Below, one piece after another: positions 1-64,000 of a DNA stretch of 64,000 nt. This DNA comes from Paraburkholderia flava (lineage in GTDB: Bacteria; Pseudomonadota; Gammaproteobacteria; Burkholderiales; Burkholderiaceae): assembly GCF_004359985.1 (NCBI RefSeq), contig NZ_SMRO01000001.1:186001-250000 (forward strand), given 5' to 3'. Under the pieces are notes generated by a model that saw nothing but the letters and a program-made list of their open reading frames with translations, ran no database searches and was not told where the DNA came from. The position numbers and the translations under genes were made by a program. Numbering within the stretch: position 1 is the first letter of the stretch; the number at the start of each line of letters is the position of its first letter.

Positions 1-1070
1 ATTCGGATCTTCTGCCCGAGCTGTTCGGCGAACCGCCGCGCGAAGCGGAATCGGATCTCGAAGCATTCCATAAGGACGTGGCCGCGAGCCTGCAGCGCAC
101 GCTCGAAGACATCCTGCTCGCGAAGGCGCGCTATCTGCACGACACGCATCCGGTCGACAATCTCTGCATGGCCGGCGGCGTCGCGCTCAATTGCGTCGCG
201 AACGGCCGCGTGTTGCGCGAAGGCCCATTCAAGAAACTGTTCGTGCAGCCGGCTGCGAGCGACGCGGGCGGCTCGCTCGGCGCGGCCGCCGTCGCACATA
301 CGCGGCTCACGGGGCAGCGTCCCGAGCTGAAGACGCTGCCGCACGTTTATCTCGGACCGGCTTACTCGAATCACGAAATCAGCCAGACGGTACGCGCGAT
401 TTTTCCGGAGGCGTCGATCGTCGATTGCACCGAGCAACCCGATGCGTTGATTGCCGAAACCGCGAAGCGTCTCGCCGACGGCAAGGTGATCGGCTGGTTC
501 CAGGGGCGCATGGAGTTCGGTCCGCGTGCGCTCGGTTCGCGTTCGATCATCGCGGACCCGCGACGTCCGGAGATGCGCGACCGGATCAACGCGCTCGTCA
601 AGATGCGCGAAGCGTTCCGGCCGTTTGCGCCCGCCGTGCTTGAATCGAAAGCGGCCGAGCATTTCGAACTCGACCACGCGTCGCCGTTCATGCTCGAAAC
701 CTGCCAGGTGATCTCGAAGCTGACGCTGCCCGCGATCACGCACGTCGACGGGTCCGCGCGCGTGCAGACGGTCAACGAGAACAGCAATCCGCGCTTTCAC
801 GCGCTGCTCGAGGAATTCGACCGACTGACCGATTGCCCGATCCTGCTGAACACGTCGTTCAACATGCGCGGCGACGCGATCGTGCTCGATCCGGTCGATG
901 CAATCTGGTGCTTCGTCGTGTCCGACATCGATGCGCTCGTGATCGGCGACTACATCGTCGATCGCGGCTTCAAGCTCGAGACGTGGGGCAAGCTGAAGGA
1001 GATCTTCAGCGCGCGTTCGGCGAAGAAGCGCGTCGCGCCGGAATCGGTCAACGTCTACACGTTCCTGTAA
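1..1070 (+). CDS. NodU/CmcH-family O-carbamoyltransferase, 5'-truncated by window edge
   Basis: The frame is open from base 3 to the stop at 1070 (355 residues visible), so the start lies outside the window. The residues match the C-terminal part of NodU/CmcH/TobZ carbamoyltransferases, which make a carbamoyl-adenylate from carbamoyl phosphate and ATP and carbamoylate a hydroxyl of a sugar or secondary metabolite. Seen: the end of the Kae1-like domain (GGVALNCVANGRV, then DAGGSLGAAA), followed by the YrdC-like domain with FGPRALGSRSI and NTSFN. These family signatures are intact. It leads an operon of four further genes with short gaps or overlaps. The acceptor cannot be read from sequence; a small-molecule or polysaccharide acceptor is inferred. 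Confidence 0.88.
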   Translation, partial: SDLLPELFGEPPREAESDLEAFHKDVAASLQRTLEDILLAKARYLHDTHPVDNLCMAGGVALNCVANGRVLREGPFKKLFVQPAASDAGGSLGAAAVAHTRLTGQRPELKTLPHVYLGPAYSNHEISQTVRAIFPEASIVDCTEQPDALIAETAKRLADGKVIGWFQGRMEFGPRALGSRSIIADPRRPEMRDRINALVKMREAFRPFAPAVLESKAAEHFELDHASPFMLETCQVISKLTLPAITHVDGSARVQTVNENSNPRFHALLEEFDRLTDCPILLNTSFNMRGDAIVLDPVDAIWCFVVSDIDALVIGDYIVDRGFKLETWGKLKEIFSARSAKKRVAPESVNVYTFL

Positions 1071-1092
1071 TCCGGCGCATCGGGCGGCCACC

Positions 1093-2235
1093 ATGTCCAT
1101 CCAGATTCCATCAGGCGACCGGTCCTGGGTCATCCGGCGAACCCTGAGCTTCGACAGCGCGACGCATACGTTCCGGCGTCGCGACGTCGAGATCGCGGGC
1201 TCGCGGATTCGCGCGGTGCTGCCCGCCGGCACGTCGACACTTGACGACGGGCTGGATGGGGAAGCGTTCGTCTGCACGCCGGGCATCGTCGGGATCGAGG
1301 CGCTGCGTGATCGCTCCGCGCCCGCCGCGATCGATTCGCTGCCGTCGTGCATGACGACCGTCGGCGTGTATTGCGCAAGCACACGCGATACGCGCCGCTG
1401 GCCCGCGACGTCGGCACGCACGGTCGCGCTGCTGAAGTTCGACGGCAGCAACCTGGAGCAGGTGAACGGGTTGCTCGACTGGTCGCTGACCGCGTCGCGC
1501 GGACGGGCCGGGCGTGCAGTCGCTGCGGTGAATCCCGCCGGTCCGATCAAGGTGTTGCCCGTGCTCGCGAGCGGCCGTCTGATGTCGGCGACCGAGATTG
1601 TCGAGGTCGCGCGCTTCGCGAAGATGCTGGGTACGCGCATCGGCATCCGGCTGTCGACGAACGCCGACGAAGCGCTCGAATTCCGCAGCCGTTTCTATTG
1701 CTCGGAAAGCGCGCTGATCGCGTACCTGCTGCCGCAGGAGCAGGACGTGACGGTGTTCGACGCGACGCGCATCGATCGACGGGAAGCGTCGGTGCTGGCA
1801 CGCGCGCAGTGCACCGTGTCGTTCGGCGAGCCGGGTGTCGGCAGTTTTGCGAGCCGCTGGCGTGCGCATGCGCCGCTCTTCACGCAACGCCGCGCCGCGT
1901 TGCACGTGCCGCGCGAAGCGGTGCGGTTGTTGCTCGCGCGTGTCGTCGCGCATGCGCCGGCCGCGCAGCTCGACTGCTATGCGGACGCGTTGACCCGGTC
2001 CGCAGCGGGCGCGCTGGGACTTGCCGACGTCGGTGCATTGGCGCCGGGCATGAAAGCCGATCTGTGCATGTTCGAGCGCCGCGACACCGACGACTACAGC
2101 ACAGGAAGCGCCGCGTTTCTGTCGCTGCTCGCGTCGCGTCGTCCGGCGGCGACGCTGGTCGAAGGTCGACGCATGCCGTTCGATGAACAGGCGGACCCGG
2201 TCGATCGTCCGTTGCTGGCGTCGGGCTGGGCGTGA
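1093..2235 (+). CDS. Amidohydrolase-superfamily-like protein lacking metal ligands
   Basis: 380 residues, starting 23 bases after the carbamoyltransferase stop. The C-terminal part has the usual amidohydrolase layout, including GALAPGMKADLCMFE (the end of the composite beta-sandwich domain), preceded by the Ala-rich helical segment seen in cytosine-deaminase and chlorohydrolase relatives. At the N-terminus the expected TPG-x-V-x-x-H-x-H block reads CTPGIVGIEALRD, so the HxH metal-binding pair is absent, and I see no clear replacement for the later His and Asp ligands. It is therefore probably a non-hydrolytic scaffold or a repurposed enzyme. Its operon position suggests a role in the same pathway as the carbamoyltransferase. 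Function unknown. Confidence 0.72.
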   Translation: MSIQIPSGDRSWVIRRTLSFDSATHTFRRRDVEIAGSRIRAVLPAGTSTLDDGLDGEAFVCTPGIVGIEALRDRSAPAAIDSLPSCMTTVGVYCASTRDTRRWPATSARTVALLKFDGSNLEQVNGLLDWSLTASRGRAGRAVAAVNPAGPIKVLPVLASGRLMSATEIVEVARFAKMLGTRIGIRLSTNADEALEFRSRFYCSESALIAYLLPQEQDVTVFDATRIDRREASVLARAQCTVSFGEPGVGSFASRWRAHAPLFTQRRAALHVPREAVRLLLARVVAHAPAAQLDCYADALTRSAAGALGLADVGALAPGMKADLCMFERRDTDDYSTGSAAFLSLLASRRPAATLVEGRRMPFDEQADPVDRPLLASGWA

Positions 2236-2352
2236 GGTACCTGTTCGCCGTGCTGTTTCATGTGTCGCTGGATTTCGCCGGCTGTTGCTGAACGGTCGGT
2301 TCCCGTACCGGAAGTACCCCTTTGTGGTCTTGCAAACTCAGGAGCTCCAACC

Positions 2353-4434
2353 ATGAAAGACAATTCGATGCGACAGGAACTGAGCGACCGGTTTGCCGCG
2401 TTGCTCAAACAGGACAACGCAGCGCTCTCCGTGCTGCAGTTGCTCGGCGAAGAGACGAAGCCCAACGACGCGCCCGGCGGAGATCACTGGTCGGGTCCGT
2501 TCGCAGCGCTCGCCGAAGATTTCGCGAGCCTGAAGGGACAGCACTCGGCGAAGCGCTCGGTCGGGATCTGGGAGGAAGAGGTCGAAGGCTCGGGTGAATT
2601 CGTGCGCGCCCGCAAGCACATCGACTTGTGGCGCTTCTGTGCCGACGTCGAACGGATTCCGCCTAAGGGCGCGAGCAAGCGCATCGTGCTGCTCGGCGAA
2701 TCGGTCGCGCGCGGCTTCTTCTTCGACCCGGTGTACAGCCCGGCGAAAGTGTTGCGCGAGCAGATCACAGCATCTGCTGAGCCGGTCGAAATCATCGACC
2801 TCGCGCAAAGCAACTGCGATCCGTGGTGGTTGTCGAAGCTCGCCGCGTCGGCGCATCTGCTGGAGCCGGATGCTGTCGTCGTGTTCGCCGGCAATAACTG
2901 GCGTGTGGGGTCGCTGGCCAGCACGTCGACGGAAGCATTCATCGCCGACGGTGAATTGATCGAGGAACCCCAAGGCTTCTCGAAGCTGCTGAATCGCCAA
3001 CTGGCGAGTCTCGAACATTTCGCGGGGCAGGTCGTCGATCAATTGACGTCGTCGCTGATGCAATTGAAGGTGCCGGTCGTGTTCGTGATTCCCGAGATCA
3101 ACGTTGCGGACTGGGCCAGCGCACCGGTCGGCGCGCTCGACGTTCCGCTGATGTCGGCAGACGACACCCAACGCTGGGTAGCCGCGTACCGTTCCGCAAC
3201 CGACGCGCTGCAAAACAAAGACTTCACCGCTGCCGAGCAGTCGATCCGCACGGCAATCGATCTCGACGGCGGCACGTCGTCGGCGAGTCTCGATCTGCTT
3301 GCGCGCGCGCAGCAGGGCGCCGGCAAACGCAACCAGGACGTGTACCGGACGCTGCGCCAGAGCCGCGACATCATCGACGATACGCGCGTCGTACCGGGCA
3401 TTTTCGTCAATGTCGCGGAGACGATCCGCCGCGTCGCTCCGCAGCGCGGCGCGACGATCGTGGACTTGCCGCAGCTGTTCGGCGATCGCTACGAGCATGA
3501 GATTCCGGGGCGGCGTCTGTACCTCGACTTCTGCCATCACACGTCGGAAGGGATGCGTGTCGCGATGGCGGCAACTGCCGAGAAACTGCTGCCGGCGTTG
3601 TTCAACCGCACCGCGCATCTCGACGATCTGATCGACGCGGCGTCGAAGCCCGCACCCGAGCACGAAGCGTGGGCGCATCTGCTCGCCGCGATCCATAACG
3701 CGCACTGGGGGCAGAACCCGGAGATCTGCCGCCATCACCTGCAACGTGCGAAGGACTACGATCCGTCGATCGCGCAGACCGGCGTGAAGCTCGTCTACGA
3801 CGCGTATAGCCGCAAGACGCCGCCGGTTCTGCTGCCGACCTTCGATCAACTGGTGAAGAACGATATCGCCGAAGTGTGCCTCGTCGGTTACAGCCCGCTC
3901 GCGCGCGGCGTGATCAAGGAGCAGGTGCTGCTCACCGCGATTGGGGAAGTCTTTCCCGAATTCGACGCACAGCCCGCCGATCCCGATCTGTCGCTCGGCG
4001 CGGTTGAGGCAATCGATCTGCTGGAATCGCACTGGACCGAGCTGACGGACCGCAATCGTTGGTATCGCCGCGCGTATTCGGCGTCCTACGGTCTGACGAG
4101 CGAGTTCACGTTCTCGTGCACGTCGCCGCTCGATCTGTCGATCGAACTCACCGCGCGGATTCCGAACGCGGTCGGCACCGGCCAGATCGCGGTCGAGCTG
4201 AACGGTCAACCGGTCACGCAGGCAACGCTCGACGACCAGTGGGGCTCGCTGCGGGTTCAGGCGGGCGCGGGCGTCGTGCGCGGCGGTCTAAATCGTTTGA
4301 CGATCGACTGGCCGGGCGTGCCGCGTACCGATACCCGGAACAGTCTGCGGCGGGATTTCGAAGCGGGGCAGAAGGTCGATATCCGCACGCAGTTCGGTCA
4401 GATCCACACGTTGGCGGTATCGGTCGCAGCATGA
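2353..4434 (+). CDS. Large SGNH-hydrolase-domain protein with TPR-like middle segment
   Basis: 693 residues from ATG 2353, chosen because a good ribosome site (AGGAG at 2340-2344) sits 8 bases upstream; an in-frame ATG at 2260 lacks one. SGNH blocks are visible: VLLGESVARG (block I, Ser about 117), FAGNNW (block III) and YLDFCHHTSEGM (block V Asp and His). Between III and V is an insert resembling a TPR pair (AAEQSIRTAIDL). The last 150 residues look beta-rich, like a carbohydrate-binding or jelly-roll domain. No signal peptide or membrane segment is seen, so it is probably cytoplasmic. SGNH enzymes are esterases, acyltransferases or deacetylases. Its stop overlaps the next start (ATGA). Confidence 0.75.
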   Translation: MKDNSMRQELSDRFAALLKQDNAALSVLQLLGEETKPNDAPGGDHWSGPFAALAEDFASLKGQHSAKRSVGIWEEEVEGSGEFVRARKHIDLWRFCADVERIPPKGASKRIVLLGESVARGFFFDPVYSPAKVLREQITASAEPVEIIDLAQSNCDPWWLSKLAASAHLLEPDAVVVFAGNNWRVGSLASTSTEAFIADGELIEEPQGFSKLLNRQLASLEHFAGQVVDQLTSSLMQLKVPVVFVIPEINVADWASAPVGALDVPLMSADDTQRWVAAYRSATDALQNKDFTAAEQSIRTAIDLDGGTSSASLDLLARAQQGAGKRNQDVYRTLRQSRDIIDDTRVVPGIFVNVAETIRRVAPQRGATIVDLPQLFGDRYEHEIPGRRLYLDFCHHTSEGMRVAMAATAEKLLPALFNRTAHLDDLIDAASKPAPEHEAWAHLLAAIHNAHWGQNPEICRHHLQRAKDYDPSIAQTGVKLVYDAYSRKTPPVLLPTFDQLVKNDIAEVCLVGYSPLARGVIKEQVLLTAIGEVFPEFDAQPADPDLSLGAVEAIDLLESHWTELTDRNRWYRRAYSASYGLTSEFTFSCTSPLDLSIELTARIPNAVGTGQIAVELNGQPVTQATLDDQWGSLRVQAGAGVVRGGLNRLTIDWPGVPRTDTRNSLRRDFEAGQKVDIRTQFGQIHTLAVSVAA

Positions 4435-5168
4435 GTCGCGTGTGTCTGATTACCGGAGTGGGAGCCGCGACCGGCGCGTCGATCGCGCGCCGGTTTGCAC
4501 GCGATGGCTATCGTGTCGCGATGCTGGCGCGTAATCGCGAGCGGCTTGCGCAGCTCGAAGCGCAGATCGACGGAAGCCGCGCGTACGTGTGCGACGTCGG
4601 CGATCTCGATGCGCTGGACTGTACGCTCGATGCGGTTCGTGCGGAGATGGGCGCACCCTCGGTTGTTATTCACAACGCAGTGTCGGAGACGTTCGCGACG
4701 TTTGTCGATGGCGACGCGGCGACGCTCGAGCGCAACTTCCGCGTCAACACGACGGCGCTGCTTCAACTCGCGCGTCGTTGTACGCCCGACATGATCGCGG
4801 CCCGTGAAGGCGCGATCGTCGTAACAGGCAACACGGCGTCGGTGCGCGGCAAGCCGAACTACGCGCTGTTCGCGCCGACGAAGGCCGCGCAACGCGTGCT
4901 CGCCGAGGCGTTGGCCCGCGACCTCGGACCGAAACGCGTTCACGTCGGCTATCTGATGATCGATGCGGTGATCGACGCCGCGTGGCTCGAAGAGAGCGGC
5001 CGGACCCGGCCGGCCTGGGCGGAGCCGCCGCCCGGCTGGCCGTTCTCGCGCGACGAGTATTTCACGCAGCCGGATGCGATCGCCGACGAGGTGTTTCATA
5101 TCGCTCATCAGCATCCGTCCGCGTGGACGTTCGACTACACGATCCGACCGTTTGCGGAGAAGTGGTGA
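4431..5168 (+). CDS. Short-chain dehydrogenase/reductase with Phe at the catalytic Tyr position
   Basis: 245 residues. ATG 4431 overlaps the upstream stop by four bases, implying translational coupling. The Rossmann fold is clear: the TGVGAATGASIA glycine motif at 8-19, CDVGD after beta3, HNAV replacing the usual NAG, and an RVNTTA helix. The active site normally reads YxxxK; here the segment NYALFAPTKAAQR puts Phe147 where Tyr belongs, four residues before Lys151. A nearby Tyr144 is out of register. An atypical SDR branch with FAxFAxxK and a later HVxxxxID segment is known to me in proteobacteria, and HVGYLMIDAVID fits it. It may be non-redox or use another acid. It probably acts in the same pathway as its operon neighbours. 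Confidence 0.8.
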   Translation: MSRVCLITGVGAATGASIARRFARDGYRVAMLARNRERLAQLEAQIDGSRAYVCDVGDLDALDCTLDAVRAEMGAPSVVIHNAVSETFATFVDGDAATLERNFRVNTTALLQLARRCTPDMIAAREGAIVVTGNTASVRGKPNYALFAPTKAAQRVLAEALARDLGPKRVHVGYLMIDAVIDAAWLEESGRTRPAWAEPPPGWPFSRDEYFTQPDAIADEVFHIAHQHPSAWTFDYTIRPFAEKW

Positions 5169-5225
5169 GTGGTTGCAGGCAGAATGGAGCGACACGCGGC
5201 TCGCGATTCAGGAACACCACGACGA

Positions 5226-5903
5226 ATGAAGAATGCAATGAACGATGCAGCGGGTGCGGTTCCTTCCGCATCTACTGTTGACGATGTCGGACTGCGTCAC
5301 ACCGACGTCCCCTATTACACGCAGTGGGGCAGCCCCGGCTGGGTGCGCGCGATCGTCGATGACGACGCGGACCCCTGCGACGATCCCGAGTGGCAGCGAA
5401 GCGGCTTCACCGATCCCGAGCGCTATCGCTTCTGGGCGGACCGGTTGTGCGGGCTGACCTGTTTCGAATCGGTGTTGGACTACTGGCACATCGCGCATCC
5501 ATCGCGCGCGATGCTGCTCGACGAAGCGCTGCGTCATGACATCTACCGGATGCGCGACGATGGGGGTGTCGATGGGCTGATCTATCGGCCGTTCGCCGAT
5601 TGGGTCCGCACGGCATTCGGCGTGCGCGTCGATGTGCTGACGGAGATTTCGATCGAAGACATCGCGGCGCGGCTCGATCGGGACACGCTGGCGATCGTTT
5701 CGGTGAGTCCGGAGATTCGCTATCCGGAGCGGCGGAACGAAAGGCGCGGCGGTCATCTGGTTTTACTGCACGGACGAGACGACAACGGCGTGTGGTTCCA
5801 CAATCCATCCGGTGTCGCGCCGTATCAGGCGGATGCGTGGCTGCCGTTCGACACGTTCGGGCGCTTCTACGCGCGGCGTGGGATGACGCTCACGCGGGCT
5901 TGA
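5226..5903 (+). CDS. C39-like papain-fold small protein
   Basis: 225 residues from ATG 5226; in-frame starts at 5169 (GTG) and 5184 precede it but lie hard against the previous stop and add unrelated basic residues. Seen: HTDVPYYTQWGSP near the N-terminus, LCGLTCFESVLDYW at about 74-87 (matching the catalytic-Cys helix CGxxSLxMxL of peptidase C39-like domains), and GGHLVLLHGRDDNGVWFHNP near the C-terminus (catalytic His and the Asn/Asp position). It has no ABC-transporter part and no signal peptide. In this operon it could cleave or transfer a thioester or amide in product release. It ends the five-gene cluster. Confidence 0.7.
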   Translation: MKNAMNDAAGAVPSASTVDDVGLRHTDVPYYTQWGSPGWVRAIVDDDADPCDDPEWQRSGFTDPERYRFWADRLCGLTCFESVLDYWHIAHPSRAMLLDEALRHDIYRMRDDGGVDGLIYRPFADWVRTAFGVRVDVLTEISIEDIAARLDRDTLAIVSVSPEIRYPERRNERRGGHLVLLHGRDDNGVWFHNPSGVAPYQADAWLPFDTFGRFYARRGMTLTRA

Positions 5904-5916
5904 GCGTTAGTGGTAT

Positions 5917-6114
5917 TCAGCGGCTGCGACGACCGTGTACCGCATCGTCCGGCACGCCATGATCGCGGCCCGCGGCCAGCATCACCTGATACTGGCTGTG
6001 GCGTTGATACGAGTGCCACATGTCACGAGCGACGTTGCGCAGCATGGTGGAAAACGACGTTCTGGCAGAGCGCGCAGGAACGAGAGTGGTGGGCGAAACG
6101 GGCTGGCTGGACAT
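5917..6114 (-). CDS. Possible small protein, 65 residues (uncertain)
   Basis: A short frame in the 296-base gap between the C39-like gene and the FadR regulator. The product has a basic amphipathic stretch (MLRNVARDMWHSYQRHSQ) and no family I recognise. It is supported by a perfect TATAAT on the same strand at 6156-6151, about 37 bases upstream of the ATG. Against it are the lack of a Shine-Dalgarno sequence and of a convincing -35 box. Plus-strand frames in the same gap are no better. Low confidence. Confidence 0.25.
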   Translation of the reverse strand: MSSQPVSPTTLVPARSARTSFSTMLRNVARDMWHSYQRHSQYQVMLAAGRDHGVPDDAVHGRRSR

Positions 6115-6128
6115 AATGGGTATGAGAG

Positions 6129-6159
6129 GGTTATTACCTAGGTGTTAACCATTATAACC
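6129..6159. promoter_or_regulatory. AT-rich island with inverted GGTTAT/ATAACC and TATAAT
   Basis: An A/T-rich patch in otherwise GC-rich DNA. It has GGTTAT at 6129-6134 and its complement ATAACC at 6154-6159, a further TTAACC at 6145-6150, and TATAAT on the minus strand at 6156-6151. It looks like a promoter with an operator, probably for the minus-strand small frame. The binding protein is unknown. Confidence 0.35.
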
Positions 6160-6199
6160 GACCCAAAACCTCGGCCACCCTCTACGGCGCCTGTGAGCG

Positions 6200-6937
6200 C
6201 TACTTAGGCGCGATATCCCGCCGCACCCGCATGATGTGCTGCTCGACATAAAAGGCCGCCGCATCCGCATCGCCGGCGACGATCGCCTCGTAGATCAGCC
6301 GATGCTCCGACACATACAGACGGATCCGGCCCGGATCGTCGATGCCGTCGTCCTTCAGGCGTTTCCACAGCGGCTGGTCCATCGTCTTCGCGACCTCGTC
6401 GGCGATCTTCACGAGCAGCGCGTCGCCGGTCATTACCGCGAGCTGTCGATGAAACAACCGGTCGCTATCGTTCCAGAGCGCGCGTTGCCCCGCGTCGGAC
6501 ACGTCCGCAATCGAATCCATCTGAGCGAGATAGTGCTCGGCGAGCGGATCGCGCCGGCCGTGCGCGGCGGCGCGTCGGGCGATCGCTGGTTCGAGGATCA
6601 AGCGGACGTCGAGCGTCGACGTCGGGCTGAAGTCGGGATCGGCGATCGGCGAACCTTCCGGTGGCGCGGCCGCGAGCCGTTGCAACGCGTCCGCGCAGAC
6701 GTAGGTGCCGGAGTTGCGCCGCGTCTGCACGAGCCCTTCGTTCTGCAACGCGCCGATCGCCTCGCGCACCGCGGGCCGGCCGACGCCGAAGCGCGCGGCC
6801 AGCTCGCGCTCGGACGGCAGCCGCGTTTCGGACGCGAAATGGCCGCTGCGGATATCGGCGCGGATGCGCTCCGACACCTGCTCGTAGATCTGCTTCGGAC
6901 GAAACGCGCCGTCGAGCGCAGGGGATGTCATGACCAT
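6200..6937 (-). CDS. FadR-type GntR-family transcriptional regulator of hydroxyproline catabolism
   Basis: 245 residues from ATG 6937 (second Met two codons later). The N-terminal winged helix (IYEQVSERIRADIRSG, LPSERELAARFGVGRPAVREA) is followed by an all-helical FCD effector domain with the metal-binding pattern visible in DVRLILEPAIARRAAA and EHRLIYEAIVAGD. Members repress or activate catabolic genes in response to organic acids. It is divergent from lhpH-lhpI with a 180-base gap, so it very probably controls them, with trans-3-hydroxyproline or a pathway intermediate as likely effector (inference). The frame continues far upstream of the start, but that extension is only the antisense shadow of lhpH. 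Confidence 0.85.
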   Translation of the reverse strand: MVMTSPALDGAFRPKQIYEQVSERIRADIRSGHFASETRLPSERELAARFGVGRPAVREAIGALQNEGLVQTRRNSGTYVCADALQRLAAAPPEGSPIADPDFSPTSTLDVRLILEPAIARRAAAHGRRDPLAEHYLAQMDSIADVSDAGQRALWNDSDRLFHRQLAVMTGDALLVKIADEVAKTMDQPLWKRLKDDGIDDPGRIRLYVSEHRLIYEAIVAGDADAAAFYVEQHIMRVRRDIAPK

Positions 6938-7006
6938 GTCGCCTGGTTTGCAGAACGGGGGACCCCGGCCGATCCGGATTGAAACCAGATCGCCGCGATT
7001 ATTTTG

Positions 7007-7054
7007 ATACTGGTTGCTGATTAATCCAATGTGGTCTAGATTTGGGTCCAGTAT
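7007..7054. promoter_or_regulatory. Inverted repeat in FadR-regulator/lhpH intergenic region (candidate operator)
   Basis: ATACTGG at 7007-7013 is matched by CCAGTAT at 7048-7054, in the A/T-rich part of the divergent intergenic region. A TATAAG hexamer at 7052-7057 could be a plus-strand -10 box. The position between regulator and target genes makes this the likely operator, but the 34-base spacing is wider than a single FadR dimer site, so two sites or looping would be needed. Confidence 0.4.
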
Positions 7055-7077
7055 AAGACAGCAGCGAGGAGAACAAA

Positions 7078-7110
7078 ATGATTGAATCGTCGGGACGCGC
7101 GAGGGGATGA
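7078..7110 (+). CDS. Ten-codon leader ORF upstream of lhpH
   Basis: ATG 7078 is preceded by a strong ribosome site (GAGGAG, about six bases upstream) and reads MIESSGRARG before TGA at 7108-7110. The lhpH start lies eight bases after this stop, and its own weaker ribosome site (AGGGG, 7102-7106) is inside the leader. The arrangement suggests translational coupling or a leader-peptide control. No family applies. Confidence 0.4.
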   Translation: MIESSGRARG

Positions 7111-7117
7111 AAGCGCC

Positions 7118-8125
7118 ATGAAACTGAATCGCGTGATCAGCACGGTCGAAGTGCACACCGGCGGCGAGCCGTTCCGGATCGTCACGAGCGGATTGCCGAA
7201 GATGCCGGGCAAAACCATCGTCGAGCGCCGCGCGTGGCTGAAGGAGCACGCGGACCATCTGCGCCGCGCACTGATGCTCGAGCCGCGCGGCCATGCCGAC
7301 ATGTACGGCGGCTACCTGACCGATGCGGTCTCCGAAGGCGCGGACTTCGGCATCATCTTCGTCCACAACGAGGGCTACAGCGATCATTGCGGCCACGGTG
7401 TGATCGCGCTCGCCACGGCGGCGGTCGCGCTCGGCTGGGTCGAGCGCACCGAGCCGGAAACGCGCGTCGGCATCGACGCGCCGTGCGGGTTCATCGAAGC
7501 ATTCGTCCGCTGGGACGGCGATCACACGGGCGGCGTGCGCTTCGTCAACGTGCCGTCGTTCGTGTGGCAGCGCGACGTGAGCGTGCAGACGCCATCGTTC
7601 GGCGAGGTGCGCGGCGACATCGCGTTCGGCGGCGCGTTCTATTTCTACGCGTCGGGCGAGCCGTTCGGACTCGAGATCCGCGAAGCAATGGTCGACCGGT
7701 TGATCCAGTTCGGCGCCGAAGTGAAGCGCGCGGCGAACGAAGCATTCAAGGTCGAGCATCCGCTGATTCCCGAGATCAATCACATCTACGGCACGATTGT
7801 CGACAACGCGCCGCGCCACCCCGGCTCGACGCAGGCGAACTGCTGCATCTTTGCCGACCGCGAGGTCGATCGTTCGCCGACCGGCTCCGGGACGGCGGGA
7901 CGCGTCGCGCAACTGTATGCGCGCGGCGAACTCGCGATGGGCGCGACGCTTGTCAACGAATCGGTGATCGGCACGGTGTTTCGCGGTCGCGTGCTGCGCG
8001 AGACGAAGCTCGATCGGTTCGATGCGGTGATCCCGGAGATCGAAGGCGACGCGCATATCTGCGGGTTCGCGAACTGGATCGTCGATGAACGCGATCCGTT
8101 GACGTATGGGTTTCTGGTGCGGTGA
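7118..8125 (+). CDS. lhpH: trans-3-hydroxy-L-proline dehydratase (proline racemase family)
   Basis: 335 residues. Proline racemase fold: HTGGEPFRI at the N-terminus, the first catalytic Cys91 in SDHCGHGVIALAT, and DRSPTGSGTAG where the second catalytic position is Thr255. Racemases and 4-hydroxyproline epimerases carry Cys at both positions; Cys/Thr is the established mark of trans-3-hydroxy-L-proline dehydratases, which eliminate water to give delta1-pyrroline-2-carboxylate. The downstream reductase for that product confirms the assignment. ATG 7118 was chosen over the TTG at 7082 because family homology begins at MKLNRVISTVEVHTGG. Cytoplasmic. Confidence 0.85.
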   Translation: MKLNRVISTVEVHTGGEPFRIVTSGLPKMPGKTIVERRAWLKEHADHLRRALMLEPRGHADMYGGYLTDAVSEGADFGIIFVHNEGYSDHCGHGVIALATAAVALGWVERTEPETRVGIDAPCGFIEAFVRWDGDHTGGVRFVNVPSFVWQRDVSVQTPSFGEVRGDIAFGGAFYFYASGEPFGLEIREAMVDRLIQFGAEVKRAANEAFKVEHPLIPEINHIYGTIVDNAPRHPGSTQANCCIFADREVDRSPTGSGTAGRVAQLYARGELAMGATLVNESVIGTVFRGRVLRETKLDRFDAVIPEIEGDAHICGFANWIVDERDPLTYGFLVR

Positions 8126-8195
8126 GCGTGGAGACTGGCGCATCGATCGCCGGTCCTGACGATCGCACCACAGAACAGACAAGGAGCACCTCCGT

Positions 8196-9131
8196 ATGAC
8201 CCGCCAGACCGTACAGATCCACGACGCCGCCGCGACCGCGCGCGTCACGCCGTACCCGGCACTCGTCGCCGCTTTGCGCACCGCGACCGCCGACTACGCG
8301 GCCGGCCGCATCGTCAGCCCCGAGCGTCTGGTCGTGCCGCTGAACGACGGCGGCATCCTGCTGTCGATGCCGGCCACCGCGCCCGATCTCGCGATCCACA
8401 AGCTCGTCAACGTCTGCCCGCGCAACGGCGAGCGGGACTTGCCGACGATCCACGGTCAGGTGATGGCGTTCGATGCGGACACCGGCGAGACGCGTTTCAT
8501 CCTCGACGGCCCGACCGTCACCGGACGACGCACCGCCGCGATGTCGATGCTCGGCATCGAGACGTTAAGTCAGTCGGCCCCACGCGACGTGTTGTTGATC
8601 GGCACCGGCACGCAGGCGGCGAATCACGCAGCGGCGCTCGCCGAGCTGTATCCCGATGCTCGCCTGCGCGTAAGCAGCCGCACGCTGGCTCGCGCGCAGG
8701 CGTTCTGCGACGCGCATCGCGCGCAGGCGCCGAACCTCGAACCGCTCGCAGGCGATGGCAATGGCGAAGTAACGCCGGAGTCGATCGATCTGGTCATCGC
8801 GTTAACGACGAGCCGTGCCGCTGTCTACGACGAAGCACCGCGCGCAGGCCGGCTCGTGATCGGCGTCGGCGCGTTCACGCCGGAGATGATCGAGCTGGGC
8901 GCACGCACGGTGCTCGGCAGCGCGCTGTTCGTCGACGATCTGGCGGGCGCGCGTCACGAGGCAGGAGACTTTCTGCAGGCGGGCATCGACTGGAACACGG
9001 TGACGGGCATCTCGGACGCGACTAAACAACCAGCCGACCGGCCGGTCGTCTTCAAATCGGTCGGCTGTGCGGCGTGGGATCTTGCCGCCTGCCGCGTCGC
9101 GCACGCGACGCTCTCAGCCGGCGGCGCGTGA
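8196..9131 (+). CDS. lhpI: delta1-pyrroline-2-carboxylate reductase (ornithine cyclodeaminase/mu-crystallin family)
   Basis: 311 residues with an AAGGAG ribosome site. The ornithine cyclodeaminase/mu-crystallin fold is recognised from HKLVNVCPRN, a substrate-binding Arg/Thr segment (TGRRTAAMS) and the Rossmann motif LLIGTGTQAANHAAAL near residue 130. Members reduce cyclic imines with NAD(P)H. Beside the dehydratase it would convert delta1-pyrroline-2-carboxylate to L-proline, completing trans-3-hydroxyproline use. Some members also reduce delta1-piperideine-2-carboxylate, so activity in lysine or pipecolate metabolism is possible. No transporter gene is in this unit. Confidence 0.83.
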   Translation: MTRQTVQIHDAAATARVTPYPALVAALRTATADYAAGRIVSPERLVVPLNDGGILLSMPATAPDLAIHKLVNVCPRNGERDLPTIHGQVMAFDADTGETRFILDGPTVTGRRTAAMSMLGIETLSQSAPRDVLLIGTGTQAANHAAALAELYPDARLRVSSRTLARAQAFCDAHRAQAPNLEPLAGDGNGEVTPESIDLVIALTTSRAAVYDEAPRAGRLVIGVGAFTPEMIELGARTVLGSALFVDDLAGARHEAGDFLQAGIDWNTVTGISDATKQPADRPVVFKSVGCAAWDLAACRVAHATLSAGGA

Positions 9132-9358
9132 GGTAACGCGGGAACACGCGAAGGCGAAGGAAAAGGAAAAGACAGTACAACGAGAGAATCGGCCCCACTC
9201 CGGGCAAAAAGTATTGCCCGGATAGCGTCTGGTGCCGTGCAAACATTCTCAAAACGTTGCACCATAGGCGTCTTGCAAAAACGGCCCGTGGCGGTTCTCG
9301 CGTGGTCGCTCTCTGCGCAGCCCTTTGCTCCTTTTCCCACGACGTCGCGAACCGCACC

Positions 9359-10834
9359 ATGACCAACCAGACCGCTCCTGCTTCGCCCGACCTGCCGCTC
9401 GACATGATCATCTTCGGCGGCGGCGGCGATCTGTCGGCCCGCAAGCTGTTGCCCGCGCTGTACATGGCGCACCAGCACGGCAACCTGCCGGCCGATACCC
9501 GCATCCTCGCCATCGGCCGCCGCCCGTGGTCGCGCGACGAATATCTGGGTTTCATGGAAGAGCAGTCGAAGCCGTTCGTCGGCGACAAGGCGTTCGACGC
9601 AGCCTCGTGGGACCGCTTTCTCGCGCTGTTCGAATACGTGCGTGTAGACGTCGGCTCGGCGGAAGACTACGCGCGTCTCGCCCAGGTCTCGCGCCCCAAC
9701 GTGCGCCGCGTGTTCTATCTCGCGACGTCGCCGAACCTGTTCACGACGATCTGCGACAACCTGTCGGCTGCCGGGCTCATCGACGAGCATTCGCGCGTCG
9801 TGCTCGAAAAGCCGCTCGGTTCGGATCTCGCATCCGCGCAGGCCATCAACACGTCGGTCGGTCAGCATTTCAACGAGCAGCAGATCTACCGGATCGACCA
9901 CTACCTCGGCAAGGAAACGGTGCAGAACCTGATGGTGCTGCGCTTCGGCAACGCGATCTTCGGGCCGCTGTGGCAGGCGCCGTACATCAAGAGCGTGCAG
10001 ATCACCGTGGCCGAGACGGTCGGCGTCGGCAGCCGGGCGGGTTTTTACGACGAAACCGGCGCGCTGCGCGACATGGTGCAGAACCACCTGCTGCAACTGC
10101 TGTGCATCGTCGCGATGGAACCGCCGGTATCGCTCGACCCGGACGCAGTCCGCGACGAGAAGCTGAAGGTGCTGCGCTCGCTGCGCGTGATGACGCCCGA
10201 AGACATCGCGCGTGACACGGTGCGCGGGCAGTACACGGCGGGCGCGGTCGGCGGCGAGCCGGTGAAGGGTTATCTGCAGGAAGACAACGTGCCGCCCGAC
10301 AGCCGCGCGGAAACCTTCGTCGCGCTGCGTGCGCACATCAACAACTGGCGCTGGGCGCACGTGCCGTTCTTCCTGCGTACCGGCAAGCGGATGCAGAAGA
10401 AGGTGTCGGAGATCGTCATCGAGTTCGCCGATCTGCCGTTCTCGATCATCCCGAGCGGTCCGCGCAGCTACGGCAACCGGCTCGTCATCACACTGCAGCC
10501 GGCCGAGTCGATCCAGCTGCAGATGCTCGCGAAGGAACCCGGCAGCGGCATGCACATGCTGCCGGTGAACCTGAATCTCGATCTCGAGCAGGCGTTCACC
10601 GAGCGCCGCGCCGAAGCGTACGAGCGTCTGCTGATCGACGTGGTGCGCGGCCGTCTCACGCATTTCATGCGGCGCGACGAGCTGGAAGCCGCGTGGGCGT
10701 GGGCCGATCCGATTCTGGCCGGCTGGAAAGCGTCGGCCGACAAGCCGCGTCCGTACACGGCGGGCACCTTCGGGCCGTCGGCGTCGACCACGCTGATGGC
10801 ACGCGAAAACTCGGTCTGGGCGGAAGAGTCCTGA
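9359..10834 (+). CDS. zwf: Glucose-6-phosphate 1-dehydrogenase
   Basis: 491 residues from ATG 9359; the frame is open 100 bases further upstream but the added residues are unlike the family. It oxidises glucose 6-phosphate to 6-phosphogluconolactone with NAD(P)+, feeding the Entner-Doudoroff and pentose phosphate routes. Seen: the nucleotide-binding FGGGGDLSARKLLPALY near the N-terminus, EKPLGSDL, and the active-site signature RIDHYLGKETVQNL (catalytic His in DHYLGKE). The length matches bacterial enzymes. It stands alone here, without pgl or edd, and is followed by a strong hairpin terminator, so it is probably monocistronic. Confidence 0.96.
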   Translation: MTNQTAPASPDLPLDMIIFGGGGDLSARKLLPALYMAHQHGNLPADTRILAIGRRPWSRDEYLGFMEEQSKPFVGDKAFDAASWDRFLALFEYVRVDVGSAEDYARLAQVSRPNVRRVFYLATSPNLFTTICDNLSAAGLIDEHSRVVLEKPLGSDLASAQAINTSVGQHFNEQQIYRIDHYLGKETVQNLMVLRFGNAIFGPLWQAPYIKSVQITVAETVGVGSRAGFYDETGALRDMVQNHLLQLLCIVAMEPPVSLDPDAVRDEKLKVLRSLRVMTPEDIARDTVRGQYTAGAVGGEPVKGYLQEDNVPPDSRAETFVALRAHINNWRWAHVPFFLRTGKRMQKKVSEIVIEFADLPFSIIPSGPRSYGNRLVITLQPAESIQLQMLAKEPGSGMHMLPVNLNLDLEQAFTERRAEAYERLLIDVVRGRLTHFMRRDELEAAWAWADPILAGWKASADKPRPYTAGTFGPSASTTLMARENSVWAEES

Positions 10835-10886
10835 GTCCGCAAGCAGGCACGCGGGCCGGCTAGACGCTAGCCCGCCTGCCGCAAGC

Positions 10887-10936
10887 AAATGGGGCGCATG
10901 CCGCCGGCGAATCTGCCGGCTGGATGCGCCCCATTT
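10887..10936 (+). terminator. Strong hairpin after zwf
   Basis: A 13-base perfect inverted repeat (AAATGGGGCGCAT at 10887-10899 with its complement at 10924-10936) encloses an inner GCCGGC pair (10903-10908 and 10915-10920) with a six-base loop. It sits 52 bases after the zwf stop and is followed by T-rich DNA. It fits an intrinsic terminator. Confidence 0.8.
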
Positions 10937-10977
10937 CTCATTTTCGGCGTCTCATTTTTCGCATCTCATTTTTCTGG
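10936..10977 (+). repeat. Three tandem 14-bp T-rich units after the terminator
   Basis: TCTCATTTTCGGCG, TCTCATTTTTCGCA and TCTCATTTTTCTGG lie head to tail at 10936-10977, immediately after the zwf hairpin. The T-runs could serve as successive release tracts. The remainder to 11188 holds the promoter region of the next gene; I see no clear sigma-70 pair there. Confidence 0.6.
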
Positions 10978-11188
10978 GCCTTTTTATCAGATTAATTGGC
11001 GGCTTTCCTTTTGAGCACGATTAGCGCAGTTCGCGTTTTACGTAACCGTAGAAATTTGCTTCGAAAAATTCGGTAGCGCTCACCCCATTATCCGACTTCG
11101 TGAGAGGCTAGGCCCGTCATGCTTTTACGCGTTTTATAGCGTGTGGCATGGCGTTTCTACTATCTTGTCACTTAAAAGAGGCCACATA

Positions 11189-11974
11189 ATGGATCGCCTT
11201 AATCCTGCAGTTTTACCTGCCGAATTTCGTCGCGAACACGCCGACGCCGGACAGCTTGAATCCTCATCCGCGTCACTGCAACAGGAAAGAATGCCGTTCA
11301 CCGTCCGTATCGTCGCCGACGACAACGGCCTTGAAAAAGCAGTGCAGATGCGTCGTCTCGCTTATAGCCGTCATCTACCCGATTTCGCCGAGAAGATGGC
11401 GATCGAACGCAGCGATCGTGAACCAGGCACGATCGTGCTGCTTGCCGAGTCGAAGCTCGATGGAGGCCCGCTCGGCACGATGCGTATCCAGACCAACGAG
11501 TTCGCACCGCTCGCGCTCGAACAGTCCGTCACGTTGCCCGACTGGCTGCGCGGAACCCGGCTCGCGGAAGCGACGCGGCTCGGCGTCGCCGGCGGCACGA
11601 TCGGCCGGATGGTGAAGATCGCGTTGTGCAAGGCACTGTTCATGTACTGCGGACAGGAACAGATCGACTGGATGGTCATCACCGCGCGTTCGCCACTAGA
11701 CCGGGAATACGAAGCCATGTTATTCGTCGATGTTTTTGGTAAAGAGGAGTTTTTGCCGATGGCGCATGTGGGCGGATTACATCATCGTGTGATGGCAAAG
11801 CCGGTGGCAGTCGCTCGACAACGCTGGGCAGAAGTGCGGCATCCGCTTTACCGGTTCGTGTTTCAAACTTCGCATCCGGATATCGATCTAAATCCTATGC
11901 ATTTATCTTTGGAGCCGGAAACGGTACGATGCCCAAGGGATTCGGAAATTGCCCAGCCAATCAGAACGAGATAA
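11189..11974 (+). CDS. FeeM-like N-acyltransferase (GNAT fold, AHL-synthase-related)
   Basis: 261 residues from ATG 11189 with an AAAGAGG ribosome site. After an unstructured N-terminus, residues 35-200 match the FeeM/N-acyl amino acid synthase branch of the GNAT fold, relatives of LuxI autoinducer synthases: VQMRRLAYSRHLPDF, a strand giving GTMRIQTNE, TRLAEATRLGV and a late HHRVMAKPV segment. FeeM joins an acyl-ACP-borne fatty acid to an amino acid; the substrate here is unknown. It lies about 100 bases upstream of a 7TM-GGDEF-EAL gene on the same strand. The two may form an operon linking a lipid-like signal or envelope lipid to c-di-GMP (inference). Confidence 0.7.
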   Translation: MDRLNPAVLPAEFRREHADAGQLESSSASLQQERMPFTVRIVADDNGLEKAVQMRRLAYSRHLPDFAEKMAIERSDREPGTIVLLAESKLDGGPLGTMRIQTNEFAPLALEQSVTLPDWLRGTRLAEATRLGVAGGTIGRMVKIALCKALFMYCGQEQIDWMVITARSPLDREYEAMLFVDVFGKEEFLPMAHVGGLHHRVMAKPVAVARQRWAEVRHPLYRFVFQTSHPDIDLNPMHLSLEPETVRCPRDSEIAQPIRTR

Positions 11975-12080
11975 CCCGGAATGTCGGCCAACCCTGCGCG
12001 GCGACGGCGAAACCGAAGCGGTTTCGCTGCCGCTGTCGCGGCACCCGCGACGCCCACGGCGAATCAGGGGATCACCACTA

Positions 12081-15035
12081 ATGAAAGCGGCGGCACTTTT
12101 TTCGCGATCGAGGGACATGCGTGCGGGGACCGACAGGCTGCTGTATGCCTTCTCGATCTATCTCGTGCCGTTGCTGATCGCGGCCGCCACGTTAGCGGTG
12201 CTGGTGTGGTCGCCGCACCGTTTCGAGTCGAGCGGCGCGCTGCCCGTCACGCTGCGCGCCGTCCACGACGAGCACGCGGCGCTGGCGCCGGCCGCGGCGC
12301 TCGCGCAACTGCAACAGGCCGGGCCGACGCGCCGCTATAGCACGCAGCTCGCCGAAACCCCGATCTGGTTCACGTTCGACGCGCCGGCGTTGCAGCCGGC
12401 GCGTCCGGTTTTCATCGAGTTGCCGTCGCGTCATGCGCAAACCCTGGCCTGCTGGGATGCGACGACGCTAACGCCGCTCGGTACCGCCGACCGGCTCGCG
12501 ACGAGCGGTCGCATCAGCCCGGTCAAGGCGGGCTTCTCGCTCGAACTCGGCACGCTGAGCGTCGCGCAGCCCATTCTTTGCCGCGGCACCTTTTCCGGTC
12601 CCGCGTACATCAACGCCTTCGCGTGGGACAGCCAGAGTCTGGCCGGCTCCGCGCTCGATTTCCAGGAAAGCTCCGCGCTGATCGCCGGCGGTCTGCTGAC
12701 GCTCGCGGTGTTCGTGTTCGTCACCGCGCTGATCAATCGCGAACTGACCTATGTGATCTTCTCCGTGTGGCTCGTCGGCAACCTGCGGTTGTGCGCGAAC
12801 GCGATGGGCTGGGACACCGAGTGGATCGGCCGCGAGATTCCTCCGGAGGCGATGCATCTGCTGCGGCAGATCACGTTCGCGATCTACTACCTGCTGACGG
12901 TCGCGCTGTTCGGCCGGCTGTTCCGCCGCGAACTGAAAGTAGTCGGCTACCGGTGGACGCTGCGCATCGTCCAGTACAACGGCGTGCTGCTGTTCATCGC
13001 GTCGTGCGTGCTGAGCTACGAGCATTTCATTCCGGTGCTGTGGGTGCTGAGCAGTCTCGGCATGAGCGTGCTGATCTTCCTGTTGACGCGGCTCGTCTGG
13101 ATGGCGCGTTCGCGCACGGTGATGTGGTACGTCGCGTCGATGGCGGTGGTGCTGTTCGCGACGTTCTCCGAGGTACTGGGCGCCGCGTTCGGCATCAAGC
13201 TGCTGTTCGGCGGCATCAATCCGGTGATCACCGCGCTGTCGTCGAGCATGATGGCTGCGTTCGCGATCGCCGAGCAGGTACGCGCCGAGCGTGAGCGTCG
13301 CCGCCAGGTGCAGACCGAACTGCGCAATACCTACGACGTCACGCCGATCGGTCTCTTCACGCTCGACGGCGAAGGCCGTTTCGTCCGCGCGAACCCGGCG
13401 CTGCGCACGATGCTCGATCTGCACCGCACCGACTACGGCACGCGCCACTGGGGCGATTATTTCGAAGCCGGCGCGTGGGCCGCGCTGCAGACGCTCGCGC
13501 ATCAGGGCAGCGAAGGCGAACTGGAACTTGCGGGCGCGGCGAGTGGCGCAAACGACAGTGCTGTGCGCCGCTATTCGCTGAAGGCGACGCGTTCGAACGG
13601 CTGGATCGAAGGCTCGCTGCAGGACGTCACTGAACGCGCGAAGGCGATCGAGCAGCTGCATTTCCTCGCCGAGCACGATCCGCTCACCGCGTCGCTGAAC
13701 CGTCGCGGCGTCGAGAAGGCGATCGCCGCGCAGGGTGCGCAGACGAAGCCGTGGGCGCTCGCGTATATCGATCTCGATCGCTTCAAGCTGATCAACGATC
13801 TGTTCGGCCATCGCGCCGGCGACGAAGTGCTCAAGCAGGTCACCGCGCGCACGCGCGGGCTGTTTCAGAACCGTTATCCGGTCGGTCGGATCGGTGGCGA
13901 CGAGTTTGTCTGCGTGATGACCGATACGCCGATCGACGACGCGATCGCGAAATGCCACGAACTGATCGCGGCGCTCAGCGCGGCGCCGTATCAGGTCGGG
14001 CGGCGCTCGTTCCAGGTGAAGGCGTCGATCGGGTTGATCGAATGCTCGCCGGGCGTGCGCGTGCAGGACGCGCTGTCGCACGCGGACCGCGCATGCCGCG
14101 AGGCGAAGCGCGTCGCGCATGCGCGGCTCGTCACGTATCGCAAGGGCGCCGCCGCGTTCGAGGAGCGCGCGAAGGAGCGGCTGCTGGTCGAATCGCTCGG
14201 ACAGAACCGCGTGCCCGCTGGGCTCTTTCTCGTGATGCAGCCGATCATGTCGCTGAGTACGCCGACAGCATCGCTGAATTTCGAGGTGCTGCTGCGGCTG
14301 CGTGCACAGGACGGCTCGACGCTGCCGGCCGGCAAGGTGATCGTCGCCGCCGAGGAGTCGGGCAACATCGCGGCGATCGATCGCTGGGTGATGACGACGA
14401 CGCTCGAATGGCTCGACGCGAACGCCGCGCAGCTCGCGAACACGCGCTTTGTCTGCGTGAATCTGAGCGGCGGTTCGCTGAACGACGAGCAGTTCGTCGA
14501 GGATATCTTCGCGCTGTTTGGCCGCTATAGCGCGATCGTGCATTACCTGTGCCTCGAGATCACCGAGAGCGTCGCGTTGCACGATCTCGAGAACACGCGG
14601 CGCTTCATCGCGCGCGTGCACGACATGGGCGGCAAGATCGCGCTCGACGATTTCGGCGCGGGCTATACGTCGTTCCGTTATCTGAAGGAGCTGTCGGCGG
14701 ATGCGTTGAAGATCGACGGCGAATTCATTCGCACGATGTGTGCGCATCCGGCCGATACCGCGATCGTCGAGGCGATCGTCGCGCTGGCTCGCAACCTCGG
14801 CATGCGCAGCATCGCGGAATGGGTCGAGGATCTTGGTACGTTGACCGCGTTGAAAGAGATCGGCGTCGACTATGTGCAGGGTTACGCGATCGCGCGGCCG
14901 CAGGAAAGCGGGGCGATTCTCGCGGCGCAATCGGCAGCGAGCTTTGTCACCGATCCGGAGATCGCACGCTTTGTCGAGAGTCTGATGGTGCCGGCCGAAC
15001 GCGGCCAGCATACCTACACCGCACGCGCGGGCTGA
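12081..15035 (+). CDS. 7TM-type sensor with PAS, GGDEF and EAL domains
   Basis: 984 residues from ATG 12081 (AGGGG 11 bases upstream). Order: short N-terminal helix (about 20-40), a periplasmic beta-rich region to about 190 resembling 7TMR-DISM extracellular domains, seven hydrophobic helices to about 400, a PAS-like segment (TYDVTPIGLFTLDGEGRF), GGDEF (intact IGGDEF, with IDLDRFKLINDLFGH before it) and EAL. The EAL motif reads FEVLLRL, but EITES, DDFGAGY and ALKIDGEF are intact. It may therefore make and/or degrade cyclic di-GMP; the GGDEF site looks active and has no RxxD inhibition site. Inner membrane. Probably cotranscribed with the FeeM-like gene. Confidence 0.9.
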   Translation: MKAAALFSRSRDMRAGTDRLLYAFSIYLVPLLIAAATLAVLVWSPHRFESSGALPVTLRAVHDEHAALAPAAALAQLQQAGPTRRYSTQLAETPIWFTFDAPALQPARPVFIELPSRHAQTLACWDATTLTPLGTADRLATSGRISPVKAGFSLELGTLSVAQPILCRGTFSGPAYINAFAWDSQSLAGSALDFQESSALIAGGLLTLAVFVFVTALINRELTYVIFSVWLVGNLRLCANAMGWDTEWIGREIPPEAMHLLRQITFAIYYLLTVALFGRLFRRELKVVGYRWTLRIVQYNGVLLFIASCVLSYEHFIPVLWVLSSLGMSVLIFLLTRLVWMARSRTVMWYVASMAVVLFATFSEVLGAAFGIKLLFGGINPVITALSSSMMAAFAIAEQVRAERERRRQVQTELRNTYDVTPIGLFTLDGEGRFVRANPALRTMLDLHRTDYGTRHWGDYFEAGAWAALQTLAHQGSEGELELAGAASGANDSAVRRYSLKATRSNGWIEGSLQDVTERAKAIEQLHFLAEHDPLTASLNRRGVEKAIAAQGAQTKPWALAYIDLDRFKLINDLFGHRAGDEVLKQVTARTRGLFQNRYPVGRIGGDEFVCVMTDTPIDDAIAKCHELIAALSAAPYQVGRRSFQVKASIGLIECSPGVRVQDALSHADRACREAKRVAHARLVTYRKGAAAFEERAKERLLVESLGQNRVPAGLFLVMQPIMSLSTPTASLNFEVLLRLRAQDGSTLPAGKVIVAAEESGNIAAIDRWVMTTTLEWLDANAAQLANTRFVCVNLSGGSLNDEQFVEDIFALFGRYSAIVHYLCLEITESVALHDLENTRRFIARVHDMGGKIALDDFGAGYTSFRYLKELSADALKIDGEFIRTMCAHPADTAIVEAIVALARNLGMRSIAEWVEDLGTLTALKEIGVDYVQGYAIARPQESGAILAAQSAASFVTDPEIARFVESLMVPAERGQHTYTARAG

Positions 15036-15055
15036 CCGCGCTTCTAAACAGCACC

Positions 15056-16135
15056 TCAATACACGTCGACGCGCCCCGGAAACGTCTCGTTGAACGCCGC
15101 CGTCTCTTCGACGGCGGCCGCGCCTTGCTGTTCACGGTACATCACCGGCGGCACGCCGAACTGCTTGCGGAATTCGCGGCCGAGATGCGACGCATCCGAA
15201 AATCCGCAGCTCGATGCGATGTCGGCGACGGTGCGATCCGAACTCGTCAGCAGCCATGAAGCGGTGCGCAGCCGAACCTGCTTCGCGAAGGTCTGCGGGC
15301 TCTTGCCGGTTTCGGCCTTGAATAAGCGTTCGAGTTGCCGGGGCGACAGATCGAGTTTGTGCGCGAGTTCCTCGAGTGGCAACGAGCGGCCGACGTGCTG
15401 TTCCATCAGCAGGATCGCGCGCTTCACCTTCGGATGCGTGGCCGGTTCGAGCCCCGGCGGATGCGGCTGCGGCGCGTTGCCTTTCTGCATCTCGCCGACG
15501 AGCAGGATACGCAACGCCTTCTGCACGGTCGCGTGCTCGAAATGCCGCAGCAGGATCGCGGCGGCGACGTCGATCGACGCGCGGCCGCCCGAACACGTGA
15601 TACGCCTGCGGTCGATCACGAACAGCCGGTCCGCGATCAGCGCATCCGGATTCAGCGCCGGAAAGCGCTCGACAAAATCCCAGTAGTGAAACCAGCTCAC
15701 GCAGATCCGGTGGCCGTCGAGCACACCCGTGCGCATCAGCGCGAACACGCCGGTGCAGATGCCGACCAGCGTCGCGTCGTGACGCGCGGCCTGGCGGATG
15801 AACTGCAGCGTTTCGTCGCTGGCCTGCGGACCCGAATGCAGCAGCCCGCCGACGACCACCACGTAATCGAACGGCTCCGCGTTCGCGAAGGTTTCCCACG
15901 GCGTGATCTGGATACCGCAGCTCGCGCGCACCGGCGCGAGCGTGTCGCCGATCACGCTCCACGAGCAGCGCACCGGCTTGCTGTAGTCGCCTTCGTCGGC
16001 GGACAGCCGCAGCATGTCGACGAAACCGGAGAACGCGGTCAGCGTGAAGTTCGGCAGCAGCACGATGCCGAAGCGGATGCGCTCCTTCGGGGCGGCGTCG
16101 ATCGAGGTCAGCGGTAAGGATTCTGCGGTTTTCAT
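15056..16135 (-). CDS. GATase-1/AraC-family regulator of sarcosine/betaine catabolism (SouR/GbdR-like)
   Basis: 359 residues. The N-terminal DJ-1/PfpI-like domain (FGIVLLPNFTLTAFSGFVDMLR, VVVVGGLLHSG, GICTGVFALMRTGVLDG) is fused to a C-terminal double AraC helix-turn-helix (LPLEELAHKLDLSPRQLERLF, and VADIASSCGFSDASHLGREF). This GATR architecture is that of GbdR and SouR, which activate glycine betaine, dimethylglycine and sarcosine genes in Pseudomonas. Divergence from sdaA-soxBDAG, with a 330-base gap, makes it the likely activator of that operon, with sarcosine or dimethylglycine as candidate ligand. SouR is my preferred ortholog by context; sequence alone does not separate it from GbdR. 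Confidence 0.85.
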   Translation of the reverse strand: MKTAESLPLTSIDAAPKERIRFGIVLLPNFTLTAFSGFVDMLRLSADEGDYSKPVRCSWSVIGDTLAPVRASCGIQITPWETFANAEPFDYVVVVGGLLHSGPQASDETLQFIRQAARHDATLVGICTGVFALMRTGVLDGHRICVSWFHYWDFVERFPALNPDALIADRLFVIDRRRITCSGGRASIDVAAAILLRHFEHATVQKALRILLVGEMQKGNAPQPHPPGLEPATHPKVKRAILLMEQHVGRSLPLEELAHKLDLSPRQLERLFKAETGKSPQTFAKQVRLRTASWLLTSSDRTVADIASSCGFSDASHLGREFRKQFGVPPVMYREQQGAAAVEETAAFNETFPGRVDVY

Positions 16136-16264
16136 CGTGAAGCGAGGGCCGGGGTGAGCCAGCGGGGTTAAACCTGTACGAAGTCGGGGCTGTCGTCGCG
16201 CGCACGCAGGTACGCGCGCGCGATGGTCCTAGCGTCGCCGATCGGGCCCGCCGCGACTTGCGCA

Positions 16265-16289
16265 TTTCCGCCGCGAACCATCGCGGAAA
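16265..16289. promoter_or_regulatory. Inverted repeat in regulator/sdaA intergenic region
   Basis: TTTCCGC at 16265-16271 and GCGGAAA at 16283-16289 form a seven-base inverted repeat with 11-base spacing, midway in the 330-base gap (16136-16465) between the GATase-AraC regulator and sdaA. It is a candidate activator site. I found no convincing sigma-70 promoter pair in the gap. Confidence 0.35.
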
Positions 16290-16465
16290 CGAACGGCGGG
16301 CCGCCGGAACGGCGCGGTGGCGGTGCCGTCCCACGTCGATGCCGTTTTTGTTCTATCGGTGGATTTTACGCTTTGGTGTACTGGCGCCACATTGGTAAAT
16401 GCGCGTGCGGTGTCCCACCAGGCCTGCCGCGCTGCCGGTCCACCCATACTCGCGAGGCAGTTTCC

Positions 16466-17851
16466 ATGAACGTCAGCGTCTTCGATCTGTTCAAGATCGG
16501 CATCGGACCGTCGAGTTCGCATACGGTCGGTCCGATGATTGCGGCGTGCCGCTTCGCGTCGCACGTCGAGGATGCGAATCTGCTCGGTTTTGTGCGCCGC
16601 GTCGAGATCGAGCTGTACGGCTCGCTCGGCGCGACCGGCAAGGGCCACGGCACCGACAAGGCGGTGTTGCTGGGCCTCGAAGGGCATCTGCCCGACACGA
16701 TCGATCCCGATCTGATCGCGCCGCGCCTCGTGCAGATCCGCGAGCAGAAGTCGCTGAACCTGCTCGGCAAGCAGCCGGTGCAGTTTGAAGAGCGCGAGCA
16801 TCTGACGTTCTACCGCAAGCTGATGGCCGGTACCGGTGTCGTCCACCCGAACGGCATGCGCTTTCAGGCGTTCGACGAAAACGGCCAGCTGCTGGTCGAG
16901 AAAGAGTATTACTCGGTCGGCGGCGGGTTCGTCGTGAATCGCGACGGCGATCGTGTGAACGGCGTCCGCGCGGGCGGCGACGTGCCGTTCCCGTTCCGCA
17001 CCGGCGACGATCTGATGCGCGTGTGCCGCGAAAGCGGTCTGTCGATTGCCGAGGTCACGCTGCGCAACGAGTGTGCGACGCGTCCGGAGCACGAAGTGCG
17101 CGACGCGCTGCTCGCGATCTGGCGCGCGATGGCGGCCTGCATCGAGCGGGGCTGCAAGGTGCACGGCGAATTGCCGGGCCCGATGCGCGTGAAGCGTCGC
17201 GCGGCCGATCTGTCGACACAACTGCGCGTGCGTTCCGAAGAATCGCTGCGCGATCCGCTGTCGATGCTCGACTGGGTGAACCTGTATGCGATGGCGGTCA
17301 ACGAAGAAAACGCGGCCGGCGGCCGTGTCGTCACCGCGCCGACCAATGGCGCAGCCGGCGTGATCCCGGCCGTGTTGCAGTACTACGTGAAGTTCGTGCC
17401 CGGCTCAAATGATGCCGGCATCGTCGACTTCCTGCTGACCGCTGCCGCGATCGGCATCATCTACAAGGAAACCGCGTCGATCTCCGGTGCCGAAGTGGGC
17501 TGCCAGGGCGAGGTCGGCGTCGCGTGCTCGATGGCTGCCGCCGCGCTGGCCGCCGTGATGGGCGGCATGCCGACGCAGGTCGAGAACGCCGCCGAGATCG
17601 GCATGGAACACAACCTGGGCATGACCTGCGATCCGGTCGGCGGGCTCGTGCAGATTCCGTGCATCGAGCGCAACGCGATGGGCGCGATCAAGGCGTTGAA
17701 CGCGTCGCGGATGGCATTGAAGGGCGACGGCCAGCACTACGTGTCGCTCGACAACGTGATCAAGACGATGCGCGAAACCGGCGCCGACATGAAGACGAAA
17801 TACAAGGAAACGTCGCGCGGCGGTCTCGCCGTGAACGTCATCGAATGCTGA
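16466..17851 (+). CDS. sdaA: L-serine ammonia-lyase (iron-sulfur, single chain)
   Basis: 461 residues from ATG 16466; the open frame extends to 16223 but without homology. It deaminates L-serine to pyruvate and ammonia using a [4Fe-4S] cluster. Seen: the beta domain at the N-terminus ([21 protein letters not shown]) and the alpha domain with [17 protein letters not shown] and [18 protein letters not shown] carrying the cluster Cys residues. First gene of the sarcosine operon, 22 bases before soxB. Glycine from sarcosine plus methylene-THF can form serine through GlyA (not in this window), which SdaA then drains to central carbon. The symbol could equally be sdaB. Confidence 0.95.
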
Positions 17852-17873
17852 AGCTAACGAGAGGATGCACCCC

Positions 17874-19118
17874 ATGAGCCGCTATTCGATATTCAGTCTG
17901 TTCCGCAACGGGTTGTCGTATCACGAGAACTGGGAGCGGCAATGGCGTAGCCCCGAGCCGAAGAAGGAATACGACGTCGTGATCGTCGGCGGCGGCGGGC
18001 ATGGTCTCGCGACCGCGTACTACCTCGCGAAGGAACACGGTGTGAAGAACATCGCGATTCTGGAGAAAGGCTGGATCGGCGGCGGCAACACCGCGCGCAA
18101 CACGACGATCGTGCGCTCGAACTACCTGTGGGACGAATCGGCCGCGCTGTACGAGAAAGCGATGAAGCTGTGGGAAGGGCTGTCGCAGGATCTGAACTAC
18201 AACGTGATGTTCAGCCAGCGCGGCGTGATGAATCTCGCGCACACGCTGCAGGACGTGCGCGACACCGAGCGGCGCGTCAACGCGAATCGGCTCAACGGTG
18301 TCGATGCCGAATTCCTGACGCCCGCGCAGATCAAGGAAATCGAACCGACGATCAACCTGAACAGCCGCTACCCGGTGCTCGGCGCATCGATCCAGCGACG
18401 CGCGGGCGTCGCGCGTCACGATGCGGTCGCGTGGGGCTTCGCGCGCGGTGCGGATCAACACGGTGTGGACATCATCCAGAACTGCCAGGTCACCGGCATT
18501 CGCCGCTCGGGCGGCGCGGTGACTGGCGTCGATACGGTGAAGGGTTTCATCAAGGCGAAGAAGGTCGCGGTGGTCGCAGCGGGCAACACGTCGACGCTCG
18601 CCGACATGGCCGGCGTGCGGCTGCCGCTCGAAAGCCATCCGTTGCAGGCGCTCGTGTCCGAGCCGATCAAGCCGGTGGTCAACACGGTGATCATGTCGAA
18701 CGCGGTGCACGCGTACATCAGCCAGTCCGACAAGGGCGATCTCGTGATCGGCGCGGGCGTCGATCAATACACGGGGTTCGGCCAGCGCGGCAGTTTCAAC
18801 ATCATCGAAGGGACGCTGCAGGCGATCGTCGAGATGTTCCCGGTGTTCTCGCGCGTGCGGATGAACCGGCAGTGGGGCGGCATCGTCGACGTGTCGCCGG
18901 ACGCGTGCCCGATCATCAGCAAGACCGACGTGAAGGGGCTGTACTTCAACTGCGGCTGGGGCACCGGCGGCTTCAAGGCGACGCCGGGCTCGGGCTGGGT
19001 ATTCGCGCACACGATCGCTCGCGACGAACCGCATCCGCTGAACGCGCCGTTCTCGCTGGACCGTTTCTACACCGGCCATCTGATCGATGAACACGGCGCC
19101 GCCGCGGTCGCCCACTAA
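17874..19118 (+). CDS. soxB: Sarcosine oxidase beta subunit
   Basis: 414 residues from ATG 17874, placed 9 bases after GAGAGG; an ATG three codons earlier abuts the ribosome site. Heterotetrameric sarcosine oxidase oxidises sarcosine to glycine and H2O2 and passes the methyl carbon to tetrahydrofolate. This subunit carries FAD non-covalently and FMN bound to a His. Seen: the dinucleotide motif [17 protein letters not shown] at about 35, [31 protein letters not shown] with the candidate FMN-linking His, and the C-terminal [15 protein letters not shown]. The length is normal. Second gene of the operon. Confidence 0.96.
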
Positions 19119-19142
19119 CCCCACGCACAACGGAGATAACCC

Positions 19143-19451
19143 ATGCTGCTGATCGAATGCCCGTGGTGCGGACCGCGCGCCGAATCCGAATTTAGCTGCG
19201 GCGGCGAAGCGGACATCATGCGTCCGCTCGAGCCGGAGAAGCTCAACGACAAAGAGTGGGGCGACTACCTGTTCATGCGCAAGAACCCGCGCGGCGTGCA
19301 CCGCGAGCAATGGCTGCATACGCAGGGCTGCCGTCGCTGGTTCATGGCGACGCGCGACACGGTGTCCTACCAGTTCCACGGCTACGAAACCTTCGGCGGC
19401 GGCGCCGAAGATTCTGCTACCCACGACGCTCCCAAAGGCAACACACCATGA
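19143..19451 (+). CDS. soxD: Sarcosine oxidase delta subunit
   Basis: 102 residues. The small delta subunit binds a structural zinc ion and holds the tetramer together. Seen: the N-terminal zinc knuckle ECPWCGPR, the conserved PRGVHREQWLHTQGCRRWF with its further His and Cys ligands, and RDTVSYQFHGYE near the end. Its stop overlaps the soxA start (ATGA). The cytoplasmic complex is expressed from the sdaA operon. Confidence 0.95.
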   Translation: MLLIECPWCGPRAESEFSCGGEADIMRPLEPEKLNDKEWGDYLFMRKNPRGVHREQWLHTQGCRRWFMATRDTVSYQFHGYETFGGGAEDSATHDAPKGNTP

Positions 19452-22400
19452 GCCAGAAAGACCGCCTCGGCGCCGGTGGGCGCATCAACCGCGCGATCCC
19501 GCTGACGTTCACGTTCAACGGCCGCACGTATCAGGGTTTTCAGGGCGACACGCTCGCGTCGGCACTGCTCGCGAACGGCGTGCACTTCGTTGCGCGCAGC
19601 TTCAAGTACCACCGGCCGCGCGGCATCGTCACGGCCGGTGTCGAGGAACCGAATGCCGTCGTGCAGCTGGAGCGCGGCGCGTACACGGTGCCGAATGCGC
19701 GTGCGACCGAAATCGAGTTGTACCAGGGGCTCGTCGCGAGCAGCGTGAACGCGGAGCCGAGCATCGAGCACGATCGCATGGCGATCAACCAGAAGTTTTC
19801 GCGCTTCCTGCCGGCCGGTTTCTACTACAAGACGTTCATGTGGCCGCGTAAGTTCTGGCCGAAGTACGAAGAGAAGATCCGCGAAGCCGCGGGTCTCGGC
19901 AAGGCACCGGAAGCGCTCGACGCCGATCGCTACGACAAGTGCTACGCGCATTGCGACGTATTGGTGGTGGGCGGCGGACCTTCGGGACTCGCTGCGGCGC
20001 ATGCGGCGGCGATCGCCGGTGCACGCGTCGTCCTCGTCGACGATCAGCGCGAACTCGGCGGCAGCCTGCTGTCGTGCCGCGCGGAAATCGACGGACGGCC
20101 CGCGCTGCAATGGGTCGAAAAAGTCGAGTCGGAACTGTCGCAGATGCCCGACGTGAAGATCCTTTCGCGCAGCACCGCGTTCGGCTATCAGGATCACAAC
20201 CTCGTTACGGTCACGCAGCGTCTGACCGATCATCTGCCGGTGTCGATGCGCAAGGGCTCGCGCGAAGTGCTGTGGAAAATCCGCACGAAGCGCGTGATTC
20301 TTGCGACTGGTGCGCACGAGCGTCCGATCGTCTTCGGCAACAACGATCTGCCGGGCGTGATGCTCGCGTCGGCGGTGTCGACGTATGTGCATCGCTACGG
20401 TGTGCTGCCGGGTCGCACGGTGGTCGTGTTCACGAACAACGACGACGGCTATCAATGCGCGCTCGATCTGAAGGCGTGCGGCGCGCAAGTCACCGTTGTC
20501 GATCCGCGTGGTGAAAGCAAGGGTGCGTTGCCGGTTGCCGCGCGACGTCACGGCGTGAAGGTGCTGAACGGTTCGGTCGTGACGGTCGCGCACGGCAAGC
20601 TGCGGGTCGCATCCGTGGAAGTTGCTGCGTACGCGAACGGCAAGGTCGGCGCACGCGCGGCGGATCTGCCGTGCGATCTGCTCGCGATGTCGGGCGGCTG
20701 GAGCCCGGTGCTGCATCTGTTCGCGCAGTCGGGCGGCAAGGCGCACTGGAACGACGACAAGGTGTGCTTCGTGCCGGGCAAGGCGATGCAGGCCGAGTCG
20801 AGCATCGGCGCGGCGGCAGGCGAGTTTGGTCTGGCGCGTGGACTGCGTCTCGCGGTCGATGCAGGTGTCGAGGCAGCGAAGGCAACCGGCTTCGACGCAC
20901 CGCGTCCGCAGGCGCCGCACGCAGCCGAGATCGCGGAAGCACCGTTGCAGCCGCTGTGGCTCGTCGGCAGTCGCGATGCAGCGCCGCGTGGGCCGAAACA
21001 GTTCGTCGATTTCCAGAACGACGTGTCGGCGGCGGACATCCTGCTTGCTGCGCGCGAAGGCTTCGAATCGGTCGAGCACGTGAAGCGCTACACCGCGATG
21101 GGCTTCGGCACCGATCAGGGCAAGCTCGGCAACATCAACGGGATGGCGATTCTCGCCGATGCGCTTGGCAAGACGATTCCCGAAACCGGCACGACCACGT
21201 TCCGGCCGAACTACACACCGGTTACGTTCGGCACGTTCGCGGGCCGCGAGCTGGGCGATCTGCTCGATCCGATCCGCAAGACCTGCATTCACGAATGGCA
21301 CGTCGAGCACGGCGCGGCATTCGAGGACGTCGGTAACTGGAAGCGTCCTTGGTATTACCCGCAGGGCAGTGAGGATCTGCACGCGGCGGTTGCGCGCGAA
21401 TGCCTTGCGGTGCGCAACGGCGTCGGTATTCTCGATGCGTCGACGCTCGGCAAGATCGACATTCAGGGCCCCGATTCAGCGCAACTGCTGAACTGGGTCT
21501 ACACGAATCCGTGGAGCAAGCTCGAAGTCGGCAAGTGTCGTTATGGGCTGATGCTCGACGAGAACGGCATGGTGTTCGACGACGGCGTCACGGTACGGCT
21601 CGCCGACCAGCACTACATGATGACCACCACAACCGGCGGTGCCGCGCGCGTGCTGACATGGCTCGAACGCTGGCTGCAGACCGAGTGGCCGAACCTGAGA
21701 GTGCGGCTCGCATCGGTCACGGATCACTGGGCGACGTTCGCCGTGGTCGGCCCGAAGAGCCGCAAGGTATTGCAGAAGGTGTGCAGCGATATCGACTTCG
21801 CGAACGCTGCGTTCCCGTTCATGTCGTATCGCGAAGGCACGGTGGCGGGCGTCGGTGCGCGCGTGATGCGGATCAGCTTCTCCGGCGAACTCGCGTACGA
21901 AGTGAACGTGCCGGCGAATCTGGGTCGCGGCGTATGGGAAGCGTTGATGGCCGCAGGCGCCGAGTTCGATATCACGCCGTACGGCACGGAAACGATGCAC
22001 GTGCTGCGGGCGGAGAAGGGCTACATCATCGTCGGGCAGGACACGGACGGTTCGATCACGCCGAACGATCTCGGGATGGGCGGGCTGGTCGCGAAGTCGA
22101 AGGACTTTCTCGGCAAGCGTTCGCTCACGCGTTCCGATACTGCGAAGGAAGGCCGCAAGCAGTTCGTCGGCCTGCTGTCGGATGACGCGCAATTCGTGAT
22201 CCCGGAAGGCAGCCAGATCGTGCCGCAGGGGCTGGGAGCGGGCGCCGCTAACGTGCCGGTACCGATGCTCGGGCACGTGACGTCGAGCTACTACAGCCCG
22301 ATCCTGAAGCGTTCGATCGCCCTCGCGGTCGTGAAGGGCGGCCTCGACAAAATGGGCGAGAGCGTGACGATTCCGCTCGCGAGCGGCCGGCAGGTCACCG

Positions 22401-22459
22401 CGAAGATCGCGAGCCCGGTTTTCTACGACACCGAAGGAGTCCGTCAACATGTGGAATGA
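19448..22459 (+). CDS. soxA: Sarcosine oxidase alpha subunit
   Basis: 1003 residues from ATG 19448, overlapping the soxD stop by four bases. The N-terminus has a ferredoxin-like ubiquitin fold (FTFNGRTYQGFQGDTLASALL). A NAD-binding Rossmann domain follows (LVVGGGPSGLAAAHAA, about residue 172), then a second nucleotide-binding region (RVILATGAHERPIVFGNNDLPG). From about residue 600 it carries the aminomethyltransferase-like THF-binding domain (MLDENGMVFDDGVTVRL, and late YLEV-type strands). This is the standard architecture and length. The THF domain receives the sarcosine methyl carbon as methylene-THF. The stop overlaps soxG by 11 bases. Confidence 0.96.
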   Translation: MSQKDRLGAGGRINRAIPLTFTFNGRTYQGFQGDTLASALLANGVHFVARSFKYHRPRGIVTAGVEEPNAVVQLERGAYTVPNARATEIELYQGLVASSVNAEPSIEHDRMAINQKFSRFLPAGFYYKTFMWPRKFWPKYEEKIREAAGLGKAPEALDADRYDKCYAHCDVLVVGGGPSGLAAAHAAAIAGARVVLVDDQRELGGSLLSCRAEIDGRPALQWVEKVESELSQMPDVKILSRSTAFGYQDHNLVTVTQRLTDHLPVSMRKGSREVLWKIRTKRVILATGAHERPIVFGNNDLPGVMLASAVSTYVHRYGVLPGRTVVVFTNNDDGYQCALDLKACGAQVTVVDPRGESKGALPVAARRHGVKVLNGSVVTVAHGKLRVASVEVAAYANGKVGARAADLPCDLLAMSGGWSPVLHLFAQSGGKAHWNDDKVCFVPGKAMQAESSIGAAAGEFGLARGLRLAVDAGVEAAKATGFDAPRPQAPHAAEIAEAPLQPLWLVGSRDAAPRGPKQFVDFQNDVSAADILLAAREGFESVEHVKRYTAMGFGTDQGKLGNINGMAILADALGKTIPETGTTTFRPNYTPVTFGTFAGRELGDLLDPIRKTCIHEWHVEHGAAFEDVGNWKRPWYYPQGSEDLHAAVARECLAVRNGVGILDASTLGKIDIQGPDSAQLLNWVYTNPWSKLEVGKCRYGLMLDENGMVFDDGVTVRLADQHYMMTTTTGGAARVLTWLERWLQTEWPNLRVRLASVTDHWATFAVVGPKSRKVLQKVCSDIDFANAAFPFMSYREGTVAGVGARVMRISFSGELAYEVNVPANLGRGVWEALMAAGAEFDITPYGTETMHVLRAEKGYIIVGQDTDGSITPNDLGMGGLVAKSKDFLGKRSLTRSDTAKEGRKQFVGLLSDDAQFVIPEGSQIVPQGLGAGAANVPVPMLGHVTSSYYSPILKRSIALAVVKGGLDKMGESVTIPLASGRQVTAKIASPVFYDTEGVRQHVE

Positions 22460-23099
22460 AACCAGAAGCAATGCGCCCGGTGCGGCTTCGGCCGTCGTGC
22501 AGCGCGCGGCAGGCGACGTGTGGTCGGAGTCGCCGCTCGTCGGTGTCGACGATCTGATGAAGGCGCATCACACGGCCGCATCGAAGAAATTCCGTCTCGA
22601 CGAACGGCCGTTCCGCGATCTCGTGAATCTGCGCGGCGATGCATCCGACGAAGCGTTCGCGAGCGCGGTGGAAAGCGTGACCGGTTGCCGGCCGCCCGCG
22701 AAGCCGAACACGGTCGCGCGTGGCAACGGCTACGACATCCTGTGGCTCGGGCCGGACGAATGGCTCGTGCGTTCGCAGCAGCAACAGGCGTCGACGCTGG
22801 AGAAGCGGCTGGCTGCGGCGCTGGCCGGGCAGTTTGCGTCGGCGGTCGATATCGGCAGCGGCTATACCGTGCTCGAAGTGAGCGGCGAGAAGGTGCGTGA
22901 TGTGCTCGCGCGCGGCTGTCCGCTGGATCTGCATCCGCGCGTGTTCGGCCAGGGTAGCTGTGCGCAGAGTCACTACTTCAAGGCGTCGATCGTGCTGATT
23001 CCGGCTGGCGACAACGCGTATGAACTCGTCGTGCGGCGCAGCTTCGCCGACTACTTCGTGCGCATCATGCTCGACGCGGCCGCGCCGCTGATGTCGTGA
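22449..23099 (+). CDS. soxG: Sarcosine oxidase gamma subunit
   Basis: 216 residues from ATG 22449, eleven bases inside the soxA end. SoxG is a small subunit with an aminomethyltransferase-like fold. Recognised features are ESPLVGVDDLMKA at the N-terminus, WLGPDEWLV in the middle, and the C-terminal GCPLDLHPRVFGQGSCAQSHYFKA with FADYFVRIMLDA. The length is normal. The stop overlaps the folB-like start by four bases (GTGA), so translation is probably coupled. Confidence 0.94.
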   Translation: MWNETRSNAPGAASAVVQRAAGDVWSESPLVGVDDLMKAHHTAASKKFRLDERPFRDLVNLRGDASDEAFASAVESVTGCRPPAKPNTVARGNGYDILWLGPDEWLVRSQQQQASTLEKRLAAALAGQFASAVDIGSGYTVLEVSGEKVRDVLARGCPLDLHPRVFGQGSCAQSHYFKASIVLIPAGDNAYELVVRRSFADYFVRIMLDAAAPLMS

Positions 23100-23569
23100 A
23101 GCCGGTCGACGCACCGCGCGTCGAAATGGCGTCGCGCGATCGGCTCGCGCCTGCTGCGGGCCGGGGACGCGGCTGGCGTGTGTTCGTCGACGAGCTCGAG
23201 GTGTCGACCCGCATCGGGCTCTATCCGCACGAGTACGAGGCACCTCAGCCGGTCGTGCTCGATGCGAGCCTCGCGTATCGTTGCGAGCCGTCGGAGGGCG
23301 ACGTTCACGCGATGATCGACTACGAACGCTACTGCGAACGCGTCACCGCATTTCTCGCGACGAAACCGCACACGCGGATGCTCGAAACGCTCGTGGTCGA
23401 ACTCGCAGTGCTGTCGTTTCGCGAATGGCCCGCGCTCGATGCGCTGACGCTTGCGCTGCATAAGCCGAAGATTCGCGAGAGGACGCGCAGGCTCGGCGTT
23501 GAACTCGACTGGACTCGCGCGGATTACGATGCGTGGTGCGCACGCGGCGCGCTTCTGTCGTCCGACTGA
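23096..23569 (+). CDS. folB: Dihydroneopterin aldolase-like protein (FolB/FolX family)
   Basis: 157 residues with a GTG start overlapping the soxG stop. Residues 25-145 match the tunnelling fold of dihydroneopterin aldolases/epimerases: VFVDELEVSTRIGLYPHEYEAPQPV (with the conserved Glu), MIDYERYCERV, MLETLVVELA and the LHKPK segment with the catalytic Lys position. It would act in folate synthesis. Linkage to sarcosine oxidase makes sense because SoxA consumes tetrahydrofolate, so the gene may boost folate supply during growth on methylated amines. A 25-residue basic N-terminal extension precedes the domain. It may be a second folB copy; another chromosomal copy cannot be excluded. Confidence 0.85.
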   Translation: MKPVDAPRVEMASRDRLAPAAGRGRGWRVFVDELEVSTRIGLYPHEYEAPQPVVLDASLAYRCEPSEGDVHAMIDYERYCERVTAFLATKPHTRMLETLVVELAVLSFREWPALDALTLALHKPKIRERTRRLGVELDWTRADYDAWCARGALLSSD

Positions 23570-23577
23570 TTCGTTCG

Positions 23578-23919
23578 ATGCCGCGCGCCCGCACCTCCGA
23601 ACTCGTCAGACGTGCGTACGACGCGGGCGATGCACAGGCCGCGATTACGCTGCTTGAACAAAGCATGGCGCTCGGCCACCGGCGGATCGCGTTGATCCGT
23701 TATCTGCAGGCCGAACATCTGCATGCGCCGCTCGATGCGCGGCATCACGACTATGTACGCGGCGTCGCCGCACGGATGAGTGCGGCGACGCTGGCTCGTG
23801 TGGTCGGTGAAGCGCGTGCACGCGCGAGGCGCGTGCGGGACGTCGAGTGCGCAGGGGACTCAGTGGATGAGATTGCGCGCGCGGTATTTCATGTGCCGGA
23901 TGCGGGGCATGTGGGCTGA
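23578..23919 (+). CDS. Small helical protein of unknown function at the end of the sox operon
   Basis: 113 residues from ATG 23578, eight bases after the folB stop; the frame is open further upstream only in the folB shadow. The sequence is rich in Arg and Ala and predicted mostly helical (ELVRRAYDAGDAQAAITLLEQSMALGHRRIALIRYL resembles a single TPR-like hairpin). No catalytic motif, signal or membrane segment is seen. The coding strand and spacing suggest it belongs to the sdaA-sox-folB unit. Its 3' end overlaps the convergent exporter gene by 31 bases. Confidence 0.6.
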   Translation: MPRARTSELVRRAYDAGDAQAAITLLEQSMALGHRRIALIRYLQAEHLHAPLDARHHDYVRGVAARMSAATLARVVGEARARARRVRDVECAGDSVDEIARAVFHVPDAGHVG

Positions 23920-24863
23920 TCGTTGCGCAGTGTGCGCGGTTTAGCAGTCGTAGGCTTGCGAAACGATGTGCGCAGTACACCCGTCGTCAGCGCAGTGCCG
24001 ATCAGCACGATGCCGCAGCCGGCAATCATGGTAAGCGTGAGCGTCTCGCCGAGAAAGAGCGCGCCCCACAACACTCCGAACGCAGGAATCAGAAACAGCG
24101 CGGTCATCGCGCGGCCGGGGCCAACCCGTGCGATCAATCGCAGGAACAGCACGTAGGCGAATGCCGTGCACGCGAGTGCAAGCACGAACAATGCGGCCCA
24201 GGCGCGCGGCGCCGGCGACGTAGCAGGCCACAGCACGGCGGCCGGTATCGCGAGCACGATCGCCGACACGATCTGGCCACCGGTTGCGATCGCGAGCGGC
24301 GACACGTTGTCGAGGTATCGCTTGCTCAGGTTCGCCGAGAAACTGTAGAGCAGCGTCGCGCACAGGCATGCGCCGATGGCGAGCGTGGTGGCGTGCGCGT
24401 GCGCATCGTGTGCGCCGTGTCCTGAATGGCCGAAGCCCGCCTTGTCCCACACGAGCCACAGCACGCCCGCGAAGCCGACTGCGAGCCCTGCGATGCGCAT
24501 GCCATCGAGCTTTTCGCTCAGCCAGAAGCGCGCGATCACTGCGGTAAAGAGCGGCGTCGCGGCCGTGAACATCGACGACTGGCCGGCGGGAATCGTCAGC
24601 GCGGCGAAGCTGAACAGCACGAACGGCAGCGCGGAATTCGTGATGCCCGCGAGTGCGATCGGCTTCCAGTGCTTGCGCAGATCGCGCAGACCCTGGCGGT
24701 CGCGCAGTGCCAGCACCGGTGCGAGCAGCAGAGCCGCAAGTGCCGCACGGGCACCTGCGAGCGGCACCGCGCCGAACTGTCCGGCGCCCATGCGGATGAA
24801 CAGATACGACGCGCCCCACAACGCGGCGACGCCGATTAGTGTGGCGAGATCGGTGCGCTTCAT
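23889..24863 (-). CDS. DMT-superfamily (EamA) transporter
   Basis: 324 residues with ten predicted hydrophobic helices in two EamA repeats: repeat 1 starts LATLIGVAALWGASYLFIR and repeat 2 starts LAIGACLCATLLYSFSANL. Between them is a His-rich cytoplasmic or periplasmic loop (GFGHSGHGAHDAHAH) unusual for the family, perhaps metal-binding. EamA proteins commonly export amino acids or metabolites; the substrate is unknown. It is divergent from a MocR-type regulator, a pairing often seen where the regulator controls the exporter. The C-terminal tail is basic and overlaps the end of the convergent 113-residue gene. Confidence 0.87.
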   Translation of the reverse strand: MKRTDLATLIGVAALWGASYLFIRMGAGQFGAVPLAGARAALAALLLAPVLALRDRQGLRDLRKHWKPIALAGITNSALPFVLFSFAALTIPAGQSSMFTAATPLFTAVIARFWLSEKLDGMRIAGLAVGFAGVLWLVWDKAGFGHSGHGAHDAHAHATTLAIGACLCATLLYSFSANLSKRYLDNVSPLAIATGGQIVSAIVLAIPAAVLWPATSPAPRAWAALFVLALACTAFAYVLFLRLIARVGPGRAMTALFLIPAFGVLWGALFLGETLTLTMIAGCGIVLIGTALTTGVLRTSFRKPTTAKPRTLRNDQPTCPASGT

Positions 24864-24931
24864 GGTTGTTCTCCTCGGTGTTGTTTCGGGGGATCAGAGC
24901 TTGTGTCACGGCTCCACAATAGGCATTCTTC

Positions 24932-24954
24932 TGGTATGCATAAAGAACCATAAA
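24932..24954. promoter_or_regulatory. Candidate MocR operator between transporter and regulator
   Basis: CATAAA occurs at 24939-24944 and again at 24949-24954, ten bases (one helical turn) apart, and is overlapped by TGGT (24932-24935) and ACCA (24947-24950) in inverted orientation. The second CATAAA touches the MocR start codon, which would suit autorepression. MocR proteins often bind repeated sites next to their own gene. Confidence 0.4.
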
Positions 24955-26444
24955 TGGGAAATTTTATGGAACCAGAATATGGGCCGTTCGAGTTCCCGCT
25001 GACCCTGCCGCCGCGCGATTCGCGCAACCTGCTGCGCGAACTGCACCGGCAACTGCGCACGGCGATCCTCGATGGGCGGCTTGCGCCCGGTCTGCGGCTG
25101 CCCGCGACGCGCGCATTCGCCGACGCGTGCGGGATCTCGCGCAATACGGCGGTCGCTGCGTACGATCTGTTGCTGAGCGAGGGCTATCTGGTCACGCGTC
25201 GGAAGGCCGGTACGTTTGTCGCGGATGCGTTGCCGCAGCGCGCGATGCGATCGACTGCTCCGACTGCGACGCGCACAACCGGGCGGGGCGATCCACGACT
25301 CAACGCGTACTGGCGTGCGCAGTCGCTGCCGGCCTACGAACCGATGCCGACGCCGAAGCCGCACGACTTTCAGTTCGGCGTGCCGGAGAAACGCTTTTTT
25401 CGCTTCGACATCTGGCAGCGTTTGTCGGGGCGCGCGTTGCGTGCGCTGTCGCGTGCGCCTGCGATCTATTCGGACGCGCAGGGCCGCACGGCACTACGCG
25501 AAGCGATTGCCGCGCACGTCGCGTTCGCACGCGCGGTCGCGTGCCGGCCCGACGACGTGATCGTCACCGCAGGCGCGCAACAGGCGTTCGATCTGCTCGC
25601 ACGGATTCTCGTGACGTCGGGCCGTACCACCGTCGCGATCGAGAACCCCGGTTACCCGCCGATGCGCTCGGCGTTCGCGCTCGCGGGCGCACGCGTGGTG
25701 CCGGTGCCGGTCGATAACGAAGGGCTCGTGGTCGACCGTCTGCCTGCCGATGCGCGAGTGATATGCGTGACGCCGTCGCATCAGTTTCCACTGGGCACGG
25801 CGATGTCGATGCGGCGACGCGTGGCGTTACTCGACTTCGCGAGGACGCACGGCGCAGTGATCGTCGAGGACGACTACGATGGCGAGTTTCGATTAGGCGC
25901 GCGGCCGCTCGATGCATTGCAGACGCTCGATCGCTCGGGCTCGGTGTTCTACGTCGGGACATTTTCGAAGAGTCTGCTGCCGTCGCTGCGGCTCGGCTAT
26001 GTGGTCGCGCCGTCGTGGGCACAGCCTGCGCTGATCGCATTGAAGCTGCGTACCGAATGGCATACAGGGGTGCCCGCACAGGACACGCTCGCGGCCTTCA
26101 TCGCGGAAGGGCATCTGGCGCGGCACGTGCGCAAGATGCGCGACGTTTATGGTGCACGTCGGCGGTTGCTGCTGGAAATCTTGCAGCGCGATTTCGACGG
26201 GTTGCTCGAACCGATCGCATCCGATGCGGGGCTGCATCTCTCCGCGTTCGCGCGGCCAGGACGGCGCGACGTCGACCGGCTGTTGCAACGCACGTTCGAG
26301 CGCGGCGTGCGCTTCGAAGCGCTGTCGGCCTATAGCGTTGGCGCAGGCGCACGCAGCGGCATCGGCTTCGGTTACGGCGGCGTGGACGAGACGGAGATTC
26401 GCGAAGGACTCGCGATGCTGCGGGAGGTGTGGCGCACGGGGTAG
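24954..26444 (+). CDS. MocR/PdxR-family regulator (GntR winged helix fused to aminotransferase fold)
   Basis: 496 residues from ATG 24954, with an alternative in-frame ATG at 24966. N-terminal winged helix: LLRELHRQLRTAILDGRL and LPATRAFADACGISRNTAVAAYDLL. The C-terminal fold-type I aminotransferase domain binds pyridoxal phosphate: VTAGAQQAFDLLARIL, VTPSHQFPLGTAMS, VIVEDDYDGEFR and the Schiff-base Lys in YVGTFSKSLLPSLRLGY. Such proteins regulate vitamin B6, GABA, taurine or amino-acid transport genes. Divergence from the EamA gene suggests it controls that transporter. It is followed by a bidirectional terminator. Confidence 0.93.
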   Translation: MGNFMEPEYGPFEFPLTLPPRDSRNLLRELHRQLRTAILDGRLAPGLRLPATRAFADACGISRNTAVAAYDLLLSEGYLVTRRKAGTFVADALPQRAMRSTAPTATRTTGRGDPRLNAYWRAQSLPAYEPMPTPKPHDFQFGVPEKRFFRFDIWQRLSGRALRALSRAPAIYSDAQGRTALREAIAAHVAFARAVACRPDDVIVTAGAQQAFDLLARILVTSGRTTVAIENPGYPPMRSAFALAGARVVPVPVDNEGLVVDRLPADARVICVTPSHQFPLGTAMSMRRRVALLDFARTHGAVIVEDDYDGEFRLGARPLDALQTLDRSGSVFYVGTFSKSLLPSLRLGYVVAPSWAQPALIALKLRTEWHTGVPAQDTLAAFIAEGHLARHVRKMRDVYGARRRLLLEILQRDFDGLLEPIASDAGLHLSAFARPGRRDVDRLLQRTFERGVRFEALSAYSVGAGARSGIGFGYGGVDETEIREGLAMLREVWRTG

Positions 26445-26457
26445 TGCGGAGAATGAA

Positions 26458-26486
26458 AAAGGCGATGCGGCTTGCGCATCGCCTTT
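26458..26486. terminator. Bidirectional terminator between mocR-type gene and tssL
   Basis: A 12-base stem (AAAGGCGATGCG at 26458-26469 with CGCATCGCCTTT at 26475-26486), loop of five bases, flanked by A-run and T-run. It lies between two convergent genes (stops at 26444 and 26498) and can serve both strands. Confidence 0.85.
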
Positions 26487-26497
26487 GCTTGATACGC

Positions 26498-27286
26498 TTA
26501 CGGCAGCGAGATCGTCAGATTCGCGGACTGCGGTCCGAGCTTGACGACCTGCGAATACGGCGCGAGCGCATGCAGCGTCGAGTCGCGCAGATACGTATTC
26601 AGCCCGAGATACCCGAGCATCCCGACGAGCGCGAACACGGCGCCGATCGCCCACAACGGCACTTCGCGCTTCAACCGGTGCGCGACCTGATCGGGCAGCG
26701 GCCAGTGCGGCGCGAACGGCGCGCGCTTGCCCTTCATGTGCGCGATTTCGTCGCCGAGCCGCGCGGTCAGGTAAGCAAGCTTCTCCGGACCTTCGAGCAG
26801 ATACTTGCCCTGAAAACCGAGCAGCAGACACATGTGGAACACCTCAAGCGACTGCAGGCGCGCAGCACCCTGCGCGCGGCACTCTTCAAGGTAGTGATAG
26901 AACTTCTCGCCGGCCAGCTGCTCGCCGAACAGCACGAGCTGCAGCGGACGCCGTTCCCATTCGGTGCGAATGCGGAACGTGGACGACAACACGGATTCGT
27001 CGATCGCCGCACAGAACGCGAATTTTGCCGCGTAGACATCTTCGGCTGCGACGTTCAGCTTTTTCGCGCCGCGTTCGAAGTCGCCGAGAAACTGCTGGAT
27101 GCGCGAGCCGAACTCGGCAGCGTCGCCAGGCTCGCGGCCGTTCTTCAGCAGGAACAGCATGAAGAAGCCGTCATACAGCAGGTCGAGCAGCGACCGGACC
27201 TGGTAGCTGGGCTCGGCGAGCGGGGCGGAGGCGGGATTCGGGGCCGGCTGGTTGCCGTCGCCGAACAGGGAGGGCGCGTAGCTCAT
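26498..27286 (-). CDS. tssL: T6SS inner-membrane protein TssL (IcmH/DotU family)
   Basis: 262 residues. TssL with TssM and TssJ forms the T6SS envelope-spanning complex. Seen: the cytoplasmic DotU domain (LLDLLYDGFFMLFLLKNG, FAFCAAIDESVLSS, FGEQLAGEKFYHYLEEC, LLLGFQGKYLLEG) and a single C-terminal membrane anchor (VPLWAIGAVFALVGMLGYL). It lacks the C-terminal OmpA-like peptidoglycan-binding domain found in some TssL; a separate OmpA protein is encoded at 40569-41504. Last gene of the tssJKL minus-strand operon; its start overlaps the tssK stop by four bases. Confidence 0.96.
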   Translation of the reverse strand: MSYAPSLFGDGNQPAPNPASAPLAEPSYQVRSLLDLLYDGFFMLFLLKNGREPGDAAEFGSRIQQFLGDFERGAKKLNVAAEDVYAAKFAFCAAIDESVLSSTFRIRTEWERRPLQLVLFGEQLAGEKFYHYLEECRAQGAARLQSLEVFHMCLLLGFQGKYLLEGPEKLAYLTARLGDEIAHMKGKRAPFAPHWPLPDQVAHRLKREVPLWAIGAVFALVGMLGYLGLNTYLRDSTLHALAPYSQVVKLGPQSANLTISLP

Positions 27287-28629
27287 GATGTGACGGCGAT
27301 CAGTTCGAGTTTGAGATCGTTGATTCCGGACGGCGCGTAGATCATCGCCGACTGGGCCTGCAGCATGCGGTCATACAGCGCGCCGCGCGTTTCGAACGAG
27401 AAGTAGCATGCGCCGGGTCGCACGGGAATCGCGGGCGGCACTTGCGGCGTATAGACGAGGCGCACGCCGGGCATCGCGGACAGCACCAGCTTGTCGACGT
27501 CGTCGGGGGCACCGACCTTGAAGCGCGCGGGCACGGCTTCGACGAGTTCGACGGTGGGCATGTCGGCCGAGACGGCGATGTAGAACATCGTCTTGTCGTC
27601 GATCTTGCCGGAGTCGAGACGGCCCGTATGGAACGACGGCCGTACTTCTTCCAGTGCAATCGCGAAGTAGCGCGTCGAGATCACGGTTTCGAGCAGGTCG
27701 CGCAGGATCGTGTCGAGCCGTGCGAAACCGGGGCCCGGATCGTCGTGCCGGTACGGCGGCAGATCGGCGAGTGCGTAGCCTTTCGAGAACGTCATCAGCT
27801 GGCCGGCCAGGCGCAGCAGTTCCTGGAAGAGCCGTTCGGGATGCAGTGCGGCGTGCTGGTACAGATGCGCGAGCGACGCGAATGCCGCGCTCGCGGTGTG
27901 CAGCAGCCAGAACGACGCGATGTCGCCCGAGCGGAACTCGATGATGTTTTTCGTCGGCTCGCGGTGAAAGCCGTACAGCGCATTGACCTTCGCCTGCAGC
28001 GCATCGATCAGCTGACGCAGACGCTGGTGCAGGATCGGCGACGCGTCGATCGCGAGGCACGGCGGCACGAACGCATCGTCGATCTCGAAGCCCGAGGTCG
28101 CGGTGCGGCGCACGCGTACGAGCGGCACCGACAACAGCTGGTCGCGCGGTTCGCTGTGCGCGATCAGTTTGACGCTGGTCTTGAGGAACGTGATGTCGGC
28201 TTCGGCCGCATCGGTGAAATGATCGGCGACCGGCGACTGCTCGCTAACGTAGCGCGACACGAAACCTGCGTTGCGGTCGGCCGAATAGTTGGCGCCCGTT
28301 TCGCGCACCGGATGCAGCGCCAGATAGAACGTGAATTCGTTGATGCCGTCGGGCAGCGTATCGAGCGCGATCGGCGGGGGGAGCTCGTCGGCCTGCGGCG
28401 CGGAGTAGAGCGCGCCGTCCGGAAACACCAGCGACAGCTCGCTGACGCGCAGCACGTTGCTGCCAAGCGCGTCGCGATCGAGGCGCACCGAACGCACGCC
28501 CCAGTTGTACGGCTGGATCGCCTGAATCGACTCGAACAGGCGAGCTTCGTGATAGGCGTCCTGACGCTGAAAATGCTGCGGCCTGAGAAAAAGGCCTTCC
28601 CCCCAGAGCACCTTGGCTGAATAACTCAT
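27283..28629 (-). CDS. tssK: T6SS baseplate protein TssK
   Basis: 448 residues. TssK trimers connect the baseplate to the membrane complex. Seen: the hallmark N-terminus VLWGEGLFLRPQHFQRQDAYHE, PYNWGV, the central four-helix region (HTASAAFASLAHLYQHAALHPERLFQELLRLAG) and the C-terminal head (PPAIPVRPGACYFSFE). The length is normal. Translated between tssJ (92 bases upstream) and tssL (four-base overlap). Confidence 0.97.
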   Translation of the reverse strand: MSYSAKVLWGEGLFLRPQHFQRQDAYHEARLFESIQAIQPYNWGVRSVRLDRDALGSNVLRVSELSLVFPDGALYSAPQADELPPPIALDTLPDGINEFTFYLALHPVRETGANYSADRNAGFVSRYVSEQSPVADHFTDAAEADITFLKTSVKLIAHSEPRDQLLSVPLVRVRRTATSGFEIDDAFVPPCLAIDASPILHQRLRQLIDALQAKVNALYGFHREPTKNIIEFRSGDIASFWLLHTASAAFASLAHLYQHAALHPERLFQELLRLAGQLMTFSKGYALADLPPYRHDDPGPGFARLDTILRDLLETVISTRYFAIALEEVRPSFHTGRLDSGKIDDKTMFYIAVSADMPTVELVEAVPARFKVGAPDDVDKLVLSAMPGVRLVYTPQVPPAIPVRPGACYFSFETRGALYDRMLQAQSAMIYAPSGINDLKLELIAVTS

Positions 28630-28721
28630 CTCAAACCTGTTATATGCGTCGGGCCAACTGCCGATCCATACATAGAACGATGAATCGGCAAAAAGTGTTA
28701 AATGACATTACAGCGACATCT

Positions 28722-29351
28722 TTAACCGCAACTGACCGAAGAAAGCAAATTGAGCGGTTGTGCCGGCATTCCCTGTTCGACCGGTATCACCGTGCCGCTG
28801 GTTACGGTCATTGCGCAGTTATGAAGGCCAATCATTATGCCGGATTTCTCCGACTTCGCCGGATCGAAAGCGAATTTCCAGCGCTGCATCGCCGGATCGC
28901 GGAACAGCGCGACGATACCGAATGCCTGCGCTTCGCGCGAGACCTTTTCGGTCACGTTGTAACGCTGGCCGGGAATCAGCGTCACCTCGCGGACATTGAG
29001 CAGATCGGCGCCGAGCGTCGTCTTTTCCTTGTTCGGATCGGTGAAGGTATCGAATGGGGCCTGCTGGAACGAGGTCGGGTCTTTCAGCGAATAGAGGCGG
29101 ACCACCAATGCAAGCGGTTTGTTGTCGGTGGCTGCATTCAGGTTCGGCGCCGCATAGAGCGTCAAGCCTATATTGCGCGGCGGCTTCTGCGCGTCGGGCA
29201 AATCCGGCTTGGTGAGGCCGGTAGCCTGCATCACCGCCTGCGCCGCGGTGCCGAGTGCTGGAATGGCTGCGGCGCAGCCCGCGAGAAGCGGCACGCTCGC
29301 CACGAGGATCGTCGCATAACGCGCTGTATAACGGATTAAAGCCAGATTCAT
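28722..29351 (-). CDS. tssJ: T6SS outer-membrane lipoprotein TssJ
   Basis: 209 residues with a lipoprotein signal peptide ending LLAGC (Cys26). The mature part has the TssJ transthyretin-like beta sandwich: LTLYAAPNLNA, ALVVRLYSLKD, GADLLNVREVTLIPGQ and VALFRDPAMQRWKF. It anchors TssM to the outer membrane. First gene of the tssJKL operon, divergent from tagM across a 369-base intergenic region. Confidence 0.95.
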   Translation of the reverse strand: MNLALIRYTARYATILVASVPLLAGCAAAIPALGTAAQAVMQATGLTKPDLPDAQKPPRNIGLTLYAAPNLNAATDNKPLALVVRLYSLKDPTSFQQAPFDTFTDPNKEKTTLGADLLNVREVTLIPGQRYNVTEKVSREAQAFGIVALFRDPAMQRWKFAFDPAKSEKSGIMIGLHNCAMTVTSGTVIPVEQGMPAQPLNLLSSVSCG

Positions 29352-29511
29352 TTATATCGACAGGCGTGTCGGGCCTGTCGTCTCCCGTCAAGGCGTTAAA
29401 GATCGTTAGAAAAGCAAACGGAAAGCTTCGTCTTCATGCAGAAGGAAAGGAGGGCGTTGATGCAAATTGCATGCTTGGCAGCACCGTCCGGTAAAGTTGC
29501 CGGAAATTTTT

Positions 29512-29540
29512 TCCGTGATCGGCAATCACGGAGTTTTGTT
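29512..29540 (+). terminator. Hairpin with T-rich tail in the tssJ/tagM intergenic region
   Basis: TCCGTGAT (29512-29519) pairs with ATCACGGA (29525-29532) around a five-base loop and is followed by GTTTTGTTT. It has the form of an intrinsic terminator or attenuator on the plus strand, upstream of the tagM promoter. Just downstream is a TTTCCGGAAA palindrome (29539-29548), and CCGGAAA also occurs at 29500-29506. Confidence 0.5.
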
Positions 29541-29619
29541 TCCGGAAACTATTTCTTCTTTACATCGCCAGTTAACCTGAACCTGATTTTTTTGAGCTTC
29601 GACCCGGTTCACACGAAAG

Positions 29620-29648
29620 TTGAATTATCAAAAATTGGCCTGTACTAT
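29620..29648 (+). promoter_or_regulatory. Candidate sigma-70 promoter of the main T6SS operon
   Basis: TTGAAT (29620-29625) and TACTAT (29643-29648) are separated by 17 bases. Transcription would start near 29655, leaving a leader of about 65 bases before tagM. Each box matches consensus at four of six positions. I found no good sigma-54 (-24/-12) site in the gap. Confidence 0.5.
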
Positions 29649-29720
29649 ACCCGCGCACTTCTAGCAAAGCAAAACTCTGGTTTTTCCTTGAATTAAAAAA
29701 TCGCACGTCGGTGAAAAACG

Positions 29721-30413
29721 ATGAAAGAGCGTCTTTTTGTAAAAGTATCTGGGGCAGTGTTGGCATGCGCGGTGATGGCCGGGTGTGCAACGCAGGCAAA
29801 CAATACGCCACCGACGCCGGAGGCATTCAATAAGAGTCTCTCCGATGCCGATACGGTCGCCAAGGGCGGCGATCAGGATCGCGCAATGGGGCTTTATCAG
29901 CAATTGGCAAAATCGGATCCCACGCGCGAAGAGCCGTGGTCGCGCATCGCGCAGATCCAGTTTGCGCAAGGTCACTACGGACAGGCGATCGTTGCCGCGC
30001 AGGAAGCGCTGCAACGCGATCAGACCGATCGTCAGGCGAAGAGCGTGCTCGCGGTTGCCGGCTTGAGAGTCGCGACGCAATCGCTCGGCGAACTGCGTCA
30101 GGATGCGTCGCTTGCCGGCGATGCGAAGTCGGATGCGCAGGCGCTCGCGAAGCAGCTGCGCGACACGCTCGGCGAAGCTTCATTGTTCCCGCCCGATCAG
30201 ACCGAGAAGCCGGTGGTCAAGAAGCGTCGCATCGTGCGTCACGTCGTGAGGGGCGCGAAGCCCGAAGAAACCGCGGCCGCTACGTCGCCCGCGACGACCA
30301 CTGCGCCCGCCACCACGGCAACCGTGCCGATCGCTCCGCCGACGCCGGCTGCGCCGCCTCCGAAGGCAGCGCAAGGCGGCGGTGCATCCGATCCGTTCAG
30401 CGCGCTTCGTTGA
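29721..30413 (+). CDS. tagM: T6SS-associated TPR lipoprotein (TagM-like)
   Basis: 230 residues with a signal peptide ending VMAGC (lipid-modified Cys22). Residues 35-110 are TPR-like (AMGLYQQLAKSDPTREEPWSRIAQIQFAQGHYGQAIVAAQEAL split over two helical hairpins). The C-terminal 70 residues are a Thr/Ala/Pro-rich linker ending SDPFSALR. It is the first gene of the plus-strand T6SS operon, in the position of the tetratricopeptide lipoprotein found in Burkholderia T6SS-1 loci. It probably assists sheath or membrane-complex placement in the periplasm; its precise role is not established from sequence. Confidence 0.75.
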   Translation: MKERLFVKVSGAVLACAVMAGCATQANNTPPTPEAFNKSLSDADTVAKGGDQDRAMGLYQQLAKSDPTREEPWSRIAQIQFAQGHYGQAIVAAQEALQRDQTDRQAKSVLAVAGLRVATQSLGELRQDASLAGDAKSDAQALAKQLRDTLGEASLFPPDQTEKPVVKKRRIVRHVVRGAKPEETAAATSPATTTAPATTATVPIAPPTPAAPPPKAAQGGGASDPFSALR

Positions 30414-30468
30414 GTTTCATCGCTGATATCACACGCTAGTTAGTTTACTTGCAGCAGGGGAGCCGACG

Positions 30469-31011
30469 ATGGCCAAGAAAGAAAGCATTCAGAAGCGCTT
30501 GCAAAAAGTGCGGCCGCCCCGCGTTCAGTTGACCTATGAGGTCGAGCGCGGCGATGCCATCGAAATCAAGGAGCTGCCGTTCGTCGTCGGCGTGGTTGCC
30601 GATCTGGCCGGTCAGTCGGAGGTCGAGCAGCCGAAACTGCGCGACCGCAAATTCGTCAATATCGATCGCGATAATTTTGACGACGTGATGAAGGCCATCG
30701 AGCCGCGCGCTGCTTTCCAGGTCGAAAACCGGCTGAGCGAAAGCGGTGGCAAGTTCGCGGTGGATCTGAAATTCCGCTCGATCGCCGATTTCAGCCCAGA
30801 TGAAGTCGTCGCGCAGATCGAACCGCTGCAGCGTCTGCTCGACGCGCGTTCGAAGCTCGCGGATCTGCGCAACAAGCTCGCCGGCAACGACAAGCTCGAA
30901 GATCTGCTGAGCGAAGTGCTGTCGAATACGCAGCAACTGCAGGCGCTTGCGAAAAGCGGCGCGGACGACCAGCACGGCGACAAGCCGGATCATGACAAGC
31001 AGGGCGAATAG
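30469..31011 (+). CDS. tssB: T6SS sheath small subunit TssB (VipA)
   Basis: 180 residues. TssB and TssC build the contractile sheath. Seen: ESIQKRLQKVRPPRVQLTYEVE, the LPFVVGVVADLAG block, KFVNIDRDNFDDVMKAIEPR and a C-terminal helical zone (LADLRNKLAGNDKLEDLLSEVL) ending in an acidic His-containing tail. The length is typical. Immediately upstream of tssC (14-base gap). Confidence 0.98.
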   Translation: MAKKESIQKRLQKVRPPRVQLTYEVERGDAIEIKELPFVVGVVADLAGQSEVEQPKLRDRKFVNIDRDNFDDVMKAIEPRAAFQVENRLSESGGKFAVDLKFRSIADFSPDEVVAQIEPLQRLLDARSKLADLRNKLAGNDKLEDLLSEVLSNTQQLQALAKSGADDQHGDKPDHDKQGE

Positions 31012-31025
31012 GCACGGGGTGTGAG

Positions 31026-32519
31026 ATGACTCAGCAAACGGCGGCAACCCAGGCAGCTGGCGCACAAGAGGCTAGCGCCGGAACCTCGCTGCTCGACGAC
31101 ATCGTCGAGAAAAGCAAGGTCGCGAAATCCGATTCCGAACACGCGCGCGCAAAAGATCTGATCGGCGAGCTCGTGCATCAGGTGCTCGACGGCACCGTGG
31201 TGGTATCGGACAACCTGTCGGCGACAATCGATGCACGCGTCGCCGAACTCGACCGCCTGATCTCCGCGCAATTGAGCGCGGTCATGCATGCGCCGCAATT
31301 CCAGAAACTCGAAAGCACGTGGCGCGGGCTCGATTACCTGTGCAAGGAAAGCAATACCGGCGCGACCGTGAAGATCAAGGCGCTGCACGCGCCGAAGCGC
31401 GACATCGTGCGCGACTTCAAGACCGCGATCGAATTCGACCAGAGCGCACTGTTCAAGAAGGTGTACGAAGAAGAATTCGGCACGTTCGGCGGCGCGCCGT
31501 TCGGCGCGCTGATCGGTGACTTCGAGATCACGCGTCAGCCGGAGGACGTCTACTTCATCGAGCAGATGTCGCACGTCGCGGCCGCTGCGCACGCACCGTT
31601 CATCAGCGCTGCTTCGCCCGAACTGCTCGGCCTCGAGACGTTCGCCGATCTCGGCAAGCCGCGCGACATGGGCAAGGTGTTCGATACCGTCGAATACGCG
31701 AAGTGGAAGTCGTTCCGCGACGCGGAAGACTCGCGTTACGTCGGCCTCACGCTGCCGCGCTTCCTCGGCCGTCTGCCGTTCAATCCGAAAGACGGTGCGA
31801 CTGCTGAAGGCTTCAATTTCGTCGAGGACGTGGACGGCACCGATCACAGCAAGTACCTGTGGTGCAACGCGGCCTGGGCGTTTGCCGCGCGTCTGACAGC
31901 TGCGTTCGACGACTTCGGCTGGTGCGCGGCGATTCGCGGTGTCGAAGGCGGCGGTCTTGTCGAAGATTTGCCCACGCATACGTTCAAGACCGACGACGGC
32001 GAGATCGCACTGAAGTGCCCGACCGAAATCGCGATCACCGACCGCCGCGAAAAAGAACTGGCCGACCTCGGCTTCATCCCGCTCGTGCATTGCAAGAACT
32101 CGGACTACGCCGCGTTCTTCGCCGCACAGTCGGTGCAGAAGCCGAAGAAGTACAGCACGGACAGCGCGAACGCGAATGCGGTGCTGTCGGCACAGCTGCA
32201 ATACATCTTCTCGGTGTCGCGCGTCGCGCATTATCTGAAGGCGATGATGCGCGACAAGATCGGCAGCTTTGCGTCCGCGCAAAACGTCGAGGTGTTCCTC
32301 AACCGCTGGATTTCGCAATACGTTCTGCTCGACGACAACGCGACGCAGGAACAGAAGGCGCAATTCCCGCTGCGCGAGGCGTCGATTCAGGTATCGGAAA
32401 TTCCGGGCAAGCCCGGTTCATATCGGTCGGTCGCATTCCTGCGGCCGCATTTCCAGCTCGACGAACTGTCGATTTCACTTCGGCTCGTTGCCGATCTGCC
32501 GAAGCAGGCGAACGCCTGA
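31026..32519 (+). CDS. tssC: T6SS sheath large subunit TssC (VipB)
   Basis: 497 residues. It forms the sheath with TssB and carries the ClpV-recognised N-terminal helix. Seen: SLLDDIVEKSKV near the N-terminus, TWRGLDYLCKES, FGALIGDFEITRQPED, the ClpV-adjacent core MSHVAAAAHAPFIS, LPRFLGRLPF and the C-terminal INIELEEIPGKPG-type strand seen here as VSEIPGKPGSYRSVAFLRPH. The length is normal. A strong GC hairpin follows before hcp. Confidence 0.98.
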   Translation: MTQQTAATQAAGAQEASAGTSLLDDIVEKSKVAKSDSEHARAKDLIGELVHQVLDGTVVVSDNLSATIDARVAELDRLISAQLSAVMHAPQFQKLESTWRGLDYLCKESNTGATVKIKALHAPKRDIVRDFKTAIEFDQSALFKKVYEEEFGTFGGAPFGALIGDFEITRQPEDVYFIEQMSHVAAAAHAPFISAASPELLGLETFADLGKPRDMGKVFDTVEYAKWKSFRDAEDSRYVGLTLPRFLGRLPFNPKDGATAEGFNFVEDVDGTDHSKYLWCNAAWAFAARLTAAFDDFGWCAAIRGVEGGGLVEDLPTHTFKTDDGEIALKCPTEIAITDRREKELADLGFIPLVHCKNSDYAAFFAAQSVQKPKKYSTDSANANAVLSAQLQYIFSVSRVAHYLKAMMRDKIGSFASAQNVEVFLNRWISQYVLLDDNATQEQKAQFPLREASIQVSEIPGKPGSYRSVAFLRPHFQLDELSISLRLVADLPKQANA

Positions 32520-32542
32520 TTGTTGTTAAACGAAGTCAATAA

Positions 32543-32563
32543 GCCCGGGCCGGCCGCCCGGGC
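32543..32563 (+). terminator. GC-rich hairpin between tssC and hcp
   Basis: GCCCGGGC at 32543-32550 pairs with GCCCGGGC at 32556-32563 around a five-base loop; flanking AGCCCG and CGGGCT could extend it. There is no T-run after it, so it is more likely an mRNA processing or stability element, or a partial terminator, that sets Hcp output apart from the sheath genes. Confidence 0.5.
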
Positions 32564-32601
32564 GGGCTGTCAAAACCACCTCTTTGGGGAGTCGATGCAT
32601 T

Positions 32602-33105
32602 ATGAAGGATCTCTACTTAAAATTCGGCAATCCGGCTATCAAGGGCGAGTCGCAGGACAAGGACCACGCAGGCTGGATCGAACTCGATTCGTTTAGCCAT
32701 CTGATCCTGCAACCGCGTTCCGCTACCGCATCGACGGCAGGTGGACATACGGCCGAACGCTGCGAACACAGCGATATGCGCTTCACGAAGGACATCGACG
32801 TGGTCAGCCCGCTGATGTATCAGCATGCTTCCGGCGGCACGACGTTCGACGAAGTGACGATCGACTTCATGCGTTCGGACGGCGAAGGCAACCGGATCAA
32901 GTACCTCGAAGTGAAGCTGAAATACGTGATCATTTCGAGCATTGCTCCGAGCGTCGTCGGCGAAGGACTGCCGAGCGAAGAGTTCGCGTTGAAGTACGCC
33001 GCCGTTCAGTGGAAGTACACGCAGCAGAAGATCGGCGGCAACCAGGGCGGCAACGCGCAAGGCGCGTGGAGCCTCACGAAGAACGACAAGACCTACGCGG
33101 TCTGA
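32602..33105 (+). CDS. hcp: T6SS tube protein Hcp (TssD)
   Basis: 167 residues from ATG 32602. Hexameric rings of Hcp form the inner tube, which is propelled with effectors. Seen: MKDLYLKFGNPAIKGESQDKDH split as the first strands, WIELDSFSH, DIDVVSPLMYQHASGG, VTIDFMRSDGEG and YLEVKLKYVIISSI. The length is typical of the Hcp1 family without an effector extension. It lies after tssC in the usual Burkholderia order; GGGGA 11 bases upstream is the likely ribosome site. Confidence 0.97.
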   Translation: MKDLYLKFGNPAIKGESQDKDHAGWIELDSFSHLILQPRSATASTAGGHTAERCEHSDMRFTKDIDVVSPLMYQHASGGTTFDEVTIDFMRSDGEGNRIKYLEVKLKYVIISSIAPSVVGEGLPSEEFALKYAAVQWKYTQQKIGGNQGGNAQGAWSLTKNDKTYAV

Positions 33106-33178
33106 TGCATAGACGGCCGCCGCGTACACTCGCAGTGCGTCGCGGCCGTATTGTGTCGCACCGGTTCTGCACCGCCAG

Positions 33179-33658
33179 ATGAAGCGATTCGAACCGAGTT
33201 TTCTCGACAAGCTGTTCGACGATGAACCGCATTTGCCGGCATCCCCGGCCATGCGGCAATTGTCGCTGGAAGAATTGAAGAGCACCGTCGCTCGCGACGT
33301 CGAAGCGATCCTGAACACGCGGATCGCACTGACCGAGCACGATCTGGCGGCATTGCCCGAGTGCCGGCGTTCGGTGCTGACCTACGGATTGAACGACTTT
33401 GCCGGGCTGAGCCTCGCGAGTCACTACGACCGCACGTTCATCTGCAAGTCGATCCAGCAGGCCATCGAGCGGCACGAGCCGCGATTGCAGCAGGTCGCGG
33501 TGACGCTCGAGCTGAACGAGCAATCCACCAACGCGCTGAATTTCGCGATCCAGGCGCTGCTGGTCGTACATCCGGCAGAAGAGCCGGTCAGTTTCGACGC
33601 AATGTTGCAACCGTCGACGCTGCAGTATTCGGTGACGCGCTCGCGCGCGAAGCTTTAA
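33179..33658 (+). CDS. tssE: T6SS baseplate protein TssE (gp25-like)
   Basis: 159 residues. TssE is the gp25-like protein that starts sheath polymerisation in the baseplate. Seen: FLDKLFDDEP at the N-terminus, LKSTVARDVEAILNTR (the conserved LxxxVxRDLExLLNTR motif), and VLTYGLNDFAGLSL with LTVELNEQ-type strands (VAVTLELNEQSTNALNF). It starts 73 bases after hcp and has only a weak ribosome site. Confidence 0.96.
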   Translation: MKRFEPSFLDKLFDDEPHLPASPAMRQLSLEELKSTVARDVEAILNTRIALTEHDLAALPECRRSVLTYGLNDFAGLSLASHYDRTFICKSIQQAIERHEPRLQQVAVTLELNEQSTNALNFAIQALLVVHPAEEPVSFDAMLQPSTLQYSVTRSRAKL

Positions 33659-33734
33659 TTCCGCCGGTTGCACTCCGCGCCACGGCAGCGGCGGCGGGTT
33701 CGACCGGGATGGTTCGGGGGTTCGGGGACGACTG

Positions 33735-35573
33735 ATGGAAGAACTGCTGCCGTATTACGAGCGCGAACTTGCCTTTCTGCGCCGCTATTCGCGCGATTTC
33801 GCCGAGCGCTATCCGAAGATCGCGGCCCGTCTCGCGATGTCGGGCGAGCACTGCGAGGACCCGCACGTCGAGCGCATGATCGAATCGTTCGCGCTGCTCG
33901 GCGCGCGCATCAACAAGAAGCTCGACGACGATTACCCTGAGTTCACCGAAGCACTGCTCGAAGTGCTTTATCCGCACTATCTGCGGCCGTTTCCTTCGTG
34001 TTCGATCGCGCAGCTGGGTACGTCGGCGGCGCTGAGCCATCTCACCGAACCGGTGACGATCGAACGCGATACCGAATTCAAGTCGCGTCCGATTCGCGGC
34101 GTGCAGTGCCGCTTTCGCACCGCATACGATGTGACGCTCGCGCCGATCCGCATTTCCGAGGCGAAGTACACGTCGGTCGCGATGGCGCCGAGCGCGACTG
34201 TTCTGCCGGGCAACGCGACGGCGATCGTCTCCGTGACGTTCGAATCGACGTCGCCGCAACTCGATCTGTCCGCGATGAAAGTGGATCAGTTGCGTACCCA
34301 CCTGCACGGCGAGCAGTCGTTTATCGCTGCGTTGTCCGATTGCCTGTTCGTCAACGCGCTAGCCGCGTACGTGGAAGGTGACCGGCGCGGCGTATGGACG
34401 CCGCTGCGCGGACTGCCGTTCATACAGGCCGGCTACGACGAGGCCGACGCGCTGATCGACTATCCGGCGAAGTCGCACCCGGCGTACCGCCTGCTGACCG
34501 AATACTTCGCGTTTCCCGACAAATTCAACTTCATCGATTTCGATCTGCCCGCGATGACGCGCGCGAGCGGTCGCTGTCAGCGCATGACGCTGCACATCGT
34601 GCTGAAAGAAGTTCGCAGCGATTCGCACGTTGCGCGGTTGCTCGATGGGTTGTCGGCGCATCATTTCCGGCTCTTCTGCACGCCGGTCGTCAATCTGTTC
34701 AAGCAGCACGGCGAGCCGATTCGTGTGAGCCATCAGTCGATCTCGTACCCGGTCATTGCCGAAGCGCGTCGTGCGTTTGCCTATGAGGTTTATTCGATCG
34801 ATTCGGTGAAGCTCGTGCGGCAGCAGGCGCATGAGGAATCGGTGATCGAGTTCCGGCCGTTCTATTCGCTGCATCACGGCGAGGCGTCGCGCGCAGGCCA
34901 CTACTGGTTCGCACGGCGTAACGACTGGGTCGCGCAGAAAAGTCCCGGCTACGAAACGGAAATCTCGATCGTCGACATCGATTTCGAGCCGTCGTCGCCG
35001 CAAACCGACACGCTGAGCATCGACCTGACCTGCACGAATCGCGATTTGCCGGCAGGACTCGCGGTGGGACTCGAAGGCGGCGATCTGTTTCTCGAAGGCG
35101 GTTCGCTGACCGGCAACATTACGATGTTGCGCAGGCCTACGCCGAGCGTGCGCTTCGAGCGCGGCCGCGCCGCGCACTGGCGGTTGATCTCGCATCTCGC
35201 GCTGAACCACGTGTCGCTCGCGAGCAGCGGTCTCGCCGCGCTGCGCGAAATGCTGGTGCTGTACGACCTGCGCCGCACTGCGGTGTCCGCGCGGCACATC
35301 GACGGCATCACCGGCATCGAGCAGCACGCGGCCGTACAGTGGCTGCCCGGCAAACCGTTCGCGACCTTCGTGCGCGGCATCGAAATCCGCCTGACGATCG
35401 ACGAGGAGCATTTCGTCGGCACGAGTCTCGGCGCGTTCGTCCGCGTGATCGATATGTTCTTCGGGCTGTATGTTCACCTGAACAGTTTTGTGCAACTGAT
35501 CGTGCTGTCCCAACGCACTGGTGAGGAAATCCTTCGATGCAAGCCCCGCAGCGGCGAATCGATCCTGGCGTAA
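33735..35573 (+). CDS. tssF: T6SS baseplate protein TssF
   Basis: 612 residues. TssF with TssG and TssK forms the baseplate wedge. Seen: the diagnostic N-terminus LLPYYERELAFLRRYSRDFAERYPKIAARL, then DPHVERMIESFALLGARI, LDDDYPEFTEALLEVLYPHYLRPFPS, and SCTNRDLPAGL-type motifs (TCTNRDLPAGLAVGLEGG). The length is normal. Its 3' end overlaps tssG by 37 bases, implying coupled translation. Confidence 0.97.
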   Translation: MEELLPYYERELAFLRRYSRDFAERYPKIAARLAMSGEHCEDPHVERMIESFALLGARINKKLDDDYPEFTEALLEVLYPHYLRPFPSCSIAQLGTSAALSHLTEPVTIERDTEFKSRPIRGVQCRFRTAYDVTLAPIRISEAKYTSVAMAPSATVLPGNATAIVSVTFESTSPQLDLSAMKVDQLRTHLHGEQSFIAALSDCLFVNALAAYVEGDRRGVWTPLRGLPFIQAGYDEADALIDYPAKSHPAYRLLTEYFAFPDKFNFIDFDLPAMTRASGRCQRMTLHIVLKEVRSDSHVARLLDGLSAHHFRLFCTPVVNLFKQHGEPIRVSHQSISYPVIAEARRAFAYEVYSIDSVKLVRQQAHEESVIEFRPFYSLHHGEASRAGHYWFARRNDWVAQKSPGYETEISIVDIDFEPSSPQTDTLSIDLTCTNRDLPAGLAVGLEGGDLFLEGGSLTGNITMLRRPTPSVRFERGRAAHWRLISHLALNHVSLASSGLAALREMLVLYDLRRTAVSARHIDGITGIEQHAAVQWLPGKPFATFVRGIEIRLTIDEEHFVGTSLGAFVRVIDMFFGLYVHLNSFVQLIVLSQRTGEEILRCKPRSGESILA

Positions 35574-36631
35574 TCGAGCGGCTGCTCGACGAGCCGTACC
35601 GCTTCGAATTTTTTCAGGCGGTGCGGATGCTCGAGCGCTGGTTCACCGACGACGCGCAAGCCGGACAGACGCGTCCGGGCGACGTCGTCGCGCGGCGTAT
35701 CGGATTCCGCAACACGTTGTCGCTCGGTTTTCCGCCGAGTGAGATAGAAAGTGCGCAGTCGTACAGCGACGACCGCATCGCGCTGAAAGATCAGGGCAAG
35801 CGGCTCGAGGCGCTTGCAGAAGGCAAAATCACACGTGTCGACCTGACGCCCGCGTTCTTCGGTTTGCTTGGCGGGCAGGGCGCATTGCCGCTGCATTACA
35901 CCGAACAGGTGGTCGCGCGCGAGCAACTGAAGCGCGACCGCGCCGCGCGAGAATTCTTCGACATCTTTTCGAATCGCGCGACTGCGCTGTTTTACGCCGC
36001 GTGGAAGAAGTATCGCCTGCCGTTTCACTACGAGCTGGATCGCGACGAACGCTATCTGCCGTTGCTGCTGTCGCTTGCCGGTGTTGCGAACGACGAGTCG
36101 CGCGACAGTCTGCAGGAAGGCACGGGTGCGCTGTTCGACGAGGCAATTGCCGGCTACGCGCTTGCGGCGCGGCATCGTCCGGTGTCGGCCGCGTATCTGC
36201 AGCGCACGCTGTCGGACTATTTCATGGTGCCCGTGCGCGTCGATCAGTTCGTCGGCAAATGGTACGAGGTGCCGAAAGATCAGTTGACCGTGCTCGGCCA
36301 GGTGAATGCGGTGCTGGGCGCGACCGCGCTTGCCGGCGAGCGCGTATGGCAACGCGACATGCGCGCGCGGCTGGTGATCGGCCCGCTATCGAAAAAGGAC
36401 TACGAGGCGTTTCTACCCGGCGCCGAGCGCGCGGTTGCACTGGAGCGCATGCTGACGCTGCTCGCCGGAGTGACGCTCGAATACGAAGTATCGCTGGTGC
36501 TGCGGCGCGTGGAAGTCGGACCGAGCCATCTGGGCGCCGGTGCGCGACTCGGATGGGATGCGTTCCTCTGCACGCAGGACGCCGATCGCGACCGCGCCGA
36601 CGCACGCTACGAATTGCACGTCATTCATTGA
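35537..36631 (+). CDS. tssG: T6SS baseplate protein TssG
   Basis: 364 residues; the start lies within the end of tssF. TssG partners TssF. Seen: FEFFQAVRMLERWF, IGFRNTLSLGFPPSEI, PAFFGLLGGQGALPLHYTE, FFDIFSNRATALFYAAWKKYR and the C-terminal LGVNAVLGA-type tail. The length is normal. Thirty-four bases separate it from clpV. Confidence 0.97.
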   Translation: MQAPQRRIDPGVIERLLDEPYRFEFFQAVRMLERWFTDDAQAGQTRPGDVVARRIGFRNTLSLGFPPSEIESAQSYSDDRIALKDQGKRLEALAEGKITRVDLTPAFFGLLGGQGALPLHYTEQVVAREQLKRDRAAREFFDIFSNRATALFYAAWKKYRLPFHYELDRDERYLPLLLSLAGVANDESRDSLQEGTGALFDEAIAGYALAARHRPVSAAYLQRTLSDYFMVPVRVDQFVGKWYEVPKDQLTVLGQVNAVLGATALAGERVWQRDMRARLVIGPLSKKDYEAFLPGAERAVALERMLTLLAGVTLEYEVSLVLRRVEVGPSHLGAGARLGWDAFLCTQDADRDRADARYELHVIH

Positions 36632-36665
36632 TCTTCATGCTGGACCGGACCCTGGATCGCACGAC

Positions 36666-39350
36666 ATGAGCACGCCGCTAAAAACCCTGATCGCGAAACT
36701 GAACACCACGTGCCGGCAGGCGGCCGAACGCGCCGCGAGTCTGTGCCTGTCGCGCGGGCATTACGAGGTCGACCTCGAGCACCTGATGCTGACGTTGCTC
36801 GACGAATCGGCCAGCGACGTATCGCTCGTCATCGCCGCGAGCCGCATCGACGCGCACGCGCTGCGCGCCGATCTCGAACGCGAACTCGAACACCTGAAGA
36901 CCGGCAATACGCGCACGCCGGTGTTCTCGGTGCATCTGATCGCGCTGTTCGAACAGGCATGGTTGATCGCGTCGCTCGATTCGCAGATCGGTCGCATTCG
37001 CTCCGGGCATCTGCTGCTCGCACTGTTGACCGCACCTGATCTCGCGCAGTTCGCGCAGCGCATGTCGCCGTTGCTGACGCGCGTGCGCGTGACCGATCTG
37101 AAGCACAAGTTCGATGAACTGACGGCGGGTTCTGCGGAAGTCGAACGCGGCGGTGATGCAAACACAACCGCGAGCAACGGCGATGACGCGTCCGTCCCCA
37201 GCGGCGAAAACGCCGCGCAAAAAGGACCGACAAAGACCCCCGCGCTCGACACGTACACGACGAACCTCACGCAGCGTGCACGCGAAGGCAAGATCGATCC
37301 GGTGATCGGCCGCGAAGCGGAAATCCGTCAGGCTATCGATATCCTGATGCGCCGTCGCCAGAACAATCCGATCATGACCGGCGAAGCGGGTGTCGGTAAA
37401 ACGGCGGTCGTCGAAGGGCTCGCGCTGCGCATCGCTGCCGACGACGTCCCCACACCATTGCGCGGCGTCGCGCTACACGTGCTCGACATGGGACTGTTGC
37501 AGGCGGGCGCGAGCGTGAAAGGCGAGTTCGAAAACCGCCTGAAGAACGTGATCGACGAAGTGAAGAAGAGCGCGCACCCGCTCATTCTCTTCATCGACGA
37601 AGCGCATACGATCATCGGTGCCGGCGGACAGGCTGGACAAAACGATGCGGCAAATCTGCTGAAGCCGGCACTCGCGCGTGGCGAACTGCGCACGATCGCC
37701 GCGACGACGTGGAGCGAGTACAAGAAGTACTTCGAAAAAGACGCGGCGCTCGCGCGGCGTTTTCAGGTCGTGAAGATCGAAGAGCCGAGCGAAACGCTCG
37801 CGGCCGCGATGCTGCGAGGCATGGCCGGGCTGATGGAAAAACACTTCAACGTACGCGTGCTCGACGACGCGATCACCGAGGCCGTGCGTCTGTCGCATCG
37901 CTACATCAGCGGTCGGCAACTGCCGGACAAGGCGATCAGCGTACTCGACACCGCGTGCGCGAAAGTCGCGCTTGCGCACAGTTCGACGCCGGGTGCGATC
38001 GACGACACGAAAAAGCGCATCGAACGCATCGATGCGGAAATCGCTGCGCTCGACCGTGAAGAGGCGAGCGGTGCGGTACACGACGAACGCCTGACCGAAC
38101 TGCGCGCGCTGCGCGAAACCGATCTGCAGAAAGTAGCCTCCGACGAAGCGCGCTACGACAAGGAACGCGCGCTGGTGACGGAAATCGGCGCACTGCGCGC
38201 GGATATCGACGCGGCACGCGGTGGCAGCGCGGACGCAGAAGCCGCACAGAAAGCGGAGCGTGCGCGCGAAACGCTCGCGGCGCGCGCAGCCGAATTGCAA
38301 ACATTGCAGGCAGGCCAACCGATGGTGCCGCTGCAGGTCGACGGTCACGTGGTCGCGGAAATCGTCGCTGCGTGGACCGGCGTCCCGCTCGGCCGGATGG
38401 TGAAGAATGAAATCCAGACCGTGTTGAATCTGCAGTCGCTGCTGTCTGCACGCGTGATCGGCCAGGACCATGCGCTCGACGCGATCGCACAACGCGTGCG
38501 CACCGCGAGCGCGAATCTCGAAGACCCGAACAAACCGCGCGGCGTGTTCATGTTCGTCGGACCGTCGGGTGTCGGCAAGACCGAAACCGCGCTCGCGCTC
38601 GCCGACATTCTCTACGGCGGCGAACGCAAGCTTGTGACGATCAACATGAGCGAGTATCAGGAAGCGCACAGCGTATCGGGGCTGAAGGGCTCGCCGCCGG
38701 GCTACGTCGGGTACGGCGAGGGCGGTGTGCTGACCGAAGCCGTGCGGCGCAATCCGTACTCGGTCGTGCTGCTCGACGAAGTCGAAAAGGCCCACCCCGA
38801 TGTACTCGAAATGTTCTTCCAGGTGTTCGACAAGGGCACGATGGACGACGCCGAAGGTCGCGAAATCGACTTCCGCAACACGCTGATCATCCTCACGTCG
38901 AACGTGGGGTCGACGGCGATCATGCAGGCGTGTCTGAACAAGAGCGCGGAGGAACTGCCCGACGCCGACGAACTGACCGAAACGCTGCGTCCGCAGTTGT
39001 ACAAGGCGTTCAAGCCCGCGTTTCTCGGCCGCATGAAGGTCGTGCCGTATTATCCGATTTCCGATGACGTGCTCGTCGAGATCATCGAACTGAAGCTCGA
39101 ACGGATCCGCCGTCGCATCGAGGCGAATCACAAGGCAGTGTTCGACTGGGACGAATCGCTGGTCGATGCGGTGCTCGCACGCTGCACGGAAGTCGACTCG
39201 GGCGCGCGCAATGTCGATCACATCCTGAACGGCACGCTGTTGCCGGAAGTCGCGCAGGAAGTGCTGGAGCGCATCGCGGAGGGCGCGGCGATCGCGCGCA
39301 TCTCGGTGCGCGCGGACGAGTCCGGCGCGTTCCAGTACACGGTGGCCTGA
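36666..39350 (+). CDS. clpV: T6SS AAA+ ATPase ClpV (TssH)
   Basis: 894 residues from ATG 36666. ClpV disassembles contracted TssBC sheaths so they can be reused. Order: ClpN-type N-domain to about 150, linker, AAA-1 (Walker A GEAGVGKT near 240, Walker B LILFIDEAHTI), middle coiled coil (about 430-560, RIDAEIAALDREEASG), AAA-2 (Walker A GPSGVGKT near 635, VVLLDEVEKAHPDV) and a C-terminal small domain. Both ATP sites look intact. The length is typical of ClpB-class ClpV. Confidence 0.97.
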   Translation: MSTPLKTLIAKLNTTCRQAAERAASLCLSRGHYEVDLEHLMLTLLDESASDVSLVIAASRIDAHALRADLERELEHLKTGNTRTPVFSVHLIALFEQAWLIASLDSQIGRIRSGHLLLALLTAPDLAQFAQRMSPLLTRVRVTDLKHKFDELTAGSAEVERGGDANTTASNGDDASVPSGENAAQKGPTKTPALDTYTTNLTQRAREGKIDPVIGREAEIRQAIDILMRRRQNNPIMTGEAGVGKTAVVEGLALRIAADDVPTPLRGVALHVLDMGLLQAGASVKGEFENRLKNVIDEVKKSAHPLILFIDEAHTIIGAGGQAGQNDAANLLKPALARGELRTIAATTWSEYKKYFEKDAALARRFQVVKIEEPSETLAAAMLRGMAGLMEKHFNVRVLDDAITEAVRLSHRYISGRQLPDKAISVLDTACAKVALAHSSTPGAIDDTKKRIERIDAEIAALDREEASGAVHDERLTELRALRETDLQKVASDEARYDKERALVTEIGALRADIDAARGGSADAEAAQKAERARETLAARAAELQTLQAGQPMVPLQVDGHVVAEIVAAWTGVPLGRMVKNEIQTVLNLQSLLSARVIGQDHALDAIAQRVRTASANLEDPNKPRGVFMFVGPSGVGKTETALALADILYGGERKLVTINMSEYQEAHSVSGLKGSPPGYVGYGEGGVLTEAVRRNPYSVVLLDEVEKAHPDVLEMFFQVFDKGTMDDAEGREIDFRNTLIILTSNVGSTAIMQACLNKSAEELPDADELTETLRPQLYKAFKPAFLGRMKVVPYYPISDDVLVEIIELKLERIRRRIEANHKAVFDWDESLVDAVLARCTEVDSGARNVDHILNGTLLPEVAQEVLERIAEGAAIARISVRADESGAFQYTVA

Positions 39351-39399
39351 CGCACGCGCCGGCCCGACGTTACAACCGCTGACGTTACAACCGATTTCT

Positions 39400-40539
39400 A
39401 TGGCCTCCGTCATGACGACCGATCTCACTGCGCTGCTCGCGCCCATCAACGAAACCTCGCCGTGCGGGGACGATCTGCTGTTCTCGTCCGACTTCGACGC
39501 GATCCAGAACGCGCGGCGTTTCGAGGACCCGTCGCTCGATCAGGGCGAGTGGGTGACCGACATCAAGGAAGCGGACTGGTCGTTCGTCGCCGAGCGCAGC
39601 ACCGCGCTGCTGCAGAGTCAGACGAAGGATCTGCGGCTCGCGGTATGGCTCACCGAAGCGTGGGCGATCGAGGATGGCGTTGCCGGGCTCACGCAGGGCT
39701 ACGCGCTGCTGACCGGTCTGTGCGAGCGCTTCTGGGAGCAGGTGCATCCGTTGCCCGAAGGCGACGACACCGAGTACCGGCTCGGCAATGTTGGATGGCT
39801 CGTGGGGCGTTCGGCGGAGCTGTTGCGTGCGATGCCGGTCACGCATGCGTCGGGTGCGCTGTACAGCACGATCGACTGGGAAGTAGCGACGCACGTTGCG
39901 CAGGCCGTGAAGCGCGACCCCGAGCACGCGGACGATATCGCGCGCGGCAAGCCATCGGTCGAACAGATCGAGGCGTCTAAACGCGCGACGCCCGCATCGT
40001 TCTACACGACGCTGTTAGCTGGCCTGAAGGATTTCGAGGCGACGCTGCAGGGACTCGAACAGGAACTGGACAAGCGTGCGGGCGATGCCGCACCGAGTTT
40101 TCGCCAGATCAAGGATGCGTACGACGGCGTCTATCGGCTCGCCGAGCGTTTCGCACGCGACGTCGGTGTCGATGCGAATGCCGTCGTGCAGAAGGCCGCG
40201 CCGAAACAACCCGAGATCGCGGAACGCAATGAGCCCAGCTTCAAGACGCCGCTCGCGGAGGACACCGTGCACACATCCGCTTCACATGCGCCCGTCGCTG
40301 CTCCGACCGTGACCGTAGCCGGCATTCAGACCCGCGCACAAGCCGTCGACCAGTTGCGCGCAGTCGCGAAGTTCTTTCGCGCGACGGAGCCGCACAGCCC
40401 GGTTGCGTATCTCGCAGACAAAGCCGCCGAGTGGGCCGACATGCCGCTGCACCAGTGGCTGTCGACGGTGGTGAAGGACGATGGCTCGCTCGCGCACATT
40501 CGCGAGCTGCTCGGTGTGAAGCCTGACGAGAAAGCCTGA
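39400..40539 (+). CDS. tssA: T6SS baseplate/tail-tip cap protein TssA (ImpA N-terminal domain)
   Basis: 379 residues from ATG 39400 (a second in-frame ATG at 39412). The ImpA_N domain is at the N-terminus: PINETSPCGDDLLFSSDFDAI, WLTEAWAIEDGVAGLTQGYALL and FWEQVHPLPEGDDTEYRLGNVGWL. The C-terminal part (TRAQAVDQLRAVAKFFRATEPHSPVAYLADKAAEWADMPLHQWL) is the short TssA C-domain that forms a ring at the sheath end. The last gene of the plus-strand operon, it meets the OmpA gene head-on with a weak hairpin in between. Confidence 0.95.
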   Translation: MASVMTTDLTALLAPINETSPCGDDLLFSSDFDAIQNARRFEDPSLDQGEWVTDIKEADWSFVAERSTALLQSQTKDLRLAVWLTEAWAIEDGVAGLTQGYALLTGLCERFWEQVHPLPEGDDTEYRLGNVGWLVGRSAELLRAMPVTHASGALYSTIDWEVATHVAQAVKRDPEHADDIARGKPSVEQIEASKRATPASFYTTLLAGLKDFEATLQGLEQELDKRAGDAAPSFRQIKDAYDGVYRLAERFARDVGVDANAVVQKAAPKQPEIAERNEPSFKTPLAEDTVHTSASHAPVAAPTVTVAGIQTRAQAVDQLRAVAKFFRATEPHSPVAYLADKAAEWADMPLHQWLSTVVKDDGSLAHIRELLGVKPDEKA

Positions 40540-40556
40540 GCGGGCGCGTTGCCCGC
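40540..40556. terminator. Weak hairpin between tssA and OmpA-family gene
   Basis: GCGGGC (40540-40545) and GCCCGC (40551-40556) around a five-base loop lie in the 29-base gap between convergent stops. Only a short T-run (TTTT at 40564-40567) follows. Weak evidence for a shared terminator. Confidence 0.45.
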
Positions 40557-40568
40557 CAGGACGATTTT

Positions 40569-41504
40569 CTACGATCCCGCGCGGAATTCGATGCGACGGT
40601 TACGCGCGCGACCATCGGTCGTATCGTTCGACGCGATCGGCTGATCCGGACCGACGCCGGTCGTCGTCAACTGCTGCGGCGAAATGCCCTTCGCGACCAG
40701 ATAACCTTTGACCGTGTCGGCGCGCGCCTGACTCAGCGCGATGTTCGACGCGCGATTCCCCGCATTGTCGGTATGGCCGATGATCTCGACGGTTTTCGTC
40801 GTCAGCTTCGCGAGCACCGCAGCCATCTGATCGAGAATCGCGCGGCCTTGCGGCGTCAACGTCGCGCTGCCGGTTTCGAATTCGATCGTGCGGTTCGCGA
40901 GCGTCTGATCGAGCACGCCCTGTTCGGATGCGCTGACGCGCAGCCCGTTGCGGATCGTGTAGGTCGGGTTCAGTGCGTTCGCCATGTCGCTCGCGAGCTG
41001 CTGGCGCTGCGACTCGTTCTGCACTTCACCCTTCACGTCGATCTGCGTGCCATCGATCTTCAACTGCCCCTTCTTGATCTGCCTGAGCGGCGGCCCGATC
41101 AGCTTCTGCACGTTGCTCGCCCAGTTCGGCGGCGTTGCGACGTCGCCGACTTCGATCTGATCGACCACGTTGCCTGCGCCGTACGTGTCGCGCAACCGCG
41201 CGAGCACGGCGGCCTTGGTCGCTTCGTCGGGCACCTTGCCGCCGACTACAACCTGACCGGGGACTGCGTTCGCAGCAGGCGGTATCTCGGTGGTCGCGGG
41301 GGCCGGGTTCGCGGCGGCAGGCGCGGACGTTGCGGGCAGGATCGTCGTATGTACCTGCACGCCACTATTGTCGACGGGCGTGACGCGCGCCGGACCCGCA
41401 TCGTCGGCGAAGGCTGCACCGCTCGCGAAGAAGCCCGCGAAGAGACTCGCGACGAGCAGGGCAGCGGCAGTGAGCCGCAGCGGGCGGTGTCGATAGGTCG
41501 TCAT
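40569..41504 (-). CDS. tagN: T6SS-associated OmpA-family peptidoglycan-binding protein (TagN-like)
   Basis: 311 residues from ATG 41504 with a Sec signal peptide (LTAAALLVASLFAGFFASGAAFA). After a Thr/Ala/Pro linker, two BON-like repeats follow (GKVPDEATKAAVLARLRDTYG and KGEVQNESQRQQLASDMANAL), then a C-terminal OmpA domain (IEFETGSATLTPQGRAILDQM, EIIGHTDNAGN, SNIALSQARADTVKGYL, GPDQPIASN) with the Asp and Arg that hold peptidoglycan. Likely periplasmic or outer-membrane, it supplies the cell-wall anchor that TssL lacks. First in a tail-to-head series before tagF and tssM; named after TagN-type genes at the same position in Burkholderia T6SS loci. Confidence 0.82.
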   Translation of the reverse strand: MTTYRHRPLRLTAAALLVASLFAGFFASGAAFADDAGPARVTPVDNSGVQVHTTILPATSAPAAANPAPATTEIPPAANAVPGQVVVGGKVPDEATKAAVLARLRDTYGAGNVVDQIEVGDVATPPNWASNVQKLIGPPLRQIKKGQLKIDGTQIDVKGEVQNESQRQQLASDMANALNPTYTIRNGLRVSASEQGVLDQTLANRTIEFETGSATLTPQGRAILDQMAAVLAKLTTKTVEIIGHTDNAGNRASNIALSQARADTVKGYLVAKGISPQQLTTTGVGPDQPIASNDTTDGRARNRRIEFRAGS

Positions 41505-41508
41505 CGCA

Positions 41509-42498
41509 TCACTCTCCGATGAAGACTTCGCGGAACGTGTCGATGCTGACGCGCAGCGACAGTTGCGGTTGATCGAGGTAGCTGACGAGCTTGCTGATGC
41601 CATGGTCGTTCTGTGCGTGATCGTTGACCCACTCGGGGTCGTCGATATCGATGTTGTGGGCCGCGTACGCCTGCGGATCGACCACACTGTGCAGCGTTTT
41701 CGCCGATGCGCCGTTGAAGCCGATGATGAGGCGCTCGCGTTCCGCGATCGTGCCGATGAAGATCGCCAGTTCGAAATCGGCCTGCGATACGAACGGCGCG
41801 ATCAGTTCGAGCCAGAACGCGGCGACGAGACTGCGATAGAACGGATCGACCGGCAGCGGTAGCGTGAGGCCGCGCTCAAGGTGCGACGAGCCGCTTTGCA
41901 TCACCGGTCGCAGCAGCGAGCCGAGCGCGAGCATCGCGCCGCGCAGCCGCACCGGATGGCCGCTGTTGAGCAACATCTGTTCGAGGCCCGACAACGTCTG
42001 GTGTTCGACGAAATCGTTGAACGTGCCGTCGTGCGGATTGCCGGCGCCGCCGATATCGATCGGCACCTGCGTGTCGCCGAGCGCCTGCAGCGCGCCGGCC
42101 GGTTCCGTCGCGGCGAGCAGCGGCCGCATCTGCGACGCGACGCGCGACCAGAGCCGCGCGAACGCGAGCGGGCTGCGCGCGAGAAACGCGAGCGGCTTGT
42201 CGACTTCGAGCGCGGTCGCGGCGAGGAACGGGAAGCGTCGCGACGACAGATCGTGACTCGCCACCATGTGACCCGCGATCGCCAGCTTGCTGCGCGAACC
42301 GAGGAACGCGAAGTGCATCGGCTTCGCGCTCTCGTAGACGATCTTCCAGCGCGGATCGTCGGTGAGCATTTCCATCGCCTGCGCGATCCAGCGATCGAGC
42401 GTCTGCAGCAGCTGCGGGTTGTGCGCGCTCTTCACGAAGTCGCCGCGCGACGGGATCTTGCCGAAGTAGGCGATCTGCGCCTGAACGGTCTGCGTCAT
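41509..42498 (-). CDS. tagF: T6SS accessory protein TagF
   Basis: 329 residues. The TagF domain is visible in IAYFGKIPSRGDFVKS, the conserved opening, and in SSHLERGLTLPLPVDPFYRSLVAAFWLELI. TagF is a known repressor of T6SS assembly in the PpkA/PppA/Fha pathway, but no kinase, phosphatase or Fha gene is in this locus, so it must act by another route here. Its start overlaps the tssM stop by four bases. Confidence 0.9.
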   Translation of the reverse strand: MTQTVQAQIAYFGKIPSRGDFVKSAHNPQLLQTLDRWIAQAMEMLTDDPRWKIVYESAKPMHFAFLGSRSKLAIAGHMVASHDLSSRRFPFLAATALEVDKPLAFLARSPLAFARLWSRVASQMRPLLAATEPAGALQALGDTQVPIDIGGAGNPHDGTFNDFVEHQTLSGLEQMLLNSGHPVRLRGAMLALGSLLRPVMQSGSSHLERGLTLPLPVDPFYRSLVAAFWLELIAPFVSQADFELAIFIGTIAERERLIIGFNGASAKTLHSVVDPQAYAAHNIDIDDPEWVNDHAQNDHGISKLVSYLDQPQLSLRVSIDTFREVFIGE

Positions 42499-45400
42499 TG
42501 CGCGCTCCCTGGTTTTGCAGCGGTATTGACCGGCGCCGGCGCGAGGCCCGGTGCACTGACCGGCGTCGCATTGGCCGCGTTCGCCGCGGCGCTCACATCA
42601 GCAACCGACGACGGCAGACGCAGACCGCGCAGGCTCTGCTGCTGCGGTGCATCGCCGCTGCCACTGGCGCTGGTGCTGCCCGATGCCTGCGACGTGCTGA
42701 TGATGCGCATGCTGACCTCGACGGTGACGGCACCCTGCGTCCACACGAGATCGAACGTGCCGTCCGGCCTACGTTTACGTTGCGCCGAGTTGATCAGCTT
42801 CTCGAGACCGTAGCGGCCCGGCTCGTTGACGAGCTGGATCGTGCGGCCGTCGAAGGTCGTCGCCGACAGCGTCGCGCCCGGCGAACCCGACGGATTCGGC
42901 CACACGAAGTTGGTCCACTGCGGCGGCGTGTTGCGATAACGCAGCTGCTGGCCGTCGATGGCGATCGTGTATTCGGTCGTGCCCGTGCTCGGTTGCGGCA
43001 GGATCTGGAACACGGTCTGCGGTTCGCTCGATCCACCCGCGCCGCCGCCTGCTGCTGCACCGCCCGCGAGCGGTGCGACCCAGCGCGCGAAGCCGTTCGT
43101 GAAGTCAGGCGTCAGTGCAAGACCCATGTCGCCCCACGTGCGCGCGGTCAGCGTATCGCCGCGACGTACCGCGAGCGGTCCGAGCGTCGTGCCGACGAAC
43201 TTCGCGATCGAGCCGTCCGGACCGAACACCTGCGCGATTTCGCTTGCGCCGGCTTCGATCTTCGCGTCGCCCGAGAACGGGTACTTGTTCGCGAGCGAGC
43301 TCTGGAACGTCTGATAGACCTGCGCGTTCCACACCTTGTTGACTTCGACGCTGGCCGGCTGGATCACGACCGCATACGCCTGCATCAGCGGCCGCACGAG
43401 CAGCGGACGCAGTGCCTTGCGTTGCGAATCGGTGAGACCCGTCAGCATCTGTTCGTCGACGAACTTCAGCGAGTCGGACAGTTCGGAGCCACTGCCGTCG
43501 AGTGTCTGCTGCATCAGCTGACGCGCGCCGGGTCCAGGGTCGCCCTGATTCTTCAACACGTTGAAGCGCGTGCGCACCTTCGACAGCGTGTCCATGTAAC
43601 CGCGCAGCATCGACGCGTTGTCATGCACCGCGACGATCCGCCCGAGGCCCGCGAACTCCTGGCCGATCGGACCGACCGGCAGTTCGACCGGATTGCCGTT
43701 GATGTCGATGTTCGAGGTTAGCTGACCAGTAGGCGCGCGCGAGAACCACTGCTTGAACCAGTTCGTCACACCTGGCTGCAGACGCTTGAGCGTCGCGTTC
43801 GCGAGCGACGGGTTGTCCCACGAGGTCTGGTCGTAAGCGGTTTCGAGCACCTTGCGGATCGGCGAATCCTGTGGATCGCCGAGACGGTTCATCGCATCGA
43901 CCGCCTGATTGAAGCTGCCGAAGCTCTGCACCGCGATGCCCTGCATGAACTTCTGCCAGTGCTGCGCGTACTCGGTCTTGTACATTGCGACGAGCGTCTT
44001 CTGGATCTGCTCGGGGCTGCCTTCGAGCGTCAGATCGTCGGTCGCCGAAGTGTTGAGCACCCAGTCCTTCGCCTGCAGTTCTTTCGTCGCGGCGTCGCGG
44101 ATCGCCGGCTGCACGTAGCTGAACCACGCGTCGCGCGTGAACGTGCCGGGGATCGCATAGCTGCCCGCGATCAGCGACGTATTGCCTTCGCCGACGATGC
44201 GCGCAATCGTCATCGGCGCAAAGCGGGTCGATGCACGTGCCTTGATTTCTTCGTACACGCGTTGCCGCGCCGGCATGCCGCGCACGACGTGACGCAGGTT
44301 TTCGCGAGTTTGATCGACGAGCGCGAGATTCGACTCGATCATCGGCCAGTCGTCGTCGGACACGCGCGACAGATAGAACGTAATCATCCGTTCCGCGCTC
44401 TTGATCATCTCGTCGCGCGGCATGTTGCCGCGATTCGTTTCGAGCCAGCCGCGCCAGAAGCGCGCGATCTGGTCGGTCAGGTGAGCAGTTTCGACGTGAC
44501 GCTTGTCCGACAGCATCAGGTAGGTTTTCAGCGCGTTGTACGCGTCCTCGACGTTGGTCGGCGACGCATCGCTATAGAGCCCGCCCTGACTGTTCGCGGA
44601 CATCGCCGTATGCGCGGACACCTGCACCGCGCCGGAATCGGGCGTGTGCGTCATCGGCGCGAGCTGGTCGGGGTGCGCGTTGACGTCCTTCAGGAACGAC
44701 GACAGGTTCTGCGACACCGGCGTCAACAGGATCTGTTTTACGCCGCTGTAGTACTGCGTCAACAGATGCTGTTCGAGGCGATCGCCCTGGTACAGTCCGA
44801 GCGACACCGACAGCGGCTTGTCGCGGCGGAACTGTTCGAGCTGTTCGATGCGGTCCTCGAGAATGTCCATCGCCTGCAGACGCGACTGCAGATCGTTGCG
44901 GTTCTGTTGCAGGCGCACGACGTTGTCGAGGTCGGCCTGCACGTTCGCGGTGAGTTGCTGGTTGCCGATCGTCGACCATGTCCAGCCGCCGAGTGCGAGC
45001 GCGAGTGCCGCGACGAAGCCGAAGAAGGTCGCGTAGCGCATACGCGTCTTCGCGGGGCTCGCGAACTGCCTGACCGTTTGCCGGTCGGCGAAGATCACCT
45101 TCGAGAACAGGTCGCGCAGGAAGAAGCCGTTCTTCGAGAACGTGCTGTTGCCTTTCGGCAGGCTATCGGTCGACAGGCCGAAGCGCGTCGCGATGCGCTG
45201 CGCAGCGGCACTGTTGGTTTCGCCTTCCTGCAACGCGCTCGTGAAATAGAAGCCGCGGAAAATCGGCTTGTACTGGAACGGGTTGGTCTCGAACAGCGTC
45301 GCGAGGAACGACCGCAACGCGGGCTTGATCGTCGAGAATTCGAGCGGGAAGCTCAGTTGTCCCGGCGACAGCTTGTTGCCGCGATTGATCGACATCTGCG

Positions 45401-46355
45401 CGATGCTGATTTCCTTCAACCCTTCGTACAGCTCTTCGAAGCGTTCGTCGAACAAGCCGACGACGTCGCGCCGCTCGTCGGGTTCGTAGGGCAGGGTAGC
45501 GCCCCACACGCGGTCGTATTCCTGACGATCGCTGCCGCTGAAGAATTCGGTGAAGCCGGTGATCAGGTCGGCCTTCGTGAACATCACGTAGACCGGCGCG
45601 AACACTTCGAGTTTTTCTGTCAGTTCCTGCACGCGCTGGCGCAGGTTCTTCGCGAGATTGATCGCGAACTCGGGGCGATTGCCCGTCAGCTCCGCGATGC
45701 TCGCGGTGACGATGATGCCGTTGATCGGCGCTTTAGGACGATGCCGCTTGAGCAGCCCGAGAAAGCCGAGCCATTCGCTGCGATCTTCCTCGTGCACCGA
45801 ATAGCGGCCGGCGGTATCGAGCAGGATGCCTTCGGTCGTGAAGAACCAGTCGCAGTTACGCGTACCGCCGATGCCGTGGATGACCGCGCTGTTCTTGTCC
45901 GCGAAAGGAAATTGCAGGCCCGAGTTCAGCACCGCGCTGCTCTTGCCGGCGGCCGGGTTGCCGATCACGATGTACCACGGCATTTCGTACAGCGCGGAAC
46001 CGCCGGACATCTGGCCGATCTTCGACGTCTTGATCGTTTTGACCGCATCGACGAGGCGCGTGCGCAACGCATCGAGTTCGACCTGCTTGCCTTGTTCCGC
46101 GACGGGCGCGACCTTCGCGGCCTCCGCCTGCTGCTCGAGCATGTCGCCGAGCTTACGATTTGCGCGCCGGGTACGCAGCCGCTTGACGACCCACACCAGC
46201 AGCCACAGCACGATGATCGCCGCGAGGATCGCGGCGGGCCACATCGGCGGAATGTCCAGGGCGTCGGCAGCGATGAACAGCACGGCCGCGAGTGCGAGCA
46301 GCCCGATGATCGAAAGCGTGCGGGGGTGGGTCAACACGTTGAGAAAGCGTCGCAT
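42495..46355 (-). CDS. tssM: T6SS inner-membrane protein TssM (IcmF)
   Basis: 1286 residues. TssM spans the inner membrane and reaches TssJ. Two N-terminal transmembrane helices (about 12-31 and 38-57), a cytoplasmic NTPase-like domain with an intact Walker A (GNPAAGKSS, 132-140) and SDRQEYDRVWGA-type segment, a third helix near 450 (FFGFVAALALALGGW), and a large periplasmic C-terminal half ending in the TssJ-binding beta region. It precedes tagF and tagN on the same strand. Its upstream 458-base gap contains only an unclear promoter region. Confidence 0.97.
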   Translation of the reverse strand: MRRFLNVLTHPRTLSIIGLLALAAVLFIAADALDIPPMWPAAILAAIIVLWLLVWVVKRLRTRRANRKLGDMLEQQAEAAKVAPVAEQGKQVELDALRTRLVDAVKTIKTSKIGQMSGGSALYEMPWYIVIGNPAAGKSSAVLNSGLQFPFADKNSAVIHGIGGTRNCDWFFTTEGILLDTAGRYSVHEEDRSEWLGFLGLLKRHRPKAPINGIIVTASIAELTGNRPEFAINLAKNLRQRVQELTEKLEVFAPVYVMFTKADLITGFTEFFSGSDRQEYDRVWGATLPYEPDERRDVVGLFDERFEELYEGLKEISIAQMSINRGNKLSPGQLSFPLEFSTIKPALRSFLATLFETNPFQYKPIFRGFYFTSALQEGETNSAAAQRIATRFGLSTDSLPKGNSTFSKNGFFLRDLFSKVIFADRQTVRQFASPAKTRMRYATFFGFVAALALALGGWTWSTIGNQQLTANVQADLDNVVRLQQNRNDLQSRLQAMDILEDRIEQLEQFRRDKPLSVSLGLYQGDRLEQHLLTQYYSGVKQILLTPVSQNLSSFLKDVNAHPDQLAPMTHTPDSGAVQVSAHTAMSANSQGGLYSDASPTNVEDAYNALKTYLMLSDKRHVETAHLTDQIARFWRGWLETNRGNMPRDEMIKSAERMITFYLSRVSDDDWPMIESNLALVDQTRENLRHVVRGMPARQRVYEEIKARASTRFAPMTIARIVGEGNTSLIAGSYAIPGTFTRDAWFSYVQPAIRDAATKELQAKDWVLNTSATDDLTLEGSPEQIQKTLVAMYKTEYAQHWQKFMQGIAVQSFGSFNQAVDAMNRLGDPQDSPIRKVLETAYDQTSWDNPSLANATLKRLQPGVTNWFKQWFSRAPTGQLTSNIDINGNPVELPVGPIGQEFAGLGRIVAVHDNASMLRGYMDTLSKVRTRFNVLKNQGDPGPGARQLMQQTLDGSGSELSDSLKFVDEQMLTGLTDSQRKALRPLLVRPLMQAYAVVIQPASVEVNKVWNAQVYQTFQSSLANKYPFSGDAKIEAGASEIAQVFGPDGSIAKFVGTTLGPLAVRRGDTLTARTWGDMGLALTPDFTNGFARWVAPLAGGAAAGGGAGGSSEPQTVFQILPQPSTGTTEYTIAIDGQQLRYRNTPPQWTNFVWPNPSGSPGATLSATTFDGRTIQLVNEPGRYGLEKLINSAQRKRRPDGTFDLVWTQGAVTVEVSMRIISTSQASGSTSASGSGDAPQQQSLRGLRLPSSVADVSAAANAANATPVSAPGLAPAPVNTAAKPGSAQ

Positions 46356-46813
46356 ATGCCGTTCAGGTCCTGGTGCTGGAAGTGCTGTTGCTGTTCTTGA
46401 TGGCGCCGGGTGCCGCGTGCATCCGCGGTCGCGTTGTCGTTCGGACGGCGCTCGTTGCCGTCACGATGCTCGCGTGGACACGCGCGCGAGCGTAGCGGGT
46501 TTGCGTGGCGAATACGTGTCCGCGCAGGACGTCATCACGCATCGTCACGCGCGAAATACGCAGCGCGCGTAGCGTATAGACGAAAGTGCGGGAGAAATAT
46601 GCAATGCCCCAAAGCATGCCCGGCGCACACGGCCGCCTGGAAGAATGATGCGCAGGCAGAAGCCTGCTGGTTGCGTGGACGTCGGAATGGGCGGCCATCG
46701 TCACATGGATCTGCGAAGGGTGGGTGTCGCGAGCGGGCTTTGCACGTCGCTGGGGAAAATGAATGAACGCCCCATGTTCACCTCATTATTGTCCGCTTCG
46801 GATGATTAGCCAT
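46356..46813. other. 458-base gene-free gap between tssM and the M15 peptidase gene
   Basis: Both flanking genes are on the minus strand. A minus-strand frame of 113 codons (46363-46704) has no recognisable domain, no ribosome site and a Thr/Arg/His-rich composition typical of antisense GC-rich noise, so I do not call it. The gap must hold the tssM promoter; I see no clear consensus pair. Confidence 0.5.
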
Positions 46814-47659
46814 TTAACCTTTACGTCCCATTACGAAGCCGGGTTTGTGATATTCGACGTGTCCGAGGTCCATCAATTTCCAGCGGCCGCCCCAAACGAG
46901 GCCGACCTGCTCGGCACACTGCCCGTATAACTGATAGCCTCGCATGGCCCAGGGATCTTTTTCGGTAATGACAAGCTTGCCGTCGCGCAAAAACGCGTTG
47001 TCCGCTGCAAGCCCATATTGATGGTAGCTCTGAAACGCGGCGGCATTGGTGACTCCCCCCATTTGCGCCAGCCGGTTTTGCCGCTCCGGACTGCGATAAC
47101 CTTCCAGCAAAGCCATCTCATAACCGTATTGCTCGCGCATCATTTTGTAGACGAGCAATAAACGCGTCCTGAAGTCGGCGTCGAGCAGGTTCCAGTCGCG
47201 ACTCGCATCCTTCAGCGCAGGCCGGACCTGTTCGACCTCCTGGGTCGCAAAAACCTCAGGCGGCAACGGCGGCGGCGGGACGAGCTGCTCGCCGTTCAAC
47301 AGTGCGGCGATTTTTTCGTCGGGCACCCTGATGGTGTCGTCATATTGAAATAACAACTGTTTACCGCGTAATGCAATTGCGACTAATGGCGGCGTCGCAA
47401 GAATACCTGTGGTCGTAAAAATCAGCAAGCGCCGACGCACCAGTAAATTTTGCATATCGCCAAGTGTCGATTGCGAAATTCTTGCCGACTTTGCTAATTG
47501 ACTACGCGCCTGTGCAGCGCCTTTTGCCGCGCGTCGGGTGAGCAGATTATGCAGGTTGAGTACGCCACCGAAAACCGATGCCCGCACCGCCGGTAATAGC
47601 AGAATGGCTGCCACTGCGACAGCAATGGCAAAATAAGCGACGAGTGCTACGGCAATCAA
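46814..47659 (-). CDS. tagX: Membrane-anchored M15-type peptidoglycan peptidase (TagX-like)
   Basis: 281 residues with an N-terminal signal-anchor (VALVAYFAIAVAVAAILLL) and a second hydrophobic stretch near 80-100. The C-terminal half is an M15/VanY-like zinc peptidase: LLEGYRSPERQNRLAQMGG, SYHQYGLAADNAF (zinc His and Asp) and DLGHVEYHKPGF (catalytic and ligand His). A Pro-rich linker precedes it. TagX-type enzymes cut peptidoglycan to let the T6SS tail through. Placed near tssM and divergent from a membrane protein gene, it fits a T6SS accessory role. Confidence 0.85.
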   Translation of the reverse strand: MIAVALVAYFAIAVAVAAILLLPAVRASVFGGVLNLHNLLTRRAAKGAAQARSQLAKSARISQSTLGDMQNLLVRRRLLIFTTTGILATPPLVAIALRGKQLLFQYDDTIRVPDEKIAALLNGEQLVPPPPLPPEVFATQEVEQVRPALKDASRDWNLLDADFRTRLLLVYKMMREQYGYEMALLEGYRSPERQNRLAQMGGVTNAAAFQSYHQYGLAADNAFLRDGKLVITEKDPWAMRGYQLYGQCAEQVGLVWGGRWKLMDLGHVEYHKPGFVMGRKG

Positions 47660-47798
47660 AGGGCCCCCGGGGAAATTCGAAACAATTGTATTTTGTAAAG
47701 CTTGCTCTTAGAATCAGGCCACCCCGAAGTTGGGGGTTGCGCTATTATCGCGGCGAAATAAGCCTGAATTCAATGAGCAGGTTTCAAAGAGACAGTGA

Positions 47799-48782
47799 AT
47801 GAGTGCGCCGGACAACTCAAATTCCAAAGCCCCGCCTAGCCTGCTTTCCGATACGGAGAAAGGCGCGCAAGCCAATGGCTCGCGCATCCTCGCCAATCTG
47901 GAGGGCCGCGTTGCGCCGCCGACGGACAAACCGCGCCGTTCGCGCGCACCGATCGCAATTGTCGCGTTACTGGTGATTGCCGCGGGCGGCTGGGGTGCAT
48001 GGCAGCTTCAGCATCGTGCGGGTCACAGCGAGGTCGTCGCGAGTAGTGCGTCGACTGCAACGCCTGCGCCGACCGCTGCGAGCAAGGCTGTCGCGACACC
48101 TGCCAGCGGCACCGCGCAGGTCGCGGCGAAAGCGCCCGATAGCGCTGCTTCCGCATCGCAGGCCGCAACGATCATCGCCGACGACAGCACTGACAAGGAC
48201 ACCAAAGCTTCCACCGATGCCGCTGCATCCGGTGCGGGCGACGACAGTCGTTTGTCGCGTGCGCTCGCGAGCGGCGCACAGGATGCGAGCGACACGGCGC
48301 CTGCTGCGTCCGCTGCGGCAACGACTGCGACTACGGCGGTGGTCAAGCACGATAAGTCGACGACGGTTGCGAGCAATGCGACGAAGCACGACGCGTCGCA
48401 TACAAAGCACGAAGCGGCGAACGCACATCATGCGGGCGCATCGACGACGGTCGCACAGGCGAAGAAGTCGACGCACGATGCGAAGGCAGGTGCGACGCGC
48501 GACGATTCGGATGCGGATCTGCTCGCGGCACTCGTTGCGCGCACCAAGCCCGCGGACGCGAAACCCGCGCCCACGAAAAACAACGGCGCGACGGGCAAGT
48601 CGGCTCCGCATGCATCGCGGGCCGGTACGCCTGCGCCGGCCACTGCGTCGCTCGCACAACGCGTGAAAGAGTGCAGCGAGCAGGGCTTCTTCGAGGAGCA
48701 GTTCTGCCGCTGGCGCGTGTGCGACGGACACTGGGGCAAGGACGCTGCGTGTCCGAGCGCGTCGCAAACACGCCAGCCCTGA
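47799..48782 (+). CDS. Single-pass membrane protein with Ala/Thr-rich low-complexity region and Cys-containing C-terminus
   Basis: 327 residues: a cytoplasmic N-terminus of about 55, one membrane helix (IAIVALLVIAAGGWGAW), a long Ala/Ser/Thr/Asp-rich region with His clusters (AANAHHAGAS) and a C-terminal module with LAQRVKECSEQGFFEEQFC and RVCDGHWGKDAACP, in which four Cys probably form disulfides in the periplasm. No enzyme family is seen. It is divergent from the TagX-like gene with a 139-base gap, so it may be a T6SS-linked partner. TagY-like in position, but I cannot confirm identity. Confidence 0.6.
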   Translation: MSAPDNSNSKAPPSLLSDTEKGAQANGSRILANLEGRVAPPTDKPRRSRAPIAIVALLVIAAGGWGAWQLQHRAGHSEVVASSASTATPAPTAASKAVATPASGTAQVAAKAPDSAASASQAATIIADDSTDKDTKASTDAAASGAGDDSRLSRALASGAQDASDTAPAASAAATTATTAVVKHDKSTTVASNATKHDASHTKHEAANAHHAGASTTVAQAKKSTHDAKAGATRDDSDADLLAALVARTKPADAKPAPTKNNGATGKSAPHASRAGTPAPATASLAQRVKECSEQGFFEEQFCRWRVCDGHWGKDAACPSASQTRQP

Positions 48783-48947
48783 TCGTTCTTTTACTCCTTT
48801 AGCGCTCGCTTGGGGCGCGTTACCTGTTTGCTTTTTCTTTGCGCCGTTCGCGCGCATTCCGCCTTCTTCTCTCCGCTACTTTTCCGCTCGCATCGAAGCG
48901 TAATTCGATCGCACTGCGATGCTCTCCGATGTATATCGCATGACGAT

Positions 48948-48975
48948 TTGCTTGCGCGACGATTACGTCTATGAT
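48948..48975 (+). promoter_or_regulatory. Candidate promoter of the nucleoside hydrolase gene
   Basis: TTGCTT (48948-48953) and TATGAT (48970-48975) with 16 bases between them lie 78 bases before the GTG start. The -10 box matches five of six positions, the -35 box only three. The rest of the 270-base gap (48783-49052) shows nothing else I recognise. Confidence 0.4.
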
Positions 48976-49052
48976 GGACGTTCCTGTCGCGCGCACGCGA
49001 TTCGCTTCGAGCGGTGTGCGCGCGAACAGTAACGACAACACAGGAGGCGTGA

Positions 49053-50186
49053 GTGAGGAAATTGATCGTGGCGTTGACGTGCGTGGCGGGACTGACCGCG
49101 ACGATAGCGGGATGCGGCGGCACGCTGCAAACGGCATCGGCCCCGAAGGTCATCATCGACAGCGACTACAACACGATGAGCGACGACGGCCAGCTCGGCG
49201 TGATGGCTGCTCAGCTGCAGGCGCAAGGGAAGATTCAGGTGCTCGGCATCTCTGTCGTGTCCGGCAACCAGTGGCTGAAGCAGGGCGTCGCGGATGCGCT
49301 GAAGTCAGTCGAGCGTCTGGGTGTCGGCGATCGCATCGGCGTGTACTCGGGCGCGAATTACGCGCTGTCGCACGACTTCGCGACGATCCAGAGCGAGCTC
49401 GCGCAATTCCCCGGCGGCGACGGTTACCTCGGTGCATGGAATTCGCCGGAGCCGAAGTCCGATGCCGATCTCGTCGCACCACCCGATGGCTTCGCGACGC
49501 AGACGAAACTGCAGAGCAAGAGCGCGGTCGACTTCATCGTCGACAGCGTGAAGCAATACCCAGGTGAAGTGACGATTCTCGCGATCGGGCCGTTGACCAA
49601 CATCGCACTCGCCACACGTCAGCATCCGGAAATCGTGCCGATGATCAAGCAGATCATCTACATGGGCGGCGCGATCGACGTGCCCGGCAACACGACGCCA
49701 ACGGCCGAATTCAACTGGTGGTTCGATCCGGAGGCGGCGCGCACGGTGCTGCGTCTGCCGATCAAACAGGTCGTCGTGCCGCTCGACGTGACCAATACCG
49801 TGAAGATGGACAAGGCCACGTACGATCGCGTCACGCACGATCCGGCGAAGCAGACCATCGTCACGCAGATCTTCAAGCAGCTGAACGGTTATGGATTCGA
49901 CGGCAAGAACGGTTTCGAAACGAATCCGAACTACACGACGGACATCTGGGACACGCTGACCATCGCGTACCTGATGGACCCGACGTTCGCGACGCAGACG
50001 GTCGACAGATGGGTCGACGTCGACACGAGCGTCGGTGCGAATGATGGTAAGGCCACCGGTTATGCGAGCAATCCGCCGGCGGGGCTGCAGAAAATGACGA
50101 TCGTGAAGCGTTTCGACAACGTGCGCTTCTTCGATTACTACGTCGATCTGCTGACGCGGCCCGTGCCGGTGAAGCTGCCGAACTGA
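49053..50186 (+). CDS. Inosine/uridine-preferring nucleoside hydrolase family lipoprotein
   Basis: 377 residues, GTG start five bases after AGGAGG. The signal peptide ends TATIAGC, a lipobox (Cys21), so the enzyme is probably periplasmic or surface-attached. Nucleoside hydrolases cut the N-glycosidic bond of ribonucleosides with a Ca2+ bound by a DxDxxxDD motif. Here the opening reads IDSDYNTMSDDGQ, two residues longer than canonical; downstream TILAIGPLTNIALA, and INMGGAIDVPGN-type segments (IYMGGAIDVPGN, EFNWWFDPEAARTVL) are typical. It probably scavenges external nucleosides or related ribosides. Isolated gene, convergent with a LysR gene. Confidence 0.85.
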   Translation: MRKLIVALTCVAGLTATIAGCGGTLQTASAPKVIIDSDYNTMSDDGQLGVMAAQLQAQGKIQVLGISVVSGNQWLKQGVADALKSVERLGVGDRIGVYSGANYALSHDFATIQSELAQFPGGDGYLGAWNSPEPKSDADLVAPPDGFATQTKLQSKSAVDFIVDSVKQYPGEVTILAIGPLTNIALATRQHPEIVPMIKQIIYMGGAIDVPGNTTPTAEFNWWFDPEAARTVLRLPIKQVVVPLDVTNTVKMDKATYDRVTHDPAKQTIVTQIFKQLNGYGFDGKNGFETNPNYTTDIWDTLTIAYLMDPTFATQTVDRWVDVDTSVGANDGKATGYASNPPAGLQKMTIVKRFDNVRFFDYYVDLLTRPVPVKLPN

Positions 50187-50251
50187 GCTTGAACCACGCG
50201 CGCGCCGAGCAAGCAGCGCGGCGCGCGTGAGCCACATTCAATTCAAAACAA

Positions 50252-51211
50252 TCAAGCCGCGTGCAACCCGCCGCGCATCAGTTGCCGCACGCGCGACATA
50301 TCCCGCTCGACGTGCCCAGCCTGATCGAACAACTCGACCAGCCAGTCGACGAACGCACGCACACGCGGCGACACGCGCCGGCTCTTCACATACGCAACCG
50401 ACACCGTCATCGGCGCGGGCGTCCATTGCGGCAGCACCTCAATCAACCGACCCGAATCGAGGTAAGGCTGCGCGGCGATCCGCGATGGCTGGATCAGTCC
50501 GAGCCCTTGCAGGCCGCCGGTCAGATACGCCTGCTCGTCGCTGACTTTCACGAAGCCATCTACCTTCACGCGGATCACGCTGTCGCCGACCTCGAAATCA
50601 AAGTCGGCTGCACGGCCGTTGTCCTGCGACAACCAGTTCACCGCGACATGCGTCGCGAGGTCATCGAGTTCGACCGGCACGCCACGACGTTCGAGATACG
50701 CCGGGCTCGCGCACGTCACGTGATCGAGCGAACCGAGCCGCCGCGCGATGAGCCCCGAGTCGGGCAGCTCGCCTAACTGGATGCTGCAATCGACCGCTTC
50801 AGCGACGAGGTCCACGTTGCGGGTGCCGATGCCGATCGCGAGATCGACCTGCGGGTAGCGCAGATGAAAATCGTCGAGTGCGGGCAGCACCAGCGCGTTC
50901 GCGACGGCGCCGGGCATCTCGATGCGCAGACGTCCGCTGATCGCGTCGGTCGTGCCGCGCAGACCGGCTTCGAGTTCGTCGATGTCGGCGAGAATCTGCG
51001 CGCAGCGCTCGTAATACGCGGCGCCTTCGGTCGTGAGGCTGAGACTGCGTGTGGTGCGCGTGAGCAGCGCGGTACCGAGCAACGCCTCGAGATTCTGGAC
51101 GACGGTGGTGGCCGTCGCGCGCGGAATGTCGAGCGATTGCGCGGCGCGGGTAAAACTATGAGTGTCGACGATGCGGACAAACGTGCGCATCGCCTGAATG
51201 CGGTCGATCAC
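50252..51211 (-). CDS. LysR-family transcriptional regulator
   Basis: 319 residues. The N-terminal winged helix (MRTFVRIVDTHSFTRAAQSL, IPRATATTVVQNLEALLG, LLTRTTRSLSLTTEG) and the LysR substrate-binding domain (GRLRIEMPGAVANALVLPAL, ASPAYLERRGVP, GLGLIQPSRIA) are clear. It resembles the large group of LysR repressors often paired with oxidoreductases. It is followed (in its direction) by the nucleoside hydrolase stop and preceded by a 276-base gap before the alcohol dehydrogenase gene; its target cannot be deduced. Confidence 0.92.
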   Translation of the reverse strand: MIDRIQAMRTFVRIVDTHSFTRAAQSLDIPRATATTVVQNLEALLGTALLTRTTRSLSLTTEGAAYYERCAQILADIDELEAGLRGTTDAISGRLRIEMPGAVANALVLPALDDFHLRYPQVDLAIGIGTRNVDLVAEAVDCSIQLGELPDSGLIARRLGSLDHVTCASPAYLERRGVPVELDDLATHVAVNWLSQDNGRAADFDFEVGDSVIRVKVDGFVKVSDEQAYLTGGLQGLGLIQPSRIAAQPYLDSGRLIEVLPQWTPAPMTVSVAYVKSRRVSPRVRAFVDWLVELFDQAGHVERDMSRVRQLMRGGLHAA

Positions 51212-51487
51212 GGGACATCTCCTGTGCGAACGAAACAGACAAAACCAGACAAATAATCAGGTAAGCGAAATACTGAGCGGCATGCACGCGATGTCGATGC
51301 ATCGGGCACGCGGCGCGAAACGGTCGCGCCATCCAGTGAAAAGAAACACGGCTTGCGGCCGACGGACCGTCCCATCAGGGAGGCGCGCCGGCGCAGCAGT
51401 CAACGTAAAGGCGTGGAGCGGGACGCAAGCCGCGCGAATGCACGGCCTGCAAAAAAAACGAGTGTTGCGGTGTCCGGCTACCTGGTC

Positions 51488-52540
51488 TTACTGCCTGAGC
51501 GAATCGAGGTCGATCACGAAGCGATACTTCACATCGCTTTTCAACATCCGTTCGTAGGCGTCGTTAATCTGCTGCATCGGAATCACTTCGATATCCGACG
51601 TAATGCCATGCTCGCCGCAGAAATCCAGCATCTCCTGCGTTTCCGCGATGCCGCCGATCAGCGAACCGGCCAGCCGGCGGCGCTTGAAAATCAGACCGAA
51701 CACCTGCGGCGACGGGTGATCGTGCTCGGGCGCGCCGACGAGCGTCATCGTGCCGTCGCGCTTGAGCAGGTTGAGGAACGGGTTCAGGTCGTGCTGCGCG
51801 GCGACGGTGTTGAGGAGAAAGTCGAAGCTGTTTGCGTGCGCTGCCATTTCTTCCGCGTTCTTCGAGATCACCACCTCGTGTGCGCCGAGCCGCTTCGCGT
51901 CTTCGATCTTCGACGGCGACGTCGTGAACAGCACGACGTGCGCGCCGAGCGCGCGGGCGAACTTCACGCCCATGTGCCCGAGGCCGCCGAGCCCGACGAT
52001 GCCGACCTTCTGGCCCGGACCGACCTTCCACTGACGCAGCGGCGAGTAGGTCGTGATGCCTGCGCACAGCAGCGGTGCGACGCCGGCCGGATCGAGATTC
52101 TTCGGCACGCCGAGCACGAACGCTTCGTCGACCACCAGGTTCGTCGAGTAGCCGCCGAGCGTGATGTCGCCGTTCACGCGATCGACGCCGTTATACGTGC
52201 CGACCCAACCGTTCTCGCAATACTGCTCGAGGCCTTCTTCGCAGCTCGGGCACGTGCGGCACGAGTCGACGAGGCAGCCGACGCCGACGAGATCGCCGAC
52301 GTGATGACGCGTGACGCCTGCACCGACCGCCGTCACGCGGCCGACGATTTCATGCCCCGGCACCACCGGGTACACCGAGTTTCTCCATTCGTCGCGGGCC
52401 TGGTGAAGGTCCGAGTGGCAGACGCCGCAGAACAGGACTTCCATCTGCACGTCGTTTTCGCGCAGCGCGCGGCGTTCGAAAGTGAACGGCACCAGCTTCG
52501 ATTTAGGGTCGTGTGCTGCGTAGGCCTGGGTCGTGGTCAT
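51488..52540 (-). CDS. NAD(P)-dependent zinc alcohol dehydrogenase (YahK/CAD type)
   Basis: 350 residues. Medium-chain dehydrogenase with catalytic zinc motif GVCHSDLH and PVVPGHEIVGRV, a structural zinc quartet in CRTCPSCEEGLEQYC, and a cofactor-binding GLGGLGHMGVKFA segment near 185. The sequence is closest in type to cinnamyl-alcohol-dehydrogenase-like aldehyde reductases (YahK, AdhA), which reduce a broad range of aldehydes with NADPH. A divergent AraC regulator gene lies 262 bases away, an arrangement like YqhC-YqhD, so aldehyde-responsive expression is likely (inference). Confidence 0.93.
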   Translation of the reverse strand: MTTTQAYAAHDPKSKLVPFTFERRALRENDVQMEVLFCGVCHSDLHQARDEWRNSVYPVVPGHEIVGRVTAVGAGVTRHHVGDLVGVGCLVDSCRTCPSCEEGLEQYCENGWVGTYNGVDRVNGDITLGGYSTNLVVDEAFVLGVPKNLDPAGVAPLLCAGITTYSPLRQWKVGPGQKVGIVGLGGLGHMGVKFARALGAHVVLFTTSPSKIEDAKRLGAHEVVISKNAEEMAAHANSFDFLLNTVAAQHDLNPFLNLLKRDGTMTLVGAPEHDHPSPQVFGLIFKRRRLAGSLIGGIAETQEMLDFCGEHGITSDIEVIPMQQINDAYERMLKSDVKYRFVIDLDSLRQ

Positions 52541-52802
52541 GGTTGCTCCGGCAGATGGGTTAAAAGAAAAGGGCGTAGACGAGCCGCACCGGACGCATCA
52601 GCGTCGGCGTTCGAGGGAACGTTGGAGTGTCGGTGGCGGCGAGGAAAAGTGCTTCTCAACAGGGTTCCCATTGTAGGGAGCGGGTCCTACCAGGGAAATA
52701 CCTGAATGTCTTGAAGATTTGCCTATTTCTACGATGGGGCGGCAATGCAACGCATTTAATGCTAGATTTCAAGCCTGTTTCTATGTGCATGAAGATTTAG
52801 CG

Positions 52803-53786
52803 ATGACCTCGACCCCGAGTTTGAATCCTTCGACCACGCCTGCGCCAGCAGCGGCCGCGCAACAGCAGATGGTCAAACTGTTCGACGCGCTCGCCCCTGC
52901 CGAAGGCTTTACGCATGCGAGCCTCGACGGTGTGCGACTGATCCGTTCGAACCAGCCCAGGCCGCGCATGCCTGTGATGTACGAGCCGAGCATCGTGATC
53001 GTGTGTCAGGGGCGCAAACGCGGCTATCTCGGTGGCAAGACGTTCCACTACGACGCGCAGCAGTACCTCGTGATGTCGGTGCCGCTGCCGTTCGAATGCG
53101 AAACCGAGGCGAGCGCCGAAGAGCCGTTTCTCGGCATCTCGATCCGTGTCGATCTGGGCGTGATCGCCGAACTGCTGCTGATGCTCAACGACACGCGCGG
53201 CGCGACACACGACGAACCGCGCGGCATCTACTCGACGCCGCTCGACCCAACGCTCGGCGATGCGGTACAGCGTCTGCTCGAAGCGCTCGTGTCGCCGCTC
53301 GATGCGCGCATCCTCGGTCCGGCGATTGTGCGCGAGATCTGTTACCGCGTGTTGACGGGCGAGCAGGGCGACGCGATTCGCGCGGCGCTCACGCATCAGC
53401 ATCATTTTGGCCGCATCGCGAAGGCGCTGCGGCGCATTCACGCGGATTACGAGGGCGATCTTGACGTCGACCTGCTCGCGCGCGAAGCGGGCATGAGCGT
53501 CGCGGTGTTTCATGCGCAGTTCAAGACCGTGACGGCGACGTCGCCGATGCAGTACGTGAAGACCACGCGTCTGCATCACGCGCGGCTTTTGATGGTGCAG
53601 GACGGCTTGAGTGCGGGTGCGGCCGCGGCGCGCGTCGGTTACGAAAGCGCGTCGCAGTTCAGCAGGGAGTTCAAGCGTCTGTTCGGTCGGAGCCCGGTCG
53701 ATGAAGTACGGCGCGTGCGCCCCGTGATCGAAGCGCCGCCGCCGCGCAGCACGACGCCCCAGCGGCAGTACGTGACGGCGGCGTGA
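52803..53786 (+). CDS. AraC-family transcriptional regulator
   Basis: 327 residues from ATG 52803, chosen because the frame's upstream extension to 52719 has no homology. The N-terminal AraC_N cupin-like domain contains PSIVIVCQGRKRGYLGG, YLVMSVPLPFECET and FLGISIRVDL; the C-terminal double helix-turn-helix contains LLAREAGMSVAVFHAQFK and ARVGYESASQFSREFKRLFG. This is the YqhC type. Divergent from the alcohol dehydrogenase gene, it probably activates it in response to an aldehyde or alcohol. The C-terminus has a Pro/Arg-rich tail. Confidence 0.9.
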   Translation: MTSTPSLNPSTTPAPAAAAQQQMVKLFDALAPAEGFTHASLDGVRLIRSNQPRPRMPVMYEPSIVIVCQGRKRGYLGGKTFHYDAQQYLVMSVPLPFECETEASAEEPFLGISIRVDLGVIAELLLMLNDTRGATHDEPRGIYSTPLDPTLGDAVQRLLEALVSPLDARILGPAIVREICYRVLTGEQGDAIRAALTHQHHFGRIAKALRRIHADYEGDLDVDLLAREAGMSVAVFHAQFKTVTATSPMQYVKTTRLHHARLLMVQDGLSAGAAAARVGYESASQFSREFKRLFGRSPVDEVRRVRPVIEAPPPRSTTPQRQYVTAA

Positions 53787-53820
53787 GGTGTCGTTGGCAG
53801 CGGGAGGCTTGCATCGCAGC

Positions 53821-53848
53821 GCTTGAGAAGGCCTGCTTGAGAAGGCCT
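53821..53848. repeat. Exact tandem duplication of 14 bp at the 3' end of the molybdoenzyme gene
   Basis: GCTTGAGAAGGCCT occurs at 53821-53834 and again at 53835-53848, in perfect head-to-tail copies. The second copy ends inside the stop codon (53847-53849) of the minus-strand molybdoenzyme gene. It may be a recent slippage event. Confidence 0.75.
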
Positions 53849-54689
53849 ATAACCCGCTGAACCAGTTATACCCCTGGTCTTCCCAGTAACCGCCGGGATT
53901 CGTGTTCGTCACGAAGATCGCGGCGATGTGCTTCGGGTTCTTGAAGCCGAGCTTGGTCGGTACGCGCAGTTTCAGCGGATAGCCGTATTTCGGCGGCAAC
54001 GGTTCGCTGCCGAAGTCGAGCGTGAGCTGCGTCTGCGGATGCAATGCAGTCGCCATGTCGAGGCTCGAGTAATAGCGGTCCGCACATTTGAAGCCGACGT
54101 AGCGCGCGGTCGTGTCCGCGCCGATCCGTTCGAGGAACGTGCGGAACGGTACACCGCGCCATTCGCCGATCGCACTCCATCCTTCGATGCATACGTGCCG
54201 CGTGATCTGCGACACCTGCGGCAGCGTGCGCAATCGTGCGAGCGACCACGGCTGCTTGTCGGCGACGAGCCCCGACACCTCCAGCGCGAACGATGCACCG
54301 TCGATCTCGGGTACGTCGAATTCCTGATAGAACGCGTTAAACGGAAACGGCTTCGTGATCTGGCTGGCCGAATAGGTTGGCGCGAGCCGCGTGCCGCTGA
54401 ACAACCACGCCTGCACGCGATCATTCCAGCGCGACATCGCCCACAGCACCTTGTCGACTGAATCGCCGTCCTGCATGTTGCAGCCCGACAGCATCGCGAG
54501 CGCGCCGGCCGATAGCGTCGAGCGCAGAAACAGCCTTCGTTGCAGACGTTCGAGCTGCGGACGGTGCTCGGCAAGCGAGATGCGTGTGTTACGGATCGAA
54601 TCGGCGGTAGCGGGCTGAATGAGCTTGCTGGACTGCTCGTCAGGTTCGCGAGGCTCGACCGTGGTGAGAGGAGAATTGCGTTCGCTCAT
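53847..54689 (-). CDS. Tat-exported molybdopterin-dependent oxidoreductase lipoprotein (MsrP/YedY-like)
   Basis: 280 residues from ATG 54689. The N-terminus carries a twin-arginine motif (QRRLFLRST, Arg51-52) and then a lipobox-like LSGC (Cys70), giving a Tat-exported lipoprotein candidate. The catalytic domain is of the sulfite oxidase/YedY type: RHVCIEGWSAIGEWRGVP with molybdenum-ligand Cys167, FKCADRYYSSLDMATAL and PNHGAPLRL-type strand (YGYPLKLRVP). MsrP enzymes repair methionine sulfoxide in the periplasm, but here the partner is a cytochrome b rather than a six-helix MsrQ. Overlaps the cytochrome b gene by four bases. Confidence 0.85.
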   Translation of the reverse strand: MSERNSPLTTVEPREPDEQSSKLIQPATADSIRNTRISLAEHRPQLERLQRRLFLRSTLSAGALAMLSGCNMQDGDSVDKVLWAMSRWNDRVQAWLFSGTRLAPTYSASQITKPFPFNAFYQEFDVPEIDGASFALEVSGLVADKQPWSLARLRTLPQVSQITRHVCIEGWSAIGEWRGVPFRTFLERIGADTTARYVGFKCADRYYSSLDMATALHPQTQLTLDFGSEPLPPKYGYPLKLRVPTKLGFKNPKHIAAIFVTNTNPGGYWEDQGYNWFSGL

Positions 54690-55348
54690 GCCCGGTGTTC
54701 CTGTTGCGTATCGGTGTGCTTGATATGACGCGTCGCGCGGCCGGTAAACATCGGCAGCAGCGTACGCGGCACGAGCAGCACGAGCGCGAGATGCACGACG
54801 ACAAAGCCGACGATGCCCGCCATCGCGCAGAAATGCACGCGCCGTGCAAAGTCGAATCCGCCGAACAGCGACGTGAGCCACGAGAACTGCACCGGCTTCC
54901 AGATCGACAGGCCGGATGCAACCAGCAGTACGCCAAGCAGCAGCACGAACAGATACAGCGCGCGCTGCACGGCGTTATAGCGGCCCGCTTCGTGCGGCAG
55001 TTTGAAACGCAGCGCGAGCAGCGCATCGCGTGCAACGGCGCGCGGCGTCACCGGCAACAATTGATGCTGCAGATGCCGGCTCGCGAGCCCGTAGGTCAGG
55101 TACATGAGTCCGTTCGCGCACAGCAACCACATCGCGGCGAAATGCCACGCGATCGATCCGCCTAGCCAGCCGCCGACGGTTGCCCAAACAGGAAATCGAA
55201 ACGGAAAAATCGGCGAAGCGTTGTAGATCGCCCAGCCGCTCGCGATCATGCAAACCGTCGCGAATGCGTTGATCCAGTGCGTGATGCGAACGACGAGCGG
55301 ATGAGCGACGAAACGCTCGATGGGGGCTGCCATGATGGAACGGAACAA
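54686..55348 (-). CDS. Cytochrome b561-type membrane protein (electron donor to the molybdoenzyme)
   Basis: 220 residues, four predicted membrane helices. The start is ATG 55348 (second Met at 55333). Conserved heme-ligand His are visible in RITHWINAFATV, IAWHFAAMWLL and RRVHFCAMAGIVGFVVVHLALV. Proteins of this type pass quinol electrons to periplasmic oxidoreductases. The four-base overlap with the Tat molybdoenzyme gene makes it its likely electron donor. C-terminus is a basic His-containing tail. Confidence 0.85.
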   Translation of the reverse strand: MFRSIMAAPIERFVAHPLVVRITHWINAFATVCMIASGWAIYNASPIFPFRFPVWATVGGWLGGSIAWHFAAMWLLCANGLMYLTYGLASRHLQHQLLPVTPRAVARDALLALRFKLPHEAGRYNAVQRALYLFVLLLGVLLVASGLSIWKPVQFSWLTSLFGGFDFARRVHFCAMAGIVGFVVVHLALVLLVPRTLLPMFTGRATRHIKHTDTQQEHRA

Positions 55349-55387
55349 AGAGAAATGCGCCGCTGCGGGATGCAGCGGCGCTGGGCA

Positions 55388-56017
55388 TTACATCGGCGGA
55401 ACGACGCCGTTCTTGCCGGCCGAGATGAAGTTCGCAGCCATCGAACCATCCGCTTCCTTATGCGCGAACAGCACGACGTGCGCACCCGGCACCAGCAGCG
55501 AACGATCGCCATCCGTCAGGTTGACGATAGGCACGTCCTGCGGAATCAGCACTTTCTTCTCGCCGTCCTTGTACTTGATCGTGACGGTGCGGCCGTTGCT
55601 GACTACGACGCTGCCTACCGTGCCGTTCGTCATCGAGCTGTTCGCGCCCAGATCCCACGGACGATGGCCGTCGCCGGACCCACGCATGCTGGCCGGGAAT
55701 ACGTGCACTTCGAGCGCCTTCAGCGAACCGTCGGCCTGCGGAATCGCAGCCGTGCCGATGTAGCTGTCCGACTTGATGTCGGCGATGTTCGCGAGCGTCA
55801 CGCCGCGGATCGGCGTGTCTTTCGAGAGCTTCACGTCGACGTCCTGGCCGCTGTTCTCATGAACCTTGAGAATGTCGCCGTTGAGGGCCGTGACGGTGCC
55901 ACGCACGCCGGTCGGCTTGGCCTGAGCGAAAGCGGCGGGCGCGGTCGCGGCGAGCGCAGCGGCCATCAGTGCAGGAACGGCAACTGCGCGCAGAAAACGG
56001 TGTGCAGCGAGCTTCAT
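55388..56017 (-). CDS. Periplasmic DUF5666-like beta-repeat protein
   Basis: 209 residues with a Sec signal peptide (ALMAAALAATAPAAFAQA). The mature part contains two similar beta-repeats (GVRGTVTALNGDILKVHE and VSNGRTVTIKYKDGEKKVL), as in DUF5666 proteins, whose function is not established; metal or nucleotide-independent binding has been proposed by others but I see no ligand motif. First gene of the operon DUF5666-cytochrome b-molybdoenzyme, divergent from the two-component genes by 171 bases. Confidence 0.75.
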   Translation of the reverse strand: MKLAAHRFLRAVAVPALMAAALAATAPAAFAQAKPTGVRGTVTALNGDILKVHENSGQDVDVKLSKDTPIRGVTLANIADIKSDSYIGTAAIPQADGSLKALEVHVFPASMRGSGDGHRPWDLGANSSMTNGTVGSVVVSNGRTVTIKYKDGEKKVLIPQDVPIVNLTDGDRSLLVPGAHVVLFAHKEADGSMAANFISAGKNGVVPPM

Positions 56018-56086
56018 GGGCTATTTCCCGGTGTTGGAGGATGACCCTAGACTAGCGATCGAAGCGCTCATGCGTCTGACGGCCAG

Positions 56087-56102
56087 ATGACAAAAACGTC
56101 AT
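56087..56102. promoter_or_regulatory. Candidate response-regulator operator (ATGAC-N6-GTCAT)
   Basis: ATGAC (56087-56091) and GTCAT (56098-56102) form an inverted repeat with a six-base A-rich spacer in the 171-base divergent gap. The geometry (TGAC-N6-GTCA) resembles the boxes of CusR/HprR-type regulators. It could control both the response regulator gene and the periplasmic oxidoreductase operon. Confidence 0.45.
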
Positions 56103-56188
56103 GATTCGCCGAGGCCCGCGCGGCAACGGCTAGAATGCGGCGAAGCAGTGCGAATTGAATAACGCGTTTTCCCGAACGGTTTGGCACC

Positions 56189-56860
56189 ATGAGCATCCTC
56201 GTCATCGAAGACGATCCGAAGACCGGCGACTACCTGAGAAAGGGTCTGCGCGAGAGCGGCTATGCCGTCGATCTCGCGCGTACGGGTACGGACGGTCTGC
56301 ACATGGCGCTCGAGCATCCCTACGAACTGGTGGTGCTCGACGTGATGCTGCCCGGCATCGACGGCTGGGAAATCATGCGTACGCTGCGCACGCGGCGCGA
56401 CCTGCCAGTCATTTTTCTGACCGCGCGCGATCACGTCAGCGACCGGATTCACGGCCTTGAACTCGGCGCGGACGACTACCTCGTCAAGCCTTTCTCGTTC
56501 ACCGAACTCGTACTGCGCATCCGCACGCTGTTGCGTCGCGGCGTGGTGCGCGAGGCCGACGTGTTCGAAGTCGCGGATCTGAAACTCGATGTGCTGCGCC
56601 GAAGGGTCACACGCGAAGGGATCGAAATCCCACTGACCAACAAGGAATTCATGCTGCTGCATCTGCTCGTGAAGCGGCAGGGCGAAGCGCTGTCGCGCAC
56701 GCAGATCGCGTCGGAAGTGTGGGACATGAATTTCGACAGCGACACGAATGTCGTCGACGTCGCGATCAAGCGGCTGCGCGCGAAGATCGATCACCCGTTC
56801 GAAAAGAAGCTGATCCACACCGTGCGCAGCATCGGCTATACGTTCGGCCCCGACGCATGA
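56189..56860 (+). CDS. OmpR-family response regulator (heavy-metal/HprR type)
   Basis: 223 residues. Receiver domain with DD at 8-9, phospho-acceptor Asp51 ([14 protein letters not shown]), Thr78 region (IFLTARD) and Lys100 (DDYLVKPF), then a winged-helix output domain ([41 protein letters not shown]). The sequence resembles the CopR/IrlR/CusR/HprR group. Its stop overlaps the histidine kinase start (ATGA). Divergent from the molybdoenzyme operon, which it probably controls, as HprSR controls msrPQ in E. coli (inference from context). Confidence 0.92.
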
Positions 56861-58263
56861 AACTGTGGACGTCGCGCTCGCTGACGACGCGCACCACCAT
56901 CCTGTTCGCGGCGATCGCGTGCGTCGTGACGGGTATGCTGGGCGCGTACTTTTATCGCTCGGCGGAACTGTCGCTCCAACGCTATGCGGACGTGATGCTG
57001 CTTGGCCGCGTCGAGCATTTCAGCCGGCTCACTCGCGAAATGTACACCGTGAGCGAGTTGAAGGACCGACCGCTGCTGTTCGAGTCGATGCTCGGCGCGG
57101 AGCAGGACGTACTGCTGTTCCGGCGGCCGGGCGATCCGCCGTTCATCGACGTGAATCCCGGTGCCATCGCAGTGCCGCCGTTGCATGTGCTGGCCGCGAA
57201 CCGCCTGCCGACGCTCGGCGATATCCAGTACACGAAGCTGCCCGACGGCGTCACCGTGCAGTGGGCGGTCGCGTCCGCGTCCGCGCGCGAGGATGGTACC
57301 GAAGTCGAGATCATTGCCGGCCATCCGATGACAAAAGAAGTGCGCATGCTCGCCGCGTATCGCGACCGCATCCTTTTTTCGACGCTCGCCGGCATGCTGG
57401 CAGCGACGCTGCTCGCGTACGTGGTGCTGCGGCGCGGCTTGCGCCCCGTGCGGCACATCGCGTCGCACGCGGCGCAGATCAGCCCCGCGAATCTCGCGGT
57501 GCGATTGAACAGCGACGACGCACCCGTCGAATTGCGGCAACTCACGCATGCGTTCAACGCGATGCTCGACCGGCTCGCGGATGGATATCAGCGGCTGTCG
57601 CAGTTCTCCGCCGATCTCGCGCATGAAATCCGCACGCCGGTCGGTGTGCTGATCGGGCAGACGCAGGTCACGCTCGCGCAATCGCGCGACGTCGCCGAAT
57701 ATCAGCACGTACTCGAATCGAATCTCGAGGAGCTGAACCGGCTCGGCCACATCGCGGAGAACATCCTGTTTCTCGCGCAGGCGGACGATGCAGCGCTATC
57801 CGTCGAATGCGCGCCGGTCGCGCTCGGCGACGAGCTGCACAAGATCGCGGATTACTTCGAAGGGCTCGCGGACGAGCGCGGCATGCGTTTCGCGGTGACC
57901 GCCGACGGCATCGTGTGGGCGAACGCGATGCTGTGCCGTCGCGCGATCAACAACCTCGTCGTGAATGCGGTGCGCTACGGCGCGCGCGATACCATCGTGC
58001 GTCTGACGGGTAGACAGGAGGTGCACGGTGCGACGATCGTCGTCGAGAACGAAGGCGAGCCGATTCCTCAAGAACAGTTGCAGCGGCTTTTCGATCGCTT
58101 CTATCGCGCCGATTCGGCACGCAGCCAGTTCACCGAATCGAGCGGCCTGGGTCTTGCGATCGTGAAGGCAATCATGAACCTGCATCGCGGCAGTGCGCAC
58201 GTGTCGTGTCCGCAGCCGGGCGTGACGCGCTTCGAACTGCGCTTCCCGGCGCAGCCCGCCTGA
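56857..58263 (+). CDS. Heavy-metal-type sensor histidine kinase
   Basis: 468 residues with two membrane helices (about 14-33 and 172-191) enclosing a periplasmic sensor of about 135 residues, a HAMP segment ([19 protein letters not shown]), dimerisation/phospho-His box [19 protein letters not shown] (His256), and HATPase motifs ([23 protein letters not shown]). This architecture is that of CusS/HprS kinases, which sense copper or oxidants. No obvious metal-binding Cys/His cluster is visible in the sensor, though Met and His are scattered. Cotranscribed with the response regulator. Confidence 0.93.
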
Positions 58264-58285
58264 CTATATCGAAGCAGGCGACGCG

Positions 58286-59776
58286 TTATGCGTCGGAGGC
58301 GGGCGGCGTGTCGTCCGCGTAGCGGTTACGCTTGTCCTCGTACATCAGCATGTCGGCCTGCTGCACGATGAGTTCCAGCCGGTCGCCGCGCTGGCATGTC
58401 GCCACACCCATCGAAAAACTCAGCGGCGTGCCCGGGTAGAACTGGTTGTTGAGCTCGACCAGTTGACGGATCGCATCGATCATCGCGGCGCCACCGCGTT
58501 CGTCGGTGGCGGGCAGCAGCAGCGCGAACTCGTCGCCGCCGATCCGCGCGGCCTGCACCGGTGCCTCGATCGCTTTCGCGAGCACTTCGCCCGCGCGCCG
58601 CAGCAGCGTGTCGCCGGCCGCGTGGCCCAGCTGATCGTTGACGCGTTTCAGCCCGTCGAGATCGGCCATGATGACCGTGACCGGGAACGGCCCCTTGCGC
58701 TCCAGCCGGTTCAGCTCGTCGACGTAGAACGAGCGGTTGTGCAGCTTCGTCAGCACGTCGTGCTTGCCGAGATATTCGAGGTACGCCTCGGCCTTCTTGC
58801 GTGCGGTGATGTCGGTCAACGCGATCAGCACGAGGTCCCACGTATGCTCGTGGCCGGGCATCACCGAGAACTGCAGATGCAGATAAACCTCGTGGCCTTC
58901 GAGCGAATAGTTCAGCACCTCGCGCTGCTGGAACAGCTTGCCGTCCCACAGATCGATCAGCTGCTCGCGAAAATGCGGGCGCATTTCGTCGCGGAACACT
59001 TCGGGCAGCCGTGCGAGCAGCGTTTTCTTGTTGGGTGCATCGAACATCTGCAGCGTGTGCTGATTCACGTCGATCACGTGAATCTCCTGCATGCATCGAT
59101 CGACGAATTCCGGATGCACGTCGGTGAACACCCGAAAATCCATGATGCCGGCTGCGCGCGCATCGTCGAGCAGGCGCTTGATCGGACTGAAGTCCTCGAC
59201 CCACAGCGACACCGGCGAATTCTCGAAGAGCCCGCGCGTGTACTGTTCCGCCTGCCCGATGCGGCGCCGCGCGCCTTCGAGTTCGGTGATGTCCTCGACT
59301 GATACCAGCACGCGATCCCATTGTGCTTCATGGCCGGGCAGCACGTGGCCCTTCAGCAGTACGTCGAGCCGCCGGCCGCCGAGCGTGTAATTGACGGTCT
59401 GGCTCATGAAGTTCGATGCACCCTCCCACAGCTGGCAAAGCTCCTCTAGATGCGTGACCAGCATGTCGTCGCGGAACACCGCCGCGAGATTCCCCGTGAG
59501 TACGTCGAGATTCGCGGCCTCGAACAGCGACAGCGTTTTCTGGTTGACCTTCACGACACGGATGCGGCTTGCGCATTCGACCGCACGATGCGGCTCCTGC
59601 TGGATGGTCGCGCGCAGATCGGTCACGCCGGCCGCGCGCCATACGTCGAACAGCTCCCGTACGCCGCTGAAATCCTCGAGCCACAGCGAGACCGGCGCGA
59701 GATCGAACATTTCGGAGTCGTCGCCGGCCGCCGAGCGGGGAGGCGGTTCGTGTGCGGCGGAGGAGGTATCGGGCAT
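58286..59776 (-). CDS. Tandem-PAS diguanylate cyclase
   Basis: 496 residues. Two PAS-like sensor domains are arranged in tandem, each beginning with a near-identical pattern (APVSLWLEDFSGVRELF at about 27 and SPVSLWVEDFSPIKRLL at about 188), joined by a helical linker, followed by a GGDEF domain (LTKLHNRSFYVDELNRLE, ADLDGLKRVNDQLGHAAGD, IGGDEFALLL). No EAL domain, no signal peptide or membrane segment, no RxxD inhibitory site. A soluble enzyme making cyclic di-GMP, convergent with the histidine kinase gene. The repeated PAS suggests internal duplication. Confidence 0.92.
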   Translation of the reverse strand: MPDTSSAAHEPPPRSAAGDDSEMFDLAPVSLWLEDFSGVRELFDVWRAAGVTDLRATIQQEPHRAVECASRIRVVKVNQKTLSLFEAANLDVLTGNLAAVFRDDMLVTHLEELCQLWEGASNFMSQTVNYTLGGRRLDVLLKGHVLPGHEAQWDRVLVSVEDITELEGARRRIGQAEQYTRGLFENSPVSLWVEDFSPIKRLLDDARAAGIMDFRVFTDVHPEFVDRCMQEIHVIDVNQHTLQMFDAPNKKTLLARLPEVFRDEMRPHFREQLIDLWDGKLFQQREVLNYSLEGHEVYLHLQFSVMPGHEHTWDLVLIALTDITARKKAEAYLEYLGKHDVLTKLHNRSFYVDELNRLERKGPFPVTVIMADLDGLKRVNDQLGHAAGDTLLRRAGEVLAKAIEAPVQAARIGGDEFALLLPATDERGGAAMIDAIRQLVELNNQFYPGTPLSFSMGVATCQRGDRLELIVQQADMLMYEDKRNRYADDTPPASDA

Positions 59777-60047
59777 GGAGCGGTCCGCGAAAGGAAGGTC
59801 ATCTATTTTAAGGCGCGTTCGACGGGGGCTGGGAATAGGGGTTAAACGGGGTTAAGGGCGTGAAGAAACGCATCGGGGCGAACGCGGCTGCAACGATGGG
59901 CCAGCACGCAATGTGCGAACCCTGATGGGCTGGCCTATTTGGGCGCCGTGACCCACGTGAGGCTGCCCGATGAAAGCGCAATGAAGCACCGCCTTGCTAC
60001 ACTGGCGTGCATCGCCGTCTCCTTTCCCTGGCTCACGCGTCCCGGTC

Positions 60048-60983
60048 ATGAAACCTACTCTGCTGGTTCTGATTCCCTTGAACGAAGACAGCTACGCAAG
60101 CGTCGACGCTGCGTACGACATCCGTTATGCGCCGACTCCCGAACAACGCGCGCAGGCATTCGATGCTTCCAACGGCGCGTCGGTCCGCGCCGTGCTGACC
60201 AACGGCACGACCGGTCTGAAGGCCGACGAGATCGACCGGCTACCCGCTCTTGAATTCGTCAGTGCGCTCGGTGCAGGCTACGAGAACATCGCAGTCGATC
60301 ATGCGAAGGCGCGCGGCATCGTGGTCGCGAACGGTGCGGGCACCAACGACGACTGCGTCGCCGATCACGCGTTCGCGTTGCTGCTCGCCGTCGTGCGCGA
60401 CATCCCGCAGCGCGACCGCGCGACCCGCGAAGGCATCTGGCGGGACAAGCTGCCGCTGCGGCCCAACGTGTCGGGCAAGCGGCTCGGCGTCGTCGGTCTC
60501 GGCAACATCGGGATGAAAGTCGCGCGTCGCGCGGCGGGCTTCGACATCGAAACCGGTTATCACAACCGCAAGCCGCGCGAAGGCTCGCCGCTACGCTATT
60601 TCGACAACGTGCGCGATCTCGCCGCGTGGAGCGACTTCCTCGTGATCGCGACGCCGGGCGGCGCCGGCACGCAGCATCTGATCGATCGCGCGGTGCTCGA
60701 TGCGCTCGGTCCGCAGGGTTTTCTCGTGAACGTGTCGCGTGGCAGTGTCGTCGATACCGCGGCGCTGGCTGCGGCGCTCGAAGCGGGCACGCTCGGCGGC
60801 GCGGGACTCGACGTGTACGAAGGCGAACCGCATCCGCCGCAACTGCTGGTGCATTTGAAGAACGTCGTGCTGACGCCGCATGTGGGCGGCACGTCGCCGG
60901 AAGCGATCGGCGCGTCGGTGGGCCATTTTCTTGCGAACGCCCAGCGGCATTTCGCGGGCGAGCCGGTGCTGACGCCGATCTGA
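60048..60983 (+). CDS. D-isomer 2-hydroxyacid dehydrogenase
   Basis: 311 residues from ATG 60048; the open frame to 59994 has no homology. The NAD-binding domain carries GVVGLGNIGMKVARRAAG; catalytic residues are in NVSRGSVVDTAAL (Arg), YEGEPHPPQ (Glu) and LTPHVGGTSPEA (His). It reduces a 2-keto acid or oxidises a D-2-hydroxy acid; glyoxylate/hydroxypyruvate reductase is a common role but the substrate is not readable. Likely monocistronic; the 271-base gap upstream shows no clear promoter pair. Confidence 0.93.
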   Translation: MKPTLLVLIPLNEDSYASVDAAYDIRYAPTPEQRAQAFDASNGASVRAVLTNGTTGLKADEIDRLPALEFVSALGAGYENIAVDHAKARGIVVANGAGTNDDCVADHAFALLLAVVRDIPQRDRATREGIWRDKLPLRPNVSGKRLGVVGLGNIGMKVARRAAGFDIETGYHNRKPREGSPLRYFDNVRDLAAWSDFLVIATPGGAGTQHLIDRAVLDALGPQGFLVNVSRGSVVDTAALAAALEAGTLGGAGLDVYEGEPHPPQLLVHLKNVVLTPHVGGTSPEAIGASVGHFLANAQRHFAGEPVLTPI

Positions 60984-61019
60984 ATCCCACCACTGCGGAC
61001 GAATAGCGTTCGCAGAAAG

Positions 61020-61625
61020 CTACTTGTTCTTGATTCGATACCGGCAGATCAGCCGGCCATCCCTCAAGCAATGCTCGCTCGCCGGCCGCCCGGTCGCTTC
61101 AGAAAAATAAGCGGCCATCGCACTGCAAACGCAGGGGTTTTCGCGCACCGCGCCCGCTACCGGACAACTGTAATTGCGCACCATGATCGCGTTGCCGTCG
61201 GCAACGGCTTCGGTGTGCGCGCCTAGCGCGTCGACGATCGCCATGGCCTGCGCAAGATTGGTCTGGAAATCGGTCGATGCGGGCAGATTGTTTTCGCGGG
61301 CGAGGGCGCGTCCGGTTTCGGTGAGCACGCTCTTCAGCTGACACTCGTCGAGCTGGTGACGAAGCGTCGCGAGAAGCCCCATCAAAAAGACGCGATACGC
61401 ACTCGATGACGTGTCCTCGCTGCCCTGAGCCGCTTCGTACACGACCGCCGGCTTGCCGGGAGTGCCGGTTTGCAGCGGCTTGTGCCGCCGCACGAGACCT
61501 TCCGCTTCCAGCTGTTTCAACTGGACATTGATTGCGGTGCGCGTCACGTTGAGACGGTCGCAGAGCTGCACGACAGTCAGCGGTTCTCGTTGCAGCGCGC
61601 GTAAGACGTCACTCTTCGTAGTCAC
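61020..61625 (-). CDS. Cys-rich winged-helix repressor, probable iron-sulfur (SufR-like)
   Basis: 201 residues. The N-terminal helix-turn-helix (VVQLCDRLNVTRTAINVQLKQLEAEGLV) is followed by a helical domain and a C-terminal Cys cluster: Cys154 (NYSCPVAG), Cys165 and Cys167 (NPCVCSAM), Cys186 (SEHCLRDG) and Cys194 (LICRYRI). This spacing is that of SufR-type repressors which hold a [4Fe-4S] cluster and lose DNA binding on oxidation. It is divergent from a catalase-related peroxidase gene, with a perfect palindrome between, so oxidant-relieved repression of that gene is likely (inference). Confidence 0.8.
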   Translation of the reverse strand: MTTKSDVLRALQREPLTVVQLCDRLNVTRTAINVQLKQLEAEGLVRRHKPLQTGTPGKPAVVYEAAQGSEDTSSSAYRVFLMGLLATLRHQLDECQLKSVLTETGRALARENNLPASTDFQTNLAQAMAIVDALGAHTEAVADGNAIMVRNYSCPVAGAVRENPCVCSAMAAYFSEATGRPASEHCLRDGRLICRYRIKNK

Positions 61626-61688
61626 GGGAAAGGGGTGTGGTTCAGCAGGCGTGGGTTTCGATTATAGCCCGCGGGGGTTCACAGCGAT

Positions 61689-61736
61689 GCACAACGACAA
61701 TAATGACAAATAGTATTGTCATTATTGTCGTTGTGC
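61689..61736. promoter_or_regulatory. 48-bp perfect palindromic operator
   Basis: Two 21-base perfectly complementary arms (61689-61709 and 61716-61736) flank a six-base centre. Each arm holds two GACAA half-sites, at 61696-61700 and 61705-61709, mirrored as TTGTC at 61716-61720 and 61725-61729. It lies in the 161-base divergent gap between the Cys-rich repressor and the catalase-related peroxidase gene and overlaps that gene's likely -35 box. Confidence 0.9.
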
Positions 61737-61744
61737 CCTAGACT
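61716..61744 (+). promoter_or_regulatory. Candidate promoter of the catalase-related peroxidase gene
   Basis: TTGTCA (61716-61721) and TAGACT (61739-61744) with 17-base spacing; five and four matches to consensus. The -35 box is inside the right arm of the palindrome, so a bound repressor would block RNA polymerase. Leader to ATG 61787 about 35 bases. Confidence 0.55.
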
Positions 61745-61786
61745 TCGCTTGCCGTCCCCCCTCAATACACCTGACGAGTCCCGATC

Positions 61787-62791
61787 ATGAGACCCTCCGT
61801 GCCGCGCTTTTCGTTAGCCATTCTGCTTGCCCTTGCGATAGGGCAGATGGCGACTGCCCAGACCGCGAATTCCCCCGCTGTTCAGAAATCGACCCCCGTG
61901 CAACTCGTCGACGCGTTGAACGGCGTGTTCGGCAAACACCCGGATGCGCGCGCCGTGCACGCGAAGGGGATCGTGCTCGAGGGCACCTTTACGCCGAGCG
62001 CTGCAGCACGCACGGTGAGCAAGGCGCCGCATTTTCAGGCGGCGGTTCCGGTGATCGTGCGGTTCTCGAACTTTGCCGGCATTCCGGATATTCCCGACAA
62101 TCAAACACTCGCTTCGCCGCGTGGGTTTGCGATCAAGTTCAAGCTCCCCGACGGCAGCGACAGCGATATCGTCGCGCACTCGTTCAACGGTTTTCCGTCC
62201 CCCACAGCGGACGATTTCCGCGACCTGCTGATCGCGATCGGAACGAGTGGCCCGAACGCGCCGAAGCCCACGCCGCTAGATGGTTATCTGGCGAGTCATC
62301 CGGTAGCGAAGGCGTTTCTGACCGCGCACAAGCCGTTTCCTACCAGCTATGCGACGTTGCCGTACTTCGGCGTCAACACGTTCAGATTCATCGATGCGAA
62401 AGGCGTCGTGACGTATGGGCGTTATCAGTTTCTGCCGATGGACGGCGATCACTATCTGTCGGATGCGGCGGCGGCCAAGGTCGCGCCGGACTTTCTTCAA
62501 TCCGAGATCCGTCAGCGTGTGACACACAGGCCAGTCCGGTTCCGGCTGGTTCTGCAGATCGCGCAACCGGGCGACAAGCTCGACGATCCGTCGATCGCAT
62601 GGTCCAGCACGCATCGCACCGTGGAACTCGGCACGATCTCGATCACGAAGGCGGTGGCCGACAACGTGCTTGCGCAGCGTCATCTGCTGTTCATGCCGAA
62701 TGCGCTGCCGCCCGGTATCGAAGTGGAAGATCCGATGATCAATGCGCGTTCCGCTGCTTATCCGGTTTCGTTTGCGCGTCGTCAGCAATAG
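61787..62791 (+). CDS. Periplasmic catalase-related peroxidase (SrpA-like)
   Basis: 334 residues with a Sec signal peptide (LAILLALAIGQMATAQ). It is a short catalase-fold heme protein: ARAVHAKGIVLEGTFTPS contains the distal His, VIVRFSNFAGIPDIPD follows, SDIVAHSFNGF carries the Asn position, RGFAIKFKLPDG is conserved and the C-terminal ARSAAYPVSFARRQ holds the probable proximal Tyr. Members have organic peroxidase rather than true catalase activity. Likely periplasmic protection against peroxides. Next to a redox-type repressor. Confidence 0.88.
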   Translation: MRPSVPRFSLAILLALAIGQMATAQTANSPAVQKSTPVQLVDALNGVFGKHPDARAVHAKGIVLEGTFTPSAAARTVSKAPHFQAAVPVIVRFSNFAGIPDIPDNQTLASPRGFAIKFKLPDGSDSDIVAHSFNGFPSPTADDFRDLLIAIGTSGPNAPKPTPLDGYLASHPVAKAFLTAHKPFPTSYATLPYFGVNTFRFIDAKGVVTYGRYQFLPMDGDHYLSDAAAAKVAPDFLQSEIRQRVTHRPVRFRLVLQIAQPGDKLDDPSIAWSSTHRTVELGTISITKAVADNVLAQRHLLFMPNALPPGIEVEDPMINARSAAYPVSFARRQQ

Positions 62792-62862
62792 CGGTTAGCG
62801 GTCGAGGCGGCCTCGCCGTCTCGACGTAGTTCGATTATGGGTAACACGCGGGAGACGTCACC

Positions 62863-63099
62863 ATGAACACCACACTCGTACCGGGCAATTCCCTCATCAC
62901 GGAAACGCCTGAAGAAGGGCGGCAGCTTGCCGTCAAGATGGCCCGGTTAATCGTCAAGGCCACACAGCCGGACGAGACTGTCCGCGAGAAACTGCGCGCC
63001 GTGTACGCCAATGACGCAAGCATGCTTTTACAGGTCGGCCACGTCGTGGCGATCGAATTCAAGACGATTGCCGCAGCGAATGACTACTGGCGCAAGTAG
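62863..63099 (+). CDS. Small protein of unknown function (78 residues)
   Basis: 78 residues, GGGAG ribosome site 10 bases upstream of ATG 62863. Mostly helical (EEGRQLAVKMARLIVKATQ, ETVREKLRAVYANDASMLLQVGHVVAIEFKTI) with a Thr-rich N-terminus. No motif I recognise, no signal peptide. It lies 71 bases after the catalase-related gene on the same strand and may share its transcript. Confidence 0.65.
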   Translation: MNTTLVPGNSLITETPEEGRQLAVKMARLIVKATQPDETVREKLRAVYANDASMLLQVGHVVAIEFKTIAAANDYWRK

Positions 63100-63177
63100 C
63101 GGGGTAGAGAAGTAGACGAACCCGAATCGAATCGCGGCGTGTCGCCTTTACACCGCTTTATTCAAGGAAAAATTCAC

Positions 63178-63570
63178 ATGCCGATGCTTAAATTCGACAT
63201 CATTCAAGGCCGCACCGACGAACAGCTGCGCACACTGCTGGATGCAGCTCATCAGGCGATGGTGCAGGCATTCGACGTCCCCGTGACCGACCGCTATCAA
63301 TGCGTCGCACAGCATCGACCGAACGAACTGGTGATCGAAGACACCGGGCTCGGGTATCCGCGTTCGAAAGACGTCGTTCTGCTGACTGCCGTGAGCCGCA
63401 AGCGTACCGAGCCGCAGAAGGTCGAGTTCTATCGGTTGCTCGTCGAGAACCTGCAAGCGAAATGCGGTATCTCACCGGACGACGTGGTCGTGTCCATCGT
63501 CGAAAACGACGACGCGGACTGGTCGTTTGGCCGGGGACGCGCGCAGTTTCTGACGGGTGAGTTGACGTAA
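63178..63570 (+). CDS. Tautomerase-family protein
   Basis: 130 residues from ATG 63178 with AAGGAAA upstream; Pro2 follows the initiator Met and would be the catalytic N-terminal Pro once Met is removed. The family opening [20 protein letters not shown] and the [23 protein letters not shown] segment match the tautomerase_2 group, whose members isomerise small unsaturated acids; the physiological substrate is unknown. 78 bases follow the small unknown gene. Confidence 0.88.
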
Positions 63571-63619
63571 CGGAGCCAGCGGTTTTTTTGTCGCGCGTCG
63601 CAGTCCGGATGTTGAGTCA

Positions 63620-63652
63620 CTGTCCCGGCGTTACTTCAAATCGCCGGGACAG
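63620..63652. terminator. Hairpin between tautomerase and autotransporter genes
   Basis: CTGTCCCGGCG (63620-63630) pairs perfectly with CGCCGGGACAG (63642-63652) around an 11-base loop, in the gap between two convergent genes. No long T-run, so termination may be partial or Rho-assisted. Part of a 155-base gap in which nothing else is seen. Confidence 0.6.
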
Positions 63653-63725
63653 CGATGCGTTCTCAAACTATCGGATCATCCGCGGTCCAGATCCGGACAC
63701 GGACATAGCGACATTCGCTTTTGCC

Positions 63726-64000
63726 TCACCATTTCCAGCCTACGCCGGCGTTGACTCCGACCTGAGCACCCGTCGTCGAGAGACCCGCGCCGTAAGACCA
63801 TCTTCCGCTGTCGGAGAGCGCCTTGAAGTTGATCGCGAGCGCGCCATACCCCTGGAATCCGCCGACACCGACACCCAGTTCCTGTTCGCCAGGCGCCAGC
63901 GTCGGCATGTAGGTTCCGGCCATCGCCATGCTCATCGCGATGCCTGAGTACGCGACGCGCGCGACGTTGTTGACGTTGCTCTGCACGCTCTGCAACTGCT
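63726..64000 (-). CDS. C-terminal YadA-type membrane anchor of a trimeric autotransporter adhesin (partial)
   Basis: The frame is open to the window edge; only the last 91 residues are visible. They match the YadA_anchor domain: NVNNVARVAYSGIAMSMAMAG (the last coiled-coil/helix), MPTLAPGEQELGVGVGGFQGY and four beta-strands ending GVNAGVGWKW with a terminal aromatic residue, the Bam recognition signal. Trimers of this domain form a 12-strand outer-membrane barrel exporting the adhesin stalk. The stalk and head lie outside the window. Confidence 0.93.
   Translation of the reverse strand, partial: QLQSVQSNVNNVARVAYSGIAMSMAMAGTYMPTLAPGEQELGVGVGGFQGYGALAINFKALSDSGRWSYGAGLSTTGAQVGVNAGVGWKW

Follow-up and report, generated by a model that had tools for sequence, protein, structure and literature searches.

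Several described biosynthetic systems share parts with the locus analysed here. Mangotoxin is made by the mboABCDEF cluster of Pseudomonas syringae, and the report on it counts at least 25 types of cluster that combine diiron oxidases of the HDO class with ATP-grasp ligases, so the present cluster may be one of them (PMC13185094). FVG, which by its name and structure has an N–O bond and no carbamoyl group (PMC8067088), depends on a cluster in which gvgA, gvgC and the carbamoyltransferase (CTase) gene gvgF are described as required (PMC8064604, PMC4010436). The gvg-type trios that we examined consist of an SGNH protein, a 666-aa PF14518 protein and a CTase, and gvgC would encode an HDO, judging from its neighbours rather than from the gvgC sequence; the gvg-like loci of Pantoea At-9b and Streptomyces NBC_01431 encode a phytanoyl-CoA dioxygenase, with no HDO annotated. 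The aldgamycin genes almUII, almUIII, almDIV and almUIV are listed as homologues of gvgA, gvgC, gvgF and gvgG, respectively (PMC8064604), and aldgarose, the sugar of that cluster, is described as carrying a cyclic carbonate (PMC8048874).

The window, a 64,000-nucleotide stretch of Paraburkholderia flava DNA, opens with five open reading frames (ORFs), all on the + strand. They encode the 3' part of a NodU/TobZ-type CTase (1..1070, residues 238–592; ORF and Pfam), a metal-less amidohydrolase-like protein of 380 aa called AmdH (1093..2235; ORF and homologue comparison), a 693-aa SGNH-fold protein that partners the CTase (2353..4434; ORF and alignment), a 245-aa SDR with Phe replacing the catalytic Tyr (4431..5168; ORF and adh_short), and a 225-aa C39-like papain-fold protein that is a neighbour rather than a conserved operon member (5226..5903; ORF and Peptidase_C39_2). 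The initial annotation had these positions right, together with the ATGA overlap shared by the SGNH and SDR genes and the remaining intergenic gaps of 117 and 57 bases; its first gap, given as 23 bases, measures 22 bases between CTase and AmdH. It also placed the upstream part outside the window, which is correct: the genes from CTase to SDR close a longer operon-like series at its 3' end, and that series starts beyond the window edge, approximately 8.4 kb upstream, with a ferredoxin as its first gene, preceded by regulator and transporter genes. In a promoter and terminator scan of positions 1000–6300, matches were not above those in shuffled sequence. The start of the CTase gene lies 709 bases upstream of window base 1, and with the upstream DNA added the gene is complete (592 aa; L002:15292-17070), with the Pfam domains Carbam_trans_N (E 1.7e-71) and Carbam_trans_C (E 3.1e-68) spanning the whole protein, whose relatives include NovN, GdmN and TobZ.

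Upstream of the CTase lie the ferredoxin, an MboA-like diiron oxidase (HDO1), three ATP-grasp ligases (ATPg1-3), an HrmI-like HDO (HDO2) and a PLP decarboxylase. The ten-gene set from HDO1 to SDR occurs together in six of the 398 genomes of the family, the window's own genome counted, and its conservation is layered: the core of ferredoxin, HDO1 and ATPg1-3 is found at all 18 places carrying an HDO1 of at least 74% identity, HDO2 and the decarboxylase at 11 of them, and CTase, AmdH and SGNH at six. Plasmids of Burkholderia stagnalis and of Streptomyces cyaneofuscatus carry the core too. In our reading, the operon resembles the mangotoxin cluster as an ATP-grasp peptide system, extended by a carbamoylation module, and four of the five window genes are probably the end of a cluster that makes a small modified peptide. 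The initial picture of a tight group of biosynthetic genes, in which two degenerate proteins accompany a carbamoyl-transfer enzyme, is supported, with four of these genes kept together in 6/398 genomes; C39 is present in two of those six.

HDO1 matches MboA at E 3e-18 and keeps the six iron ligands (E103, H106, E160, H189, D193, and H198) as well as the MboA base Tyr82 and Asp90, here Y99 and D107. The MboA residues that bind the Arg guanidinium, Asn57, Asp61 and Asp139, are Leu74, Glu78 and Ser156 in HDO1, and the substrate is therefore expected to differ from that of MboA. HDO2 matches HrmI at E 3e-29. No MboB-like flavin reductase was found in the operon, only a 99-aa Fer2 ferredoxin, and neither an arginine deiminase (MboE) nor a gvgI-type formyltransferase was found among its proteins by Pfam.

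The 693-aa SGNH protein has no Pfam match and adopts the SGNH fold in its predicted structure, in which Foldseek returned mixed matches for the long model and a second comparison was informative for residues 70–421 only, so that both the helical region and the beta domain at the C terminus were barely tested. Residues S117, G180–N182, D392 and H395 are invariant in 50 of 50 alignment rows, a complete catalytic set, and the protein does not belong with those in which the initial annotation saw altered residues. Of 50 SGNH loci from several phyla, 44 have a co-directional CTase upstream; four loci gave no CTase match, three with approximately 10 kb of upstream DNA (L040, L043, and L056) and one with 1.2 kb (L033). 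Within the 398 genomes, a full-length CTase of at least 57% identity occurs in exactly nine, those with the SGNH gene, and the next-closest full-length CTases reach 48%. Across 36 pairs, taken from the 44 loci having a CTase, the identity values of CTase and SGNH are correlated (Pearson 0.80; Spearman 0.67, against 0.25 as the best of 2000 shuffles), which may in part reflect the descent of the species. For these comparisons, L016 was omitted from the alignment for folding, L023 from A2 (it entered A3 and A7 as L074), and L049, L061, L071, L072 and L075 from A3 and A7, while L026-L029 were represented by L017, L019, L021 and L018, judged from their length to be the same contigs. The CTase–SGNH neighbourhood was reported in none of the papers that we searched.

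Our best guess is that the SGNH protein acts on the carbamate made by the CTase. The strict pairing and correlated identities would also suit an SGNH protein that serves the CTase mainly as a scaffold or as a subunit presenting the substrate, with the C-terminal beta domain, weakly CBM35-like by Foldseek, binding the substrate; the invariant Ser, Asn, Asp and His in all 50 rows argue instead for catalysis, and the solved CTase relatives are listed as stand-alone proteins, which makes this role rather improbable. Another possibility, doubtful in our view, gives the SGNH protein a common esterase or peptidase activity that frees or unmasks the product, for example by removing a peptide or acyl group, and leaves the CTase with decoration only, the two being adjacent because both act in late tailoring. 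Against it, SGNH and a single CTase subfamily are strictly paired in both directions, and this extends across clusters with different scaffolds, where gene calls were heuristic; the other crocagin-like clusters are described as carrying a glycosyltransferase where crocagin has its CTase (PMC10070186).

The two degenerate proteins named in the initial annotation were borne out as AmdH and the SDR. The Pfam amidohydrolase match of AmdH covers the profile end only and falls below the cut-off, HxH is missing at the metal-binding position after the first strand in 9/9 homologues, and the window protein has four His, none in an HxH arrangement; its structure model (pLDDT 47.9) was too poor for use, and one related search scored only 7997 candidates. 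AmdH homologues were also found, by heuristic gene calls, in two Burkholderia loci of the FVG (gvg) type, alongside the gvg-type trio, an occurrence reported in no paper that we searched. The SDR is an adh_short protein by Pfam with Phe for the Tyr of YxxxK (FAPTK or FAPSK) in six of six orthologues. The C39 gene occurs in 69 of the 398 genomes and in 2/6 operon genomes, on another contig in one of these, and no SDR lies within approximately 1.5 kb in the other loci of the genus (11/11). The C39 frames were chosen by a motif including Cys, and all 11 loci yielded one. C39 was therefore rejected as a working operon member, and its place in the cluster was not borne out.

Taken together, the window probably holds the tailoring genes that close an operon for making a small antimetabolite of peptide or amino-acid type. 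The pathway that we infer, in its substrates, reactions, their order and product alike, would begin with amino acids joined by the three ATP-grasp ligases. HDO1 and the 2Fe-2S ferredoxin would desaturate the C-terminal side chain of the peptide, by analogy with MboA in mangotoxin, and HDO2 may N-oxygenate an amine, as its similarity to the lysine-acting HrmI suggests; the PLP decarboxylase would supply or trim an amine. The CTase would carbamoylate the peptide at an OH or N-OH, and Ser117 of the SGNH protein would then act on the carbamate or carbamoylated product in a transfer, ring-closing or hydrolytic reaction. The metal-less AmdH and Tyr-less SDR may have a binding or accessory role, and the product would be exported by an MFS pump. 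The initial annotation left a choice between a carbamoylated metabolite and a glycan; the two HDOs, three ATP-grasp proteins and decarboxylase upstream suggest a small metabolite, peptide or amino acid in nature, and leave the glycan part unsupported. A CTase of the same superfamily does lie among glycosyltransferases in Burkholderia multivorans, and a CTase–SGNH pair among sugar genes in Azospirillum oryzae, but the operon proteins include no glycan genes, and modification of a surface glycan, now very improbable, was rejected. On the whole, the observations of the annotation are partly confirmed and its interpretation is partly supported.

Beyond the tailoring operon, no HDO1 or HDO2 homologue was matched in CTase–SGNH loci outside Burkholderiaceae, and the pair itself is thus uninformative about a peptide. 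We tentatively suggest that CTase and SGNH form a two-step machine distributed across bacterial phyla. The carbamate would then be an activated intermediate rather than the final product; attacked by the SGNH serine, it would hand its carbonyl to an OH or NH nearby and release ammonia, giving a cyclic carbonate, a cyclic carbamate or a urea, or, with an HDO, would lead to an N–O bond. FVG and the aldgarose carbonate, for which comparable sets of genes are reported, would be other outputs (PMC8064604, PMC8048874). A mechanism of our own devising, which we consider unlikely, takes the carbamate as a nitrogen source, with CTase, SGNH and an N-oxygenating HDO converting R-OH to an alkoxyamine (R-O-NH2) via an N-oxidised carbamate, and might also build the N–O bond of FVG. 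In its favour are the need of carbamoyl-free FVG for gvgA, gvgC and gvgF, the composition of the gvg-type trios, AmdH beside such a trio in two Burkholderia loci, and the presence of CTase, SGNH, AmdH and two HDOs in one operon. It is weakened by the lack of recognisable sequence kinship between the 693-aa and gvg-type SGNH proteins, by the CTase–SGNH loci of other families without an HDO match, by the dioxygenase-bearing Pantoea and Streptomyces loci, and by the neighbour-based assignment of gvgC.

If the proposed pathway is true, the ATP-grasp/HDO peptides gain an added group in Burkholderiaceae, from a cluster whose layered growth lends itself to gene-by-gene tests, and one CTase subfamily, present in many uncharacterised clusters, gains a constant partner, whose joint function, if found, would make the origins of the FVG N–O bond and the aldgarose carbonate testable.

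No described pathway with the exact gene set was found in the literature searched, as the initial annotation had supposed; parts of the upstream DNA resemble known clusters as they are described for mangotoxin (PMC13185094) and FVG (PMC8064604, PMC4010436). With mangotoxin, the operon shares an MboA-like HDO, an adjoining redox-partner gene and ATP-grasp amino-acid ligases, of which there are three here and two in the mbo cluster, while a ferredoxin by itself stands where the mbo cluster has a flavin-2Fe2S reductase (PMC13185094); the HrmI-like HDO, decarboxylase, CTase, SGNH, AmdH and SDR are extra. With the FVG (gvg/pnp1) clusters, it shares a CTase beside an SGNH protein (PMC8064604, PMC4010436), and an HDO in the gvg-type loci that we examined. 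It differs in having an ATP-grasp peptide core, the CTases are only approximately 42% identical, and the SGNH protein of the gvg type is of another family (approximately 330–370 aa against 693 aa). Membership in one family was unsupported by sequence, since two SGNH proteins of the gvg type scored −2.8 and −3.1 bits with the profile of the 693-aa family; for an Azospirillum SGNH protein the score was weak, at 13.9 bits. Aldgamycin is a macrolide, whose gene roles the authors call unknown, and the likeness is that of the published homology (PMC8064604). The crocagin cluster likewise combines an SGNH-fold protein (CgnD) and a CTase (CgnI) with a modified peptide, and it differs in its ribosomal precursor peptide and in CgnD being described as the leader protease (PMC10070186).

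The five-gene cluster at the start of the window (G000:C1:186001-250000, genome of 6.97 Mb) is, from the gene content of the DNA upstream in locus L002 (L002 position = window + 16000), the 3' end of a ten-gene run from the MboA-like diiron oxidase HDO1 to an SDR that has Phe for the catalytic Tyr, with four further genes before it. All are on the same strand as the five genes, and the start codons of several upstream genes were chosen by us. The four preceding genes encode an MFS transporter (L002:3839-5377), a 262-aa protein with no Pfam match (L002:5415-6203), an HxlR regulator (ending at L002:6958), and a 2Fe-2S ferredoxin (L002:7581-7880). They are followed by HDO1 (L002:7937-8689); three ATP-grasp proteins (L002 about 8710-10062, 10059-11414, and 11428-12711); the HrmI-like HDO2 (about 12828-13670); a PLP decarboxylase (about 13754-15178); and the NodU/TobZ-type carbamoyltransferase (CTase), complete at L002:15292-17070. 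The five reading frames of the initial annotation were all confirmed in the window, as were the gaps of 117 and 57 bases and the ATGA overlap; the first gap is 22 bases rather than 23. The assignments of CTase and SDR are backed by Pfam and NCBIfam, and that of the C39-like papain-fold protein (C39) by Pfam; the metal-less amidohydrolase-like protein (AmdH) matched only the end of the Pfam amidohydrolase profile, with a score under the cut-off, and the 693-aa SGNH-fold protein (SGNH) had no match in Pfam or NCBIfam. The next plus-strand gene past C39 (window 7082-8125) presumably resembles a hydroxyproline epimerase/proline racemase, and a minus-strand gene that we take to be GntR-like sits between the two.

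Comparison across genomes confirms a real, conserved cluster, to which four of the five originally grouped genes belong. The SGNH gene is present in nine of 398 genomes of the family, six of which, the window's own included, carry the full ten-gene set at 48-90% identity; the others are Paraburkholderia terricola, Trinickia diaoshuihuensis, Caballeronia sp. SEWSISQ10-4, Burkholderia sp. SRS-46, and G097. AmdH is the least conserved gene of the operon (48-60%). The order in SEWSISQ10-4 and SRS-46 is CTase, directly SGNH, and then AmdH, and SRS-46 has an additional SGNH copy and further genes, of which two are transporter-like. The ferredoxin and the 262-aa gene were found in all six genomes; in two the latter runs off the edge of the fetched stretch, and in SRS-46 it lies downstream of SDR. 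HxlR lies nearby at 84% identity or more in five of the six, and SRS-46 has a weak match (45%) on the other strand.

C39, previously counted as a cluster gene, is a neighbour and not a member, and the operon stretches fetched from the other five genomes gave no match to it. Of the 398 genomes, 69 carry the gene; among the operon genomes, only the window's own and G345 do, G345 on a contig other than the operon's, and none of the 11 other loci with a 71-78% identical C39 has an SDR within about 1.5 kb. All 12 copies compared share its Cys and His; the motif used to select their frames itself contains the Cys. Between SDR and C39 we detected nothing resembling a terminator, and C39 may therefore be co-transcribed with SDR here. 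A homologue in Mycetohabitans endofungorum (L005:18001-18600), which matched as three fragments where no gene is annotated, is probably a broken copy.

With HDO1 as the query, 35 of the 398 genomes gave a match, with at least 74% identity at 18 places in 17 genomes; at all 18, ferredoxin, HDO1, and the three ATP-grasp genes (the peptide core) occur together. In the approximately 20 kb inspected at these places, HDO2 and the decarboxylase were found at 11, SDR at seven, and CTase-AmdH-SGNH at six. The core also occurs without the CTase set on plasmids of Burkholderia stagnalis, with HDO2 and decarboxylase (divergent), and of Streptomyces cyaneofuscatus, together with an FAD/NAD(P) oxidoreductase; the window's genes therefore look like a module added onto the peptide core. 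Genome G122 has two core copies (L018, L106), only one of which has the CTase module, and G367 has the core, HDO2, decarboxylase, and SDR (L103) on a contig other than that of its AmdH homologue.

The solved structure nearest to HDO1 is that of the mangotoxin acetylenase MboA (E 3e-18). For mangotoxin, two ATP-grasp ligases are described as producing Leu-Ala-Arg, in whose Arg side chain MboA and the reductase MboB form an alkyne (PMC13185094, in excerpt). In the alignment, HDO1 retains the six iron ligands, the base Tyr82, and Asp90 of MboA, but not the guanidinium-binding Asn57, Asp61, and Asp139. HDO2 is nearest to HrmI (E 3e-29), whose reaction is the N-oxygenation of lysine (excerpt of PMC13108848), and the decarboxylase is similar to DOPA and diaminobutyrate decarboxylases. 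Our best guess at the product is therefore a short peptide in which a C-terminal residue other than Arg is desaturated and an amine is N-oxygenated.

The cluster also contains an unexplained two-gene pair, CTase-SGNH, which spans phyla. The SGNH alignment scanned against genome_contigs (84,980 species) gave 50 loci, by title from Pseudomonadota, Bacteroidota, Acidobacteriota, Actinomycetota, Bacillota, and others. A CTase match lies upstream on the same strand in 44 of these, and in 38 of the 44 the gap or overlap does not exceed 118 bases; in the remaining six, AmdH lies between in two, a second SGNH gene in two, a 2.6-kb gap in one, and one was unmeasured. The six loci without a CTase match comprise L035 and L049, at contig ends, and L033, L040, L043, and L056, where none was found upstream in 1.2 kb of the first and about 10 kb of each of the others. 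A protein of one large group, which we take to be NRPS/PKS-like, is near in 25 of 53 loci, and NRPS genes are annotated in L016. The pairing also holds from CTase to SGNH: among the matches listed for the 398 genomes, at least 136 carry a CTase with an E-value of 1e-100 or lower, full-length CTases of at least 57% identity occur in exactly the nine SGNH genomes, and the best outside them reaches 48% (some partial matches up to 51%). Among 326 plasmid records with CTase, the best (56% identity; next listed, 47%) is the sole one with an SGNH gene at E 1e-5. Across 36 pairs, the identity of CTase rises with that of SGNH, a correlation to which shared descent may contribute. The plasmid of Streptomyces sp. 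NBC_01431 carries both kinds of CTase-SGNH pair (L016:14743-24422; L092:1298-10932), the 690-aa type adjoining asnB, ATP-grasp, NRPS, and lysine 2,3-aminomutase genes and the gvg type adjoining a phytanoyl-CoA dioxygenase and a second CTase. In L023, L024, and L025 (Robbsia andropogonis; G338, G343), CTase, SGNH, and an MFS transporter precede a long NRPS-like ORF in what seems to be a distinct, uncharacterised cluster, and a presumably AhpD-like ORF lies upstream in L023 and L025.

The HxH at the metal-binding position is missing in all nine AmdH homologues, and the window's AmdH has four His in all. A search of 5.8 billion proteins gave at least 13 clusters, the query's own included (7997 candidates scored), and AmdH is present in five of 65 genomes of the genus of G268. 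Its surroundings outside the operon were covered by three fetched loci. In L098 and L099, it occurs with a gvg-type SGNH, a long HDO, and a CTase, all within about 10 kb; near the homologue of 46% identity at L097:10936-12066 (G367), gvg-type SGNH, HDO, and CTase were not found, with no CTase or SGNH match in 20 kb. A metal-less amidohydrolase therefore keeps company with CTase, SGNH, and HDO in two differing cluster types, the operon and L098/L099. Unlike the FVG cluster, L098:3700-15600 (G333) has alongside these genes ORFs that we take to be carrier-protein-, methyltransferase-, desaturase-, and P450-like. A metallohydrolase is inserted in gvg clusters of Burkholderia and Thiomonas (PMC8064604, in part), and the AmdH homologue may be this protein.

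In the best reading, CTase would carbamoylate the ATP-grasp peptide, and SGNH would then act on the carbamate or carbamoylated product by hydrolysis, transfer, or ring closure. The core genes of the FVG cluster include gvgA (an SGNH in PMC4010436), gvgC, and gvgF (CTase) (excerpts of PMC4010436, PMC8064604); the gvg-type SGNH has no recognisable sequence kinship with the 693-aa SGNH. A 666-aa PF14518 protein, a CTase, and a 363-aa SGNH protein occur together in Agrobacterium vitis, and the same trio, by positions, in one Photobacterium and one Acinetobacter record; because of this trio, we infer that gvgC is an HDO. In the gvg-like loci of Pantoea At-9b and Streptomyces NBC_01431, a phytanoyl-CoA dioxygenase is present and no HDO is annotated. 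Aldgarose bears a cyclic carbonate (PMC8048874, in part), and homologues of gvgA, C, F, and G, with roles unknown, are reported in the aldgamycin cluster (PMC8064604, in part); together, these would fit ring closure by SGNH with loss of ammonia. No description of the present cluster was found in the literature searched, and it is a new combination of known kinds, an mbo-like peptide core and a gvg-like carbamoyl module.
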